Source: Cellvibrionales bacterium
GTDB lineage: Bacteria; Pseudomonadota; Gammaproteobacteria; Pseudomonadales; GM7GCV1
Assembly: GCA_014323765.1 (NCBI GenBank)
Contig: JACONM010000017.1
Coordinates: 5,949-69,948, forward strand
Length of the DNA: 64,000 bases
Direction: 5' to 3'
The number at the start of each line of letters is the position of its first letter. The stretch's first letter is position 1. The position numbers were made by a program, and so were the translations under genes. Below the pieces are notes generated by a model that saw only the letters and a program-made list of their open reading frames with translations, was not told the DNA's origin and did not search any database. Shown here piece by piece: positions 1 through 64,000 of this stretch.

Positions 1-1
1 C

Positions 2-1243
2 GACCAACTCTGGGACAAACTCACCCGCAGCAAAGACCACGCCCCCCCCCACTCCTCCCTGCTCGCCCTGCCGCACCCCTACATCGTCCCCGGCGGCCGC
101 TTCCGCGAAATCTACTATTGGGACAGCTACTTCACCATGCTCGGTCTCGCCCACAGCGGGCGGCAAGCCCTAGTCGCCCACATGGTCGCCAACTTCGCCC
201 ACCTCATCGACCGCATCGGCTTCATCCCCAACGGCAACCGCACCTACTACTGCACTCGCTCGCAACCCCCCTTCTTCGCCCTAATGGTCGAATTACTCGC
301 CGAATCCCAGCAAGACGAGCAAATCTACCTCCAATACCTCCCCCAACTAGAACGCGAATACCAATTCTGGATGGCCGGCTCCAACGAATTGAAAGAAGGA
401 CAAGCCCACCGCCGCGTCGTAAATCACCAAGGCACCCTGCTAAACCGCTACTGGGACGATGCCGCCACCCCCCGCCAAGAAAGCCACAGCGAAGACGTCG
501 AACTCGCCGCCGCAAGCCACCGCGACCCCGCCGAAATCTACCGCGAAATCCGCGCCGCCGCCGAATCCGGTTGGGACTTCAGCATCCGCTGGTTCGCCGA
601 CGCCCAAACCATGGCCACCATCCGCACCACCCAAATGCTCCCCGTAGACCTAAACGCCCTACTACACCGCCTAGAAGACCGCCTGTCCCACGCCCACCAC
701 CTAGCCGAAAACCCCACCCAAGCCGACTTCTACCGCACCCGCGCCACCCACCGCCAACAAGCCATCCAAACCGGCTTCTTCGACCAAAAATCCGGCCTCT
801 TCACCGACCTCCTCCTAGACGGCCACCCCGCCCCCACCCCCACCGCAGCCACCGCCTTCCCCCTATTCCTACACCTCGCCACCCCCGACCAAGCCACCCA
901 AGTCGCCACCTATCTGGAAGCCAACTTCCTCCGCCCCGGCGGCTGGGCCAGCACCCTAATCGAGAGCGGCCAACAATGGGATGCCCCCAACGGCTGGGCC
1001 CCACTACAATGGGCCATCTACCAAGGATTAAAAAACTACGGCCACCAAGACCTCGCCAACCAAGGCGCCCACCGCTGGGCCAAAAACTGCCTAACCGTCT
1101 TCCGCCAAACCGGCAAACTCCTAGAAAAATACAACATCGAACAGGTAGGCACCCTCGCCGCCGGCGGCGAATACCAAGTCCAAGACGGCTTCGGCTGGAC
1201 CAACGCCACCCTACTCCGCCTCCTAGACGACCTAGCCCTATAA
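2..1243 (+). CDS. Trehalase (GH37-like), 5' truncated by window edge
   Basis: Frame open from base 2; PHPYIVPGGRFREIYYWDSYFTMLGL, QWDAPNGWAPLQW and GGGGEYQVQDGFGWTN-like trehalase signatures. Confidence 0.93.
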   Translation, partial: DQLWDKLTRSKDHAPPHSSLLALPHPYIVPGGRFREIYYWDSYFTMLGLAHSGRQALVAHMVANFAHLIDRIGFIPNGNRTYYCTRSQPPFFALMVELLAESQQDEQIYLQYLPQLEREYQFWMAGSNELKEGQAHRRVVNHQGTLLNRYWDDAATPRQESHSEDVELAAASHRDPAEIYREIRAAAESGWDFSIRWFADAQTMATIRTTQMLPVDLNALLHRLEDRLSHAHHLAENPTQADFYRTRATHRQQAIQTGFFDQKSGLFTDLLLDGHPAPTPTAATAFPLFLHLATPDQATQVATYLEANFLRPGGWASTLIESGQQWDAPNGWAPLQWAIYQGLKNYGHQDLANQGAHRWAKNCLTVFRQTGKLLEKYNIEQVGTLAAGGEYQVQDGFGWTNATLLRLLDDLAL

Positions 1244-1282
1244 TCCCCCCCACCCCACAAAAACCCAGCAATAAAAAAACCA

Positions 1283-2017
1283 ATGCTGCATGCCAAACCC
1301 ATAATCACCGATGCGCCATTGGCCACTGTCTTTTCCAAAGATCGATGCATCACTGCCCCCGCGCTAAATGCGCCAGCCGGGCTGCATTACAACACCCGCC
1401 TAAAAATGGACGGCCTAGATTTGCTCTCCAAGCTCCCCGCCAACGCCATCCCAGTCGCCTTTTTTGACCCGCAATACCGGGGCGTGCTCGACAAACTCAG
1501 CTACGGCAATGAAGGCGTCAGCCGCGGCAAAGCCCGCTGCAGCCTTGCGCAAATGTCAGAAAAAACCATTCAGGCATTCATCGCCGCAATTTCCCGCAGC
1601 CTGATCCCAAGCGGACACCTGTTCTTATGGATGGACAAATTCCACCTATGCACCGGCTTTGCCAACTGGCTTGAAGAAACCGCCCTCGATGTGGTCGACA
1701 TGCTCACTTGGCACAAAGGCAGAATAGGCATGGGCTACCGCACCCGCCGCACCTCCGAACACTTGGTCGTATTACAAAAAAAACCGCGCCGCGCTAAAGG
1801 CATTTGGAAAGTCCACACCATCCCCGACATCTGGTCCGAACAAGTCAAGCCCGGCAGCCATGCCCACAAAAAACCCACCCAGCTACAAGGCGAATTAATC
1901 GCCGCTGTATCCAACCCGGGCGATCTAGTAATAGACCCAGCAGCAGGCAGTTTCTCAGTATTAGAAGCCTGCCAAAACACCGGTCGCAATTTTCTAGGCT
2001 GCGATCTAAACGGCTAA
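1283..2017 (+). CDS. Beta-class site-specific DNA methyltransferase (orphan), motif IV DPQY
   Basis: FFDPQYRG near N-term, DPAAGSFSVLEACQNTGRNFLGCDL near C-term (beta-class motif order). Confidence 0.85.
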   Translation: MLHAKPIITDAPLATVFSKDRCITAPALNAPAGLHYNTRLKMDGLDLLSKLPANAIPVAFFDPQYRGVLDKLSYGNEGVSRGKARCSLAQMSEKTIQAFIAAISRSLIPSGHLFLWMDKFHLCTGFANWLEETALDVVDMLTWHKGRIGMGYRTRRTSEHLVVLQKKPRRAKGIWKVHTIPDIWSEQVKPGSHAHKKPTQLQGELIAAVSNPGDLVIDPAAGSFSVLEACQNTGRNFLGCDLNG

Positions 2018-2151
2018 AACAACCGGACGCAAATGTTGCGAACCGCTAAAAACTAACCCCGACCAAATTAGTCCGAAAAGAAAAAGCAACCCCCCAATCG
2101 ATGATTACCAGTGAACCAACCACCCCCCACAGTCGTAATCACAACCAATAG

Positions 2152-2632
2152 TTGCCAACTCCACCAATCCACCACCCCACCATGCCCACCCCAGCCCCCG
2201 AACCCGCCCTACTAGACCAGCTAAAAGCGTTTTATCGCGACCTGCTACATATGCCGCTCGACGACATCGAGCAACTCTACAGCCAAGACATCGTCTTCGG
2301 CCTATTCAAGCGCGGCGGCTGGGTGTCTACGGAGATCGTCCCTGATGCGCGCAAACGCACACTACAACGGGTCATACGCAGCAAAGTCGACCTAGATAGC
2401 GTGATTCATTTTTTCGAGTCCAGCATGGCCCCCATGAATTCGCCAACACTCGGTCCCACATCAGCGGCATCGAATCATTCTGGGTCTATGCCAAATTGCG
2501 ATTGAGCAAAATGAAAGGCATTCGCCAGCCTATGTTTTATTACCACCTGAAAGAGACGGAATTCCGCTTCAATCACCGCCAAGACAACTTATATCTCATC
2601 CTGCTAAAATTGCTCCGTGAGGAGCCGATTTG
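2152..2632 (+). pseudogene. Chimeric relic: NTF2/SnoaL-like N-terminus joined to a decayed IS1595-type transposase C-terminus
   Basis: LLDQLKAFYRDLLHMPLDDIEQLYSQDIVF (NTF2-like) runs into GLFKRGGWVSTEIVPDARKRTLQRVIRSKVDLDSVIH (transposase), then after a frameshift/deletion FRVQHGPHEFANTRSHISGIESFWVYAKLRLSKMKG...FNHRQDNLYLILLKLLREEPI*. Confidence 0.75.
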
Positions 2633-2660
2633 ATGGCTTGGCTTCCTAAGGCCCAAAAAA

Positions 2661-5600
2661 ATGCCCGACTTCCAAAAAATACTGATCGCCAACCGTAGCG
2701 AGATCGCCATCCGCATTATGCGGGCGGTCAACGAGCTCGGCAAAAAAACCGTGGCGGTCTACGCCGCGCAGGACAAACTGAGCCTGCACCGCTTTAAGGC
2801 CGATGAGGCGTACCAAATCGGAGCCGGGCGCGGCCCGGTGGCGGCTTATCTGGCGATCGACGAACTAATTCGCGTGGCCAAAATGGCCGGTGCCGATGCC
2901 ATCCACCCCGGCTACGGCCTGTTGTCGGAAAACCCAGATTTTGTCGATGCCTGCGAGCAGCACGGCATTTGTTTTATCGGCCCCAGCGCGGCGACCATGC
3001 GCGCCCTCGGCGACAAAGCGGCGGCGCGGCAGGTGGCCATGGATGCCGGGGTGCCGGTGGTGCCAGCCACCGCGGTGCTGGGGGACGATATGGCGCAGAT
3101 CCACGCTCAGGCGGCAGAGATCGGCTACCCGCTCATGCTCAAAGCCAGTTGGGGCGGCGGCGGGCGCGGCATGCGGGCGATTGCGGGGCCGGAAGAACTA
3201 GAAGCCAAAGTGCTCGAGGGGCGACGCGAGGCCGAAGCCGCTTTCGGCAACGGTGCCGGCTATTTAGAAAAAATGATTGAACGCGCCCGCCATGTGGAGG
3301 TGCAAATTCTCGGCGATCAGCACGGCGGGCTTTATCACCTGTATGAGCGCGATTGCTCGGTGCAACGGCGCAATCAGAAAGTGGTCGAACGCGCCCCCGC
3401 CCCCTATTTGACCGCGGCGCAACGCGAGCATGTTTGCCAGCTTGGCCAGCGACTGTGCCAGCAGGTCGGCTACCACGGGGCCGGCACCGTCGAATTTTTA
3501 ATGGATATGGACAGCGACGAGTTTTATTTTATCGAAGTAAATCCGCGCATCCAAGTCGAGCACACGGTAACCGAAGAAGTTACCGGCATCGACATCGTCC
3601 AAGCGCAAATAAAAATTGCCGAGGGCAAAACCATTGCCGCAGCCACCGGGGTCGATTCCCAAGACGAAGTGCGCCTCCGCGGCCACGCCCTGCAAGCGCG
3701 AATTACCACCGAAGACCCGCAAAACAATTTTATCCCCGATTACGGGCGCATCGCCGCCTATCGTTCGGCCAACGGTCCGGGGCTGCGGCTCGATGGCGGC
3801 ACCGCCTACGCCGGCGGGGTCATCACCCGTTATTACGACTCTTTATTAGTCAAGGTCACCGCCCATGCCCAAACCCCGGCGGCGGCAATTCGCCGCATGG
3901 GCCGCGCCCTGCGCGAGTTCCGCATTCGCGGGGTGTCGACCAATATCGCCTTTGTCGAAAACCTATTGCAACACCCAACCTTTTTATCCGGTGAATACAG
4001 CACCCGGTTTATCGACAGCACTCCCGAGTTATTCCAATTCAGCCCACGCCGCGACCGTGCCACCCGCCTGCTCAATTACATCGCGGAGGTCACAGTCAAC
4101 GGCCATCCGGAAACAAAAAATTCGCCGCCCTCCGCCGCCAAACTAAAGCCCCCCACACCGCCGCCCGCGCAGGCGGAACCCGCCCCCGGCACCCGCAATC
4201 TATTGGCAGAAAAAGGCCCGCAAGCAGTGGCCGATTGGCTGGCCGCGCAACCGCAATTATTATTGACCGACACCAGCATGCGCGATGCACACCAGTCGCT
4301 GCTCGCCACCCGCATGCGTTCCTATGATCTAGTGCGCATCGCCCCCGCTTATGCCGTCAACCTGCCGCAATTATTTTCACTGGAATGCTGGGGCGGAGCC
4401 ACCTTTGATGTCGCCTACCGCTTTTTACATGAATGTCCCTGGCAACGCCTGCGCGACCTACGCACCAAACTGCCGAATATCATGACCCAAATGCTGTTGC
4501 GCGGGGCCAACGGGGTGGGCTACACCAATTATCCGGATAATGTGGTGCAAGAATTTGTCCGCCAAGCGGCCACCGGCATCGACTTATTCCGGGTGTTTGA
4601 TTCGCTAAATTGGGTAGAAAACATGCGGGTCGCTATGGACGCGGTTTTAGAAAATAACAAACTGTGCGAGGGCACTATTTGTTACACCGGCGACATTCTA
4701 AATCCCAATCGCGCCAAATATAATCTGCGCTATTACATCGACCGCGCTAAAGAATTGCGCGCCGCCGGGGCGCATATTTTGGGATTAAAAGACATGGCCG
4801 GCCTGCTTAAACCTGCCGCCGCTCGAGTGCTAATAAAAGCCTTAAGAGAGGAAGTCGGTCTGCCCGTGCATTTTCACACCCACGATACCTCCGGCCTCGC
4901 CGCTGCCACCGTTCTCGCCGCCGCCGAGGCCGGGGTAGATGCCGCCGATGCCGCCATGGATGCGCTCTCCGGCGGTACGTCGCAGCCTTGCATAGGTTCC
5001 ATTATTGAAGCACTGGCCCACACCGAACGCGCCACCGGCCTCGACAGCGAGCGGGTGCGGGAAATTTCCCGTTATTGGCAGGGGGTGCGCACCCAATACA
5101 CCGCCTTTGAAAGCGGCTTGCCCGCGCCCGCCTCGGAAGTGTATTTGCACGAAATACCCGGCGGGCAATTCACTAATCTAAAAACGCAAGCACGTGCGCT
5201 AGGGTTGGAAGAACGCTGGCCGGAAGTGGCGCACGCCTATGCGCAGGCCAACCAGATTTTCGGCGACATCGTTAAAGTAACCCCCTCTTCCAAAGTGGTC
5301 GGCGATATGGCACTGATGATGGTCGCGCAAAACCTAAGCCGCGCACAAGTGGAAGACCCGGATTTTGATCTGGCTTTCCCCGATTCAGTGGTCGACATGC
5401 TGCGCGGCAACCTCGGCCAACCGCCGGGCGGCTTTCCCGAGGGCATCGTAAAAAAGGTATTAAAAGACGAACAACCGTCCCTAGAACGCCCCGGTAAAAA
5501 CCTGCCGCCAATGGATCTCGAACAGGCCCGCGCCACCCTATCCGCCAAGTTAGACGGTGCCACAGTGGACGATGAAGACCTAAATGGCTATTTAATGTAC

Positions 5601-6098
5601 CCACAGGTTTTTCTCGATTACCGGCAACGCCACCAAACCTACGGCCCAGTGCGCACCCTGCCGACCAAAACCTTTTTTTACGGCATGCAAGCAGGCGAGG
5701 AAATCACCGCCGAAATCGACCCGGGCAAAACATTAGAAATTCGCCTGCAAGCGGTAGGCGAGCCGGATGAAAAAGGCGATGTGCGGGTGTTTTTTGAATT
5801 AAACGGCCAACCGCGGGTAATCCGTGTGCCAGACCGTAAAATAAAAAACACAACCAGCCAACGCCGTCGCGCCGTCGAATCCGACCCCAACCAAATCGGT
5901 GCCCCCATGCCCGGCATCGTCACCAGCATCGCCGTCACCACTGGCCAAACCGTCCAACGCGGCGACCTGCTACTAACCATCGAGGCCATGAAAATGGAAA
6001 CCGGCATCCACGCCGAGCGCGATGCAGTGGTAAAACAAATACACATCCAACCCGGCGGGCAGATCGATGCCCATGATCTGCTGATTGAACTAGGTTAG
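2661..6098 (+). CDS. pyc: Pyruvate carboxylase, single-chain (biotin carboxylase + carboxyltransferase + biotinyl domain)
   Basis: IANRSEIAIRIMRA, ERDCSVQRRNQKVVE, TDTSMRDAHQSLLATRMR, C-terminal EAMKMETGI. Confidence 0.97.
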   Translation: MPDFQKILIANRSEIAIRIMRAVNELGKKTVAVYAAQDKLSLHRFKADEAYQIGAGRGPVAAYLAIDELIRVAKMAGADAIHPGYGLLSENPDFVDACEQHGICFIGPSAATMRALGDKAAARQVAMDAGVPVVPATAVLGDDMAQIHAQAAEIGYPLMLKASWGGGGRGMRAIAGPEELEAKVLEGRREAEAAFGNGAGYLEKMIERARHVEVQILGDQHGGLYHLYERDCSVQRRNQKVVERAPAPYLTAAQREHVCQLGQRLCQQVGYHGAGTVEFLMDMDSDEFYFIEVNPRIQVEHTVTEEVTGIDIVQAQIKIAEGKTIAAATGVDSQDEVRLRGHALQARITTEDPQNNFIPDYGRIAAYRSANGPGLRLDGGTAYAGGVITRYYDSLLVKVTAHAQTPAAAIRRMGRALREFRIRGVSTNIAFVENLLQHPTFLSGEYSTRFIDSTPELFQFSPRRDRATRLLNYIAEVTVNGHPETKNSPPSAAKLKPPTPPPAQAEPAPGTRNLLAEKGPQAVADWLAAQPQLLLTDTSMRDAHQSLLATRMRSYDLVRIAPAYAVNLPQLFSLECWGGATFDVAYRFLHECPWQRLRDLRTKLPNIMTQMLLRGANGVGYTNYPDNVVQEFVRQAATGIDLFRVFDSLNWVENMRVAMDAVLENNKLCEGTICYTGDILNPNRAKYNLRYYIDRAKELRAAGAHILGLKDMAGLLKPAAARVLIKALREEVGLPVHFHTHDTSGLAAATVLAAAEAGVDAADAAMDALSGGTSQPCIGSIIEALAHTERATGLDSERVREISRYWQGVRTQYTAFESGLPAPASEVYLHEIPGGQFTNLKTQARALGLEERWPEVAHAYAQANQIFGDIVKVTPSSKVVGDMALMMVAQNLSRAQVEDPDFDLAFPDSVVDMLRGNLGQPPGGFPEGIVKKVLKDEQPSLERPGKNLPPMDLEQARATLSAKLDGATVDDEDLNGYLMYPQVFLDYRQRHQTYGPVRTLPTKTFFYGMQAGEEITAEIDPGKTLEIRLQAVGEPDEKGDVRVFFELNGQPRVIRVPDRKIKNTTSQRRRAVESDPNQIGAPMPGIVTSIAVTTGQTVQRGDLLLTIEAMKMETGIHAERDAVVKQIHIQPGGQIDAHDLLIELG

Positions 6099-6242
6099 TT
6101 TCAATGGCGAGCCTGGCGGGGCCGGGATGACCTAATGTTGCGGTGCTTCTCACCACCCCTAAGCGACCATCTCCCAAGTGTAAAAAAACTAGGGTGAGAA
6201 AAAAGCCGACTTAATGACGTTTCGGGGCATCGATTTTTTATC

Positions 6243-6372
6243 GGGGCTGCCCCAGATAACTACCCCATACTCTCCTTAACCCATTGTCTTAATTGAACCA
6301 TTTGAGCCAACGGGGCACTGTGATTGAATCGCCACTCGCATTCCTTGAGATAGAGCGAGAATCGGTGCTTTT
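6243..6372 (-). mobile_element. IS1595-type transposase C-terminal relic with possible terminal repeat
   Basis: Minus frame KHRFSLYLKECEWRFNHSAPLAQMVQLRQWVKESMG*; followed by GGGGTAGTTATCTGGGGCAGCCCC. Confidence 0.7.
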
Positions 6373-6483
6373 TTACCAGCGATTTTGCGGGCATTGCGCC
6401 CCGCAGGCGGCAACTCAGGAGAACAAGCAGCGCGGATCTGAGCGGGACGCACACGAAGGGGAGGGAGACGATAGCGGCGGTTT

Positions 6484-6636
6484 TTAGAAGTCGTACGTCA
6501 GGCGCAAATTGACACGGCGCGGCAGGACTGGGCGACCGACAACAAAATCACCCGCCGTCTGCTCTGCGTCACGTGGGTTACCTTCAGTGGTGCCATCAGA
6601 ATCCAACAGGTTGAAAATATACAGCCCAATGCGAGA
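6484..6636 (-). pseudogene. TonB-dependent receptor C-terminal fragment
   Basis: Minus frame IGLYIFNLLDSDGTTEGNPRDAEQTAGDFVVGRPVLPRRVNLRLTYDF*; terminal beta-strand ending in F. Confidence 0.7.
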
Positions 6637-6654
6637 TCATAGGTCAACCGCTTC

Positions 6655-6830
6655 AGTCCGTTCAAGCAAGACCGTTTGATTGAGTATTTCATCGCTGGCA
6701 CAACGGCTCGCACATCGGCCTACTTACTAGGCGTGAACCACAATTCCGCCGCCTGTAATTCCACCGCTTGCGGCAGATCATCGCTGTGCAGACCGAGGCT
6801 GCGAGCGCAGCGATGTTTGGCGGTAAAGTG
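6655..6830 (+). mobile_element. IS1595-type transposase N-terminal relic (frameshifted)
   Basis: FKQDRLIEYFIAGTTARTSAYLLGVNHNSA then in a second frame FHRLRQIIAVQTEAASAAMFGG. Confidence 0.7.
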
Positions 6831-6834
6831 GTTG

Positions 6835-8079
6835 TCAATCCCATCCCTTAATATCTTCAATAATCCGCCGCAAATCCCCGCTCACCCATTCATGTCTATT
6901 GTCATATTTGGCATGAATGAATTTTTCAATTTCCTGATAATGCGGAGATCTAAACGAAAATTCCAGCTTAAAACTGCGCCCCGGATCACTCGTCTGATAG
7001 CTGCCCAAGCGTTCCTTCACATCTTTAGCGATCCCCACCTTGTATTCGCCGGGGTAATTTTTATGGGGAATCACATAGACGAATTTTGTATTAGCTTGCG
7101 TTGTGTCTATATCGGTGCGCTTAGGCGGCGCAGTTTGGAACTCAGGCTCGCCGCTAACCATATCCGCCGGTACTTCACGGCCCAATCGTTCTTTAACCAA
7201 TTCAAAAGCCTTGTACGAGACATCCACCCCGACCCAATCGCGCTGTAACGATTCGGCGGCAACAAGCGTTGTGGCGCAGCCGCAAAAGGGGTCCAGCACC
7301 ATATCGCCGGGCTCGCTGGAAGCCCTAATAATGCGCTGCAACAGGGCCAGCGGTTTTTGTGTCGGATAGCCAGTCTTTTCTTTCGAGAAACTTTTGATCA
7401 TAATGCTGTCCAGCACATCGGCAGAGCTACAATTCCAAGTGTCCTCGATGGGCACCCCTGCGCCAGTCGGTTTTTTACCATCCCGCCGCACATAATCGGG
7501 CGGATAGGGAATGTAGCTTTTATTAAAAATTTTCGCAGCAGCCGCCGTTTTTAAATAGTACAAAATCGTATCATGATTCCGAATCCAGCCCCGTTTTTGA
7601 GTCTTATACCCACTCACCCAGCCAATCCGCCAAATAATTTCATTCTGAAAATGTTTCTCCCCAAAAATGCAATCCATAAGCAATTTAAGATAATGGCTCA
7701 TAGTCGGATCGCAATGCAAATAGACGGAACCAGTACCGCGCAAAACCCGTTGGCATTCGATCAAACGAATGGCCATATAAGCAAGATAAAAAAAATTATA
7801 AGACGACCGTCCTTCAATATTTTTAACACTATTCAAAAATTCATGCAGCGCATAATGGTCTTGACGAATTTCATCCAGCCACTCATTCTTAATATCTTCT
7901 TCACGGAAAATATCGGAAAATTCCGCCCCCTCCGCACTGCTACCAATGGGCGCAGTAAAAACCTTCTTTTTATTGAACGGCGGGTCTAGATAAATCAGAT
8001 CGACAGACTTGCTATTGATGCCCCGCAGCACATCCAGATTATCTCGGCAATAGATAGTCCGACTCTTCAGGTTGACCAT
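6835..8079 (-). CDS. Beta-class DNA methyltransferase with C-terminal GIY-YIG (T5orf172/MUG113-like) domain
   Basis: LIYLDPPFN, DPFCGCATTLVAAESLQRDWVGVDVS; C-term FVYVIPHKNYPGEYKVGIAKDVKERLGSYQTSDP...EIEKFIHAKY. Confidence 0.85.
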   Translation of the reverse strand: MVNLKSRTIYCRDNLDVLRGINSKSVDLIYLDPPFNKKKVFTAPIGSSAEGAEFSDIFREEDIKNEWLDEIRQDHYALHEFLNSVKNIEGRSSYNFFYLAYMAIRLIECQRVLRGTGSVYLHCDPTMSHYLKLLMDCIFGEKHFQNEIIWRIGWVSGYKTQKRGWIRNHDTILYYLKTAAAAKIFNKSYIPYPPDYVRRDGKKPTGAGVPIEDTWNCSSADVLDSIMIKSFSKEKTGYPTQKPLALLQRIIRASSEPGDMVLDPFCGCATTLVAAESLQRDWVGVDVSYKAFELVKERLGREVPADMVSGEPEFQTAPPKRTDIDTTQANTKFVYVIPHKNYPGEYKVGIAKDVKERLGSYQTSDPGRSFKLEFSFRSPHYQEIEKFIHAKYDNRHEWVSGDLRRIIEDIKGWD

Positions 8080-8112
8080 GCAATTCTTACCTCAAGCCCA
8101 GTAGAAAAAGAG

Positions 8113-8144
8113 AAGCCCCCCTGACAAGGGGGGTTGGGGGGTTG
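8113..8144. repeat. G/C-tract dispersed palindromic repeat CCCCCCTGACAAGGGGGGTTGGGGGGTTG
   Basis: Same unit recurs near 55707 and at 60050-60121. Confidence 0.75.
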
Positions 8145-8243
8145 ATTGGGCGGGGCTTGATTGGAGAGGTTGGAGAAGGTTCAATCGAACCCCCTCCCAC
8201 CCCAAAAAAACACCCCCACAAACCAGCCCACCCATCGCACCCC

Positions 8244-9617
8244 CTACTTCCAATCCCCAATCTCCGCCCGCGGAATACCCAAATTCTCGCGCAGGGTGGG
8301 GCCAAGGTATTCGCTTTTCACCACCCCGCGGCGTTGCAATTCGGGCACCACCAAGCGGCAGAAATCCTCATAGGTGCCGGGGATATAAGTGGGCGCCGTC
8401 ACAAACCCATCGCAGGCCCCGCTCACAAACCAGTCTTCCATCTGGTCGGCCACTTCCCCCGCCGTGCCGTAAATCAGCGGAAATTCACGGATAGTTGCAC
8501 GATGGGTAACTTTCAAAAAGTCATTCGTAGACGGGTTTTTAGTGCCGCTAATGTCCACCACCCGCTGCTTGTAGGACTGATTGCCGGTCATATTTTCCAT
8601 CTCCGCATCGCTGAATGGGTCATCCATCCCGCGCCCGGCAAAATCGTAATTGAAAAGTTCGGACAAATTGACCAGCTGATCAATGGGCTTGACCAAGGAA
8701 TCGAGCAACGCCACCTGATCCTCAGCCATAGCGCGAGTCTCCGCCACCACCGGAAAACAAGCGGTCGCAATACGCGCATGTTCCGGGTTGCGCCCGGCTT
8801 TGGCAATTTGCGCTTTCAACGCCTGATATTTTTTCTGCCCGACTTCCTTAGTGGGAAACAGCGAAAAAATAACCTCCCCCCAGCGAGCCGCAAACTCCAA
8901 CCCGCGAGCACTGCCGCCCGCCTGAATAATAATGGGCCGCCCCTGCGCCGAGCGCGGCACCGGCAAGGGACCAGCCGAGGCAAACCACTCGCCCTTATGC
9001 CCCAACGGATGCACCTTATCCGGGTCGGCAAAACGCCCGCTCGGCTTGTCGATAATAATCGCATCGTCCTCCCAAGTGTCCCAGTGGCCGAGCACCACTT
9101 CCATAAATTCATCGGCGCGATCGTAACGCTCCTCCGCCCCCAAGTGTTTTTCCCGCCCATAATTCGCTGCCTCGGAATCGTTCAACGAGGTCACCACATT
9201 CCACCCAGCGCGCCCGCCCAGCATCAGGTCCATGGTCGAAAAACTGCGCGCAATATGAAACGGCTCGTTATAGGTCGTCGAGCAGGTAGAAGCCACCCCT
9301 AAATAATTAGTGGCAAACCCCATAGCCAACATGATCGGATTCGGATCCATTTTCACCGTACGAATCCCATATTCCACCGCATCGCGATGGCTATTGTTAT
9401 ATTTATCCGGCATCGCCAAGCGATCATCGACAAACGCCAAATCAAAGCGGGCCGCTTCCAGCTCCCGGGCAATGCGCTGATAATAAGCCGCAGTGGTCGA
9501 ATCCGTAGCCGCCGCCGGGTGCCGCCAAGAAGCCGGAAAGTTAGAGCAATTTTGCGCCTGAATAAAAGCGATCAGGGCCATCTTGCGCGATGCAGAAGGG
9601 GCAGTTGATTTAGACAT
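8244..9617 (-). CDS. LLM-class FMN-dependent monooxygenase (NtaA/SnaA/DszA-type)
   Basis: FIQAQNCSNFPASWRHP, GGRAGWNVVTSLNDSEAANYG, PIIIQAGGSARGLEFAARWGEVIF. Confidence 0.93.
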   Translation of the reverse strand: MSKSTAPSASRKMALIAFIQAQNCSNFPASWRHPAAATDSTTAAYYQRIARELEAARFDLAFVDDRLAMPDKYNNSHRDAVEYGIRTVKMDPNPIMLAMGFATNYLGVASTCSTTYNEPFHIARSFSTMDLMLGGRAGWNVVTSLNDSEAANYGREKHLGAEERYDRADEFMEVVLGHWDTWEDDAIIIDKPSGRFADPDKVHPLGHKGEWFASAGPLPVPRSAQGRPIIIQAGGSARGLEFAARWGEVIFSLFPTKEVGQKKYQALKAQIAKAGRNPEHARIATACFPVVAETRAMAEDQVALLDSLVKPIDQLVNLSELFNYDFAGRGMDDPFSDAEMENMTGNQSYKQRVVDISGTKNPSTNDFLKVTHRATIREFPLIYGTAGEVADQMEDWFVSGACDGFVTAPTYIPGTYEDFCRLVVPELQRRGVVKSEYLGPTLRENLGIPRAEIGDWK

Positions 9618-9707
9618 TTAGAGTCTCCTTAGGGTTGCACTGTGAAAGGGTGAATAACGGAATAACGGATATAGCCGAGAATAACGGAATAACGCAATAA
9701 AAGAAGT

Positions 9708-10532
9708 TTAGAAAAAAGTTGCACCGACTTCATCAAACGACTGCAAACGGTAACGAAGCCAGCTCCTAGGCTTCGGAAACAACGCCGGCAAAAGCGCACC
9801 GGACAGCACTATCTCCCCAGCCCGCATGCCAATGCCGCGCCCCGCCAAGTGATTGGCAAGCCAGGTCAGCAGGGCCGCATGGTCCAAGGAATCGGCCACG
9901 CGCACGGATTGCTCGCTTGCGCCCTCCGCTTCATCCGCCATAAAGACCGAAACCTGCGCCACCATCGTCTCTAAATCCAGCTTGCGCAACGGCTTCCACC
10001 CGCCCAAAATCACCCCCGCACTGCACGTATTCTCCGCAATCAGCGAGGGCGGATGCAACGCGGCGTAATCCAAATGGCGGTCATCGAGCACGTCAAGAGC
10101 CGGACAAACCAGATCCACCGCCGCCATCACCGTCTCCTGCGTAAAAGGGGCCGCAGCGGCATCCAATGCCTGCCCCATCTGAAAACAGATCTCACATTCG
10201 ACCCCCAAATGCTGATAATTCTCCAAGTCGATATCCGCGCTATTCCACCGCAGCCCAGTTTCGAGCACCGCCCCGACAATAGGCTCACGCAACCCGCATT
10301 TACGTTGCACCGCCGGCGACGCCAAAGCAATTTTGTAGCCCTCCCGCCGACCCGCCCCGTGGGCCTCCAACAGGGCCACCACTTCATCCTGAACCCGATA
10401 AGCACTAGCGCAGTCGGGCAAATCAAGCACCCGAAACGGCTGCCGATTGAAGTGCGCATTCAGCAGCGTAGCAGCCTGTTTGCGGGGGTCACTAGGCACC
10501 GGGGACTCCGGCGCGGCAGATTGCATTTGCAT
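9708..10532 (-). CDS. 2-keto-4-pentenoate hydratase/MhpD-like (FAH superfamily)
   Basis: AYRVQDEVVALLEAHGAGRREGYKIALASPAVQRKCGLREPIVGAV; start chosen at MQMQSA rather than the longest ORF start. Confidence 0.85.
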   Translation of the reverse strand: MQMQSAAPESPVPSDPRKQAATLLNAHFNRQPFRVLDLPDCASAYRVQDEVVALLEAHGAGRREGYKIALASPAVQRKCGLREPIVGAVLETGLRWNSADIDLENYQHLGVECEICFQMGQALDAAAAPFTQETVMAAVDLVCPALDVLDDRHLDYAALHPPSLIAENTCSAGVILGGWKPLRKLDLETMVAQVSVFMADEAEGASEQSVRVADSLDHAALLTWLANHLAGRGIGMRAGEIVLSGALLPALFPKPRSWLRYRLQSFDEVGATFF

Positions 10533-10686
10533 AAGGCGGAAAACCGGATGATGCCGGGGCGACAAGCAATATTGTATGGCGACAAATATACCAGCATATT
10601 GACAAGACCGCCTAAAAAAGATTGAATCCGCGCCCTTAGCCTCAGCCACGCCGCCGCCACCCGCGCCCCAACAGCAGGGAAATTCC

Positions 10687-11385
10687 GTGCCCGCCACCGC
10701 CACCATCGCCCCGGCCGACTTAGCCGAACCAGCCGATCTCGCCGACATCGATGCCTACACCCTAGCCGATGGGGCCCGCCGCGCCGGTATCGGTGCCGTG
10801 CTACATGGCTTGAAACCGCAAAGTTCGGCGGCACAATTCATCGGTCGCGCCCGCACCGCCCGCATCGACTACCGCCCCCACGGCCAGATCCCCCTAGCCG
10901 AATACGGCACCGGCGCACTGCTCGAATCCTGCGCCCCCGGCGATTGCCTACTGCTCGATGGCGGCGGCATAATGCTGACCGCCATGGGCGATCTCGCCGT
11001 CCACGCCCTGCACCGCAGCGGCGCAGCAGCGGCGATCATCAACGCCTGCGTGCGCGACATCGAAGCCATCGAACAAATCGGCTTGCCCGTCTTCGCTCGC
11101 GGCCCCGCCATCACCACCATGGCCGGGCGCGCCAAAATTGTCGGCATCGGCGATCCCGTCACCATCGATGGCGTTACTATTAACAACGGCGACCTCATCG
11201 CTGGTTGCCGCGGCGGAATTGTCGCCATCCCCTGGCAAGACCGCACCCGCGCTCTAACTGAGGCCCGCCGAGTACTGACAAGCGACCAACAAATGCTGGC
11301 AGGCATCGAAGCGGGCGAATCCTTCAGCACTCTCTGGGCCAAACACAAAGCCCTCCCCTCCCTGCCCTCAACACAAGGTAACTAA
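10687..11385 (+). CDS. RraA-like / 4-hydroxy-4-methyl-2-oxoglutarate aldolase-like protein (GTG start)
   Basis: DGGGIMLTAMGDLAVHALHRSGAAAAIINACVRDIEAI pattern of the RraA fold. Confidence 0.85.
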   Translation: MPATATIAPADLAEPADLADIDAYTLADGARRAGIGAVLHGLKPQSSAAQFIGRARTARIDYRPHGQIPLAEYGTGALLESCAPGDCLLLDGGGIMLTAMGDLAVHALHRSGAAAAIINACVRDIEAIEQIGLPVFARGPAITTMAGRAKIVGIGDPVTIDGVTINNGDLIAGCRGGIVAIPWQDRTRALTEARRVLTSDQQMLAGIEAGESFSTLWAKHKALPSLPSTQGN

Positions 11386-11389
11386 CTCC

Positions 11390-12256
11390 ATGCGCCAACA
11401 TCGCACCCTACTGATCACCACCTGCGCGGATGAAAAACTGCTGGCCAAGCAGCGCACCGCCACCGCCGATGTCGCCTTCCTAGAGCTCGAAGACGGCGTG
11501 CTCGCCGACCAAAAAGCCGAAGCCCGCGCCCGCTGCCTAGATGCCCTGCAAAACTGGGACTACCAAGGCAAAGAACGCTGGGTGCGCATCAATCAGATCA
11601 CCACTCTGGACGGCATGCGCGATCTTATGGAGCTCGTCCCCGGCCGCCCCGATGCCCTCATCCCCGGCAAACTACGCAGCAAAGACGAAATCACCGTCGC
11701 CGACTACATCCTCAGCCGCCGCGAAGAAGAACTCGGCCTACCAGCAGGCGAAATCAAACTCTGCCCCATGGTCGAAAGCGGCCCAGCCGTCATCAACCTA
11801 AAAGAAATCATCACCGCCTCCCCGCGCATGATCGGTGTCTGCCTCGGCACTGAAGACCTCAGCGTCGATGTCGGCATCATGCGCACCGAGGAAGAGCGCG
11901 AGCTCGAATGGGTGCGCGGCCACGTGGTCATGACCTGCCATGCACTCGGTGTCGAATGCTTCGATGTCGCCAGCGTCAAACTGCGCGAACCAAAGGCCCT
12001 CTGGCAAGAAGCCCGCCGCGTCTACCACATGGGCTACGACGGCAAAATGTGCATCTCACCGACCCAAGTCGATGTCATCCACGATGCTTTCACCCCGGAG
12101 CCGGAAAAAATCGCCTGGGCGCAAAAGATCATCAAAGCCGCCGCGGAAGCCGAACAGCAAGGCACCTCGGTCTTCGCCGTCGATGGCCGCATGGTCGACT
12201 ACCCCTTCATCGAACAAGCCAAGCAAATCCTGCGGCGGGCAGGCCAAGATGCCTAG
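11390..12256 (+). CDS. HpcH/HpaI aldolase / citrate lyase beta (CitE)-like
   Basis: LELEDGVLADQKAEAR, KLCPMVESGPAVINLKEI, GVCLGTEDLSVDVG, KMCISPTQVDVIHDAF. Confidence 0.92.
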   Translation: MRQHRTLLITTCADEKLLAKQRTATADVAFLELEDGVLADQKAEARARCLDALQNWDYQGKERWVRINQITTLDGMRDLMELVPGRPDALIPGKLRSKDEITVADYILSRREEELGLPAGEIKLCPMVESGPAVINLKEIITASPRMIGVCLGTEDLSVDVGIMRTEEERELEWVRGHVVMTCHALGVECFDVASVKLREPKALWQEARRVYHMGYDGKMCISPTQVDVIHDAFTPEPEKIAWAQKIIKAAAEAEQQGTSVFAVDGRMVDYPFIEQAKQILRRAGQDA

Positions 12257-14357
12257 CTCATCCGCCCTGCAAACCCTATTCCGCCCGCACAGCGTGGCGG
12301 TGGTCGGTGCCTCCAACGACACCAACAAATTCGGCGGCAAGGTCGCCCGCAACATCGCCCGCTCCACCATCGCCCAACGCTTCTACATCAATGCGAAAGG
12401 CGGCAAAGTCCAAGGCCAACCCGCCTACAAGTCCCTCGCCGACCTGCCCGCCGCCCCCGATGCCGTGGTCCTAGCCGTCCCCGCCCCCGTCGCCCTGCAA
12501 GAATTGCGCCGCGCCGCCGAGATGGGCACTCGCGCCGCCGTGGTTTTCGCCGCCGGCTTCCGCGAGGCCGGCGAACAAGGCCGCGCCCGCGAAGCCGAAC
12601 TCGCCAAACTCGCCGCCGACTACGACCTCGCCCTAGTCGGCCCCAACTGCGTCGGCATCGCCAACTTCGCCGACCAAGTCTTCCTCAGCTCCGCCGATGG
12701 CATAGAACCCAACCCCCCCGGCAACATCGCCCTAATATCGCAAAGCGGTTCACTCGGCATAGTGGTCTCCAGCCGCCAACAAGGCCGCTTCCGCTACCAA
12801 ATCACCACCGGCAACGAAACCGTCCTAAAAACCCACCACCTAATGCAAGCCCTGCTCGACCAAGACCCAAAAATCCAAACCTTTGCCCTATTGCTAGAAG
12901 CCGTCCACGACCCCGCCGGCCTCGCCCAAGTCGTCGCCGCCGCCCACCAAAAAGGCAAACGCACCGTATTATTAAAACTCGCCGGCTCCGCCACCGCCGG
13001 CAAGATCGCCGCCCTCCACACCGGCGCGGTCAGCGGCGCAATGGCCCCCCTGCAAGCCTATTGCCGCGACCACCGCATCCTATTAGCCGCCAGCCTGCGC
13101 GAGTTCTACGCCGTCCTAACCCTGCTCTCCACCACGACATACCAAGGCGGCACCCGCGTCGGCATCTACACCGCCTCCGGCGGCACCGCCGTACTCGGAG
13201 CCGACTTCGCCGAAAGCCAGGGCCTAGATTTACCCACCCCACCGCCCGCCGCCCGCCAAGCCGTCGCCGCAACCCTCGGCTCCCAAGCAGAGCGCATCAC
13301 CAACCCGCTCGACACCACCGGCATCCACGCCTACGATGCCACCCGCTTCGCCCAAGCCCTAAGTCAGTTCGCCGACCCCAATACCTACGACCTCGTCCTA
13401 GTCCCCCTAGGCGGCGCCGGCGGCCAAACGGCCCTAGATCGCATCCAAGCCATCGCCCAAGTCATGGCGGATTCCCCCGTGCCCATCGTCCCCGTCTGGC
13501 AACAGCTGCGCATGCTCGAAGAGCCCGCCTTTAAATGGCTGTATGAATCCGGACGGGCCATGTTCACCGACTACGAATCGCCGCTAGAAGCCATGGCCCT
13601 AATCTCCGCCCTAGACGACTCCCCCCCAGCAACAACCCAAAAATCCGCAGAATCCGCCACCACCAAAGAAACCCCCAACGATGCTCACGCCGCCACTGGC
13701 ATCCCCTTCAAAGACGCCCTCTTAGCCCTAGAAGCCGCTGGTGCCCCCATCGCCCCCATCGGTGTCGTCACCGCAAAAGACGACCCCGCCCAAGTCTTCG
13801 CCCGCTACGGCCAACCCCTCGCCCTCAAAGCCAACCACCCGCAGTTACTGCATAAATCCGATGCCAAACTAGTGGTCTTCCCGGTCGCCACCCCCGACCA
13901 ATTCCGCGCCGAAACCGCCCGCATGACCGCCGCCTGCCAAGATCTGGGCCTCCCCGATGCCGAGCTAATCGCCCAATCCGCCGTCACCGGCGGCCTCGAG
14001 CTCCTCTGCGGCTTCCAACGCGACCCCGAGCTCGGCCCCTACATAGTGCTAGGTGCCGGCGGCATCTACACCGAAATCCTCAAAGACTCCGCCGTCGCCC
14101 TAATCGCCGACAGCGGCCCAGCCAGCAGCGATCTAAAAAGCCGCCTAGAAAAAGCCCTCCAACGCCTGCGCTGCTGGCCGATCCTAAAAGGCACCCGCGG
14201 CGACCCCGGCTACGACTGGCCCGCCGCCATAGCCGCCATCCTCCCCGCCGCCGAATACTTCCGCACCAACCCCAAAATCAACGGCATGGAGCTAAACCCC
14301 CTAACCCTAATGCCCGCCCAAAACGGCGCCCAAATAGTAGACGCCCGCATCCTCTAA
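12249..14357 (+). CDS. ADP-forming acetate/acyl-CoA ligase
   Basis: LFRPHSVAVVGASNDTNKFGGKVARNI, ISQSGSLGIVVSSRQQG, ATP-grasp LALKANHPQLLHKSDAKLV; ATG overlaps the upstream stop (ATGCCTAG). Confidence 0.92.
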   Translation: MPSSSALQTLFRPHSVAVVGASNDTNKFGGKVARNIARSTIAQRFYINAKGGKVQGQPAYKSLADLPAAPDAVVLAVPAPVALQELRRAAEMGTRAAVVFAAGFREAGEQGRAREAELAKLAADYDLALVGPNCVGIANFADQVFLSSADGIEPNPPGNIALISQSGSLGIVVSSRQQGRFRYQITTGNETVLKTHHLMQALLDQDPKIQTFALLLEAVHDPAGLAQVVAAAHQKGKRTVLLKLAGSATAGKIAALHTGAVSGAMAPLQAYCRDHRILLAASLREFYAVLTLLSTTTYQGGTRVGIYTASGGTAVLGADFAESQGLDLPTPPPAARQAVAATLGSQAERITNPLDTTGIHAYDATRFAQALSQFADPNTYDLVLVPLGGAGGQTALDRIQAIAQVMADSPVPIVPVWQQLRMLEEPAFKWLYESGRAMFTDYESPLEAMALISALDDSPPATTQKSAESATTKETPNDAHAATGIPFKDALLALEAAGAPIAPIGVVTAKDDPAQVFARYGQPLALKANHPQLLHKSDAKLVVFPVATPDQFRAETARMTAACQDLGLPDAELIAQSAVTGGLELLCGFQRDPELGPYIVLGAGGIYTEILKDSAVALIADSGPASSDLKSRLEKALQRLRCWPILKGTRGDPGYDWPAAIAAILPAAEYFRTNPKINGMELNPLTLMPAQNGAQIVDARIL

Positions 14358-14407
14358 CCCCCCCTTGATTCCGCCGCCAAGCCCCGCAATTTTCAGCACT
14401 TCGCAGG

Positions 14408-14884
14408 ATGGAGCGATTCGTAATGAAAGGCACGGTGAGTTGGCAGGGAGGGGTGGCGTTTTTGGCGGAGAGTGGGAGCGGGCATCGGATTCGGGTGGAT
14501 GGGCCGCCGGAGCATGGGGGCGAGAATCGCGGGGTGCGACCGATGGAGATGCTGTTGCTGGGCGCCGCCGCTTGTTCGTCTTTTGATGTGATGGCTATGT
14601 TGGCGAAAGGTCGCCAGCAGGTTACCGACTGTGTTTGCGAGGTGGCGGCGGAGCGGGCGGAGGCGGTGCCGGCTGTTTTTACCCGCATTCATTTGCATTT
14701 TCGCCTTAGCGGTCGGGATTTGAAAGAGTCGCAGGTGCGGCGGGCGGTGCAGCTGTCCGCCGAAAAATACTGCTCGGCATCTATTATGCTGGCCGCGGCG
14801 GGGGTGGCGGTGTCGCACAGCTATGAGATCTGTGCGGCGGGCGGGGTGGATGGGTCGGATAGGTCGGGCGAGCCGGATGGGTAA
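14408..14884 (+). CDS. OsmC family protein
   Basis: RPMEMLLLGAAACSSFDVMAML, SAEKYCSASIMLAAAGVAV. Confidence 0.9.
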   Translation: MERFVMKGTVSWQGGVAFLAESGSGHRIRVDGPPEHGGENRGVRPMEMLLLGAAACSSFDVMAMLAKGRQQVTDCVCEVAAERAEAVPAVFTRIHLHFRLSGRDLKESQVRRAVQLSAEKYCSASIMLAAAGVAVSHSYEICAAGGVDGSDRSGEPDG

Positions 14885-14930
14885 AGGGGCCGACTTGGCT
14901 GGCTATCGGCGGCGGGTTTGGGCGGGGCGG

Positions 14931-15584
14931 CTAAATATGGGCGACGGTTTGGGTCATGGCTCGCGAGGCGGCGGTCATGGCGCGTTTTGCGAGCGGTGGG
15001 AATTCTAGCCCGCCGGCGGCCAGCGCAGACTGGCCGTGTTTTTCTTCGTCTTCCAGCATTTGCGCCACAATCGCCCGGCTGCGTTTGTCCGCCGCGGGCA
15101 GCTGCTGCTGATGGGTGCGCAGGTGCTGGCAAACCTGCTCTTCGGTGGCGGCGATGAAGCCTAGGCTCAGGCGGTCGCCGAGCAGGCCAGCCACCGCGCC
15201 GAGGCCGAAGGATAGCCCGTAAAACAGAGGGTTCAGATAGCTGGTGCGGCTGTCCAGTTGCGCCAATCGTGCCGCACACCATGCGAGGTGGTCGGCCTCT
15301 TCCGCCGCCGCTTGCTCCATATCGGCGCGCACCTGCGGCAATTTGGCGGTCAATGCCTGCCCTTGATAGAGGGCTTGAGCGCAGACTTCGCCGGTGTGGT
15401 TGACGCGCATTAGGCGGGCGGAGTGCTGTTTTTCCGCCGCGCTGAGTTCCGGTTCTGGCTTGTCTGCGGGAAGGTTGGGGGCCGGCGGCGGGCGGGTGCT
15501 GTGCGGGTCGGCGGCGAGGGTGCGCAGGGCGTTGTCCGCCGCATCGAGCAGCCGATCGAGGGGGCGCAGATGGCGGGTGGGCAT
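14931..15584 (-). CDS. coq7: Coq7-type 2-polyprenyl-3-methyl-6-methoxy-1,4-benzoquinone monooxygenase
   Basis: [49 protein letters not shown]. Confidence 0.95.
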
Positions 15585-15670
15585 CGAGATATTTGCGGGG
15601 CGGGCGATGCGGGCGGCGGCCCGGCGGTGAATTGGGGTGGGTCCGGTGCCGGTGGCGGGTGGACGGAGGG

Positions 15671-15820
15671 TTAAAACGACTTCTTTTTGCCGGGGCGGCC
15701 CTGTACGGCTTTGAAGCGCGGGTTGGATTTGCAGATGACGTAGGTGCGCCCGCGACGGCGGACGACTTGGCAGTCCGAGTGGCGGATTTTGGCACTTTTT
15801 AGGGAGCTGAGCACTTGCAT
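15671..15820 (-). CDS. rpmJ: 50S ribosomal protein L36, Cys-poor paralogue
   Basis: Short ORF missing from the supplied track: [49 protein letters not shown]. Confidence 0.93.
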
Positions 15821-16071
15821 TATTGCTTGCCTCGGTTTTTTAGGCGGCGGTTGAATTTGGCGATGCGGCCATCGTTTTGTGCGATGCGCTGCTTGCCGGT
15901 GTAGAAGGGGTGCGAGGCACTGGATACATCGATGGTCATGTAGGGGTAGGTTTTGCCCTGATGTTCGGCGGTGCGCTCGGTTTGCAGGGTCGAGCCAATG
16001 ACAAAATAGGTGTCGGAGGTGGTGTCGTGGAACAGCACTTCACGATAGTCGGGGTGAATGTCGGCCTTCAT
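15820..16071 (-). CDS. rpmE2: 50S ribosomal protein L31 type B
   Basis: [31 protein letters not shown]...SHPFYTGKQ, no CxxC. Confidence 0.93.
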
Positions 16072-16201
16072 GAGAATCTCTGGGCGGTCGCCGCTGTGGA
16101 AGCCGCTATGGTAGCGCATTCGCCCGGTCAATGCCAATGGCGGGGCGGTATTTTGCACTGCCGGGGGCTGCGCTATTGGCATTGATGCTTGGCAGGAATA
16201 G

Positions 16202-17491
16202 TTAGCGGGCCTCTTCGCGGGCGATGGCGCGGTGACCGATGTCGTTGCGCTTGTGCATGCCTTTCCAGTGAATGGATTCGGCGAGGCGGTGGGTGCGCTG
16301 GCGGGCTTCTTTTACGCTGCTGCCTAGCGCAGTGGCGCACAGTACTCGTCCGCCGCTGGTCACAGTGCGTCCGGCGGATTCGCGGGTGCCGGCGTGGAAG
16401 ACCTTGGCATCGGGCGCGGTGGCTTGCTCTAAGCCGCTGATCGGCTCGCCGGTGGCATAGGTCCCCGGGTAGCCGGCGGCGGCCAGCACTGTGCCGAGGG
16501 CCGGGCGTGGGTCCCATTCGGCGGTGGTGCGGTCTAATCGCCCCTGCAAGGCGGCTTGGCAGAGGTCGATCAGGTCGGAGCGCAATCGCAGCATGATCGG
16601 CTGGGCTTCTGGGTCGCCGAAGCGGCAGTTGTATTCGATGACTTTGGGGGTGCCATCGGGGGCGATCATTAGGCCGGCGTACAGAAAGCCGCAATAGGGG
16701 TGGCCTGCCGCGGCCAGCCCGGCGAGGGTGGGGGCGATGATCTCGGCCATGATGCGCCGCTCTACCGCTGCGGTGACCACCGGGGCGGGCGAATAGGCCC
16801 CCATGCCGCCGGTGTTGGGGCCGCGGTCGCCTTCGCCGGCGCGTTTGTGGTCTTGGCTGGTGGCCAGCGGTAGGGCGTTTTTGCCATCGGCTAGGACGAT
16901 GAAGCTGGCCTCTTCGCCTTCCAGAAACTCTTCGATGACCACTCGGGTGCCAGCCGCGCCGAAGCGATTGCCGCACAGCATCTCGCGCACCGCTGCCGCC
17001 GCCTCGCGCTGGTCTTGCGCGATCACCACGCCCTTGCCGGCGGCCAGCCCATCGGCTTTGACCACTATCGGGGTGGGCAGGGTGCGCAAATACGCCAATG
17101 CCGCGGGGAGTTCGGTAAAGGTGCGGTACGCCGCGGTGGGGATGGCGTGGCGGGTGAGGAAATCTTTGGCGAACGCTTTGGAGCCTTCCAGCCGCGCCGC
17201 GCCCTTGGTGGGGCCGAAGCAGGCCAGCCCGCGGGCTTGAAAATAGTCGACGATGCCGGCGACTAGCGGGGCTTCTGGACCGACCAGAGTCAGGCCCACC
17301 GAGCGGTTTGCGGCAAAGTCGGCTAGGGCGGCAAAGTCGTCGATCGCCAGCGCGATATTTTCTATCTTGGCTTCGCGGGCGGTGCCGGCGTTGCCTGGGG
17401 CCACATAGACCGCCTCTACCGCCGCCGCTTGCGCGGCCTTCCAAGCGAGGGCGTGTTCGCGCCCGCCGGAGCCGATGACTAGGACTCGCAT
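16202..17491 (-). CDS. purD: Phosphoribosylamine--glycine ligase
   Basis: [47 protein letters not shown]. Confidence 0.98.
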
Positions 17492-17524
17492 GTCAGTCGT
17501 TCTGAGGGGCGATCGATGCCGCGC

Positions 17525-19096
17525 TCAATGCCGAAAGTGGCGCATGCCGGTGAACACCATCGCCAGTCCGTGTTCGTCTGCTGCGCCGATGACCTCCGCA
17601 TCGCGCCGCGAGCCGCCCGGCTGGATCACGCAGCCAACGCCGGCCTCAGCGGCTTGGTCGATGCCATCGCGGAAGGGGAAAAAGGCATCCGAGGCCATGC
17701 AGCAGCCGGCCAGATCAAACCCGGCTTGCGCGGCTTTCATAACGGCGATCCGCGCCGAGTTCACGCGGCTCATTTGCCCGGCACCGATGCCGAGGGTCTG
17801 GCCGTTGCGGGCGTAGACGATGGCGTTGGATTTGACCATTTTTGCCACTTTCCAGGCGAACAGCAGGTCGGCGGTCTCCGCCTCATTGAGCGGGCGGCGG
17901 CTGACCACTTGCAGGTCGGCGGCACTTTTTACCATGCCCAGATCCCGCTCCTGTACCAGCATGCCACCAGTCACCGACTGATGGTGCCAGCTGGGGGTCG
18001 ATGGCTCCAGCGGGGCGCATTCCAGCACCCGGATATTTGGTTTGGCGGCGGTGATTTGCCGGGCATCGGCGGCGGTGCCTGGGGCGATGATCACCTCGAC
18101 AAATTGCGTCTCCAGAATGGCGGTGGCGGTGGCGGCATCCAGCGGGCGATTTAGCGCGATCACCCCGCCGAAAGCCGATTCTGGGTCGCAGGCGTGAGCG
18201 CAACGATAGGCCGTGGGCAAATCGGCGGCGGTACTGGCCCCGCAGGGATTGGCGTGTTTGACGATGACGCAGGCGGGCTCGGCAAACAGGCACACTGTCT
18301 CAAATGCCGTATCGGTGTCGGCGATGTTGTTGTGCGACAGGGGCTTGCCCTGATGTTGCTGCGCTGTGGCGATGCCTGCTGGAGTGCCGGGCTGGCGGTA
18401 AAACGCGCTGCGCTGGTGTGGGTTTTCGCCGTAGCGCAGGTCTTGGGTTTTGCGCAGCTGGATGTTCAGGGTGCGCGGGAACAGGGCGTTGCCGCCGGGG
18501 GCGGTGCGGCCTAGGTGGTTGGCGATGGCGGCATCGTAGCGGGCGGTCTGTTCGTAGGCGCACACGGCCAGATCGAAGCGGGTCGCGTGGCTCAGATCGC
18601 GGTCGTTGTCGGCCATTTCCGCTAGGACCCGGGGGTAGTCGGCGGGGTCGGTTAGCACCGCTACATGGGCGTGGTTTTTGGCCGCGGCGCGTAACATGGC
18701 CGGGCCGCCGATGTCGATCTGCTCGATTGCTTCTTCCATGGGGCAATCAGGGCGCGCCACGGTTTGCTCGAAGGGGTAGAGGTTGACCGCGACTAGATCG
18801 ATGGGGCGGATGCCGTGTTCGGCCAGCGTGGCGTCATCGGTGCCGCGCCGCGCTAGGATGCCGCCGTGGATTTTTGGGTGCAGAGTTTTGACCCGCCCGC
18901 CGAGCATTTCTGGCAGGCCGGTGTAATCGCTCACCTCGACCACCGCGATGCCATGTTCGCGCAACATCTGGGCGGTGCCACCGGTGGAGAGAATCTCGAT
19001 CTGCCAAGCGGCGAGCTGCTGCGCAAAGTCGAGCAGGCCGGTTTTGTCCGAGACGCTGAGCAGGGCGCGGCGGATGGGCTTGTAATGGGCGGACAT
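17525..19096 (-). CDS. purH: Bifunctional AICAR formyltransferase/IMP cyclohydrolase
   Basis: [45 protein letters not shown]. Confidence 0.98.
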
Positions 19097-19163
19097 GGCG
19101 ACGTTCCTGCGTTGGGCGGACAATTTAGGGCGGGCGGCGGGGCGGCGTTACGGCGACCCCTGG

Positions 19164-19439
19164 TTACAGCAACTGATAGCGCAGTAGCTTTTTGCGCAGG
19201 GTGCTGCGGCTGATGCCGAGCATGGTGGCGGCGTGCGATTGGTTGTCGGCGGCTTTTGCCATGGCCGCCTGCAGCAGCGGTCGCTCTACCTCATCGAGCA
19301 CTTTGGCGTGGAGATCGCGGGGCGGTTCATCGCCGAGATGGTCGAGGTAGTCTTCCACCGCGATCCGCACCGCATCGGCTAGGCAGCTGGCCTGCCGGAA
19401 CTGCTGCGCTGCTTTGGCGGGTTTGGCTGGTGCTTTCAT
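19164..19439 (-). CDS. fis: Fis family DNA-binding protein
   Basis: C-term ERPLLQAAMAKAADNQSHAATMLGISRSTLRKKLLRYQLL; overlaps dusB 3' end. Confidence 0.95.
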   Translation of the reverse strand: MKAPAKPAKAAQQFRQASCLADAVRIAVEDYLDHLGDEPPRDLHAKVLDEVERPLLQAAMAKAADNQSHAATMLGISRSTLRKKLLRYQLL

Positions 19440-20500
19440 GCGGGGTGCTGCATCTCGCACTCGGGGCCCGTTAGGGCCGCAAAGTGGCGGCTGGCCGCTT
19501 CCATCTGCGCATCGGCGGCGGTGATCTGGTTGATTTCCTGCTGTGCGGCGCGGCAGCGATCGGTGCTGAGGTCCGGGTTTCGGTTCGAGTTTGCCGCCTG
19601 CAAATACCAGCCAATCTGTTTGCGCGCCAGCTGGGGGCCGCGCTCGGTACCGTAATAGCGATATAGCCGTCGCAAGTGGGCGCGCATGGCCGCCAGTTTT
19701 GCGCTGTTCGATGGCTCGCGGTAGCGACCGGTTTGTAGGTAGTCGGAGATCTGCCTGAGCAGCCACGGTCGTCCCTGTGCCCCGCGGCCAACCATGACGG
19801 CGGCGGCCCCGGTGGCGCGCAACACCCGGCGGGCTTGTTCGGGCGAGCGGATGTCGCCGTTGGCGATGACCGGAATGCGCACCGCCCGCACCACCTGCGC
19901 GATGGTGCGGTATTCGGCGTGGCCGCGGAAGCGACAGGCGCGGGTGCGCCCGTGAATGCTGAGAGCGGCGATGCCGGCTTGCTCGGCGATTTGCGCGATG
20001 CGCACGGCATTGCGCTGTTGCGGGCTGGGGCCGGTGCGCATTTTTAGGGTGACTGGCACATCGACGGCGGCGACCACCGCATGCAGAATGCGCCGGACTA
20101 GCCCTTCATCGGCCAGTAGGGCTGAGCCAGCGGCGCGGTTGCACACTTTTTTGGCCGGGCAACCCATGTTGATGTCGATCCATTGGGCACCCATCGCGGC
20201 GCAACGCGCTGCGGCGGTGGCCAGCATGTCGGGGTCGCTGCCAGCCAGCTGCACCGGGCGCGGGGCGGGGTCCAGCAGCGATGGCAGGCGGGTGGCAGAT
20301 TTGCGCGAGTTCCAGAGGGCGGTTTGGGCACTGAGCATCTCGGCGATACACAGGCCCGCACCCGTGCGGCGGGCGGTCTCGCGGAAGGGCCAGTCGGTAA
20401 TACCGGCCATGGGCGCGAGCAGCACGGGCTGTTTAAGATGGGCGGCAATCGGCACGGCGAGCGGGGTTCTGGGAGGGCATAGGCGCAAAGGCAGCGGCAA
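19436..20500 (-). CDS. dusB: tRNA-dihydrouridine synthase B
   Basis: LAPMAGITDWPFRETARRTGAGLCIAEM, INMGCPAKKVCNRAAGSALL. Confidence 0.97.
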   Translation of the reverse strand: MPLPLRLCPPRTPLAVPIAAHLKQPVLLAPMAGITDWPFRETARRTGAGLCIAEMLSAQTALWNSRKSATRLPSLLDPAPRPVQLAGSDPDMLATAAARCAAMGAQWIDINMGCPAKKVCNRAAGSALLADEGLVRRILHAVVAAVDVPVTLKMRTGPSPQQRNAVRIAQIAEQAGIAALSIHGRTRACRFRGHAEYRTIAQVVRAVRIPVIANGDIRSPEQARRVLRATGAAAVMVGRGAQGRPWLLRQISDYLQTGRYREPSNSAKLAAMRAHLRRLYRYYGTERGPQLARKQIGWYLQAANSNRNPDLSTDRCRAAQQEINQITAADAQMEAASRHFAALTGPECEMQHPA

Positions 20501-20658
20501 GGAACCGATGGCAGGGCGGTTGCAAAAGGGGTGCTAATCATACCCATGTGCGCCGCCTGCGCAATGCCCACCCGCCCCCTATGCCGGACCAGAATCGGCT
20601 ACAATGCGGGCCGAGGCGGCGGTAAGCCCCTCCCCCATGGACTGACAGAGTTAGCCGC

Positions 20659-21669
20659 ATGTCAAACAAAAGCCTAAATACCGCGATCAAAGCGAAGAAC
20701 GACGAGTTCTACACCCAGCTCTCCGACATCGAAAATGAGATGCGCCACTACAAGCCACTGTTCCGCGGCAAGGCGGTCTATTGCAATTGTGACGATCCGC
20801 GGGTTTCTAAGTTCTTCCATTACTTCAGCTACAACTTTGAGCATCTGGGGCTGAAGAAACTGATAACTACTTGCTACAAAAGCCAAAATCCCGATATGTT
20901 TTCACAGCATGATTCGGAGCGAGCCATCATGCTGGAATACGATGGCTTTCGCGACGGCGATCGGATTCCGCGGCCGGAAGACATCGGCATTAAACTGTTG
21001 GAAGAAGATGGCGATTTCCGCAACCCAGAATGCATTGAGCTCCTCAAGCAGGTAGATATCGTGGTAACGAATCCGCCTTTTTCTTTGTTCCGCGAATACG
21101 TCGCGCAGCTGATGCAGCATGAAAAACAGTTCATTATTATCGGCAACAAGAACGCCATTACTTACAAAGAAATTTTCCCGCTGATTAGGGATAACAAGCT
21201 GTGGCTCGGAATCAATCCTATGGGGCGCGATATGCTATTCGACATTCCGGCGGATTGCGTTGAAGAATTACTGGCAACAAAAAAAGAGGGCAGCGCATAC
21301 CGGGTGGTTGATGGGGTTATTAAAAGGCGACTTGGCAATGCAGCATGGTACACCAACTTGCCGCATAAACGAAGAAATGAAGAAATGATCCTGTTCCGCA
21401 AATATAGCCCGGAAAACTACCCGACCTATGACAATTACGATGCCATAGAGGTTAGCAAGATTTCAGATATACCGGAAGATTACGCTGGAGTAATGGGAGT
21501 CCCCATTACTTTCTTGGATAAATACAACCCAGACCAGTTTGAGATTTTGGGTTCAAATTGCAGCATCGAACATACGCATCCAGACATCGAGGGGCGCGGA
21601 CCATCGTTATTGAACGGAAAGTCTATTTTCAAGCGCATTTTTATCCGCAACAAGGCTTTAAACTCATGA
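20659..21669 (+). CDS. EcoRI-family adenine-specific DNA methyltransferase
   Basis: [66 protein letters not shown]. Confidence 0.92.
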
Positions 21670-22694
21670 AAATCGAACCGCTCAAGCTGACCATCCGAGA
21701 TCTTGTTGAGGGCTATAGCGACGACGGTGACGGCGGCGTTACTGGCTACGGCGGCAGGCTGGATATCCGCCCGCCTTATCAACGCGAGTTTGTCTATAAG
21801 GGAAAACAGCGAGAAGCGGTGATCAATACCGTGCGCCGCGGGTTTCCCCTCAACAGCATGTATTGGGTGATCCGCGATGATGGCGGGTTTGAGGTTATCG
21901 ATGGCCAGCAGCGCACCATTTCAATTTGCCAGTATGTAAATGGCGATTTTTCTATCGGTGAAATGATGTTTGGCAACCTGCAAGATGACGAGCAGGCTGC
22001 GATCTTAGATTACCCGCTGTGGGTCTACACATGTTCCGGATCGGGGCGGGAGCGATTGGACTGGTTTGAGATCATCAACACCGCCGGCGAAAGGCTGACC
22101 AAGCAAGAATTGCGCAATGCGGTGTATCACGGCCCTTGGGTGTCGAATGCGAAGCGTTATTTCAGCCGCCCGGGATGCGCCGCTTACAAAATCGCCAGCA
22201 AGTATCTTTCAGGGGATTTGATCCGGCAAGATTATTTAGAAACCGCCATCGGCTGGATCAATAACGGTGACATCGAAAATTACATGTCAAAACACCAGCA
22301 CAATAAAAGCGCAGTTGCACTGTGGAATCATTTTCAATCTGTGATCGCGTGGGTCGAGGCCACCTTTCCTAACTATCGCCGGCAAATGAAAGGGCTTAAA
22401 TGGGGCGAGCTTTATGCCACCCACCATAAGCGCGACCTCGACCCCGCTGCATTGGAATCCGAAATTAAACGGTTACTAATGGATGACGAAGTGCAGAAAA
22501 AATCTGGTGTTTGGGCCTATGTATTAGACGGCGACGAGCGGCAAAACGGTATCTGCGCCGAAACCGGCGAACATTACCCGATCGAAGAAATGGAAGCCGA
22601 CCACATAACACCGTGGTCAAAAGGCGGCAAAACCATTGTAGAAAACTGCCAGATGCTGCACAAAGACTGTAACCGGCGTAAATCCAATAAGTAA
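21666..22694 (+). CDS. DUF262 (GmrSD N-terminal-like) + HNH endonuclease protein
   Basis: [18 protein letters not shown]-term [37 protein letters not shown] overlap with upstream methylase. Confidence 0.9.
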
Positions 22695-22720
22695 TTCGCT
22701 CTGCTTCGTAGGCGGGCTGG

Positions 22721-23719
22721 CTAGGGGGCGGCGGGATCCATAAAAAACTCGTAGCCGGTGGATTGTTCGCCGGGGTCGCGCAAGGCGAATTCGACTTCTA
22801 CCCGGCGATTGCGTGGCATCTGCTCCGCGGCCAATGCCGGGTCTTGCAGGTATTCCGCCGGGGCAAAGCGGCGGGCGGCACTGAGGCGTCCGGCCGTGTT
22901 GCGGAATAGGATGCGGATGGCGGGCCAGGGTTGTGCGACCGGTGCGCTGTTGAGCATCTCTAGGCGGACGCGTAGCGCATTTTGATAGCGCGGGTGCGGT
23001 TCGATCGAGCCGCTTAAGTGAATGGCTTCAGGGGCGCGAAATAGGGGGGCGCGGCAGCCGAGGTAGGGGCATAGCCGTTGTCCGATCTGCTGAAACCATG
23101 GTTGCGGTAGCAGCGCATCCGGCGGGCGGTGTAGGGCTTGCAGTGGCAGGGCAAGGATGGCGAGGCATAGGGTGATCCGCCAGAGGGGGTGGTTGCCGCT
23201 GTGGCCGATTTTTGATTCGGATAGGGGTTCAGGTAGGGGGCGGGCGCGGTGGGCGTTTTGGCTCTTGGCAGGCCGGGCAGCGGGGGGCGGCTCCGCGGTC
23301 TTTGGTCTGGGGGTGTCGGGCGGTGATTGGTTAGCGGGGGCGATGGGGCTAGGGGCGGGTTCGATGGTGGCGGGGGGCTGGCCGCTGGGATGCGATGGGG
23401 CCGGCGCATTTTGCTGCAGGGCACTGCGCGGGATGGGGGTCCCGCCGCCGTGGTCGAGGTCGCCGAGGAGGATGGGCGCGTCTGAGTCGTCTGCGCTGGT
23501 GGGCGGGTCGGTTTCTTGCGGGTCGGTGGCGGTGGGCGCATCGAACATGCGCCGCTGTTCGACGATGAAGTGTTGCTTGGCATCGAAGTCGCGCAAGCAG
23601 TCGCCGCAGCGCACTTGGCCGGCGGCGGCTTGCAGCTGGCTGGAGCTGATGTGAAAGGCCCTGTGGCAAAACGGGCAGCGGGTGACCGAGGTGAATTCCG
23701 GCGGTGGGTCGGCGTTCAT
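22721..23719 (-). CDS. Zinc-ribbon / DUF3426-domain protein
   Basis: CPFCHRAFHISSSQLQAAAGQVRCGDCLRDFDA, C-term ILFRNTAGRLSAARRFAPAEYL; start set at MNADPPPEF. Confidence 0.85.
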   Translation of the reverse strand: MNADPPPEFTSVTRCPFCHRAFHISSSQLQAAAGQVRCGDCLRDFDAKQHFIVEQRRMFDAPTATDPQETDPPTSADDSDAPILLGDLDHGGGTPIPRSALQQNAPAPSHPSGQPPATIEPAPSPIAPANQSPPDTPRPKTAEPPPAARPAKSQNAHRARPLPEPLSESKIGHSGNHPLWRITLCLAILALPLQALHRPPDALLPQPWFQQIGQRLCPYLGCRAPLFRAPEAIHLSGSIEPHPRYQNALRVRLEMLNSAPVAQPWPAIRILFRNTAGRLSAARRFAPAEYLQDPALAAEQMPRNRRVEVEFALRDPGEQSTGYEFFMDPAAP

Positions 23720-24600
23720 GTGGCGGGCTCGAGGGTGCGATATCCGCTGATTCTGGCCCAGCCGTCGCGTTGTTCCACGTGCAGGTCGCTGAATGCGGGG
23801 GCGTAGGCGGACAGAATTTGCGCGGTCTGTGCGGCGAGGATGCCGGACAGGCAGAGGGCCCCGCCGGGGGCTAATAGTGCGGCGAAGTGGTCGGCCAATT
23901 CCTGCAGCGGGGCGGCGAGGATGTTGGCGACTAGGACATCGGCTGGCGGGTCGGCGATCGGGGCGGCGCGGGCGTAGCCTGTTACGCATTGTTCGAGGCC
24001 GTTGCGCTGTGCATTTTGTCGCGTTGCGCTGAGGGCTTGGGGGTCGATGTCGATAAATTGCACCTGCGGACAGCCGAACAGGGCGGCGGCGAGGCCCAGA
24101 ATGCCAGAGCCGCAACCGTAGTCGAGCAGGCGGCGACCCGTCCAGGATTGTGCGGCGATCCAGTCGAGGCAGAGTGCGGTGGTGGGGTGGTCGCCGGTGC
24201 CGAAGGCGAGGCCCGGATCCAGCAGTAAGGTCGGCAGCGCATCCTTGACCGGGCGGTTATGCACCCAAAAGGCGTTGCCAAACTTGAGCGGGCGTTGGTG
24301 CCGCAGCCATTCGCGCTCCCAAATGCGGTCCGGCAGAATCTGCCAATGCGGGGCCGGCAGCGGGCCTTGGTGCAGGGCTTGCAGTCGCGACCAGGTGGCG
24401 GTGCGGTCGGTCGCCGCGGCGTAGAGGGCGGTGACCGCCGTATTGGGCCAGAGCGGTGTCTGGCCCGGCGGCGGCTCCAGCAGCGGGCAATCGCCGTCAT
24501 CGCGGTAGGTTACCGCCTGCGCACCAGTCGCCAGCAGGGCCGCTTCCAGCGCGGGGGCGGACTCGGCGGTAGTGCCTAAACGCAATTCCAGCCAGGCCAT
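23716..24600 (-). CDS. prmA: Ribosomal protein L11 methyltransferase
   Basis: LLLDPGLAFGTGDHPTTALCLDWI, LLDYGCGSGILGLAAALFG, VANILAAPLQEL. Confidence 0.97.
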   Translation of the reverse strand: MAWLELRLGTTAESAPALEAALLATGAQAVTYRDDGDCPLLEPPPGQTPLWPNTAVTALYAAATDRTATWSRLQALHQGPLPAPHWQILPDRIWEREWLRHQRPLKFGNAFWVHNRPVKDALPTLLLDPGLAFGTGDHPTTALCLDWIAAQSWTGRRLLDYGCGSGILGLAAALFGCPQVQFIDIDPQALSATRQNAQRNGLEQCVTGYARAAPIADPPADVLVANILAAPLQELADHFAALLAPGGALCLSGILAAQTAQILSAYAPAFSDLHVEQRDGWARISGYRTLEPAT

Positions 24601-24613
24601 GCGGGTCGGTCGC

Positions 24614-25066
24614 TTAGGGTGCGGCGGCCAGTTGGGCGATGGCATGTTCCAGCGCGTGGCGATAGCCGGCGGTGCCGAAACCGCAGATCACCGCCACCGC
24701 CAGATCGGAAAAATAGCTTTTGTGGCGGAATGGCTCGCGGCGGTAGGGGTTGGAAATATGCACTTCGATGAAGGGGATGGCGACCGCGGCTAGGGCATCG
24801 CGCAGGGCAATGCTGCTGTGGGTGAAGGCTCCGGGGTTGAATAGGATGAAGTCGGCCTGCCCCGCGCCGCTGCCCGCTTGCTGAATGCGTTCGATAAGCG
24901 CGTGTTCGGCGTTGCTTTGCAGGTGGGTCAGGCGGTGGCCGCATTCGGTAGCCCGCCGCGTCAGATCTGCGTGAATCTGCGCCAGTGTCTCGCGGCCATA
25001 GACCGCCGGCTCGCGAGTACCTAGTAGATTTAGGTTCGGCCCTTGCAGGACCAATATGGTCGCCAT
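24614..25066 (-). CDS. aroQ: 3-dehydroquinate dehydratase, type II
   Basis: [37 protein letters not shown]-like, [20 protein letters not shown]. Confidence 0.97.
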
Positions 25067-25154
25067 TGCGCTGCCCGGTCGGTGTCCAGTGGGGATTGCG
25101 GGCGGCTATGATAGCGCGAACCGTCGCTTGGCAGTAACGGGCGATACCTGCTGG

Positions 25155-25318
25155 CCCGGCGATTAAAACCAAGAACGATCAGTGCGAGACCCAGCTTTCC
25201 GACATCGAAAATGAATTGCGCTATCACGAGCCGCACTTTAGGGACAAAGTGGCCTACTGCAACCGCGATACCAACTTTCCACTACGCCCCCTAATGGCGC
25301 CCGCTATCAGCGCATAGA
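25155..25318 (+). pseudogene. N-terminal relic of an EcoRI-family DNA methyltransferase
   Basis: [41 protein letters not shown] aligns with [41 protein letters not shown] of the 20659 gene. Confidence 0.85.
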
Positions 25319-25363
25319 CCGCAACCTAGCCAGCCATGGAAATTCTTAGCTATTGAAACCGCC

Positions 25364-26617
25364 TCACCCCCGCAGTTCCGCCACCATCTCCTTGACCGTC
25401 ACCCCTTCATCGGTCAGCCGCTCGATGGGAATCTGTTTATCGCCCGATAGCAGCATTTTTGCCAAGCTGAATTCCATCGGACGGTTGACGCAGTCGGCGG
25501 CAATCACCTTGCCTTCCTGCAAATAAAAAGCCGCAAAGCTGCGCGAGCCCTCGATGTCACCGCGCACTGCCACCGCGTCATAGCCTTGATTCAGGCCGGC
25601 GATTTGCAATTTCAGGTCGTATTGATCCGACCAAAACCAAGGCAGCGCACGGTACGCCTTGCGCTTGCCGCACATCGCCGCCGCCGCCGATTTGGCCTGC
25701 TCGGTGGCGTTGGGCACCGATTCCAAGCGCAGATTGCAGCCGTAGAGCGCGTTAGGATGATTGGTACAATCGCCCGCCGCGACAATCTGCGGGTCGTCCG
25801 TCTGCGCGTATTCATCGACTCGAATGCCGTTATCTACGCCCAAGCCCGCCGCCGCGGCCAGCTCGGTATTGGGCACCACGCCGATGCCGATAATCACCAG
25901 ATCTGCCGCCACCTGCTGGCCGTTATCGCACCGCACCGCCGTCGCCCGCTGCCCGTCGTCGCCAACAATTTCCACCGCCTGCACACCGGTCTCAATCCGC
26001 ACCCCTTCCTCGCGGTGGATTCGGGTATAAAAACGCGAAACTTCCGCCGCAGTAACGCGCTGCAAGACCCGCTCCATGGTCTCCAATACGCACACCTCCG
26101 CCCCCACTTTGCGCAACAGCGCGGCCGTCTCCAAGCCGATGTAGCCGCCGCCGATAATTGCCGCCCGGGTGCCGGGGCGCAGGTCCCGCTTGATGGCCTC
26201 GGCATCGCGCAGGTCGCGCAGGTAATGTACGCCCGCCAATTCCGCCCCGGCGATCGGCAATTTGCGCACCCGTGCGCCGGTGCAAAGTGCCAGCCGGTCG
26301 TATCTCAGAACCTCGCCATCATCCAGCCGCACCGTATGCGCATTGCGGTCGATAGCGGTGGCGGTGGCATTGAAGCGGAATTCAACCCCCAGCTTGGCGT
26401 AAGCGGCGGGCGAGCGAATCAACAGATCATCGGCGCTTTTCTCGCCGCTCAAATACGCCTTCGACAGCGGCGGACGGTGGTAGGGATGCTGCGCCGCATC
26501 GCTGATGACCAAAATTTTGCCGCCCCAACCTTCCTGCCGCAGGCTGACGACCAGCTGCGCCGCGGCGTGACTGCCGCCAATGACCAGCGCAGTTTGCTCG
26601 TTTGTGTTCTGTGACAT
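25364..26617 (-). CDS. FAD-dependent ferredoxin/rubredoxin reductase-like oxidoreductase
   Basis: [51 protein letters not shown]. Confidence 0.93.
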
Positions 26618-26806
26618 GAGAGGGAAAGAGAAAAGCCGACCGGGGCGCAAGGGCGGCAAAGTATAGCAACTTCCCGCCGACCGGCGCAGGCCGCGGGCCA
26701 AGATGGGCGACAAAGGATAGGGCGGACCCAGGTTCCGCTTGCCAGCCAAGGGGTGCTATGCTCAAATCTCAAACCCCAGACCCCAGACCAAAAGCAGGAG
26801 CCCGTC

Positions 26807-28744
26807 ATGCCTGACCAAAAATGCTACCCGCCACCGCCCGAGCTGGCGCAGACCGCCCACCTCAACGCCGCCGACTACCAGCGGCTGTACGCCGAATCGA
26901 TCGCGCAGCCGGACACCTTCTGGGCGCGGCAGGCTCGCCAATTCCTAACATGGCAGCGCGATTTCACCGCCGTTTGCGAGCAAGACTTCACCGCCGGGCG
27001 CGCCCGCTGGTTCGCCGATGGGCAGCTCAATGTGGCGGTCAACTGCATCGATCGACACCTGCCAGAAAAAGCCGAACAGGTCGCCATTCTCTGGGAAGGC
27101 GATGACCCCGACCAACAGCAAGCCATCACCTATCGGCAGCTGCACGACCAGGTCAGCCGCCTCGGCAACGTTCTCCGCGCTCAGGGTGTCAAAAAGGGCG
27201 ACCGCGTCTGCATCTATATGCCCATGGTGGTGGAAGCCGCCTACGCCCTGCTCGCCTGCGCCCGCATCGGCGCGGTGCATTCGGTGGTCTTCGGCGGCTT
27301 CTCGCCCACCGCGCTGGCCGACCGGATTCTGGATTCCGACTGCCAAATCCTCATCACCGCCGACGAAGCCATCCGCGGCGGCAAACGCGTTCCGCTCAAA
27401 GCCAACGCGGATGCGGCTCTCGCCAGCTGCCCAAATGTCCGCACCTGCCTAGTCCACCGCCGCACCGGCAACCCGGTCGACTGGACGGAAGGCCGCGACC
27501 TCTGGCTCCACGAACAGATGGAACAGGCCCCCGCCGACTGTCCGCCAGAACCAATGAACGCGGAAGACCCGCTCTTCATCCTCTACACCTCCGGCTCCAC
27601 CGGCAAACCCAAAGGCGTACTCCACAGCACCGCCGGCTACCTCCTCCAATCCGCCATGACCTTCCAATACGTCTTCGATTACCGCCCCGGCGAGGTCTAT
27701 TGGTGTACCGCCGACCTCGGCTGGATAACCGGCCACAGCTACATCCTCTACGGCCCGCTGGCAATGGGGGCCACCACCCTGATGTTCGAAGGCGTGCCCA
27801 CCTACCCCACTGCCGCCCGCTGCTGGCAAATATGCGACAAACACCAAGTCGCCCAGTTCTACACCGCCCCCACCGCCCTCCGCGCCCTAATGGCCCAAGG
27901 CGACGAGTTCGTCACCCCCACCTCCCGCGCCTCCCTACGCATCCTCGGCACCGTCGGCGAGCCGATCAACCCTGAAGCCTGGCAGTGGTACCACAACACC
28001 GTGGGCGAGGGCCGCTGCCCAATCGTCGACACCTGGTGGCAAACCGAAACCGGTGCCCACATGCTCACCCCACTGCCCGGGGCCACCCCCCTCAAACCCG
28101 GCTCAGCCACCAAACCATTTTTCGGCATCCAACCAGTGCTGCTCGATGAACAGGGCGCAGAAATCGAAGGCGAAGGGGCCGGTGCCCTCTGCATCAAGCG
28201 CAGCTGGCCCAGCCAAATCCGCACCGTATTCGGCGACCACCAGCGGCTCATCGACACCTACTTTTCCACCTACCCAGGCTATTACTTCACCGGCGACGGG
28301 GCCCGCCGCGATGCCGATGGCGACTATTGGATCACCGGGCGAATGGACGATGTGCTCAACGTCAGCGGCCACCGCCTCGGCACCGCGGAAATCGAAAGTG
28401 CCCTAGTGCTGCATCCCGATGTCGCCGAAGCCGCCGTGGTCGGCTACCCACACAACATCAAAGGGCAAGGCATCTACGCCTACGTCACCCTCATGGCCGG
28501 CCACACGCCAAGCGAAAAACTCCGCGCCGAACTCATCGACCTTTGCAAACAAGAAATCGGCCCGATCGCCAAACCAGACATAATCCAATGGGCCCCCGCC
28601 CTACCCAAAACCCGCTCCGGCAAAATCATGCGCCGCATCCTCCGCAAAATCGCCTGCAACGAACTAGACAACCTAGGCGACACTTCCACCCTAGCCGATC
28701 CCACAGTGGTCGAGCAACTCATAGAAAACCGCAAAGCCATTTAA
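26807..28744 (+). CDS. acs: Acetyl-CoA synthetase (AMP-forming)
   Basis: [56 protein letters not shown]. Confidence 0.97.
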
Positions 28745-28799
28745 TTTGCCAGTGTGGGCGCGATGGCAATACATTCTCTTCGACCGCCCCCTCAAGAAT

Positions 28800-29132
28800 T
28801 TAAATGGAATTAAAAACTTTGTCTACTTCTGCCCTAATAAAATTCTTTTCATCGTCAACATAAATATAAATTTGATGCCCACCCAAAAATTCCGGAAGCC
28901 TGTCCTCTTTCGGATCCCTTGCTTGATATCGATTTGAAAATCGATCGAAACTGTATAACCATTTTTGCATTTCAAAAAATGCAATAATTTCTTGATTGGT
29001 ACTTCCCGGTTTTAAGTGTTCAGAGATCAAATTCTCTAGCTCTTTTTTCGACATAATATCACTGTACAAACACCCCAACAAAAATAAGGGCGCACCAAAC
29101 GAAATTAGTTTCTTAAGCCATACAATCTTCAT
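28800..29132 (-). CDS. Small hypothetical lipoprotein
   Basis: MKIVWLKKLISFGAPLFLLGCLYSD lipobox-like N-terminus; locally AT-richer than flanks. Confidence 0.55.
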   Translation of the reverse strand: MKIVWLKKLISFGAPLFLLGCLYSDIMSKKELENLISEHLKPGSTNQEIIAFFEMQKWLYSFDRFSNRYQARDPKEDRLPEFLGGHQIYIYVDDEKNFIRAEVDKVFNSI

Positions 29133-29148
29133 GATAGCATCGCACAAA

Positions 29149-29919
29149 TTAAAGCCGCACCTCAATCCCGCAGCCAGCCATATATTCCTTAGCCTGCCGC
29201 AAACTGTATTCGCCATAGTGAAAAATACTGGCGGCCAGCACGGCATCGGCCAACCCCAGCGTAATACCTTCAGCCAAATGCTGCAAATTGCCCGCTCCGC
29301 CGGAGGCGATGAGCGGCACATTGACCGCCCGCGCCACCGCGCTACACAGCGGCAGATCAAAGCCGTCCTTAGTGCCATCGCGGTCCATGCTGGTCAATAG
29401 GATTTCGCCCGCGCCGTAGTCGACCATGCGGGTAGCCCATTCCAACGCATCCAAGCCGGTCGGGCGGCGCCCGCCGTGGGTGAAAATTTCCCAGCGCGGG
29501 GCGGGGGCATCGCCCACCTGCTTAGCATCGATGGCAACCACGATGCACTGTGCCCCGAAACGCTCGGCGGCAGCCTTGACAAAATCCGGCTCCGCCACCG
29601 CCGCCGAATTAATGGCGACCTTATCCGCCCCGGCGCTCAGCAAGTTTTGAATATCCGCCAGCCGCCGCACCCCGCCGCCGACCGTCAGCGGAATAAACAC
29701 CTCGGCGGCGATTTTCTCCACCGTGTGCAGGGTGGTCTCGCGCCCTTCGTGGCTGGCGACGATGTCCAGAAAGGTCAGCTCATCCGCGCCCTGCTCGTTG
29801 TACAGGCGCGCCACCTCCACCGGGTCGCCCGCATCGCGAATATCGACAAAGTTGACCCCTTTCACCACCCGCCCGCCCTGCACATCTAGGCAAGGAATCA
29901 GGCGTTTAGCTAGGGGCAC
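29149..29919 (-). CDS. hisF: Imidazole glycerol phosphate synthase subunit HisF
   Basis: [31 protein letters not shown]. Confidence 0.98.
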
Positions 29920-29966
29920 GGGCGAGCCTTTTTATTTTCGGCCAGTGTTGCGGAAAGATTTCATGG

Positions 29967-30692
29967 TCAGGCGGCAACCTGCTGTGCCCGCTCCAAATTC
30001 AGGGTGCCTTCATAGATGGCGCGCCCAGTGATAGCCCCCATGACCCCCTCGCTCTCGATCGCTTTCAATGCCCGGATGTCGTCCATATTGGTAATCCCAC
30101 CGGAGGCGATGATGGGAATTTTAGAAGCCTGCGCCATGCGCCGCGTCTCCTCCACATTCACCCCGCGCAGCATGCCGTCGCGGGCGATGTCCGTGTAGAC
30201 GATGGCGCTGACCCCATCCTGCTCAAAACGCCGCGCAAACTCAGTGGCCTGCAGATCGGAAACCTTAGCCCACCCCTCGGTCGCCAGCAGCCCCCCCTTG
30301 GCATCCAGCCCCACCATAATCCGATCGGGAAACGCCCGGCAGGCGCGGGTGACAAAAGCCGGCTCCACCACCGCCTGCGTACCCAGAATCACCCAGCTCA
30401 CCCCGGCATCCAAATAAGACTCAATGGTCGCCAGATCGCGGATACCGCCGCCCAGCTGCACCGGTAGCTGCGGATAATTGGCGGTGATCTCCGTCACCCG
30501 CTCACGGTTGATCGGCGCGCCGGCAAAAGCCCCATTCAGGTCCACCACATGCAGGCGTTGCGCCCCTTCCTGCACCCATTGGGCCGCCATCATGGCTGGC
30601 TCGCTGGAAAAAACCGTGGACCGATCCATCTGCCCCTGCTCCAACCGCACACAGAGGCCGTCCTTCAGGTCGATAGCGGGAATAATCAGCAT
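29967..30692 (-). CDS. hisA: HisA ProFAR isomerase
   Basis: [60 protein letters not shown]. Confidence 0.98.
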
Positions 30693-30877
30693 AGCAAGCC
30701 GCCAGAGGGCTCCAGATAGTTGTAGTCAGAGATGAAAAGGGGACGACGAAATGCGCCAACCGCCAATTATACCGCCCCCGCCTCGGCCTGACCACCTGCA
30801 CCCTCTGTGCTACCTTCGACGATTCCGCCCGCCAGCGCGTTCGCAAACAACCCGCCCCCGCCAGCAAACACCGCAAT

Positions 30878-31531
30878 TCAGCCGTCCGCACCGTCCCAGC
30901 AAACAAAATTGCGCAGCAGTTGCAGGCCAGCCAAATGGCTTTTTTCCGGGTGAAATTGCGTACAAAACAGGTTTTTAGCGGCCACGGCGGCGGCAAACTC
31001 CACCCCGTATTCGGCACTGCCCGCCAGCAACGAGGCCGCACCCAAGCGCACATAATAGCTATGCACAAAATAAAAATGGCTATCCTGCGCAATGCCCGCC
31101 CACAGCGGATGCGCCCGGCGTTGACGCACTCGATTCCAGCCCATATGCGGCACCTTCAGCCGCCGCCGCTCGGCCCCAGAATCCCGCAAATCATCGCCAA
31201 AAAAGCACACCCGCCCATCGATCTGCCCGAGGCAATCGACCCCGGCATTTTCCTCGCTATACCGCATCAGCGTTTGCATACCGACACAGATAGCCAGCAC
31301 CGGCTTGACGGCGATCTGCGCGGCGATCAACCGGTCCAAACCGCGGGCGCGAATCGCCGCCATGCAGTCGCGAATCGCCCCCACACCGGGCAGCAGCACC
31401 CGCTCCGCTGCCTCAATGTCCGCCCGCTCGGCAGTAACCTGCACCCGCACATCCGCCACCCGTTCCAGCGCACTGGCCGCCGAATGCAGGTTGCCCATCC
31501 CGTAATCGATAATGGCGACAGTCTGCTTTCC
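30878..31531 (-). CDS. hisH: Imidazole glycerol phosphate synthase subunit HisH
   Basis: VAIIDYGMGNLHSAASALE, LAICVGMQTLM, CTQFHPEKSHLAGLQLLRNF. Confidence 0.97.
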   Translation of the reverse strand, partial: GKQTVAIIDYGMGNLHSAASALERVADVRVQVTAERADIEAAERVLLPGVGAIRDCMAAIRARGLDRLIAAQIAVKPVLAICVGMQTLMRYSEENAGVDCLGQIDGRVCFFGDDLRDSGAERRRLKVPHMGWNRVRQRRAHPLWAGIAQDSHFYFVHSYYVRLGAASLLAGSAEYGVEFAAAVAAKNLFCTQFHPEKSHLAGLQLLRNFVCWDGADG

Positions 31532-31592
31532 CATGATTTCTGCCAACCGCCGCCACTATCCAGAATGCAACCCGAATTCGCCCAGAGCGCAC

Positions 31593-32216
31593 CTAAAGTG
31601 CCCCTTTGGTCGACGGCAAGGCCCCACCCAGTCGCGGATCCCGAGCCACCGCCTGCCGCAACGCCCGGCCAAACGCCTTAAAAATGGTCTCGATCTGATG
31701 GTGCGCATTCTGCCCGCACAAATTGTCGATATGCAAAGTCAAATTAGCGTGATTCACCAGCCCCTGAAAAAACTCCGCACACAGATCCAGATCAAAATTG
31801 CCCACCCTCGCCCGCGCAAATTCCGCCCGCATATGCAGCCCCGGTCGCCCAGAAAAATCCACCACCACCCGCGACAGTGCCTCATCGAGCGGCACATAGC
31901 TATGCCCATAGCGGGCAATCCCCCGCTTGTCGCCCACCGCCTGCGCCAACGCCTGCCCAAAGGTAATACCGATATCCTCCACGCTGTGATGGTCATCGAC
32001 ATGCGTATCCCCCTCCGCCTGAATATCCAAATCAACCAACCCATGCCGCGCAATCTGGTCCAGCATATGCTCCAAAAAAGGCACCCCCGTAGCAAAACTC
32101 CCCCGCCCACTCCCATCAAGGTTAAGCACAACCCGCACCCGAGTCTCCAGCGTATCCCGCTGCACAGTAGCAACCCGGTCTGGCGTAGTTTTAGACGGCA
32201 AAGTTTTAGATGGCAT
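31593..32216 (-). CDS. hisB: Imidazoleglycerol-phosphate dehydratase (monofunctional)
   Basis: [41 protein letters not shown]. Confidence 0.97.
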
Positions 32217-32392
32217 AGCAACACCTGCTCAATCGGCACGGGGTATAGGCGGTGCCCGATTATATATGGCTAACGCAGCCGCAAGCCAGATGCGGCGACA
32301 CCAAATGCCCGGTACACAACCGGGCAACGACCGCCCCAAAACCGCTTTTACGGTTATGATTACCCAACCCCCCCACCACCCCACCCCCCCCA

Positions 32393-34480
32393 TTGAAAAC
32401 CACCCTCCGCATCATCGCGATCCTCCTAGGAATCCCCCTAGCCCTCGCACTCCTAGCGACAGTGGCCCTACTAGGATTTTTGCAGCTAAGCGACCCCAAC
32501 GACTTCAAGCCGCGCATCGAGCAGCTGGCCGCCTCCCACAACATGCGGTTGCGCCTAAATGGCCCGCTCGACTGGCAGCTCTACCCCAGCCTCCGCCTAC
32601 GCCTCAAAGACGCAGAATTCGCCACCAAACTACCCAGCGCACAGGTCAACGCCACCCTAGGATCCGCCGATCTAGAAATGGCACTAGGCCCCCTGCTATC
32701 CGGCCAGCTACACATTAAAGGCGTAGATATTCGCGACTCGCGCATCCTACTGCGCCAGCTGGGCCGCACCCTGACCGAGCAGGCAACGACGCCAACCCCG
32801 CCCGCCCCGCCAAGCCCGATCCCAGAAATCCAGATCGCCCGGATCACCGCCCAAAATGTCGCACTCGAGCTTCATCAGCCGACAGATTCACCAAACACCG
32901 CGCCACAGCAAGCACAGATCGATAAACTGGAAATCGAACACCTCGCCCTCGATGGCCGCCCCTTCCCGCTGCATCTGCATGCGCACTACGCCACCGACCA
33001 ACACCGCCTCAACCTGCAAACCCGCGCCCAGGTCCGCCTCGACCCAGCACAGCAAGACTACGGCCTGCAAACGCAAATTTGGCGATTGCAGCTGGCCGCC
33101 GACAGGCAGCAACTGGCAACCGAAGCCAGCTTCACCCTAACCGCCAATGTGCCGGAAAACATCTGGACGCTGAACCTAGACAGCCTGCAAGCGCAAGGCA
33201 TCACCGCCCGCACTCAAGCCACCGGCACCCTAACCCCGCCTTCCGCCGCAGGAAAATTAAATGCCAAAGGCAGCACCGAACTGCTACGGCAACTTATCGG
33301 CTGGCCACAAGGCACCCTCGCCCTCGACCTAAATTACCGGCTGGACACCCAATCGGCAACGCTAACCACCATCGACCTCGATCTAAGCGGCGGCACCGCC
33401 CCCATAAAAGCGCAGGGCAACGCAACCTATTTTTGGCACAACCAGCAGCCGCACCAACTGGCACTAAATATCGACCAAATCCACCTAGCCGATTTTCTCC
33501 CCAAACCAACGGACGACCCAGCCGCCACCGCAGACCAAACCACGGCGACCGACAACCCCCTAAGCCCGCTAAAAACCGCCCCAAACCTAAACGCCCAAAT
33601 CGCCATCGGCAAACTAACCGCCGCCGGGCAACCGCTCACCGACCTAACTCTAAACATCGCAACCGTCGCCGCCACCGCCCAACTAGAATTGACCCAAGCC
33701 CAACTCGGCAGTGGCACAGTGCGCGGCCATCTACACGCCACCCCAACCGCGGTCACCGACATCGCATTCTCCGCGCAAAATATCGAGCTCGCCGAGCTAT
33801 TCAAAGACGAATCGGGCGCGCCCTCAGTCACCGGCCAGGCCAGCCTAGATTTTCGCGGCCAATGGCAACCGCTCACCACTGGCTCTCCAGCGGCAGGGGT
33901 GCAAGGCGAAGGGCAATTCACCGCCAGCGAGACCCAGCTACCGATGAATCTGGAACAAGCCATCTGCCAAGCCGCCGAACGCTTCGGTGCCAGCGCAGCC
34001 CTCACCGCCGACTGGCCCGCCAGCACCCGCCTGCGAGATTTCGCTACCGATTATCAGGTGCAAAACGGCCTACTACATCTGCACGAAATCGCCACCGGGT
34101 TCGGCAACCTAGCAGTGCGCGGCGGCGGCCAGCTACAGCTCGATAATTTGGAATTCGACGCCCGCCTAGAGCTACGCCTGCAAGGCGACCGCACCAGCGC
34201 ACACGGCTGCAGCATCAACCGCCGCCTGCGCGACACCCCCCTACCACTCAGGTGTCGCGGCAAACTGAATGCAGGCACCGCCCCATCCTGCGCACTCGAT
34301 AGCTCAGTGGTCGGCGGCCTACTCCAAGGCCAAATCAAAGATGCGATTCAGCAAAAGATCGGCCAGCGCATCGAACGACTGCTCGGTAGCGAGACAGACG
34401 AGCAAGAATCGGACACCGAAAACGACACCAAAAAAGAAGCCGATCCAGTACGCGACCTGCTCGAGAACCTGTTCAAATAA
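32393..34480 (+). CDS. AsmA family protein
   Basis: N-terminal TM helix; LSDPNDFKPRIEQLAASHNMRLRLNGPLDWQLYPSLRLRLKDAEF; ends ...AIQQKIGQRIERLL. Confidence 0.85.
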   Translation: MKTTLRIIAILLGIPLALALLATVALLGFLQLSDPNDFKPRIEQLAASHNMRLRLNGPLDWQLYPSLRLRLKDAEFATKLPSAQVNATLGSADLEMALGPLLSGQLHIKGVDIRDSRILLRQLGRTLTEQATTPTPPAPPSPIPEIQIARITAQNVALELHQPTDSPNTAPQQAQIDKLEIEHLALDGRPFPLHLHAHYATDQHRLNLQTRAQVRLDPAQQDYGLQTQIWRLQLAADRQQLATEASFTLTANVPENIWTLNLDSLQAQGITARTQATGTLTPPSAAGKLNAKGSTELLRQLIGWPQGTLALDLNYRLDTQSATLTTIDLDLSGGTAPIKAQGNATYFWHNQQPHQLALNIDQIHLADFLPKPTDDPAATADQTTATDNPLSPLKTAPNLNAQIAIGKLTAAGQPLTDLTLNIATVAATAQLELTQAQLGSGTVRGHLHATPTAVTDIAFSAQNIELAELFKDESGAPSVTGQASLDFRGQWQPLTTGSPAAGVQGEGQFTASETQLPMNLEQAICQAAERFGASAALTADWPASTRLRDFATDYQVQNGLLHLHEIATGFGNLAVRGGGQLQLDNLEFDARLELRLQGDRTSAHGCSINRRLRDTPLPLRCRGKLNAGTAPSCALDSSVVGGLLQGQIKDAIQQKIGQRIERLLGSETDEQESDTENDTKKEADPVRDLLENLFK

Positions 34481-34493
34481 GTCCCCGCCGCCA

Positions 34494-35552
34494 ATGTCGC
34501 ATTCCTGGTCCGCCCGCCTGCTGCAATGGTACGACCGCGCCGGGCGCAAAAACCTACCCTGGCAGCAGCGCACCGATGCCTACGCCATTTGGGTCGCCGA
34601 GACCATGTTACAGCAAACCCAGGTCGCCACGGTAATCCCTTATTTTGAGCGGTTCATCGCCCAATTCCCCGATATAAAAACCCTAGCAACCGCCGAACAA
34701 GATCACGTCCTACACCTCTGGTCCGGCCTAGGCTTCTACGCCCGCGCCCGCAATCTACAGGCCGCCGCCAAGCAAATAATGGCCGAACACAACGGCGTTT
34801 TTCCGCAAGATCAGCGGGCATTGGAAGCCCTACCCGGCATCGGCCGCTCCACCGCCGGAGCCATCCGCGTCCAAGCCTTCGCCCAACGCGCCCCGATCCT
34901 CGATGGCAATGTCAAGCGAGTCTTGACACGCTTCTACGGCATCACCGAATGGCCGGGCACCCGCAAAATAGAAACGCAGCTATGGGCCAAAGCCACCGCC
35001 CTACTGCCGCACAAACGCCTGCGCGACTACACCCAGGCAGTAATGGACCTCGGCGCCCTGCTTTGCACCCGCTCCCGCCCCCACTGCGCCGCCTGCCCGC
35101 TCGCCACCGACTGCATCGCCAAGCGCGACTCGCTGCAAGCGCAGATCCCCGCCCGCAAACCCAAGCCCACCAAGCCAGTGCGCGACATCGTATTTTTAAT
35201 CCTGCGCAACCCGGCTGGCGAGGTCCTGCTACACCGCCGTCCACCCACCGGCGTTTGGGGCGGCCTGTGGAGCTTCCCCGAACTCGCCGCCGACCGCTTG
35301 CAAGAAGACCTCGCCGAACACACCCCACAGCCGATCTCCAAGCTGGATTGGCTACCCGCCGGCACCCACGAATTCTCCCATTTCCGCCTCCGCTACCGCC
35401 CCCTGCTGGTGCGCCTAGCGGAAACGGACGCGCCCGCCACCGGCGAACCCGGCGGGCATATCTGGTACAGTCACACACTCAGCCCGCCGCTGGGGCTACC
35501 CGCCCCGGTCGCCAAAATCCTCCAGCAAATCCAGGCACCCCCGCATGGCTAG
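34494..35552 (+). CDS. mutY: A/G-specific adenine glycosylase
   Basis: [43 protein letters not shown], Fe-S C-x6-C-x2-C-x5-C region. Confidence 0.97.
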
Positions 35553-35817
35553 AACCGTTTTCTGCCGCAAATACCAAGCCGATCTCGAAGGGCTAGACCG
35601 CCCGCCCATGCCGGGCCCCAAGGGGCAAGAAATTTTCGAAAATGTATCGAAAAAAGCATGGAGCGAATGGATGGCGCACCAGACCATGCTGATCAACGAA
35701 AAACGCCTGAACCTAATGGAACAAGCCGACCGCACCTACCTCGACACCCAGCGCGAAAAGTTCCTCAGCGGCGCCGATGTGGACCAGGCCGAAGGCTTCA
35801 TCCCCCCCACCCCCTAA
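35545..35817 (+). CDS. yggX: Fe(2+)-trafficking / oxidative damage protection protein
   Basis: [56 protein letters not shown]. Confidence 0.97.
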
Positions 35818-35980
35818 GCCACCCGCCAGTCGCCGCTCCAGCCCCGCCACACCTTGACTAGCGCACCCCAACCCTATTTAATGCGCCCCCACCAAGCCCC
35901 TCGCCGGCCCCACGCATCGGCCAGCCAGAAAAACCACCAGATCCCCGCCCGATAAGACCCCAAACGCAGCAACGCAAAAC

Positions 35981-36056
35981 GCCCAGGTAGCTCAGTTGGT
36001 AGAGCAGTGGACTGAAAATCCTCGTGTCGGTGGTTCGATTCCGCCCCTGGGCACCA
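35981..36056 (+). tRNA. tRNA-Phe (GAA), CCA encoded
   Basis: GCCCAGG acceptor pairs CCTGGGC; D-arm GCTCAGTTGGTAGAGC; anticodon loop CTGAAAA; T-loop TTCGATT; ACCA end. Confidence 0.95.
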
Positions 36057-36068
36057 TAAAAACCAACC

Positions 36069-36929
36069 CTACCCCACCGCCCCATACCCCCGCCGCAACA
36101 GTGGATTTAGCCAGCGGGCAAAAAAGCCGGTGAATTGGATCGGCGAATCCAGCACGGTCAGGCAAATGCACTCGGCATCTTTGGTCACCACCGGGCGATG
36201 GCGGTCGGCGGCGGCGCGGTACAGGATGTCGCCCTTGTGGTAAATGCCGTCTTCATCGGAAAAGCTGCCTTCCAGCACCACGGTAATCTCAGAGCCGGTG
36301 TGTTTGTGATGCGGCATTTTGCCGCCAGCCTTGACCCGGGTCAGGGCAATTTGCGAACCGTCCTTATCGCGGCATAGCAGGGCCACTCGAATGGCTGGCG
36401 ACAACCGCTGCCAGCGCAATTCATCGTAACCGCGCTCAATAAACTGCCGCAAACTGCGCGGCACCCGATAAGGCCGCATTTTCCCGCCTGCGCCCGGCAT
36501 CTCGCTGTGCCCCCGGTCTGCCCGTTTATCTGCCACCGCTTCCCGCCCCCGCAAATTGGGGGGGCTGTGCGCCTGCCCCTGCGCTGCCGGTACCGCCCTC
36601 ACTCCCGCTTGCGTTTTCACCTCCTCGCCCAAGCTCGCCGCACATTGCGAAACAGCCAATCGCGCCGCCTCCGCCTCCAATCTACCCAAAACCGCCGCCC
36701 GGATGCGCTCCAAATCCGCATCCGCCCGATCTCCCTCTTCCGCCCTCATACCTGTCGCCCCGTCCCCCGCAAAAAAATGCGCCCCCAGCATCTCCAGCTT
36801 GCGCACCTGCCGCCGACAGGCCGCACAGTGCTCCAAATGCGCCGCAATGCAGAGCGCATGCGCGGGTCGCAAGGCCCCGGCGGCGTAATCGGTCAAAAGC
36901 TCGGCGGCGGGGTGATTGGCAATGCTCAT
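36069..36929 (-). CDS. ChrR-type cupin anti-sigma factor
   Basis: Zinc-site-like HPAAELLTDYAAGAL...HLEHCAACRR; cupin MPHHKHTGSEITVVLEGSFSDEDGIY. Confidence 0.92.
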   Translation of the reverse strand: MSIANHPAAELLTDYAAGALRPAHALCIAAHLEHCAACRRQVRKLEMLGAHFFAGDGATGMRAEEGDRADADLERIRAAVLGRLEAEAARLAVSQCAASLGEEVKTQAGVRAVPAAQGQAHSPPNLRGREAVADKRADRGHSEMPGAGGKMRPYRVPRSLRQFIERGYDELRWQRLSPAIRVALLCRDKDGSQIALTRVKAGGKMPHHKHTGSEITVVLEGSFSDEDGIYHKGDILYRAAADRHRPVVTKDAECICLTVLDSPIQFTGFFARWLNPLLRRGYGAVG

Positions 36930-37528
36930 GGTCGCTCCAAAGTCACCGCCAGCTTTTTCAATGCCAGCGAAAGGCGCGATTTGACAGTGCCCAACGGAAT
37001 GCCCAGTTCCGCCGCCACTTCGCTGTGCGATTTGCCTTCCATATAGACCTTGCCGAGCACCTGCTGCTGATGCGCGGGCAAAGCCCCCACCCCAGCGCGC
37101 ACCTCGCGAGCTAGGCGTTTTTGCTGGGCATGCAGAAAGGGGTCGGCACTCTCATCGACTAGCTCCGACCAAACGCTGTCCGGGTCGATATCCGACTGAT
37201 GGCGGGAATTTTTCCGCAAATAATCGATGCGGCAGTTACGCGCCAAGGTAAAAACCCAAGTGCTGACCGCCGCCGTCTCAGGCTTATAGGTGTGCGCCTT
37301 GCGCCACACTTTGAGCATGGTCTCCTGAGTCACCTCCTCGGCCATCAGCAACGCCCCAGGGTAACCGGCCAAGCTAAAGCACTTAATCAGCGGCGCATAG
37401 CGGTCAAACAGCCGCGCAAAAGCGGCGCGATCCTGATGCCGCGCCACAGCCAGCAGGTCAGCGCACTGCTGCCGCCGCTCAGCACTCTCGGCACTTGCCG
37501 CCCGTTCCGCCGCCACCTCCATCCGCAC
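36926..37528 (-). CDS. ECF RNA polymerase sigma factor (ECF11/RpoE-like)
   Basis: FARLFDRYAPLIKCF, EEVTQETMLKVWRKAHTY, YMEGKSHSEVAAELGIPLGTVKSRLSLALKKL. Confidence 0.93.
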   Translation of the reverse strand: MRMEVAAERAASAESAERRQQCADLLAVARHQDRAAFARLFDRYAPLIKCFSLAGYPGALLMAEEVTQETMLKVWRKAHTYKPETAAVSTWVFTLARNCRIDYLRKNSRHQSDIDPDSVWSELVDESADPFLHAQQKRLAREVRAGVGALPAHQQQVLGKVYMEGKSHSEVAAELGIPLGTVKSRLSLALKKLAVTLERP

Positions 37529-37565
37529 CCACTTACCTCCTCTGCATGAACCATGCTCACTAGAT

Positions 37566-37592
37566 TACGCACCAAGCACTAGGTTCGGTTCA
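37566..37592 (-). promoter_or_regulatory. Candidate ECF-type autoregulatory promoter TGAACC-N17-CGTA
   Basis: Minus strand reads TGAACCGAACCTAGTGCTTGGTGCGTAAT, ~38 nt upstream of the sigma-factor start. Confidence 0.4.
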
Positions 37593-37832
37593 CCAACAAC
37601 AATTATAGCCGGCCATGACTCTCCCGCCACCCAAAGCGATCACGACCCAGCAAGCCAACAAAAAATTCCCTAAACATTTGAAAATTTTAGTAAAAAATGG
37701 ATCCAGGCCGCACCCCAATCGCCGGCAAGAATCACCGACAACCGAACCGTAAAATGTACCCAGCCCAGCCAACACCCCGCCCTTTCCCACTCCCCACCAC
37801 CCCCAATTCCAACAAAAAGCATAGAAAAGCGG

Positions 37833-37861
37833 TTGACATCACTAGAAAGACAAGGCATAAA
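37833..37861 (+). promoter_or_regulatory. Candidate sigma70-like promoter TTGACA-N17-CATAAA for the TonB receptor
   Basis: TTGACATCACTAGAAAGACAAGGCATAAA upstream of AGGGGAAACATCATG. Confidence 0.45.
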
Positions 37862-37925
37862 GCTCAACGGCTCGCCCCAGCGGCCCACCACAAACCACTA
37901 AGCCAACGTTTCTAGGGGAAACATC

Positions 37926-40898
37926 ATGCGTAAATCAGCACTACTCGCCGCCGTCGCGGCCACACTAGCGGCTCTGTTCACAATGCCCATCGCGGCCCAA
38001 CCCAACTCTGCCCCCCCCCCCCAATTAATCGATGAGATCGTCATCACTGGCTACAAAGCCTCTCTCGGTGCCGCCATCGACCGCAAGCGCAACGCCTCCT
38101 CCATCCTCGATTCCATCAACGCCGAAGACATCGGCAAATTCCCCGACCAAAACGTCGCCGAATCCCTCTCCCGCATCTCCGGTGTCACCGTAACCCGCGA
38201 TTTCGGCGAAGGCGAAAAGGTCTCCATCCGCGGCACCCAAACCAACCAAAACCGCACCCTACTAAACGGCGTATCCGTCGCCTCCACCGACTGGTTCACC
38301 CTAGACCTCCCCTCCCGCGGCTTCAACTACCTAATCCTGCCGTCTAACCTAATCCGCTCCGCCGAAGTCTATAAATCCCCGCAAGCAAACATTCAAGAAG
38401 GCTCGCTCGGCGGCACGGTGGTCTTGAATACTCGCAAACCACTCGATTTCGAAGACCCAGATAGCGGCTTGCCCTTCACCTTTTCCGGCCAACTGGAATA
38501 TCAAGATTCCGACAATTCCGGCGAAAATGACCCGCAAGTCTCCACCTTATTTTCATGGAAAAACGGCGATGACACCGTGGGCGCGTTGCTTTCCTTTACT
38601 CGCCAAGAGCGCAGCCTGAACCGATTTGGCCGCGAAGTTGTTACATTTCTTGCTCCCGATAATGGAGATAACGAAACCGACGCATGGTTCCCGCGACTAA
38701 TTGGCGAGACCGATTTCCGCCAAGAACGGGTCCGTGAAACTATATTTGGATCCTTTCAATGGGCTCCCACCGATAATTTCGAAGCTACCTTAAATATCCT
38801 CGACACCAATCTAGATGCCAACAATATCAACCAGAACAACCTAATAACCGCCGGCCCAGATGGTACCAAGCCTGTTGAGCCCCTTGCAAATAATGTTACC
38901 TATGAAGGCTCAGGAGACGAGCGGGGCGTTGTGGCGGCTACCCTAGATGCCTCGGACCCGGTACCAGCAACACCAAACGATGCGGGCGAGTACGGTAATA
39001 GGTCAAATTCTGGCGGGCGCACACAGGCATTTGATCGTATCTCTAGCATTGAAACCCAGTCCTACGATCTAGAAGCAGTCTGGAAAAATGGCGGCAATGA
39101 ACTCACTGTCCGCATTGGCATGACCGACTCTGAAGGCGGTGCCCCCGACGAGCGCTACTGGGGCTTCACCACTGAAGGTAAGGTAGGTGAAAGGGGACCT
39201 AAAACAGCAGCAGACCCCAGAATAGACCGAGTAGGAGCCATTGACAGGATCACTTTTGATCGAAATCTGAATCTGCAATTCTTGACCCGTAATGATGCAA
39301 ACGGCAACGGTACGCTTGAAGACGATGAAACTGAGTTAGTCCCAGAGTCTCCAGAACAGTATCTAGCTCGCCCATTCGAGTTTGCAAACGCTCGATCCAC
39401 CGTGAATGAAGAAGAAGAAAGCTACCTAGGCATTGACTACGCCATGGATACGGATCTAGGAGCTTTCCAAACGGTAACCGTGGGCTTCCTCTACCGCGAC
39501 CGTGAAAAAGGGCGCACCGCTTCCATAACCGAATATCACCGCTGGACCGATGCGCAGCACACGGACGATGCGGCAGGATACGGCACGGTCAAGGATGGAG
39601 AAACTAATTGGTCCCAATCTCTCGCTGGCGGAACATTAGGGCAATACACAGCTGGCGAGCGCGGCGCAGACTACGAACTGATCGATTCCGCGACTGCCCG
39701 CCGACTCGCCAGCCCCGACCTCGCCACTCCTCCAGTGCCCGTTCTCACCAGGCCAAACTTGACGGATACTTGGACAGTGGAGGAAGAAATTTTTGCCGCT
39801 TACATCAAAGCCGAATTCTCTGAAGGCAATATCAGCGGCGATATTGGCTTGCGCGCAGTCTCTACCGATCTGTCTTCTACAGGTTGGGTTGCCAGTGCCA
39901 GCAGTGAAACTCCGGGTTGGGTAGAAGCGGCCAATGGTGCGTCTGCATCTATGGTCGGTGCCCATTTTCTTGCCACGGCTTTCGGTTGCCATAACTACGA
40001 TGAAACCCTGAACGGTGCGGCATCTGCAATGGCATCCGCGACGAAGCATTGCCAAGCAACCCTCACCACAGTGGATAACTCCTATACCGAGATATTGCCC
40101 AGTCTTAATGTTTCCTTTGACATGAGCGATAATACAAAACTGCGCTTTGCAGCCGCCCGCACCATGTCTCGCCCGGACCCTCAGTCCCTAGCCCTGCGCG
40201 AAAACTTTTTCGTCAATACCGCATCAGGCACTAGGGGCAACCCCAACTTGAAACCGATAACCGCCAATCAGTACGATCTGTCTTGGGAGCGGTATTTGAC
40301 CGCCGATGCATTGTTGGCTATCACCTACTTTTACAAGGATATTACCGGCAACCTGATCCCCGGCCAAGTGCAGGAAACCAGAACGGACCCGGATACAGGC
40401 AACAGGCTTGAAGTAACCTTCAATACGCCGGAGAACGCACAAGATGCCACTCTTGACGGCATCGAGCTGCTCTACCAGCAGCCGCTCGGTAACAATTTTG
40501 GCGTGGTTCTCAACTTCACTTGGACAGACTCAGAGACGGATGAGGAGCGCGATATTTACGGTCGCCCCGGCTCAGGCGTTGTGACTGGCGTATCCGACGA
40601 GGTCTACAACCTAACTGGCTACTACGAAGATGATCGCCTAGATGTTCGCGTCAGCTACAACTGGCGCTCCGAATACCTAAACGAGGTCGCCTACTTTGGT
40701 TCGGAGATTTGGACCGATGCTTATGGCCAGCTGGATATTTCCGCCAGCTACGACATCACCGATAATTTCGAGCTAACCTTTGATGCGCTAAATGTAACCG
40801 ACGAAGACATAGATCAGTACCACCTCATCACATCCCGCCCCTCCAAAATCTACGACAACGACCAGCGTTTCCTAGTGGGCCTCAACTTCAGCTTCTAA
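37926..40898 (+). CDS. TonB-dependent receptor (carbohydrate-type)
   Basis: Signal peptide; IDEIVITGYKASLGAAIDRKRNASSILDSINAEDIGKFPDQNVAESLSRISGV; ends FLVGLNFSF. Confidence 0.95.
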   Translation: MRKSALLAAVAATLAALFTMPIAAQPNSAPPPQLIDEIVITGYKASLGAAIDRKRNASSILDSINAEDIGKFPDQNVAESLSRISGVTVTRDFGEGEKVSIRGTQTNQNRTLLNGVSVASTDWFTLDLPSRGFNYLILPSNLIRSAEVYKSPQANIQEGSLGGTVVLNTRKPLDFEDPDSGLPFTFSGQLEYQDSDNSGENDPQVSTLFSWKNGDDTVGALLSFTRQERSLNRFGREVVTFLAPDNGDNETDAWFPRLIGETDFRQERVRETIFGSFQWAPTDNFEATLNILDTNLDANNINQNNLITAGPDGTKPVEPLANNVTYEGSGDERGVVAATLDASDPVPATPNDAGEYGNRSNSGGRTQAFDRISSIETQSYDLEAVWKNGGNELTVRIGMTDSEGGAPDERYWGFTTEGKVGERGPKTAADPRIDRVGAIDRITFDRNLNLQFLTRNDANGNGTLEDDETELVPESPEQYLARPFEFANARSTVNEEEESYLGIDYAMDTDLGAFQTVTVGFLYRDREKGRTASITEYHRWTDAQHTDDAAGYGTVKDGETNWSQSLAGGTLGQYTAGERGADYELIDSATARRLASPDLATPPVPVLTRPNLTDTWTVEEEIFAAYIKAEFSEGNISGDIGLRAVSTDLSSTGWVASASSETPGWVEAANGASASMVGAHFLATAFGCHNYDETLNGAASAMASATKHCQATLTTVDNSYTEILPSLNVSFDMSDNTKLRFAAARTMSRPDPQSLALRENFFVNTASGTRGNPNLKPITANQYDLSWERYLTADALLAITYFYKDITGNLIPGQVQETRTDPDTGNRLEVTFNTPENAQDATLDGIELLYQQPLGNNFGVVLNFTWTDSETDEERDIYGRPGSGVVTGVSDEVYNLTGYYEDDRLDVRVSYNWRSEYLNEVAYFGSEIWTDAYGQLDISASYDITDNFELTFDALNVTDEDIDQYHLITSRPSKIYDNDQRFLVGLNFSF
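38011..38022 (+). repeat. C12 homopolymer inside TonB receptor 5' coding region
   Basis: CTCTG-CCCCCCCCCCCC-AATTAATC, encodes APPPQ. Confidence 0.9.
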
Positions 40899-40916
40899 CC
40901 GGCTCCCAACCTCCAA

Positions 40917-40954
40917 TCCCTGACGAGGCACCTCCCCTCGTCAGGGATTTTTTT
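40917..40954 (+). terminator. Intrinsic terminator after TonB receptor
   Basis: TCCCTGACGAGG-caccTC-CCCTCGTCAGGGA stem followed by a T-tract. Confidence 0.9.
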
Positions 40955-40969
40955 ACTTGCAACCCAACC

Positions 40970-41662
40970 GTGCCACGCCTCACCATCGACCAACTAGATG
41001 CCCAAATAAAAGGCGGCTTAATCGCCTCCTGCCAACCCGTCACCGCCGGCCCGCTCGACACCTCCGAAATAGTCGCCGCCCTAAGTCAAGCCTGCCTCGC
41101 CGGCGGTGCCCGCGCCCTGCGCATTGAAGGTGCCAAACGGGTGCAAAAAGTCCGCCAAAATACCCAAGCTCCCATCATCGGCATAGTCAAACGCGATCTC
41201 CCCACCTCCCCCGTCCGCATCACCCCCCTATTGGCAGATGTCCGCGATCTAGCCGCCGCCGGCGCCGACATCATCGCCTTCGATTGCACCGACCGCCCCC
41301 GCCCCACCCCGCGCCCCGCTATAATCCAAGCCATTCACACCGCCGGCTGCATCGCCATGGCCGACTGCGCCACCCTCCCCGACATCGAATTCGCCCACGC
41401 CAACGGAGCCGAACTCATTGCCACCACCCTCTCCGGCTATACTGGCGAAAAAACCCCCGCTGAACCCGATTACGATCTCTTAAAAGCAGCTACAAAAATA
41501 GCCCCCCGCATCATCGCCGAAGGCCGCTTCAACACCCCCACCCGCGCCCAAAAAGCCATGCAACACGGAGCCTGGGCAGTAACAGTCGGCACCGCCCTAA
41601 CCCGCATTGAGCTAATCACCAAGTCCTTCGCCGATACCCTGCACCACAAAAACCCTAATTAA
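40970..41662 (+). CDS. nanE: N-acetylmannosamine-6-phosphate 2-epimerase
   Basis: GGLIASCQPVTAGPLDTSEIVAA, GADIIAFDCTDRPRP, IIAEGRFNTPTRAQKAMQHGAWAVTVGTALTR. Confidence 0.93.
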   Translation: MPRLTIDQLDAQIKGGLIASCQPVTAGPLDTSEIVAALSQACLAGGARALRIEGAKRVQKVRQNTQAPIIGIVKRDLPTSPVRITPLLADVRDLAAAGADIIAFDCTDRPRPTPRPAIIQAIHTAGCIAMADCATLPDIEFAHANGAELIATTLSGYTGEKTPAEPDYDLLKAATKIAPRIIAEGRFNTPTRAQKAMQHGAWAVTVGTALTRIELITKSFADTLHHKNPN

Positions 41663-41663
41663 A

Positions 41664-42932
41664 ATGACCGCCCGCTACCTCAGCCTATTAGCAAGCCTCT
41701 TTATTGCATTGGCGGTGATCGCCTTCATCGCCCGCACCCCCCCGCCGGCAGACGACTGCACCCCCATCGAATTCTGGACCATGCAATTATCCCCCGTCCT
41801 AGACGATTACTTAAACCAAGCCATCGCCGACTACGAACAGCTAAATCCCCACATAAAAATCAAATGGGTCGATGTCGCCTGGGCCGATATGGAACGCAAA
41901 CTGCTCGCCGCCGTCGCCGCCAACACCGCCCCCGACATCGCCAACCTAAACCCCCAATTCTCCTCCAAGCTGGCCGAATTCGCCGCTCTACACAACCCCG
42001 AACAGTTCATGGCGCAAACAGCCATCGCCAATTACTTCCCCAAAGTCTGGCAAGCCAACCAGCTACACGGCCAAATCTTCGGTGTCCCCTGGTATTTATC
42101 CACCAACATCGCCATTTACAACCGCGCCCTATTCACCGCCGCCAACGCCCCCTTCCCCCAAACCCTCGCCGACATCCCCGCCATCGGCCGGCAAATCAAA
42201 CAAGCTACCGGCGCCTACAGTTTCTTCCCCAGCTTCGACGGCAGCGAATTATTAGAAAATCATGTTTTACTAGGCGGCCAATTCACCCCCGCAGACAACA
42301 GACTGCACCCCGCAGATGTCCGCCGCACCCTAGCCTATTACCGCGACCTCTATCAAAGCGGCGCCGTCCCCCCCTCCGTCCTAATTGACGGCCACCAAAA
42401 AGCCCTAGACCTCTTCCAATCCGGCCAGCTCGCCATCTTATTAAGCGGTGCCCACATGCTCCACAGCATTATGCTAAACGCCCCCAAACTAGCCGATCAA
42501 ATAACCGTCGGCCCCCACCCCAAATCCGCCAACGACACCGTAAATATCGCCGCCATGAATCTCGTCGTACCACGCCAAAGCGACCACCCGCAAAAGGCAT
42601 TTGATTTTGTCGCCTTCATCACCTCCCCCGCCCGCCAAGCAGAAATGGCCACCCACGTACCGGTCTTCCCATCGACCCCCGCCAGCCTAAACGCCCCCAT
42701 TTTTACCAACGCAGATCCGGACAACCCCCAATACGAACAAGCCAAAGCCTACTCCATCGCCCAGCTAAAAAAAGGCGAAGTGTTATTACCCCCAATGCAA
42801 CGCTATTCCAAATTAAACACCGTTTTCGCCCGCCAAACGCAACGCGTCATGCTTGAAGAAATATCTCTCACCGAAGGCACCACCAAACTAATCGCCGATT
42901 GGAATAAAATAACGCGAGCCTCCCATGACTAA
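41664..42932 (+). CDS. ABC transporter sugar-binding protein
   Basis: IEFWTMQLSPVLDDYLNQAIADYEQLNPHIKIKWVDV; N-terminal signal/TM. Confidence 0.9.
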   Translation: MTARYLSLLASLFIALAVIAFIARTPPPADDCTPIEFWTMQLSPVLDDYLNQAIADYEQLNPHIKIKWVDVAWADMERKLLAAVAANTAPDIANLNPQFSSKLAEFAALHNPEQFMAQTAIANYFPKVWQANQLHGQIFGVPWYLSTNIAIYNRALFTAANAPFPQTLADIPAIGRQIKQATGAYSFFPSFDGSELLENHVLLGGQFTPADNRLHPADVRRTLAYYRDLYQSGAVPPSVLIDGHQKALDLFQSGQLAILLSGAHMLHSIMLNAPKLADQITVGPHPKSANDTVNIAAMNLVVPRQSDHPQKAFDFVAFITSPARQAEMATHVPVFPSTPASLNAPIFTNADPDNPQYEQAKAYSIAQLKKGEVLLPPMQRYSKLNTVFARQTQRVMLEEISLTEGTTKLIADWNKITRASHD

Positions 42933-43884
42933 ATTCGTTATGGCCTACGACATTGGCGGAACCAAAATAAAAGCCGGCCTCATCGCCCCCTCCGGCGAAA
43001 TACAAGACCAAGCCACCGCCGCCTCCCACGCCCAAGGCGGCCCGCAGGCCATTATGGCCTCCGCCACCCAATTAACCGAACAAATTATGGCCCGCAATAA
43101 AGAAATAAAAATTATCGGCACCGGCATCGCAACCGCCGGCGTCGTAGATAAAAAACAAGGCAAAATCAGTGCCTCCGCCAACCACATAGCCGACTGGCAA
43201 AACTTCCCCATCCAAACCGCCTTCACCCAGCTTCTCGGCAAACACACAGTCATCGACAACGATGGCAACTGCGCCCTGCTCGCCGAAGTCCATGCCCAAT
43301 CCCTCGAACAGAGCGATATTATTTTCCTCGCCCTCGGCACCGGGCTCGGCGGTGCCATCTATTCCAATGGAAAAATCCGCACCGGCAAAACATCCCTAGC
43401 TGGCCATTTCGGCCAGACCCTAATCGGAGATCTATCCACCCCAGAAAATTGGCAGTGCCTAGAGACCATCCTCTCCGGCAGCGGCTTAGCCAAACTCGCC
43501 CGCCAAAAAATAACGCAGCACGAATCCGTCCCCACCGCCAAAGAACTATTCCCCGATAGCCGCGCCGTCCTGCGGGCGATAGCCAATAACACCGCCGCCC
43601 AAGCAGCCCTCACCCAATGGATTCATCTATTGGCCAACACCTGCCACAGCCTTCAATGGAATTATGACCCCGACATCCTCATCCTCGGCGGCGGCTTAAT
43701 TGACGCGGCAAAAATTTGGTGGCACCAATTCACCGCATGCCTTACCCAAATAAATTCAAACCACCATCTCCCCGCCCCAATGGATGTGCGCCCCGCCATC
43801 CTCGGCAACGATGCAGCAATGGTAGGCGCAGGATTAATGGCTTGGCATGCCATCATCGACAAGGAACATTCCCATGCTGCCTAG
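42925..43884 (+). CDS. ROK family sugar kinase (possible N-acetylmannosamine kinase)
   Basis: YDIGGTKIKAGLI, DNDGNCALLAEVHAQS, FLALGTGLGGAI. Confidence 0.9.
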   Translation: MTKFVMAYDIGGTKIKAGLIAPSGEIQDQATAASHAQGGPQAIMASATQLTEQIMARNKEIKIIGTGIATAGVVDKKQGKISASANHIADWQNFPIQTAFTQLLGKHTVIDNDGNCALLAEVHAQSLEQSDIIFLALGTGLGGAIYSNGKIRTGKTSLAGHFGQTLIGDLSTPENWQCLETILSGSGLAKLARQKITQHESVPTAKELFPDSRAVLRAIANNTAAQAALTQWIHLLANTCHSLQWNYDPDILILGGGLIDAAKIWWHQFTACLTQINSNHHLPAPMDVRPAILGNDAAMVGAGLMAWHAIIDKEHSHAA

Positions 43885-44740
43885 ATTAACCCCCTACCTA
43901 TTCCTATCGCCGGCCCTTTTCATCATCGGCACCTTCGTATTCCTGCCAATGCTCGCCGCCCTATTGATCAGCCTCAGCGATTACAATATGATCGAAACGC
44001 CCCGCTGGCTTGGGTTAGCCCAATATCAACGCCTTTTCCAAGACCCATTTTTCTGGAACGCCCTCGGCAATAGCCTACTTTACCTACTCATCGTCGTACC
44101 GATACTCTCCATCGCCCCCATATTTTTAGCGGTACTGGTAAATAAAAAAATCCCCGGTATCGCATTTTTCCGCAGCCTGTATTATCTACCCGTCGTAACT
44201 TCCCTCATCGTAACCGGACTCATGTGGAAATGGGTCTATGAAGAAAACGGAGTCCTAAACTTTATCCTCCAGAGCCTACACCTCATCAACACACCCATCG
44301 CATGGTTAGCAGACCCTTCCCTATCCTTATTCGCAGTAATGGCAGTGACCGTATGGACCGGCATGGGTTTTTACATGGTCATTTATCTCGCCGGCCTCCA
44401 ATCCATCCCCAAATCCCTCTACGAAGCCGCCGAACTACAAAATATCAGCCGCCTAAAACAAACCCTCTTCATCACCATCCCCATGCTACGCCCTTATATT
44501 GCCCTAGTCGCCGTCATATCCTCCATTGCCGCCATGAAAATCTTCGAGGAAATCTACGTCATCACCGGCGGCGGCCCCTTGAGTCAGACCGAAACATTGG
44601 TATTCTTTATCTACGAAAATGCCTTTATCGAATTCGATATGGGCTACGCCTCGGCAGCCGGAATAGTCCTATTCTGCGTAACCTTTATCCTCTCCATCCT
44701 AAACCTGCTATTGACCAGAGAAACCACCAATGAAAAATAA
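43874..44740 (+). CDS. Sugar ABC transporter permease (MalF/UgpA-type)
   Basis: YEAAELQNISRLKQTLFITIPMLRPYIAL EAA-loop; start at MLPRLTPYL. Confidence 0.92.
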   Translation: MLPRLTPYLFLSPALFIIGTFVFLPMLAALLISLSDYNMIETPRWLGLAQYQRLFQDPFFWNALGNSLLYLLIVVPILSIAPIFLAVLVNKKIPGIAFFRSLYYLPVVTSLIVTGLMWKWVYEENGVLNFILQSLHLINTPIAWLADPSLSLFAVMAVTVWTGMGFYMVIYLAGLQSIPKSLYEAAELQNISRLKQTLFITIPMLRPYIALVAVISSIAAMKIFEEIYVITGGGPLSQTETLVFFIYENAFIEFDMGYASAAGIVLFCVTFILSILNLLLTRETTNEK

Positions 44741-45617
44741 CTCAAATCAGTCGCTGGCAATACCCCACTTCTCCCTGTCGGCCATGCCAGCCATACTCGG
44801 ATGGATGCGCCGACTTGGGCAGTACACAGTTCTTGCCTCCATCGCGCTCTTATTTATCGGCCCATTCCTATGGCTACTCTCAACCGCCCTCAAATCCGGC
44901 TCAGAAAACATCTTTCAATACCCCCCCGACCTAATTCCCGATGAACCAACCCTAAGCAACTTTGCGCGAGTCTTTGAAGCCGTACCCTTCCTAACCTATT
45001 TCTTCAACTCCGCCCTAGTAGCCGCCCTCGCCGTATCCTGCAATTTGCTTTTCTGTTCCCTCGCCGCCTATCCCCTAGCGCGCCTAAAATTTGCCGGCAA
45101 AAATGCGCTGTTCTTATTATTGATCAGCACCATGATGCTCCCATTCCAACTGCTAATGATTCCCCTCTACACCATCGCCGTCAATCTCGGCCTCAATAAT
45201 TCCTATCTTGGCCTCATCGTCCCCCACGCCTGCACCGCCTTTGGCGTATTCTTAATGCGCCAGGCTTTCTTAACAATCCCCAAACAATTAGAGGAATCCG
45301 CCTATATAGAGGGGCTTAATCACTGGCAAATTTGGTGGCACATAATGCTACCGCTCGTAAAACCAACCCTAGCCACCCTAGCCGTCTTCACTTTTATTGG
45401 CGTATGGGGCGATTTTCTCTGGCCACTAATTATCATGGATGAGCAAGCCAAATTCACCCTCCCACTAGGTGTCAATAAATTGGCAGGAACCTTCGGCAAA
45501 GATTGGCGCCTAGTCGCCGCCGGGGCCATCCTATCCATCATCCCAACGCTGATCGTTTTCGTTTTTACCCAGCGTTATTTTATCTCCGGCGCACTAAAAA
45601 ACGCCGTCAAAGGTTAG
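44730..45617 (+). CDS. Sugar ABC transporter permease (MalG/UgpE-type)
   Basis: LEESAYIEGLNHWQIWWHIMLPLVKPTLATLAVFTF. Confidence 0.93.
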   Translation: MKNNSNQSLAIPHFSLSAMPAILGWMRRLGQYTVLASIALLFIGPFLWLLSTALKSGSENIFQYPPDLIPDEPTLSNFARVFEAVPFLTYFFNSALVAALAVSCNLLFCSLAAYPLARLKFAGKNALFLLLISTMMLPFQLLMIPLYTIAVNLGLNNSYLGLIVPHACTAFGVFLMRQAFLTIPKQLEESAYIEGLNHWQIWWHIMLPLVKPTLATLAVFTFIGVWGDFLWPLIIMDEQAKFTLPLGVNKLAGTFGKDWRLVAAGAILSIIPTLIVFVFTQRYFISGALKNAVKG

Positions 45618-45632
45618 GCAAAGGTTTTCCCC

Positions 45633-48215
45633 ATGCGTAAAAAAGCCGCCCTCGTCGTACAAACCCATTGGGACCGTGAATGGTACCTAACCAATGAGGA
45701 GTACAGTGCCCGCCTATTGCGGGTGTTCCCCACCATCCTCAATGCGCTAGACACCGGCCAAATTGACCGATTTCTTTTCGACGGCCAAACCGCCGCGCTA
45801 GAAGATCTAATGGCACATTGCGAGAAACAGATCGCCGAGCGAACATGCGCCTACATTAGATCCGGCAAAATCAACATCGGCCCCTGGTACGCCATGCCCG
45901 ATGAAAACCTATGCGCCGGCGAGTCCCTCATCCGCAACCTAGAAGAGGGAATAACCACATCCAAATCTTATGGCGAGAAAAATTTCCTCGGTTATCTCCC
46001 CGACACCTTCGGGCATGTCGCGCAAATGCCCCAAATTTTTGCTGGCTTTGGCATCGAACATGCCGTGGTCTGGCGCGGCGTTAATATCCCCAGCGACCTA
46101 TTCCAATGGCAATCCCCAAATGGCCAAAGCGTCATCTGCCTATTTCTCCCCGAAGGCTATTATCAGCAACCCTTTTCCAAGCAAAACTACCTAGAAGCGG
46201 TGCAGTCGTATTTTCAGAAAGTAGAGCAAGACTTTCCCCAGGCAGGGCTACTACTAACCCAAGGGGGCGATCACTTAGTACCGCCACAGGATCTCAAAAA
46301 TCGAATCACCCATTTCAACCAAGCCCAGCAAACTTATCGAGTCAAACAAACAACGCTACAAGACCACATTAACCAGCGCATAGCCGAAACCAAAAACCTT
46401 CCAATCCTGCAGGGCGAACTACGCGATAACACCAATAGCTATATTTTACCCGATGTCCTCTCCACCAGACGCTACCTCAAACGGCATAACCAAGAATTGG
46501 AAGACAGACTCATCGGCCAAATAGAACCACTATTAGCCGCCATAGATAACTTTGCACCCCAGTATCCACACCGCTATTTACGCCAAACATGGCAGCTACT
46601 GTTGCAGCAACATGCCCATGACTCCATCTGCGGATGCAGCATCGATGCGGTGCATGCCGAGATGCTAGTACGCTTCCACCGCATCAAAGATCGCCTCAAT
46701 GCGCTACAAACCCTAGCCTGCGAACATATTGGCCTCCAAAACCCCTACCTTAATACCCAAGACCCAAAATCCCCCTCCCCCTTCGCCGACGATACCAAAA
46801 TAACCGCATTCAACCCATCGCTCAAAGCACGTTCCGGCTGGCATTACATTCAATTTTTTATCAGCGGCGACCCAATCGATAACCTAAAAATATCGGATAC
46901 AGCCGGGACGGTCTATGCCACTGCAATAGTAGATCGGCAACCACACCGCGACTTCACCTCACCCATAGATGACTTCCCCGAGCATGTAGCAGGCCACCTC
47001 TACACAGCCTTTATCCGTATGGAAATGGAAGGCTGGGCAAGCAAAAACCTGATCATCGTCCCCACCAAAACACTCCCGACGCAGCAAGATAATCAAGGTA
47101 CTACCGCCACCCACTCCATCAGCAACGCATCCATGACCATCGCAGCCGATAAAGAAAACGGCATCGTCATTACCAACCATCATAACAGCCAAACGCCTAA
47201 ACAAGCCCTTGCAATTATTTCTCAGGGAGATGCCGGAGACAGCTACAATTATTCACCACCACCAAATAATTGGTGCGTCAAGGCGACCATAACCGATATA
47301 AAAACCTGCTTTATCGAAAAACAGTATCAAGAACTGCGCATCAATTTTTCTCTCGAGCAGCCAGCATCTCTCAACACAACCCGATCTGGACCAAGCAAAG
47401 AATCGGTAACTTCAAAAGGCCATCTCATATTACGCCTCCTCGCCGATGAGCCTTTTATACGGGCCAAACTAACCTGGAATAACAAAGCCAAAAACCACCG
47501 CTTGCGCCTGCATTTACCGCTCGGCAAAAACATCCCAAGTTCACACAGCGATTCCGCCTTCGCATTCATTAAACGCCCGGTAACGTACCGCCAACAACGC
47601 ACCAAAATTGCACCGCAAGAGATCCCCCCGTGCGTTCACCCTTCCTATTCCCTCATCCAAGCAGGCGAACACATACTGATACACCGCGCCCTAAATGAAT
47701 ATGAAATTGTCAAAGGCGCACAGGGCGATACACTCGCGCTAACCCTATCGCGCTCAGTAGGCTGGCTATCGCGCCGCGATCTAATAGACCGCGGCCAAGG
47801 CGCCGGCCCCGATTTTGCGACTCCGGAAGCGCAATGTTTGGGCGAGGATTACTTTGAATTCGTTCTAGCCAACACCCATGATTTTACCCCCGAGCAGGCA
47901 CTGGCACAGGCCAACGATCTGCGTCGTCCCATCATGTTTCTACGCGGCCACGGCCAAGTCAGCAACAAAAAATTACAAATTAAAGCAGACACTGTTATCA
48001 TCTTTTCTTGCCGCAAAATCGAAGATAAAATCGAAGTGAGGCTATTCAACCCCAGCAACGCCCCGCAGAAATTCGCTATCATTGGAGGCACCGCAGAGCG
48101 CGTCACCCTAGCAGGCACATCGATCAGTTGCATAGAAGACAGCAAACACCAAGATACCCAGCCCGCTCAAGTCATAGCCCCGCATGAAATTGTAACCCTG
48201 AGGATCAAACAATGA
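45633..48215 (+). CDS. GH38 alpha-mannosidase
   Basis: QTHWDREWYLTNEEYSARLLRVF, DTFGHVAQMPQIFAGFGIEHAVVWRG, QQHAHDSICGCSIDAVH. Confidence 0.95.
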   Translation: MRKKAALVVQTHWDREWYLTNEEYSARLLRVFPTILNALDTGQIDRFLFDGQTAALEDLMAHCEKQIAERTCAYIRSGKINIGPWYAMPDENLCAGESLIRNLEEGITTSKSYGEKNFLGYLPDTFGHVAQMPQIFAGFGIEHAVVWRGVNIPSDLFQWQSPNGQSVICLFLPEGYYQQPFSKQNYLEAVQSYFQKVEQDFPQAGLLLTQGGDHLVPPQDLKNRITHFNQAQQTYRVKQTTLQDHINQRIAETKNLPILQGELRDNTNSYILPDVLSTRRYLKRHNQELEDRLIGQIEPLLAAIDNFAPQYPHRYLRQTWQLLLQQHAHDSICGCSIDAVHAEMLVRFHRIKDRLNALQTLACEHIGLQNPYLNTQDPKSPSPFADDTKITAFNPSLKARSGWHYIQFFISGDPIDNLKISDTAGTVYATAIVDRQPHRDFTSPIDDFPEHVAGHLYTAFIRMEMEGWASKNLIIVPTKTLPTQQDNQGTTATHSISNASMTIAADKENGIVITNHHNSQTPKQALAIISQGDAGDSYNYSPPPNNWCVKATITDIKTCFIEKQYQELRINFSLEQPASLNTTRSGPSKESVTSKGHLILRLLADEPFIRAKLTWNNKAKNHRLRLHLPLGKNIPSSHSDSAFAFIKRPVTYRQQRTKIAPQEIPPCVHPSYSLIQAGEHILIHRALNEYEIVKGAQGDTLALTLSRSVGWLSRRDLIDRGQGAGPDFATPEAQCLGEDYFEFVLANTHDFTPEQALAQANDLRRPIMFLRGHGQVSNKKLQIKADTVIIFSCRKIEDKIEVRLFNPSNAPQKFAIIGGTAERVTLAGTSISCIEDSKHQDTQPAQVIAPHEIVTLRIKQ

Positions 48216-49318
48216 CCGCCATCAGTCTCCGGCAGGTAGAGAAAAAAATCGGTGCCGAGCGCATCATCCACCCGATTGATTTACAAATCCAAAGCGGCGA
48301 ATTTATCGTTTTCGTCGGCCCTTCCGGTTGCGGAAAATCGACCCTTTTACGCATGCTCGCCGGGCTTGAACCGGTCAGCCACGGCGAGATCTATTATGAT
48401 GCGCTAAACGTTACCAAAATGGCCGCCCGCAAACGACAAGTGGCCATGGTATTCCAATCCTACGCCCTCTACCCCCACATGAATGTCGAGCAAAACCTAA
48501 GTTTTGGCTTGCGCATGACCGGGCACAGCAAGCAAGAAATTACCCGGCGGGTAGGCAAAGCGGTAGATATGTTGCGCCTTGGCGATTATTTATCGCGGAA
48601 ACCCGGGCAGCTTTCCGGCGGCCAATGCCAGCGCGTCGCCATTGGCCGTGCCCTAGTCCAACAACCCAAAATCTTTTTGTTTGATGAACCGCTATCCAAT
48701 CTCGATGCCGATCTTCGCAGCGCAATGCGCATAGAAATTGCCCGATTGCATGCGGAGCTCGGCACTACCATGGTCTATGTTACCCATGATCAAGTAGAGG
48801 CCATGACGCTGGCCGATCGCATCGCAATACTCAACGCTGGTCGCATCGAGCAAATCGGCACCCCCGATGATATTTACAAACACCCGCAAAATATCTTTGC
48901 CGCCGAATTTATGGGGACCCCCAAAATCAATCTCCTAGCCGGCGAAGTTCGCCAAGAAGATGGCCTCTGGTTTATAGCGCAAGATGAGCCGCAAAATGGG
49001 ATAAAAATCAAACTTGACCCAAATCTTTGCCGGTTATCAGATGGCAAAAAATGCACGATCGCAATTCGCCCCGAAGACATTGAGTTAGTAGCAGATTCCG
49101 CATTAAAGCTCAAAGTCGAGCATATGGAAAAACTCGGCACCAACACCCATTATTTCGGTAAAATTGGACAGCAAAGTTTGCGCCTATCAGCGCATCGCAC
49201 GGCAGAGATAACAGTCGGCAATGAACTTGCCATTCATATCCCCGCCGAAAAACTGCATTTTTTTAACCGCTCCGGCCAACGCATCCCCGCTAACAGATCC
49301 AAGTTACCTGCCCCATAA
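48212..49318 (+). CDS. Sugar ABC transporter ATPase (MalK/UgpC/MsmX-type)
   Basis: VGPSGCGKSTLLRMLAGLEP, LSGGQCQRVAIGRALV, FLFDEPLSNLDA. Confidence 0.96.
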   Translation: MTAISLRQVEKKIGAERIIHPIDLQIQSGEFIVFVGPSGCGKSTLLRMLAGLEPVSHGEIYYDALNVTKMAARKRQVAMVFQSYALYPHMNVEQNLSFGLRMTGHSKQEITRRVGKAVDMLRLGDYLSRKPGQLSGGQCQRVAIGRALVQQPKIFLFDEPLSNLDADLRSAMRIEIARLHAELGTTMVYVTHDQVEAMTLADRIAILNAGRIEQIGTPDDIYKHPQNIFAAEFMGTPKINLLAGEVRQEDGLWFIAQDEPQNGIKIKLDPNLCRLSDGKKCTIAIRPEDIELVADSALKLKVEHMEKLGTNTHYFGKIGQQSLRLSAHRTAEITVGNELAIHIPAEKLHFFNRSGQRIPANRSKLPAP

Positions 49319-49332
49319 AAAAATCAGCTACC

Positions 49333-50850
49333 ATGCAAAACAAAAAACTTCTCATCATCCCCATCGATGATCGCCCGGTAGTCTGCGCACAGCTACAAGA
49401 CCTTGCTGCCCTTGCCGATTGGCAGGCCATCCTACCCCCGCATAACCTATTGGGGCATATGCGCAAAACGGCGGATACCAATAGCTTAGCAGAATGGCTG
49501 TTTGCCCGCTGCGATGCCGCCGATGGCTTTGTCCTATCCCTCGATAGCCTGATTTATGGCGGTTTAATTGCAAGTCGTATTTCAACTGATTCCATCGCCA
49601 CGCTAGATAAACGCAGCCAAATTATCAGCCGCCTACGCGAACATGTTGGCAGCAAGCCAATCTATGCTTTTTTATCCAACATGCGCATCGCTAATAGCAA
49701 CGTGAATGAGGAGGAAAAGCCGTATTGGCAAGACTACGGCACCCTTATCTGGCAATGGTCCTATTACAGCGACAAACATGCCATGTGTTCACAAGCAGAT
49801 GATTTGTACCGCGCCCATGCCGCCAAGACACAGATCCCTGAACATATCCGCACGGATTACCTCCACACACGCAAACGCAACCTAGCATTAACCAATAGCG
49901 TCATTGACCAAGTCCTAACCCACCAATTAGACCGCCTAATCCTACCCCAAGATGATAATGCTCCCTACGGCTTCCACATCAACGAGATACGCCGCCTTCA
50001 CACCCGCATCGCGCAGCTACAGCTAGAAGACAGAATCAAAATTTATTCAGGGACCGACGAAGTGGCATGGACCCTAACATCGCGACTCATTTCCAAACTT
50101 GAAGGACGCAGTGCCAGAAAAATATACCTCAGTTGGCATCGCGGCCAGACCGCACAAAAAATAATACCGTTTTATGAAGATCAGCCTATCTCAATAGCGG
50201 TTGCAAGCCAGATCAATGCAGCGGGAAGCGAGATAACGGAAAATATAGAAAATGCCGATCTGGTATTGGCCATTCATAGCCCAGAATCTTCGCAAGGCGA
50301 CTGGGCGCTGCAAAAACCACTACAAGAGCAAAGCGTTTCTTGCGCAAGTTGGATTAAAGAATTGGCGGACTTGCAAAAATCCGCTAAGCCCATAGCGATT
50401 GCAGATCTCGCCTACGCCAATGGGGGAGATCCGGATTTTTTCAACATGATGTTGGAGCGGTTAGACATGCGACACATTATTGCTTATAGCGGCTGGAACA
50501 CAGCCAGCAACAGCCTAGGCACAGTCGCCGCACAAATGCAGCTTGCCGAGCTAGACAAAATATCCCAAAACCAGCTTAAGTTACTAGGAACGCGCTTAGT
50601 TGATGATGTTTTCTATCAGGCCATCTTCCGCCAAGATTTGCGCAAGCAAATCGTAAATGCAACCCCACCGGATAAAACCAAGTCAAAGTTTAGGCAATCC
50701 GCGAATCAATGGCTAATAGACAAAGGAATGCCATTTATGCAAATCGACCATGTTACCTTTCCATGGGAACGCAGCTTTGAAATTGGCTTTGAGTGTCGAA
50801 TAGACCCCAAGCAGGCACCGATCAACAAAATCAAGGGAAAATTGCAATGA
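49333..50850 (+). CDS. DUF4127 family protein
   Basis: IIPIDDRPVVCAQLQDLA, LSLDSLIYGGLIASR, LPQDDNAPYGFHINEIRRL, YSGTDEVAWTL. Confidence 0.85.
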   Translation: MQNKKLLIIPIDDRPVVCAQLQDLAALADWQAILPPHNLLGHMRKTADTNSLAEWLFARCDAADGFVLSLDSLIYGGLIASRISTDSIATLDKRSQIISRLREHVGSKPIYAFLSNMRIANSNVNEEEKPYWQDYGTLIWQWSYYSDKHAMCSQADDLYRAHAAKTQIPEHIRTDYLHTRKRNLALTNSVIDQVLTHQLDRLILPQDDNAPYGFHINEIRRLHTRIAQLQLEDRIKIYSGTDEVAWTLTSRLISKLEGRSARKIYLSWHRGQTAQKIIPFYEDQPISIAVASQINAAGSEITENIENADLVLAIHSPESSQGDWALQKPLQEQSVSCASWIKELADLQKSAKPIAIADLAYANGGDPDFFNMMLERLDMRHIIAYSGWNTASNSLGTVAAQMQLAELDKISQNQLKLLGTRLVDDVFYQAIFRQDLRKQIVNATPPDKTKSKFRQSANQWLIDKGMPFMQIDHVTFPWERSFEIGFECRIDPKQAPINKIKGKLQ

Positions 50851-51866
50851 TACAAACACTCATGCAAAAAGAGGCTCAGGAGGCCGCAGAACGAGTCGCT
50901 TTGCAAAATGACGGCCTCAATGGCACTTTAAAGGAACTCGCGCAGAGAATCGCGCACAATGATCTGGATCTTATCCAAATTTGCGCTCGCGGCAGCTCAG
51001 ATCACGCTGGCCTGTTTGCCAAATATGTCTTTGAGCGCGAACTCAAAATCCCCGTTGCGTCGGTTACACCATCGATAGCTTCTGTCCATGGGGTGGATCT
51101 GAAGTTACCCAAAACACTGTTCATCGTCATTTCACAATCCGGTCAAAGCCCAGATATTATTCTCAGCGCAGAAGCCGCTAAGCGGGCCGGTGCTACCATC
51201 CTAGCCATTGTCAATGATACAGAATCGCCGTTAGCCAAAATATCGCATATTGTGCTACCCATGCATGCCGGCCCTGAACACAGCGTCGCCGCGACCAAAT
51301 CATTTATCTGCTCCCTTGCCATTATTTTGAAAATGGTAGCAAGCCTCGATAGCTCCTGTTCATTTGCAGACGAATTGAAAAACCTACCACAGCACCTAAT
51401 GCAAGCGGCACAATTACAGTGGACACAGTTTATTGATACTATGTGCAGGGCTAGACATGTCTTCATGTTAGGTCGCGGCACGGGCTATGCCATTGCGCGC
51501 GAAGCGGCCCTCAAGCTAAAAGAGACCAGTGCTCTGCACGCCGAATCTTACAGCCTAGCGGAAGTTGCACACGGCCCCATGGAAATTGTCAATAAATCTT
51601 TCCCTGTCCTTATCTTTGACACGGAAGCTAAAATTGGCGTGGAAAAAGTCCTGGATAAATTTGGCACCGCCGGGGCGGATATTTTTCTTGTTGGCCGCAA
51701 GGTGCCCGGTACACATCATTTAAGCTCCATCTCCGCATCGTCGCCCTACATCAAAGCCATCCTACAAATTCAAAGCTTTTATCTTGCCGCCAATGCAATC
51801 GCCATTGCCCGTGAACGCAATCCAGATTCACCCCAACACCTTAAAAAGGTTACCCAGACTCTCTGA
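50847..51866 (+). CDS. Double SIS-domain protein, NagB-II/GlmS-like aminosugar deaminase or isomerase
   Basis: ICARGSSDHAGLFAKYVFE, FIVISQSGQSPDIILSAEAAKRAG, LGRGTGYAIAREAALKLKETSALHAES. Confidence 0.9.
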   Translation: MIQTLMQKEAQEAAERVALQNDGLNGTLKELAQRIAHNDLDLIQICARGSSDHAGLFAKYVFERELKIPVASVTPSIASVHGVDLKLPKTLFIVISQSGQSPDIILSAEAAKRAGATILAIVNDTESPLAKISHIVLPMHAGPEHSVAATKSFICSLAIILKMVASLDSSCSFADELKNLPQHLMQAAQLQWTQFIDTMCRARHVFMLGRGTGYAIAREAALKLKETSALHAESYSLAEVAHGPMEIVNKSFPVLIFDTEAKIGVEKVLDKFGTAGADIFLVGRKVPGTHHLSSISASSPYIKAILQIQSFYLAANAIAIARERNPDSPQHLKKVTQTL

Positions 51867-51877
51867 GAGAGATTCCC

Positions 51878-53026
51878 ATGCCAACACAATTTCTAAACGC
51901 CACCCTCTTACACCCGGCCCCAATGGAGCGCACCAGCTTCACCGTTATCGATGGCCGCTTTACCGGTTTTAATCAAGCACCGCATGCTGAAGATATACAA
52001 GTGGACCTAGATGGCCAGTTCGTCATCCCCGGCCTGTTTGATGCACAGGTCAATGGCGTGGGCGGCATCATGTTTAATGACAACCCATCGCTGGATACGA
52101 TCCGCCACATGTCCGCGGTGCTGGCAACCCTAGGCACCACTTCTTTTCTACCAACACTGGTCAGCGATGATCTAGAGAAAGTAAAACTAGCTATCGAAGC
52201 AGTGGCATCCGCCATTGCTCTAAAAGTGCCCGGCGTTAGGGGTATTCACCTTGAAGGCCCCTTTTTGAACAGCCAAAAGAAAGGAGTCCACAACGCGCAA
52301 AAATTTAGAAAACTAGACGACAATTCCATCGACCTAATCAGCACCCTCACAAACGGCAAAACACTCATCACCCTAGCCCCCGAACTAACCTCCCCCCAAC
52401 TAATTGCCGAGCTAGTCAGGCGCGGCATTATTGTCGCCGCAGGCCATACCATGGCCAATTTTACGCAGACCCAGATCGCCCTTAAAGCCGGCTTAACCGG
52501 CTTCACCCATCTATTCAACGCAATGCCACAAATAGAAAGCCGCAATCCGGGCTGTATTGTCGCCGCCTTAGAATCAAAAAACAGCTTTTGCAGTCTGATT
52601 GTCGATGGCCATCACGTCGACCCGGCCTTACTGCGCATGGCACTGCGCGCCAAATCTGGCAATCAGGGCATGTTCCTAGTATCCGATGCAATCAGCAGCG
52701 TGGGCACTGATAAAAAAGAATTGCAGCTGGCCGGCCAAAAACTCTTTATTAAAAACGGCAAATGCACCACCGCAGAGGGAACGCTGGCCGGAGCCCACCT
52801 ATCCCTGTGGGAAGCAGTACAAAACGCCGCCAAACTCTTGAATATCGAATTCGCCACCGCCGTGGAAATGGCAACGGCCACCCCAGCCGGCTTCATGCAT
52901 CTGGATAAAGAAATTGGCAGAATTACCGCCGATCTATGCGCTGATTTTCTAGTTCTAGACCAGCAAAAAAACCTGCGCCAAACATGGGTCGCAGGCCAGT
53001 GCGTTCACGACTCATTAAAAAATTGA
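51878..53026 (+). CDS. nagA: N-acetylglucosamine-6-phosphate deacetylase
   Basis: FVIPGLFDAQVNGVGGIMFND, IHLEGPFLNSQKKGVHN, GFTHLFNAMPQIESRNPG. Confidence 0.95.
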   Translation: MPTQFLNATLLHPAPMERTSFTVIDGRFTGFNQAPHAEDIQVDLDGQFVIPGLFDAQVNGVGGIMFNDNPSLDTIRHMSAVLATLGTTSFLPTLVSDDLEKVKLAIEAVASAIALKVPGVRGIHLEGPFLNSQKKGVHNAQKFRKLDDNSIDLISTLTNGKTLITLAPELTSPQLIAELVRRGIIVAAGHTMANFTQTQIALKAGLTGFTHLFNAMPQIESRNPGCIVAALESKNSFCSLIVDGHHVDPALLRMALRAKSGNQGMFLVSDAISSVGTDKKELQLAGQKLFIKNGKCTTAEGTLAGAHLSLWEAVQNAAKLLNIEFATAVEMATATPAGFMHLDKEIGRITADLCADFLVLDQQKNLRQTWVAGQCVHDSLKN

Positions 53027-53122
53027 AACCGATTCCCCCGTAGAAATAACGCCAAGAAAAGGGCAGAACAGGTGAATCGAGCCGAGCCGACGGTGCTACC
53101 ATCCCCTCTTCCCAGCAGCCCA

Positions 53123-53132
53123 CCCCCCCCCC
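53123..53132 (+). repeat. C10 homopolymer 5' of the FGE gene
   Basis: AGCAGCCCA-CCCCCCCCCC-ACCACAGG, ~23 bp before ATG. Confidence 0.85.
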
Positions 53133-53154
53133 ACCACAGGGCCCAAAAAACACA

Positions 53155-54192
53155 ATGCCCCGCCTACCCTCACCCATCATTCCGGCACTCACCCTCGCCG
53201 CCATCCCCCTGATCGCGGCAACCATCCCAACACTATGGCAACGCCCCCCAGAATCGCCGACCCCCGCCGCCAGCACCCCCACCGCCTGCCTAGACAACCC
53301 CGCCCACCAAACCCAAATGCTAACCATCCCCGCCGGCACTTTTACCCTAGGCGCCGGTGCCCGCTATCCGGAAGAACGCCCGCAACAGCAGTTCACCCTA
53401 AACAGCTTCCGCCTCAGCCGCACCGAGGTCACCAACGCCCAATTCGCCGCCTTTGTCGCCGCCACTGGTTACGTCACCCTAGCCGAGCACCCCCCCAACG
53501 CCGCCGACCACCCCAATATCCCCGCCGAACTACTCAAACCCGGTGCGGCAGTTTTCGCCCCGCCCACCAACTCCGCCAACCCACTCAGCGGCTGGCAATT
53601 TATCGAAGGAGCCAGCTGGCGCACCCCCACCGGCCCCGGCAGCAATATCGCCGGGCGCGACCACTTCCCCGTCATCCACATTGCCTTCGCCGATGCCCAA
53701 GCCTACGCCGCCTGGAAAGGCCACCGCCTGCCCACCGAAGCCGAGCACGAATACGCAGCACGCGGCGGGCAAGAGGGCACCACCTTCGCCTGGGGCGACC
53801 AGTTCCTCATCGATGGCCAACACCAAGCCAACACTTGGCAAGGTGCCTTCCCCTTCTTCAACAGCCGCGCCGATGGCCACGCCGGCCTCGCCCCAGTCGG
53901 CTGCTACCCGCCCAACGGCTACGGGCTGCACGACATGATCGGCAACGTCTGGGAATGGACCAGCACCCCCTATTACCCCTCCCACCAACCCGCCGCCCCA
54001 TCTCCCGCAAAAGACCAAGCCGACCCCGGCCATGACCCCCACCAACCCGGCGTCCCCGTGCGCGTCATCAAAGGCGGCTCCTACCTCTGCGCCCCCAATT
54101 ATTGCCAACGCTACCGCCCCGCCGCCCGCCAAGCGCAAGACACCGGCCTCGGCACCGCCCACATCGGCTTCCGCACCGCACAAGACCTCTAA
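53155..54192 (+). CDS. Formylglycine-generating enzyme (SUMF1/FGE) family, secreted/anchored
   Basis: [42 protein letters not shown]-term [19 protein letters not shown]...HIGFR keeps both FGE cysteines. Confidence 0.92.
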
Positions 54193-54320
54193 CCGTCCAA
54201 CCGCCACCCATTCAACACCCGCTCACCGCCACAAATCCCGCTTGCCACCGCCGCCCCCGCGGAGTAAATTACAGCCCCCAGCACAGCCGCACTAACCCCC
54301 CATTCTCGGCGGAGCACAGC

Positions 54321-55025
54321 ATGGCCGGTTTCGACAAAGTGATAGAAAGCCCCGCCGCAGCCCTAGACGGCCTGCAAGACGGCATGACCCTCATCGCCGG
54401 CGGCTTCGGCCTGTGCGGCATCCCTGAAAACCTCATCGCCGAAATCAAACGCCGCGGCACCCGCGATCTGACCATCGTCTCCAACAACTGCGGCGTAGAC
54501 GACTTCGGCTTAGGCATCCTGCTGCAAGACCGCCAAGTCAAAAAAATGGTTTCCTCCTACGTGGGAGAAAACAAACTATTTGAAGAGCAACTATTAGACG
54601 GCACCCTAGAATTGGAACTCACCCCGCAAGGCACCCTAGCGGAAAAAATGCGCGCCGGCGGCGCTGGCATCCCCGCCTTTTACACCGCCACCGGCTACGG
54701 CACCCTAGTGGGCGAAGGCAAAGATGTCCGCCAATTCAACGGGCGCAATTATATTTTGGAAGAATCCATCACCGGCGACTTCGCCCTAGTCAAAGCATGG
54801 AAAGCCGACCGCTACGGCAACCTAATTTTCCGCCACACCGCCCAAAACTTTAATCCCCCAGCCGCCACCGCCGGCCGCATCACAGTCGCCGAGGTCGAAA
54901 TTCTAGTCGAGCCAGGCGACCTAGATCCCGCCCAAATCCACACCCCCGGCATTTACATCGACCGCCTAATTCAAGGCACCTTCGAAAAGCGCATCGAACA
55001 GCGCACCACCCGCACCGCCGCTTAG
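54321..55025 (+). CDS. scoA: 3-oxoacid CoA-transferase subunit A
   Basis: [45 protein letters not shown]. Confidence 0.96.
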
Positions 55026-55041
55026 GTTTAGGGAGACAAAA

Positions 55042-55698
55042 ATGGCACTTTCCCGCGAACAACTAGCCCAGCGCGTCGCCCGCGAATTGCGCGACGGTTA
55101 CTACGTCAACCTCGGCATCGGCATCCCCACCCTAGTCGCCAACTACATCCCCGCTGGCATGCAAGTCATGCTGCAATCGGAAAACGGCCTGCTCGGCATG
55201 GGCCCCTTCCCCACCGAAGACGAAGTCGATGCCGACCTGATCAACGCCGGCAAACAAACCGTCACCGCCGTCACCGGTGCCTCCATTTTCTCCTCCGCCG
55301 AATCTTTCGCCATGATCCGCGGCGGCCACATCGACCTCACCGTGCTCGGCGCCTTCGAGGTTGACGTACAAGGCAACATCGCCTCCTACATGATCCCCGG
55401 CAAACTCATCAAAGGCATGGGCGGGGCCATGGACCTAGTCGCTGGCGCCGAAAATATCATCGTCACCATGACCCACGCCTCCCGCAGCGGCGAATCCAAA
55501 CTACTCCCCCAATGCACCCTACCGTTAACCGGAGCCGCCTGCATCAAACGGGTCGTCACCGACCTCGCCTACCTAGAAATCGCCGACGGCAAATTCTGGC
55601 TAAAAGAACGCGCCCCCGGAGTAGAAGTAGCCGAAATAGCCCACCAAACCGCCGGCGAACTAGTAGTCCCCAAAACAGTCCCAGAAATGCAACTCTAA
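55042..55698 (+). CDS. scoB: 3-oxoacid CoA-transferase subunit B
   Basis: YVNLGIGIPTLVANYIPAGMQVMLQSENGLLGMGPFP. Confidence 0.97.
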   Translation: MALSREQLAQRVARELRDGYYVNLGIGIPTLVANYIPAGMQVMLQSENGLLGMGPFPTEDEVDADLINAGKQTVTAVTGASIFSSAESFAMIRGGHIDLTVLGAFEVDVQGNIASYMIPGKLIKGMGGAMDLVAGAENIIVTMTHASRSGESKLLPQCTLPLTGAACIKRVVTDLAYLEIADGKFWLKERAPGVEVAEIAHQTAGELVVPKTVPEMQL

Positions 55699-55704
55699 CC
55701 CCCG

Positions 55705-55745
55705 CCATAGCCCCCCCCTGATAAGGGGGGGTTGGGGGGTTGGAT
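55705..55745. repeat. G/C-tract dispersed palindromic repeat
   Basis: CCCCCCCCTGATAAGGGGGGGTTGGGGGGTTGG just after scoB stop. Confidence 0.75.
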
Positions 55746-55868
55746 GTGAAAAAAAGAGATTTAGGCAATTTACCCACCACAACAAAAGTTAGGAGAAGCC
55801 TAAAATAACCCACCCCTGCTAAAATCCCACCCACTAGCACTAGCCCGCGCCCGCCGGCCACCGCCCCC

Positions 55869-57680
55869 GTGTTCGCCCACCAACCCTTCCTAAAATCCCT
55901 AACCGACCGCCCCGGCATCTACCAGATGTACGACAGTGACCGGCAAATCCTCTACGTCGGCAAAGCCAAAAGCCTAAAAAAACGCATCGCCAGCTACTTC
56001 CGCGGCAAACCCGCCGGCAAAACCGCCGCCCTAGTCGCCCGCATCGCCAGCATCCAAGTCACCATCACCCGCACCGAATCCGAAGCCCTCATCCTCGAAC
56101 AAAACCTAATCAAACAACAACGCCCCGCCTACAACCTGCTACTGCGCGACGACAAATCCTACCCCTACATTTTCGCCTCCGACCACCCCTGGCCCCGCCT
56201 CGCCCTACACCGCGGCACCAAAAAACGCAAAGGCCACTACTTCGGCCCCTTCCCCAACGCCCAAGCCACCCGCGAAATGCTCCGCCTACTGCAAAAAGTC
56301 TTCCGCGTCCGCCAATGCGAAGACAGCTTCTTCCAAAACCGCTCCCGCCCTTGCCTGCAATACCAAATAAACCGCTGCACCGCCCCCTGCGTCGGCTTAG
56401 TAGACCAAAAAAGCTACGCCCAAGACCTGCAACACTCCATCGACCTCCTCGCCGGCCGCGACCAAAAACTCAGCCGCGACCTCGCCGCCGCGATGCACGC
56501 CGCCGCCGCCAACCTAGACTTTGAGACCGCCGCCCAACGTCGCGATCAACTGCAAATGCTGCGCACCGTCCAAGCCGACCAAAACATCGAAAAAGGCAGC
56601 GGCCACCTCGATGTAGTCGCCGCCGCCCTCGATGGCGACGAAGGCTGCGTCCACATGCTCTACATCCGCCACGGCCGCATCGTCGGCAGCCGCAGCTTCT
56701 TCCCCAAAGTACCCCTCCAAACCACCGCCGCCGCCCTCCTCGGCCCCTTCCTAGCCCAACACTACCTCACCGGCCCACCCGCCCGCGTCGCCCCACAAAT
56801 CCTAATCGGAACCCCATTCAGTGGCCGCGCCGCCCTCCAGCAAGCCCTGCAACACCACTGCGACCGCGCCATCACCATCCGCCAACCACAACGCGGTCGC
56901 GGCATCCAATGGCTGCAAACCGCAACGCAGGCCGCCGAACAAAACCTCATCGGTCGCCAAGCCAGCAAACAAAGCACCCGCCGCCGCCTGCACGACCTCA
57001 GCCACGCGCTCGACCTCGACACCGACCTAAAACGCCTAGAATGCTACGACATCAGCCACACCCAAGGCCAAGAGACCATCGGTGCCTGCGTGGTTTTCGA
57101 CCTCGACGGCCCGCGCAAAAAAGACTACCGCCGCTTCAATGTCGCCGGTATCACCGCCGGTGACGACTACGCCGCCCTAGAACAGGTCCTCCGCCGCCGC
57201 TTCACCCGCCTCCAAAAAGGCGCCGCCCCACTGCCCGACCTGCTCGTCATCGACGGCGGCAAAGGCCAACTGCGCCGCGCCCGCGAACTCCTCACCGAGC
57301 TCGCCGCCCCCCAAGTCCTCACCCTCGCCATCGCCAAAGGCCCCGCCCGCAAAGCCGGCCACGAACGCTTCTTCTTAGGCGACCGCCCCCGCGAGCTACG
57401 CCTCGACCCCACCCGCCCCGGCTTCCACCTGTTACAACACCTCCGCGACGAAGCCCACCGCTTCGCCATCACCGGCCACCGCGCCCGCCGCAGCAAACGC
57501 CTAGCCGATTCCCCCCTCCAAGCCATCCCCGGCATCGGCCCCCGCCGCCGCAAAAAACTAGTCGACCACTTCGGCGGCTACCGTGGCATAGAATCCGCCA
57601 GCCAAAACGACCTAGCCCGAGTAGAAGGCATCAGCAAACCCCTAGCCCAAACCATCTACAACCACCTCCACGCCCCCTAA
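55869..57680 (+). CDS. uvrC: Excinuclease ABC subunit C (GTG start)
   Basis: RPGIYQMYDSDRQILYVGKAKSLKKRIASYF, LECYDISHTQGQETIGACVVFD, IPGIGPRRRKKL. Confidence 0.98.
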   Translation: MFAHQPFLKSLTDRPGIYQMYDSDRQILYVGKAKSLKKRIASYFRGKPAGKTAALVARIASIQVTITRTESEALILEQNLIKQQRPAYNLLLRDDKSYPYIFASDHPWPRLALHRGTKKRKGHYFGPFPNAQATREMLRLLQKVFRVRQCEDSFFQNRSRPCLQYQINRCTAPCVGLVDQKSYAQDLQHSIDLLAGRDQKLSRDLAAAMHAAAANLDFETAAQRRDQLQMLRTVQADQNIEKGSGHLDVVAAALDGDEGCVHMLYIRHGRIVGSRSFFPKVPLQTTAAALLGPFLAQHYLTGPPARVAPQILIGTPFSGRAALQQALQHHCDRAITIRQPQRGRGIQWLQTATQAAEQNLIGRQASKQSTRRRLHDLSHALDLDTDLKRLECYDISHTQGQETIGACVVFDLDGPRKKDYRRFNVAGITAGDDYAALEQVLRRRFTRLQKGAAPLPDLLVIDGGKGQLRRARELLTELAAPQVLTLAIAKGPARKAGHERFFLGDRPRELRLDPTRPGFHLLQHLRDEAHRFAITGHRARRSKRLADSPLQAIPGIGPRRRKKLVDHFGGYRGIESASQNDLARVEGISKPLAQTIYNHLHAP

Positions 57681-57758
57681 GCCCCCCACCAGCCCGCCAC
57701 CCAGCTAAAATACCCCCCCAAACCCGCCTAATCACCCTCTTTTCTACCCCCCCAAAAA

Positions 57759-58577
57759 ATGACCACAGACTCCAGCGCAGGCCCGGCAATGAAAACCAAC
57801 CCGCCGCCGAGCAAGAAAAAACAGCTTCTCGCCCGCCTCTACTCCGAATGCATCCGGCGGGGCAATTTGGAATTCGGCAGGGAAGAAGTCCGCGAAGCCG
57901 CTCGGGCAGTCGGGTTCACCAACCCCTTCGACGCCACCAAGATCGACCACTCCGACCTCCTGCCCGCCGAGCTACGGCAAGCCGATATCGCCCTCATTCG
58001 CCTCGGTCAAGGCAAGTTCACCTTCGTCAAAGGCATCGGTAGCGTCTACCACGCACTGGAACCAGTGCAACGCAACTTTGAAGAAGACTACAGGCCCAGC
58101 CTCCTAAACCACACCGACACCAGCGAAAGCAGCATCCTCTCGACGGCTTTTAACCAGCGCATTCTCCACAAGCTGCTCTACTACAACCGCTCCGAGGGCG
58201 CAAACCTCTACATGTCGCGCCGCACCAAGATGTCGCTGGTTTTCCGCCTCGGCGACCAAAATTTCGAGTCAGAGGTGATTCAAATGGAGATGGACATGGT
58301 GCTGGAGAACCGCGGCCGCGTGACCATTCTCGAGGGCAAAAACGGCTTTCGGAAAGACTTCAACATCTTTCAGTTGTACAATCCCTTCCGCTATTTCAGA
58401 ATGCTGAAAGAGCAAGGCATTGCCATAGACAGCATTGATTGCTGCTACGCCGCACGGATGAGGGGCAAGGGAGAACACCGGCTCCGCTTCCACCTCTACC
58501 GCTTCATGGACCCCCAGACCCCTACGTCCATCGAACTACTGGATTCCTGCGAGTACCGACTCATCATCAAGCAATGA
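57759..58577 (+). CDS. Putative type II restriction endonuclease, PD-(D/E)xK-like
   Basis: ESEVIQMEMDMVLENRGRVTILEGKNGFRKDFNIFQLYNPFRYF (candidate D...ExK core); overlaps downstream methylase by ATGA. Confidence 0.65.
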   Translation: MTTDSSAGPAMKTNPPPSKKKQLLARLYSECIRRGNLEFGREEVREAARAVGFTNPFDATKIDHSDLLPAELRQADIALIRLGQGKFTFVKGIGSVYHALEPVQRNFEEDYRPSLLNHTDTSESSILSTAFNQRILHKLLYYNRSEGANLYMSRRTKMSLVFRLGDQNFESEVIQMEMDMVLENRGRVTILEGKNGFRKDFNIFQLYNPFRYFRMLKEQGIAIDSIDCCYAARMRGKGEHRLRFHLYRFMDPQTPTSIELLDSCEYRLIIKQ

Positions 58578-59476
58578 CCAACCTCCCCCCAAAACACCAA
58601 AACCGCCTAATCCAAGGCGACGTAATGGACACCCTCCGCGCCCTGCCCGATGGGTGCGTCGACATGATTTTCGGCGACCCCGACTACGGAGTCGGCATCG
58701 ACTACGGCGGCCACACCTACCGCAAAGTCGACAAATGGCAGCAATACCTCGACTGGTACCGCGCCCTCACCACCGAATCCATGCGTGTACTCAGCGACCG
58801 CGGCAACCTCTTCATGCTCAACTACCCCCGCCAAAACGCCCACCTCTGGGCCACCTGCCTCGATACGCTCGCCCACGATGTCCAAGAATATGTCTGGGTC
58901 TACCCCACCAACGTCGGCCACTCCAAACGCCGCTTCACCACCGCCCACCGCTCGATCCTCCACGCCACCAAATCTCCCGACAACAAATTCTACAAAGACC
59001 AAGTCGCCCAACCCTACAAAAACCCAACCGACCCCCGCATCCGCCAGCGAATCCGCGCTGGCCACAAAGGCCGCATGCCCTACTCATGGTTCGAATTCAA
59101 CCTCGTCAAAAACGTCGCCCGCGACAAAACCGTCCACGCCTGCCAAATCCCCATCGCCCTTTTCGACCTACTAATGCAAGCCGCCACCCAGCCATCCGAC
59201 AGCATCTTCATCCTCTTCGGCGGCAGCGGCTCAGAAGTCATCCACGCCCGCAACCAAGGCCGCACCTTCCTATCCTGCGAAATGCATCAAGGCTACCACC
59301 AGATGATCGAAAAACGCCTCGCCCACGCCACCGGCGCAATCCCCCAAGGCTACCGCCTCCGCGACCTCATCGAAAACCACGCCCCAGAAGCCGTCCAAGA
59401 AGTCCGCACCCAAGTCCTAGCAGCAGGCCAAGCAAGTCCAGCAGGCTTAGCCACCGCCCCACAAAAACTACTCTGA
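58574..59476 (+). CDS. Beta-class site-specific DNA methyltransferase
   Basis: MTNLPPKHQNRLIQGDVMDTLRALPDGCVDMIFGDPDYGVG, FILFGGSGSEVIHARNQGRTFLSCE. Confidence 0.9.
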   Translation: MTNLPPKHQNRLIQGDVMDTLRALPDGCVDMIFGDPDYGVGIDYGGHTYRKVDKWQQYLDWYRALTTESMRVLSDRGNLFMLNYPRQNAHLWATCLDTLAHDVQEYVWVYPTNVGHSKRRFTTAHRSILHATKSPDNKFYKDQVAQPYKNPTDPRIRQRIRAGHKGRMPYSWFEFNLVKNVARDKTVHACQIPIALFDLLMQAATQPSDSIFILFGGSGSEVIHARNQGRTFLSCEMHQGYHQMIEKRLAHATGAIPQGYRLRDLIENHAPEAVQEVRTQVLAAGQASPAGLATAPQKLL

Positions 59477-59488
59477 AGCCCCCCAAAA

Positions 59489-60058
59489 ATGCCCCACCCC
59501 AACCACCTAACTCTAAGCCGCATCGCCGCCCTCCCCCCATTCGCCGTACTCCTCTACCTACCGCACGACTGGACCTACCCCGCCAGCGCCGCCCTCTTCG
59601 CCCTCGCCGCCGCCACCGACTGGCTAGACGGCCACCTCGCCCGCCGCCGCAACCAACAAACCCCCTTCGGCACTTTCCTCGACCCAGTCGCCGACAAATT
59701 ACTGGTCACCACCGCCCTAGTCCTGCTCATCGCCAAATACCCCAGCCCCGCCCTAACCCTAGCTGGCCTACTCATCATCGGCCGCGAGCTCACCGTCACC
59801 GCCCTGCGCGAATGGATGGCCCAACTAGGCCGCCACTCAACAGTCGCCGTCTCCCCCCTAGGCAAAGCCAAAACCGCCACCCAACTAATCGCCATCATCC
59901 TACTCTGCCTATGCCAACCCGGCACCAGCTGGGCCAGCCTCCCCCTAGGCACCTGGGGCTTCAACACCGGCCAAGCTTTACTCTACCTGGCCACCCTACT
60001 AAGCCTCCACTCCCTAGCCCAATACCTAAAAGCCGCCCTTAAATCAAAGCCCTCCTGA
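59489..60058 (+). CDS. pgsA: CDP-diacylglycerol--glycerol-3-phosphate 3-phosphatidyltransferase
   Basis: HPNHLTLSRIAALPPFAVLLY, DWLDGHLARRRNQQTPFGTFLDPVADKLLV. Confidence 0.96.
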   Translation: MPHPNHLTLSRIAALPPFAVLLYLPHDWTYPASAALFALAAATDWLDGHLARRRNQQTPFGTFLDPVADKLLVTTALVLLIAKYPSPALTLAGLLIIGRELTVTALREWMAQLGRHSTVAVSPLGKAKTATQLIAIILLCLCQPGTSWASLPLGTWGFNTGQALLYLATLLSLHSLAQYLKAALKSKPS

Positions 60059-60150
60059 TAAGGGGGGAAAGGGGGGGGTTGGTCTTGAAGCCCCCCTGAC
60101 AAGGGGGGTTTGGGGGGTTGGTATGGAAGAGGGTTTGGGGGGGGGGTTGG
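60050..60150. repeat. Tandem pair of the G/C-tract palindromic repeat
   Basis: CCCTCCTGATAAGGGGGGAAAGGGGGGGGTTGGTCTTGAAGCCCCCCTGACAAGGGGGGTTTGGGGGGTTGG. Confidence 0.75.
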
Positions 60151-60199
60151 TTTGGAAGGTTGAAAGAAATTTTCCAGATACCCCAACACCCACCCCCAA

Positions 60200-60643
60200 T
60201 CAGCCCGCAACCCCCGCCTCCCCCCGCCCAAGCCCCTCCAAACTAGCCCGCAACCCACTATAGTCATACCCCGCCCGCGCACAGATCGCCAAAATCTCAT
60301 CCACCGACCGCCGCGGCGCCTCCATCAACGCCCACATAGTCGAACAGCGCGTCCCCGACCGGCAATAAGCCAACACCGGCCCCGGTAACACCCCCAACAG
60401 CCGCGCAAATTCCGCCACATCCGCCGCCGTCACCGCCCCCGAAATCACCGGCTGATGCGCAAACTGCAACCCAGCCCGCGCCGCCGCCGCCGCCATCTCC
60501 GCCGCCCCCGGCTGCCCCGCCTCCTCCCCATCCGGCCGATTGCAAAGCAACCCCGCAAAGCCACACTCCGCCACCCGCGCCACCTCATCCAAACCAATCT
60601 GCGGCGCCACACTAAGCCCATCAGTCAAAGCACAAATATCCAT
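60200..60643 (-). CDS. TIGR01244/DUF442-type phosphatase or sulfurtransferase-like protein
   Basis: LSVAPQIGLDEVARVAECGFAGLLCNRPDGEE, GPVLAYCRSGTRCSTMWAL. Confidence 0.85.
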   Translation of the reverse strand: MDICALTDGLSVAPQIGLDEVARVAECGFAGLLCNRPDGEEAGQPGAAEMAAAAARAGLQFAHQPVISGAVTAADVAEFARLLGVLPGPVLAYCRSGTRCSTMWALMEAPRRSVDEILAICARAGYDYSGLRASLEGLGRGEAGVAG

Positions 60644-60823
60644 AACAACCCCAAAAAATCCACCAGCAAGCCCCGCATTATGCCGCAAAAGAGATCGAAC
60701 TCCCCTAGCAAGCACCGACCTTACCCTAGACGAAGACCGCATTATCACCTTAACCGACAACGACAGCTAAGCTGCCAAGTGCCAAGCCTGCCCAGAGGAG
60801 ACAGGCGCAGGCATCACGCTCCC

Positions 60824-60893
60824 CCTATATCCCGTCCTACTAAAACTGCTCTGCAATGAGCCGATCTATCTAATGGCTTGGTTTTTAAGACCC
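60824..60893 (+). mobile_element. IS1595-type 3'-end relic
   Basis: TATATCCCGTCCTACTAAAACTGCTCTGCAATGAGCCGATCTATCTAATGGCTTGGTTTTTAAGACCC matches TATATCTCATCCTGCTAAAATTGCTCCGTGAGGAGCCGATTTGATGGCTTGGCTTCCTAAGGCCC at 2591-2653. Confidence 0.7.
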
Positions 60894-60896
60894 ATC

Positions 60897-63737
60897 CTAA
60901 AAATCGTACTTCAGGTCCAAACTCAGCGACTGCCCGACCGTCTGCTCAAACACAGTCACCGCCCCTTGAGTGATGCGCCGATCCTCATCCAGCAAATTGC
61001 GCAGCTTCGCCTTGATCGTCAGGTTGTAATTCACAAAATAGGAATAGGCGAAATCCAGCGAATTAAACGGCTGTTCAAACGCATCCGGCTGCTCGCCAAC
61101 CCCCGCGGTGAACAGCCGCTCGCCGAACCGATTGTAGGCTAGGGTAGCGGCATGTTTGCCATCGCCCGAATCAAAACCCAGCTGCAAATTGACCACATAG
61201 TCGGACGCGCCGCGCAAGGGCCGCACTGAGTTAGTCGCCGGCACAAGCAGGTCTAGTTCGTCGCCGAGTTTGACCTCAGAATCGGCCAGCGTCAGGTTGC
61301 CAGAGAAGAAAAACAGCGCAGCGTTTTTCTCTAAAAAGCCCCATTTTTTGAGCTTCCACCCCGCCGATGTCATCGCCGGCACAAAGGCGGCATCGGCCAG
61401 AAAATCCAGACTTTTTAGCCACTCGACCTCCACCCCCAGCGACTCGCCAGTCGCGGCGTTTTCGATGCCGGCGGTGATGCTGTCCTCGGCACCTTCCCGC
61501 TGAAAGTACTCCAGCGGGTGGTCGATATCTTTGTAAAACGCCGACAAAGTCAGGTTATCGTCGTTGCCGAAAAACCATTCCAGCCGCAGATCATAATTCA
61601 GCAATTCTGCAGGAATCGCGGCGGGGTTGCCCTCGACAATAATGTCGGTGCGCGGGTCCAAATAACTGGCATCCGACACCTCACGCAGATCCGGGCGCAC
61701 CACAGTCTCCGCCACCGCCAGCCGCAAATTGAAATCCTGCGCCCCCATAAACCCGGGGCGACCGTAGGTAAAAGCCAGGGACGGATAGATCTTATCCTGA
61801 TAAAAGGTGCCCTCCGGAAAGCCGTTACCGCCGATCTTAGCCGGGTCCAGCCGCAGGGGACTGCGCCCCACCGCATAGGGCGACCATGGGCTGCTAAATT
61901 GCTTGTATTCCTCATAGCGGCCCCCAAGGGTGATGCGCCAGCGGTAATCCAGCAGCACATCGGCCTGCACAAAATAGGCTTCCGTTTGCTGCGCCGCCAA
62001 ATAGCTGCGCGACAGGCCATCCTGATAGGTCAGCGTGTAACCGAAATCCGGGTTAGTCAAATTGGCATCGGACAGCGCATTGGATATATCGCCCATGCCG
62101 CCGCGGAGCGTCTCATCCGCCGCCGCCGAAGTCGAGCCGATGGCAAAATCCAGCTGCTGATAGGTGCGCAGCTTGCGGTCAAACTTAGTCCCACCGAGCA
62201 GGGTCAGTTCGAAGCGATCAAAATACAGCGGCAACCGCGCCTGCCAGCCCGTGCTCTCCGCCTCATCCCGCAGATCGGTGTAGCGCACATCCAGCATGCG
62301 CAACCCTCGAGTCAGAGTTGAGGCGGTAATTTCATCGGTCGCAGTGTCGCGGGCGATGTTGGCTTGAAGGCTGGTCTCAGACGGAATCAGCGTGGTCGCC
62401 TCGGCATCGGAATAAAACCAAGTCAGCTCCAATTCCTCCATAAAACCGAGTCGCTCAGGGAAACCAATGCCTAACCATTCGCGAGTCCCGGGCCCCAGCC
62501 GGTGGCGGCCTTGCAGCTGGTGGATTTGCAGTTCGCGCTCCTCAAAGCGGTAATCGTAACGGCGCGACCCCTGGCCGCTGGAAAACGGCGAGGTGGTGTT
62601 GTAAATGTTGGCAACCGCGACCTCGTCATCGGTGTTCCGCAAAAATAGGTTGGTCGAATTGATCTCCTGCTCGGCCCCGTACCGCCAGCCGAAATTGGCG
62701 CTGCCGGTCAGGCTGACGTTTTCCGTGCTACGGGATTCTTCCCGAAATTCCTCGGTCGCTTCTCCAGGATTGGGATTGGTGCGCTGTATCCGCTCTACAG
62801 CGCGGGCACTGGTGTCGTAGTTCAGGCTGGCGAGAAAACCCAGTTCATGCGTACCGCCCAGCGCATACAAATTGCCCACCGCGGTCGACAGCCCCAGATC
62901 CCCCGGCAAACTGTTGGGCTTCTCGCGAATATCCAAATCACGGTTTATTTGCAGCGCCAACGCCCGGTTCGCCGCCTCCGCCGCGGTCAGACTCATCGCA
63001 TTGCCGGCGCGCGCGGCGGTGGCGTGAATGGCATCGGGCGACAGGCTGCCTTCAGTCTCATCCAGCGCGGTGCGATAGCGGCGCAACGCCTGATCAATAG
63101 CGGGGCTAAATGCCCGGTGGCCGTCATCGCTACCGAAGCGGTCATCGCCGCCGCCCGCGTAACTCAGCAGATCGCTGGAATCGCTGTCGTAACCAGTGCC
63201 CACCGCAAAAGAAAACAGCGGCTCATTGGGAATGCCCTTAGTGCGAATGTTGATATTGCCGCCGCCAAAAGTCGCCGGTTTATTGGCAGTAAAGCCCTTT
63301 TCCACCGCCACACTTTCCAAGATCGAAGCCGGAAAAATATCCAGCGGCAACACATTGCGGGTCAGGTCCGGCGAAGGCACCGACGCCCCATTCAGCAGCG
63401 AACTGGAATAACGCTCGCCCAAGCCCCGCACATAAATAAACTGCCCATCGACCAGCGTAACGCCCGGCGCCCGGGTAAGGGCCGCCGCCACCGTGGAATC
63501 GCCGATGCGCTCGATGGCCTCGGCCCCCAAAATATCCACCACACTCTCGGCCTCCATGCGCTCCAACATAATATCGCCGGCGGCGCTGAGCAGACGCCCC
63601 AGCACCACCGTCTCTTCAATCTGCGGCGGCGGCCCCAGCTGCGGAACAAAGTCCGGCGCACCCTGCGCTTGAATCGGTCCGGGGCCGGCGAAGAACACCG
63701 CCAGCAGGGCGGCGAGGGATTTTGCTGTAGCGTTCAT
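60897..63737 (-). CDS. TonB-dependent receptor
   Basis: Signal peptide; ESVVDILGAEAIERIGDSTVAAALTRAPGVTLVDGQFIYVRGLGERYSSSLLNGASVPSPD; ends SLSLDLKYDF. Confidence 0.94.
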   Translation of the reverse strand: MNATAKSLAALLAVFFAGPGPIQAQGAPDFVPQLGPPPQIEETVVLGRLLSAAGDIMLERMEAESVVDILGAEAIERIGDSTVAAALTRAPGVTLVDGQFIYVRGLGERYSSSLLNGASVPSPDLTRNVLPLDIFPASILESVAVEKGFTANKPATFGGGNINIRTKGIPNEPLFSFAVGTGYDSDSSDLLSYAGGGDDRFGSDDGHRAFSPAIDQALRRYRTALDETEGSLSPDAIHATAARAGNAMSLTAAEAANRALALQINRDLDIREKPNSLPGDLGLSTAVGNLYALGGTHELGFLASLNYDTSARAVERIQRTNPNPGEATEEFREESRSTENVSLTGSANFGWRYGAEQEINSTNLFLRNTDDEVAVANIYNTTSPFSSGQGSRRYDYRFEERELQIHQLQGRHRLGPGTREWLGIGFPERLGFMEELELTWFYSDAEATTLIPSETSLQANIARDTATDEITASTLTRGLRMLDVRYTDLRDEAESTGWQARLPLYFDRFELTLLGGTKFDRKLRTYQQLDFAIGSTSAAADETLRGGMGDISNALSDANLTNPDFGYTLTYQDGLSRSYLAAQQTEAYFVQADVLLDYRWRITLGGRYEEYKQFSSPWSPYAVGRSPLRLDPAKIGGNGFPEGTFYQDKIYPSLAFTYGRPGFMGAQDFNLRLAVAETVVRPDLREVSDASYLDPRTDIIVEGNPAAIPAELLNYDLRLEWFFGNDDNLTLSAFYKDIDHPLEYFQREGAEDSITAGIENAATGESLGVEVEWLKSLDFLADAAFVPAMTSAGWKLKKWGFLEKNAALFFFSGNLTLADSEVKLGDELDLLVPATNSVRPLRGASDYVVNLQLGFDSGDGKHAATLAYNRFGERLFTAGVGEQPDAFEQPFNSLDFAYSYFVNYNLTIKAKLRNLLDEDRRITQGAVTVFEQTVGQSLSLDLKYDF

Positions 63738-63788
63738 AATGCTTGGGCTCTTAGGTTGGGCAGAACAAACCGGGCAACCGCCGCAGGC

Positions 63789-64000
63789 TTATTCTTCAAA
63801 CCAAAGTTCCTGACCGCGGGCACCCTCATGCAGGCCGTAGGTCCAGCCGCGGGTCCAGTCGTTATCTTTCGAAACGGCACCGATAATCTCGCCATCGGCC
63901 ACGGTAATGGTGTCGCTCACCGCCTCGCCATCCACCATCATTGAAGCGAGAGGCACAGAGTAGAAGCCATCGAGAATGGTCATTTGATCTGCCTGGCTAC
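63789..64000 (-). CDS. Hypothetical protein, C-terminal part (continues beyond window)
   Basis: Frame open to the window edge: SQADQMTILDGFYSVPLASMMVDGEAVSDTITVADGEIIGAVSKDNDWTRGWTYGLHEGARGQELWFEE*. Confidence 0.55.
   Translation of the reverse strand, partial: SQADQMTILDGFYSVPLASMMVDGEAVSDTITVADGEIIGAVSKDNDWTRGWTYGLHEGARGQELWFEE

Follow-up and report, generated by a model that had tools for sequence, protein, structure and literature searches.

A ten-gene operon for the probable import and breakdown of a ManNAc-containing sugar chain, with DUF4127 as a candidate sugar-cleaving enzyme

The window that we analyzed, a stretch of 64,000 nucleotides from a Cellvibrionales bacterium, carries genes for sugar import and for the use of N-acetylmannosamine (ManNAc), together with a DUF4127 protein. 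What does the locus consume, and what does DUF4127 do? We think that the locus very probably imports a short ManNAc-containing sugar chain and degrades it inside the cell, and that DUF4127 is, judging by the genes around it, a good candidate for an unrecognized sugar-cleaving enzyme. We infer both the substrate and the cleavage of a glycosidic bond by DUF4127 from genomic context.

Profile searches of the open reading frames place ten co-directional, tightly packed genes at 40970-53026 (+), in the order NanE, substrate-binding protein, ROK kinase, two permeases, GH38, UgpC-type ATPase, DUF4127, NagB-II-like SIS protein, and NagA. Intergenic gaps range from -38 to +15 bases. The ROK and permease genes overlap, as do the two permease genes, and GH38 and the ATPase share 4 bases. 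DUF4127 and the SIS gene have an ATGA in common if the latter starts with the ATG at 50847; with the alternative GTG start at 50793, they would overlap by 58 bases. All ten genes in the initial annotation are thus present on the + strand with the same assignments, and its overlaps are confirmed. It did not include the TonB-dependent receptor gene that ends 71 bases upstream of the operon, the strong hairpin that separates the two, or the low G+C of the locus. The features are:

37926-40898, +, TonB-dependent receptor, Xanthomonas/Caulobacter type (TIGR01782, 619 bits vs cut-off 310; Pfam plug and barrel)
40915-40949, +, terminator-like hairpin, 14 pairs and a T tail (pattern scan)
40970-41662, +, NanE, N-acetylmannosamine-6-phosphate 2-epimerase (PF04131, 2e-71; PRK01130, 278.4 bits, above cut-off 189)
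41664-42932, +, ABC substrate-binding protein (PF13416/PF01547)
42925-43884, +, ROK sugar kinase (PF00480, 1.9e-43)
43847-44740, +, ABC permease, MalF/UgpA type (PF00528; UgpA/GlcT-like)
44730-45617, +, ABC permease, MalG/UgpE type (PF00528; UgpE/GlcU-like)
45633-48215, +, GH38 alpha-mannosidase-like enzyme, predicted cytoplasmic (PF01074, 3e-33; PF09261)
48212-49318, +, ABC ATPase, UgpC subfamily (PRK11650, 448.5 bits, above cut-off 432)
49333-50850, +, DUF4127 protein (PF13552, 1.7e-128)
50847-51866, +, SIS-domain protein, glucosamine-6-phosphate deaminase NagB-II type (PF01380)
51878-53026, +, NagA, N-acetylglucosamine-6-phosphate deacetylase (TIGR00221, 270.1 bits, above cut-off 225.65)

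The receptor is likely the outer-membrane entry point for an oligosaccharide. The hairpin could set the expression ratio of receptor to operon; the region has about as many hairpin-like sites as expected by chance, and this one has the longest stem among those listed. In the PDB, the closest entry to the substrate-binding protein is the Synechococcus protein 6wpm, whose annotation rests on similarity to a KEGG cluster for chitobiose binding.

Gene identities support the proposed funnel through NanE, ROK, NagA, and the SIS protein: the operon encodes a full route from ManNAc to fructose-6-phosphate, according to profile assignments in which the ROK and SIS proteins fall under their equivalog cut-offs. 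NanE is closest to PDB chain 3q58 (E = 7e-66). The kinase belongs to the ROK family, scores 116.2 bits against the NanK equivalog model (below the cut-off of 450), and is probably a ManNAc or HexNAc kinase. The best model for the SIS protein is NagB-II (NF046059; 308 bits, below the equivalog cut-off of 430), and its PDB relatives include 8eol (E = 2e-66). The same funnel is found in the nan operons for sialic acid (NanE, NanK, NagA, NagB, and the RpiR-type regulator NanR), but our operon has no recognized sialate lyase (no NanA among its open reading frames) and adds GH38, DUF4127, and the TonB receptor. A hexosaminidase elsewhere in the genome might also have freed the HexNAc, as the initial annotation recognized. 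When we searched the host assembly (91.6% complete) for GH20 and GH3, we found no GH20, and we rejected the only GH3 (about 806 amino acids) as NagZ because it is too long.

The DUF4127 protein is a full-length member of PF13552 (429.7 bits vs a gathering score of 27, covering positions 2-488 of the 489 in the profile). It has no other Pfam match at E up to 10, no NCBIfam match, no similarity to a glycosidase family either in that Pfam search or by PDB sequence or fold, and no solved homologue by sequence in the PDB. The AF2 model is confident (pLDDT 90.5, pTM 0.92). The suggested structural search against glycosidases came up empty: with Foldseek against the PDB, the best hit had E = 7e-4 and TM 0.22, and we rejected the candidate folds as spurious alignments (TM ~0.2). 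Across 69 homologues, D12, R14, R82, R118, D208, D242, T390, and N393 are invariant, and no His or Cys is conserved; in the AF2 model, the family-wide invariant D/R set lies near strand ends. The first strand begins at residue 4 and the invariant P10, D12, and R14 come next, so there is no room for a signal peptide. Similarly, GH38 has no room for one because the invariant H12 and D14 are so near its start. This agrees with the earlier proposal of import followed by cytoplasmic processing.

What points to ManNAc is the company that DUF4127 keeps. Its recurrent partner is NanE, often with a ROK kinase and an RpiR regulator. NanE lies within 13 kb of DUF4127 at 18 of 40 high-scoring Bacilli places vs 0 of 27 divergent ones, and 18 of the 25 Bacilli genomes that hold both genes have them linked (about 0.13 expected). 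An RpiR regulator that binds ManNAc-6-phosphate is known (PMC12713135). There are also near copies of the operon. Locus L002 has the order TonB receptor, NanE, substrate-binding protein, ROK, permeases, GH38, ATPase, DUF4127, and its receptor is 52% identical to the window's. In a Burkholderiales MAG, one contig has the substrate-binding protein with a divergent NanE and another has ROK, permeases, GH38, DUF4127, and ATPase. Minimal loci on two Firmicute plasmids, from Carnobacterium and Enterococcus, consist of RpiR, NanE, HAD, DUF4127, and PTS IIC, with no other glycosidase among the locus genes. Where tested, the PTS IIC is of the lactose/cellobiose family, which typically imports beta-disaccharides phosphorylated on the non-reducing sugar. 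Compared to chitobiose/cellobiose PTS operons (Chb/ChbF), these loci have DUF4127 where a phospho-glycosidase (GH1 or GH4) would be expected, and they include NanE; the window has an ABC importer and ROK instead of a PTS.

Because NanE recurs and because the minimal PTS loci have no other glycosidase, we propose that DUF4127 releases ManNAc or ManNAc-6-phosphate. The minimal loci also suggest that its substrate may be a 6-phosphorylated disaccharide. Our reading, then, is that DUF4127 may be a cytoplasmic (phospho-)N-acetylmannosaminide-cleaving enzyme, in support of the initial suggestion that it frees the HexNAc. There is a parallel by context in Bacillus subtilis: NamZ/YbbC (formerly DUF1343, now GH171), a DUF in the RpiR/MurR-regulated MurNAc operon, reportedly turned out to represent a new family of glycosidases. 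GH171 did not match DUF4127 in our Pfam scan.

The role of mannose is less general. The window's GH38 matches PF01074 (115.8 bits, cut-off 25) and PF09261 (45.7 bits, cut-off 31.1), while the C-terminal domain PF07748 scores 13.8 bits, below 25. The best NCBIfam model is MngB, the mannosylglycerate hydrolase, but the 395.4 bits fall short of its equivalog cut-off of 1138, and MngB has other partner genes. The closest PDB entries are 3lvt, 5kbp, and 2wyh. H12, D14, D124, and H329, which we take to be the zinc ligands and nucleophile, are invariant across seven locus GH38s. Of the 40 Bacilli places that we examined, 3 have GH38, on Priestia plasmids, and the three proteobacterial loci have it too; it is thus present in two separate clades of DUF4127. 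We rejected it as a defining partner since a minority of loci carry it, and because it is optional, a mannosyl substrate is not what defines DUF4127. Of the mannosyl/HexNAc substrate suggested initially, the HexNAc part is supported, with ManNAc favored over GlcNAc by the recurring NanE. Eukaryotic N-glycans, also suggested, would not need NanE, and we rejected them because they leave it unexplained.

Putting this together, an oligosaccharide would enter uncut via the TonB receptor and then the ABC importer. In the cytoplasm, GH38 would take off alpha-mannose, and DUF4127 would cut the ManNAc unit (or possibly its 6-phosphate) at its glycosidic bond to give ManNAc or ManNAc-6-phosphate. ROK would phosphorylate where needed, NanE would convert ManNAc-6-phosphate to GlcNAc-6-phosphate, and NagA and the NagB-II-like enzyme would yield fructose-6-phosphate. 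Sequence evidence supports the gene identities, the predicted cytoplasmic location, and the NanE-DUF4127 linkage. For the whole model (a laterally acquired operon for a mannose-capped ManNAc oligosaccharide, with DUF4127 cleaving the ManNAc bond), we would put the chances at a little short of even.

An alternative is that DUF4127 is not a glycosidase and instead acts on a substituent of an imported amino sugar, such as a lactyl ether, pyruvyl, acyl, or phosphodiester group, which it would remove or rearrange before the kinase and NanE act. Acetyl-xylan-esterase-like and alpha/beta hydrolase genes recur next to DUF4127, its many conserved arginines would fit an anionic group, its fold is unlike a classical glycosidase, and RpiR regulators serve MurNAc-6-phosphate too (MurR-type models match). 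However, the minimal PTS loci would then have no enzyme to split a disaccharide, unless what the PTS brings in is a substituted monosaccharide, and with no conserved His or Cys, no classical esterase triad is apparent. We consider this explanation unlikely. It is more doubtful still that DUF4127 cleaves a keto-glycoside non-hydrolytically, by elimination or hydration after oxidation by an FAD or GFO/IDH/MocA enzyme: of the 67 contexts sampled, 32 contain PF12831 FAD oxidoreductases and others have GFO-type enzymes, but no such oxidoreductase is adjacent at the window, L002, L004, Carnobacterium, or Enterococcus loci. Finally, the solitary, transporter-less DUF4127 genes of Gastranaerophilales would fit a housekeeping or regulatory role in the cell wall, with the locus using just free ManNAc/GlcNAc and mannosides and the placement of DUF4127 being incidental, but its tight linkage with NanE and importers is repeated in Pseudomonadota and Bacilli, which makes this quite improbable.

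Returning to a ManNAc-cleaving DUF4127, several clades do not have NanE (Paenibacillus-like loci with ABC and FAD-oxidoreductase genes, besides Gastranaerophilales), so the family is not uniformly ManNAc-specific and its specificity may vary. At NanE-less Bacilli loci, we considered whether a 228-amino-acid gene between the substrate-binding protein and permease is a diverged NanE. The hhalign alignment is collinear with E 0.0026 but has a probability of 11%, and the gene apparently lacks the catalytic lysine motif; we rejected it and keep it as a lead.

The locus looks horizontally acquired because DUF4127 is rare in the phylum (1 of 399 sampled genomes), because the window's copy and two other proteobacterial copies nest inside a Bacilli clade, and because the locus has low G+C (51.7% vs 60.2% in the flanks, the lowest among 104 windows of equal length). 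All 11 sampled members of that clade are NanE-linked.

ManNAc is built into the wall-teichoic linkage units of Gram-positive bacteria, into secondary wall polymers, and into similar bacterial glycans. More broadly, we tentatively suggest, with less confidence than for the operon itself, that DUF4127 founds a class of glycoside-cleaving enzymes with a new fold and is the missing (6-phospho-)N-acetylmannosaminidase with which bacteria of several phyla consume or recycle ManNAc-containing glycans of the cell wall or capsule. If so, a role would be assigned to an orphan Pfam family, and a missing step of amino-sugar catabolism would be filled. We found no paper with the word N-acetylmannosaminidase in the literature library that we searched, and DUF4127 and PF13552 go unmentioned in open-licence papers, so that we found no published non-hydrolytic function of the kind that would contradict the initial annotation. 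DUF4127 is unstudied, strongly conserved, and tied to ManNAc metabolism across distantly related bacteria; since its model is confident, obvious catalytic candidates are few, and its operons are small and expressible, the question of its function is testable.

Among viral sequences, one library contains a single real homologue of DUF4127, the unnamed protein A0A346TNQ6 (TM 0.78), and phrog_20208 matches as well, but a phage collection yielded no more than a weak, short fragment and viral_contigs nothing.

The locus is a known kind of locus in a new form, with the orphan enzyme family DUF4127 at its center. The ten-gene run had been described soundly in the initial annotation, and we used Pfam and NCBIfam to confirm its genes:

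40970-53026, + strand: NanE, a substrate-binding protein (SBP), ROK, two permeases, GH38, a UgpC-type ATPase, DUF4127, a NagB-II-like SIS protein, and NagA, spaced by -38 to +15 bases (taking the ATG at 50847 as the SIS start)

The gene immediately upstream encodes a TonB-dependent receptor (Xanthomonas/Caulobacter type) and ends 71 bases before NanE. A pattern scan found a 14-pair terminator-like hairpin in this interval, which we consider suggestive at most because such scans yield near-chance totals overall.

The recurrent neighbor of DUF4127 is NanE. Among 400 genomes from the class of Fictibacillus, 61 contain DUF4127. NanE lies within 13 kb of 18 of the 40 higher-scoring places (18 of the 25 genomes with both genes; about 0.13 expected by chance) and of 0 of the 27 divergent places; neither count corrects for relatedness among the genomes. 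In the maximum-likelihood tree that we built from 67 DUF4127 proteins, the NanE label requires 4 changes, versus about 20 after shuffling, so it follows clades. The usual Bacilli gene set is SBP, permeases, an FAD oxidoreductase (PF12831), ROK, DUF4127, NanE, and RpiR, often with a GHL10 hydrolase. (A cyanobacterial MAG has the same pairing as many Bacilli loci, with GHL10 about 1 kb from DUF4127, at 4451-5926 and 6987-8474 of L006.) Given this neighbor, the proposed HexNAc is better named ManNAc, and eukaryotic N-glycans are not favored as the source.

The strongest argument that DUF4127 may cleave a glycosidic bond comes from the gene content of minimal PTS loci:

Carnobacterium pCAR50: NanE, HAD hydrolase, DUF4127, PTS IIC, RpiR regulator, consecutive
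Enterococcus plasmid: RpiR, lactose/cellobiose PTS IIA, NanE, HAD, DUF4127, lactose/cellobiose-family PTS IIC

PTS of the lactose/cellobiose family typically deliver 6-phosphorylated disaccharides, so they would have to be split before reaching NanE. Besides the HAD phosphatase, DUF4127 is the sole unassigned gene. This suggests that phospho-substrates may be relevant for DUF4127. An RpiR regulator that responds to ManNAc-6-P is already known (PMC12713135). In the window, DUF4127 and GH38 have conserved motifs at the very start of the protein, which leaves no room for a signal peptide. Import followed by cleavage, with DUF4127 as the candidate missing enzyme, survives as a general idea.

In the pathway we propose, the substrate would enter via the TonB receptor and then the ABC transporter, GH38 would trim alpha-mannose, DUF4127 would free ManNAc or ManNAc-6-P, and ROK would add phosphate; NanE, NagA, and the NagB-II-like protein would then lead to fructose-6-P. 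The SBP's closest solved structure is Synechococcus MsBP. The annotation of MsBP derives from its resemblance to a chitobiose-binding cluster, and it prefers phosphate-modified sugars (PMC8938411), which gives a weak hint at most.

The link between GH38 and DUF4127 is secondary. GH38 adjoins DUF4127 in the three proteobacterial loci, Priestia plasmids, and three Bacilli genomes, which fall in two separate clades of the tree, and the window's GH38 is about 33% identical to that of Priestia.

Loci without NanE imply that specificity may vary within the DUF4127 family. Paenibacillus-like loci combine an ABC transporter, an FAD oxidoreductase, and DUF4127. At L100 (8937-16613), DUF4127 is beside an EF_0837-type amidohydrolase, a D-glucosaminate-6-P ammonia-lyase-like (DgaE-like) protein, a PfkB kinase, and a GH130 phosphorylase, possibly a mannosyl-amino-sugar-acid pathway; L103 has the same set, judged by gene sizes. 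Both kinds of locus nevertheless resemble catabolic loci for sugars or amino sugars. In Gastranaerophilales, DUF4127 is solitary and NanE is absent. In NanE-less loci L070-L077, a 228-aa protein lies between the SBP and the first permease, a place that NanE might have been expected to occupy (e.g., L072:4728-5414); it has no Pfam match and weak, collinear profile similarity to NanE. Also, the contigs of L013 (labelled Fusobacterium sp.) and L014 (Melainabacteria) are nearly identical gene for gene around DUF4127, probably due to mis-binning.

The simplest reading of the locus's origin is that a NanE-DUF4127-transporter unit was laterally transferred. Its G+C is 51.7%, versus 60.2% on either side, and is the minimum among 104 windows of equal length. 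A family-level search of 5 genomes and a phylum-level sample of 399 each yielded a single genome with DUF4127, the window's own. On the tree, the window groups with gammaproteobacterial and Burkholderiales MAGs (L002 and L004; 100/99) inside an 11-member clade (99/94); the remaining eight loci come from Bacilli. NanE is linked in 11/11, for L004 via two contigs that look adjacent.

The AlphaFold2 model of DUF4127 is confident (mean pLDDT 90.5, pTM 0.92). A Foldseek search of the PDB gave nothing convincing (best E 7e-4, TM 0.22), and there is no solved structure among its sequence relatives. Across 69 homologues, the invariant residues are D12, R14, R82, R118, D208, D242, T390, N393, and several glycines; D207, E243, E282, D358, R180, R251, R480, and E483 are almost invariant, and no His or Cys is conserved. 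Most of the conserved residues come after the C-terminal ends of predicted strands, and the set resembles an enzyme active site with a putative pocket. DUF4127 proteins are also present among viral or phage sequences, as a 693-aa BFVD protein (A0A346TNQ6) has the fold (TM 0.78, E 1.9e-28) and phrog_20208 (PHROG, unknown function) matches at 1e-29.

Elsewhere in the window, an unrelated trehalase (137-1243; PF01204, 3e-112) lies at the left end. An FGE/SUMF1-like gene (53155-54192; PF03781, 7e-74) begins 128 bases past NagA, and its G+C of 66.7% suggests that it is outside the acquired locus. It has a 15-residue motif resembling formylglycine-generating enzymes, and five sulfatase genes are present in other parts of the genome.
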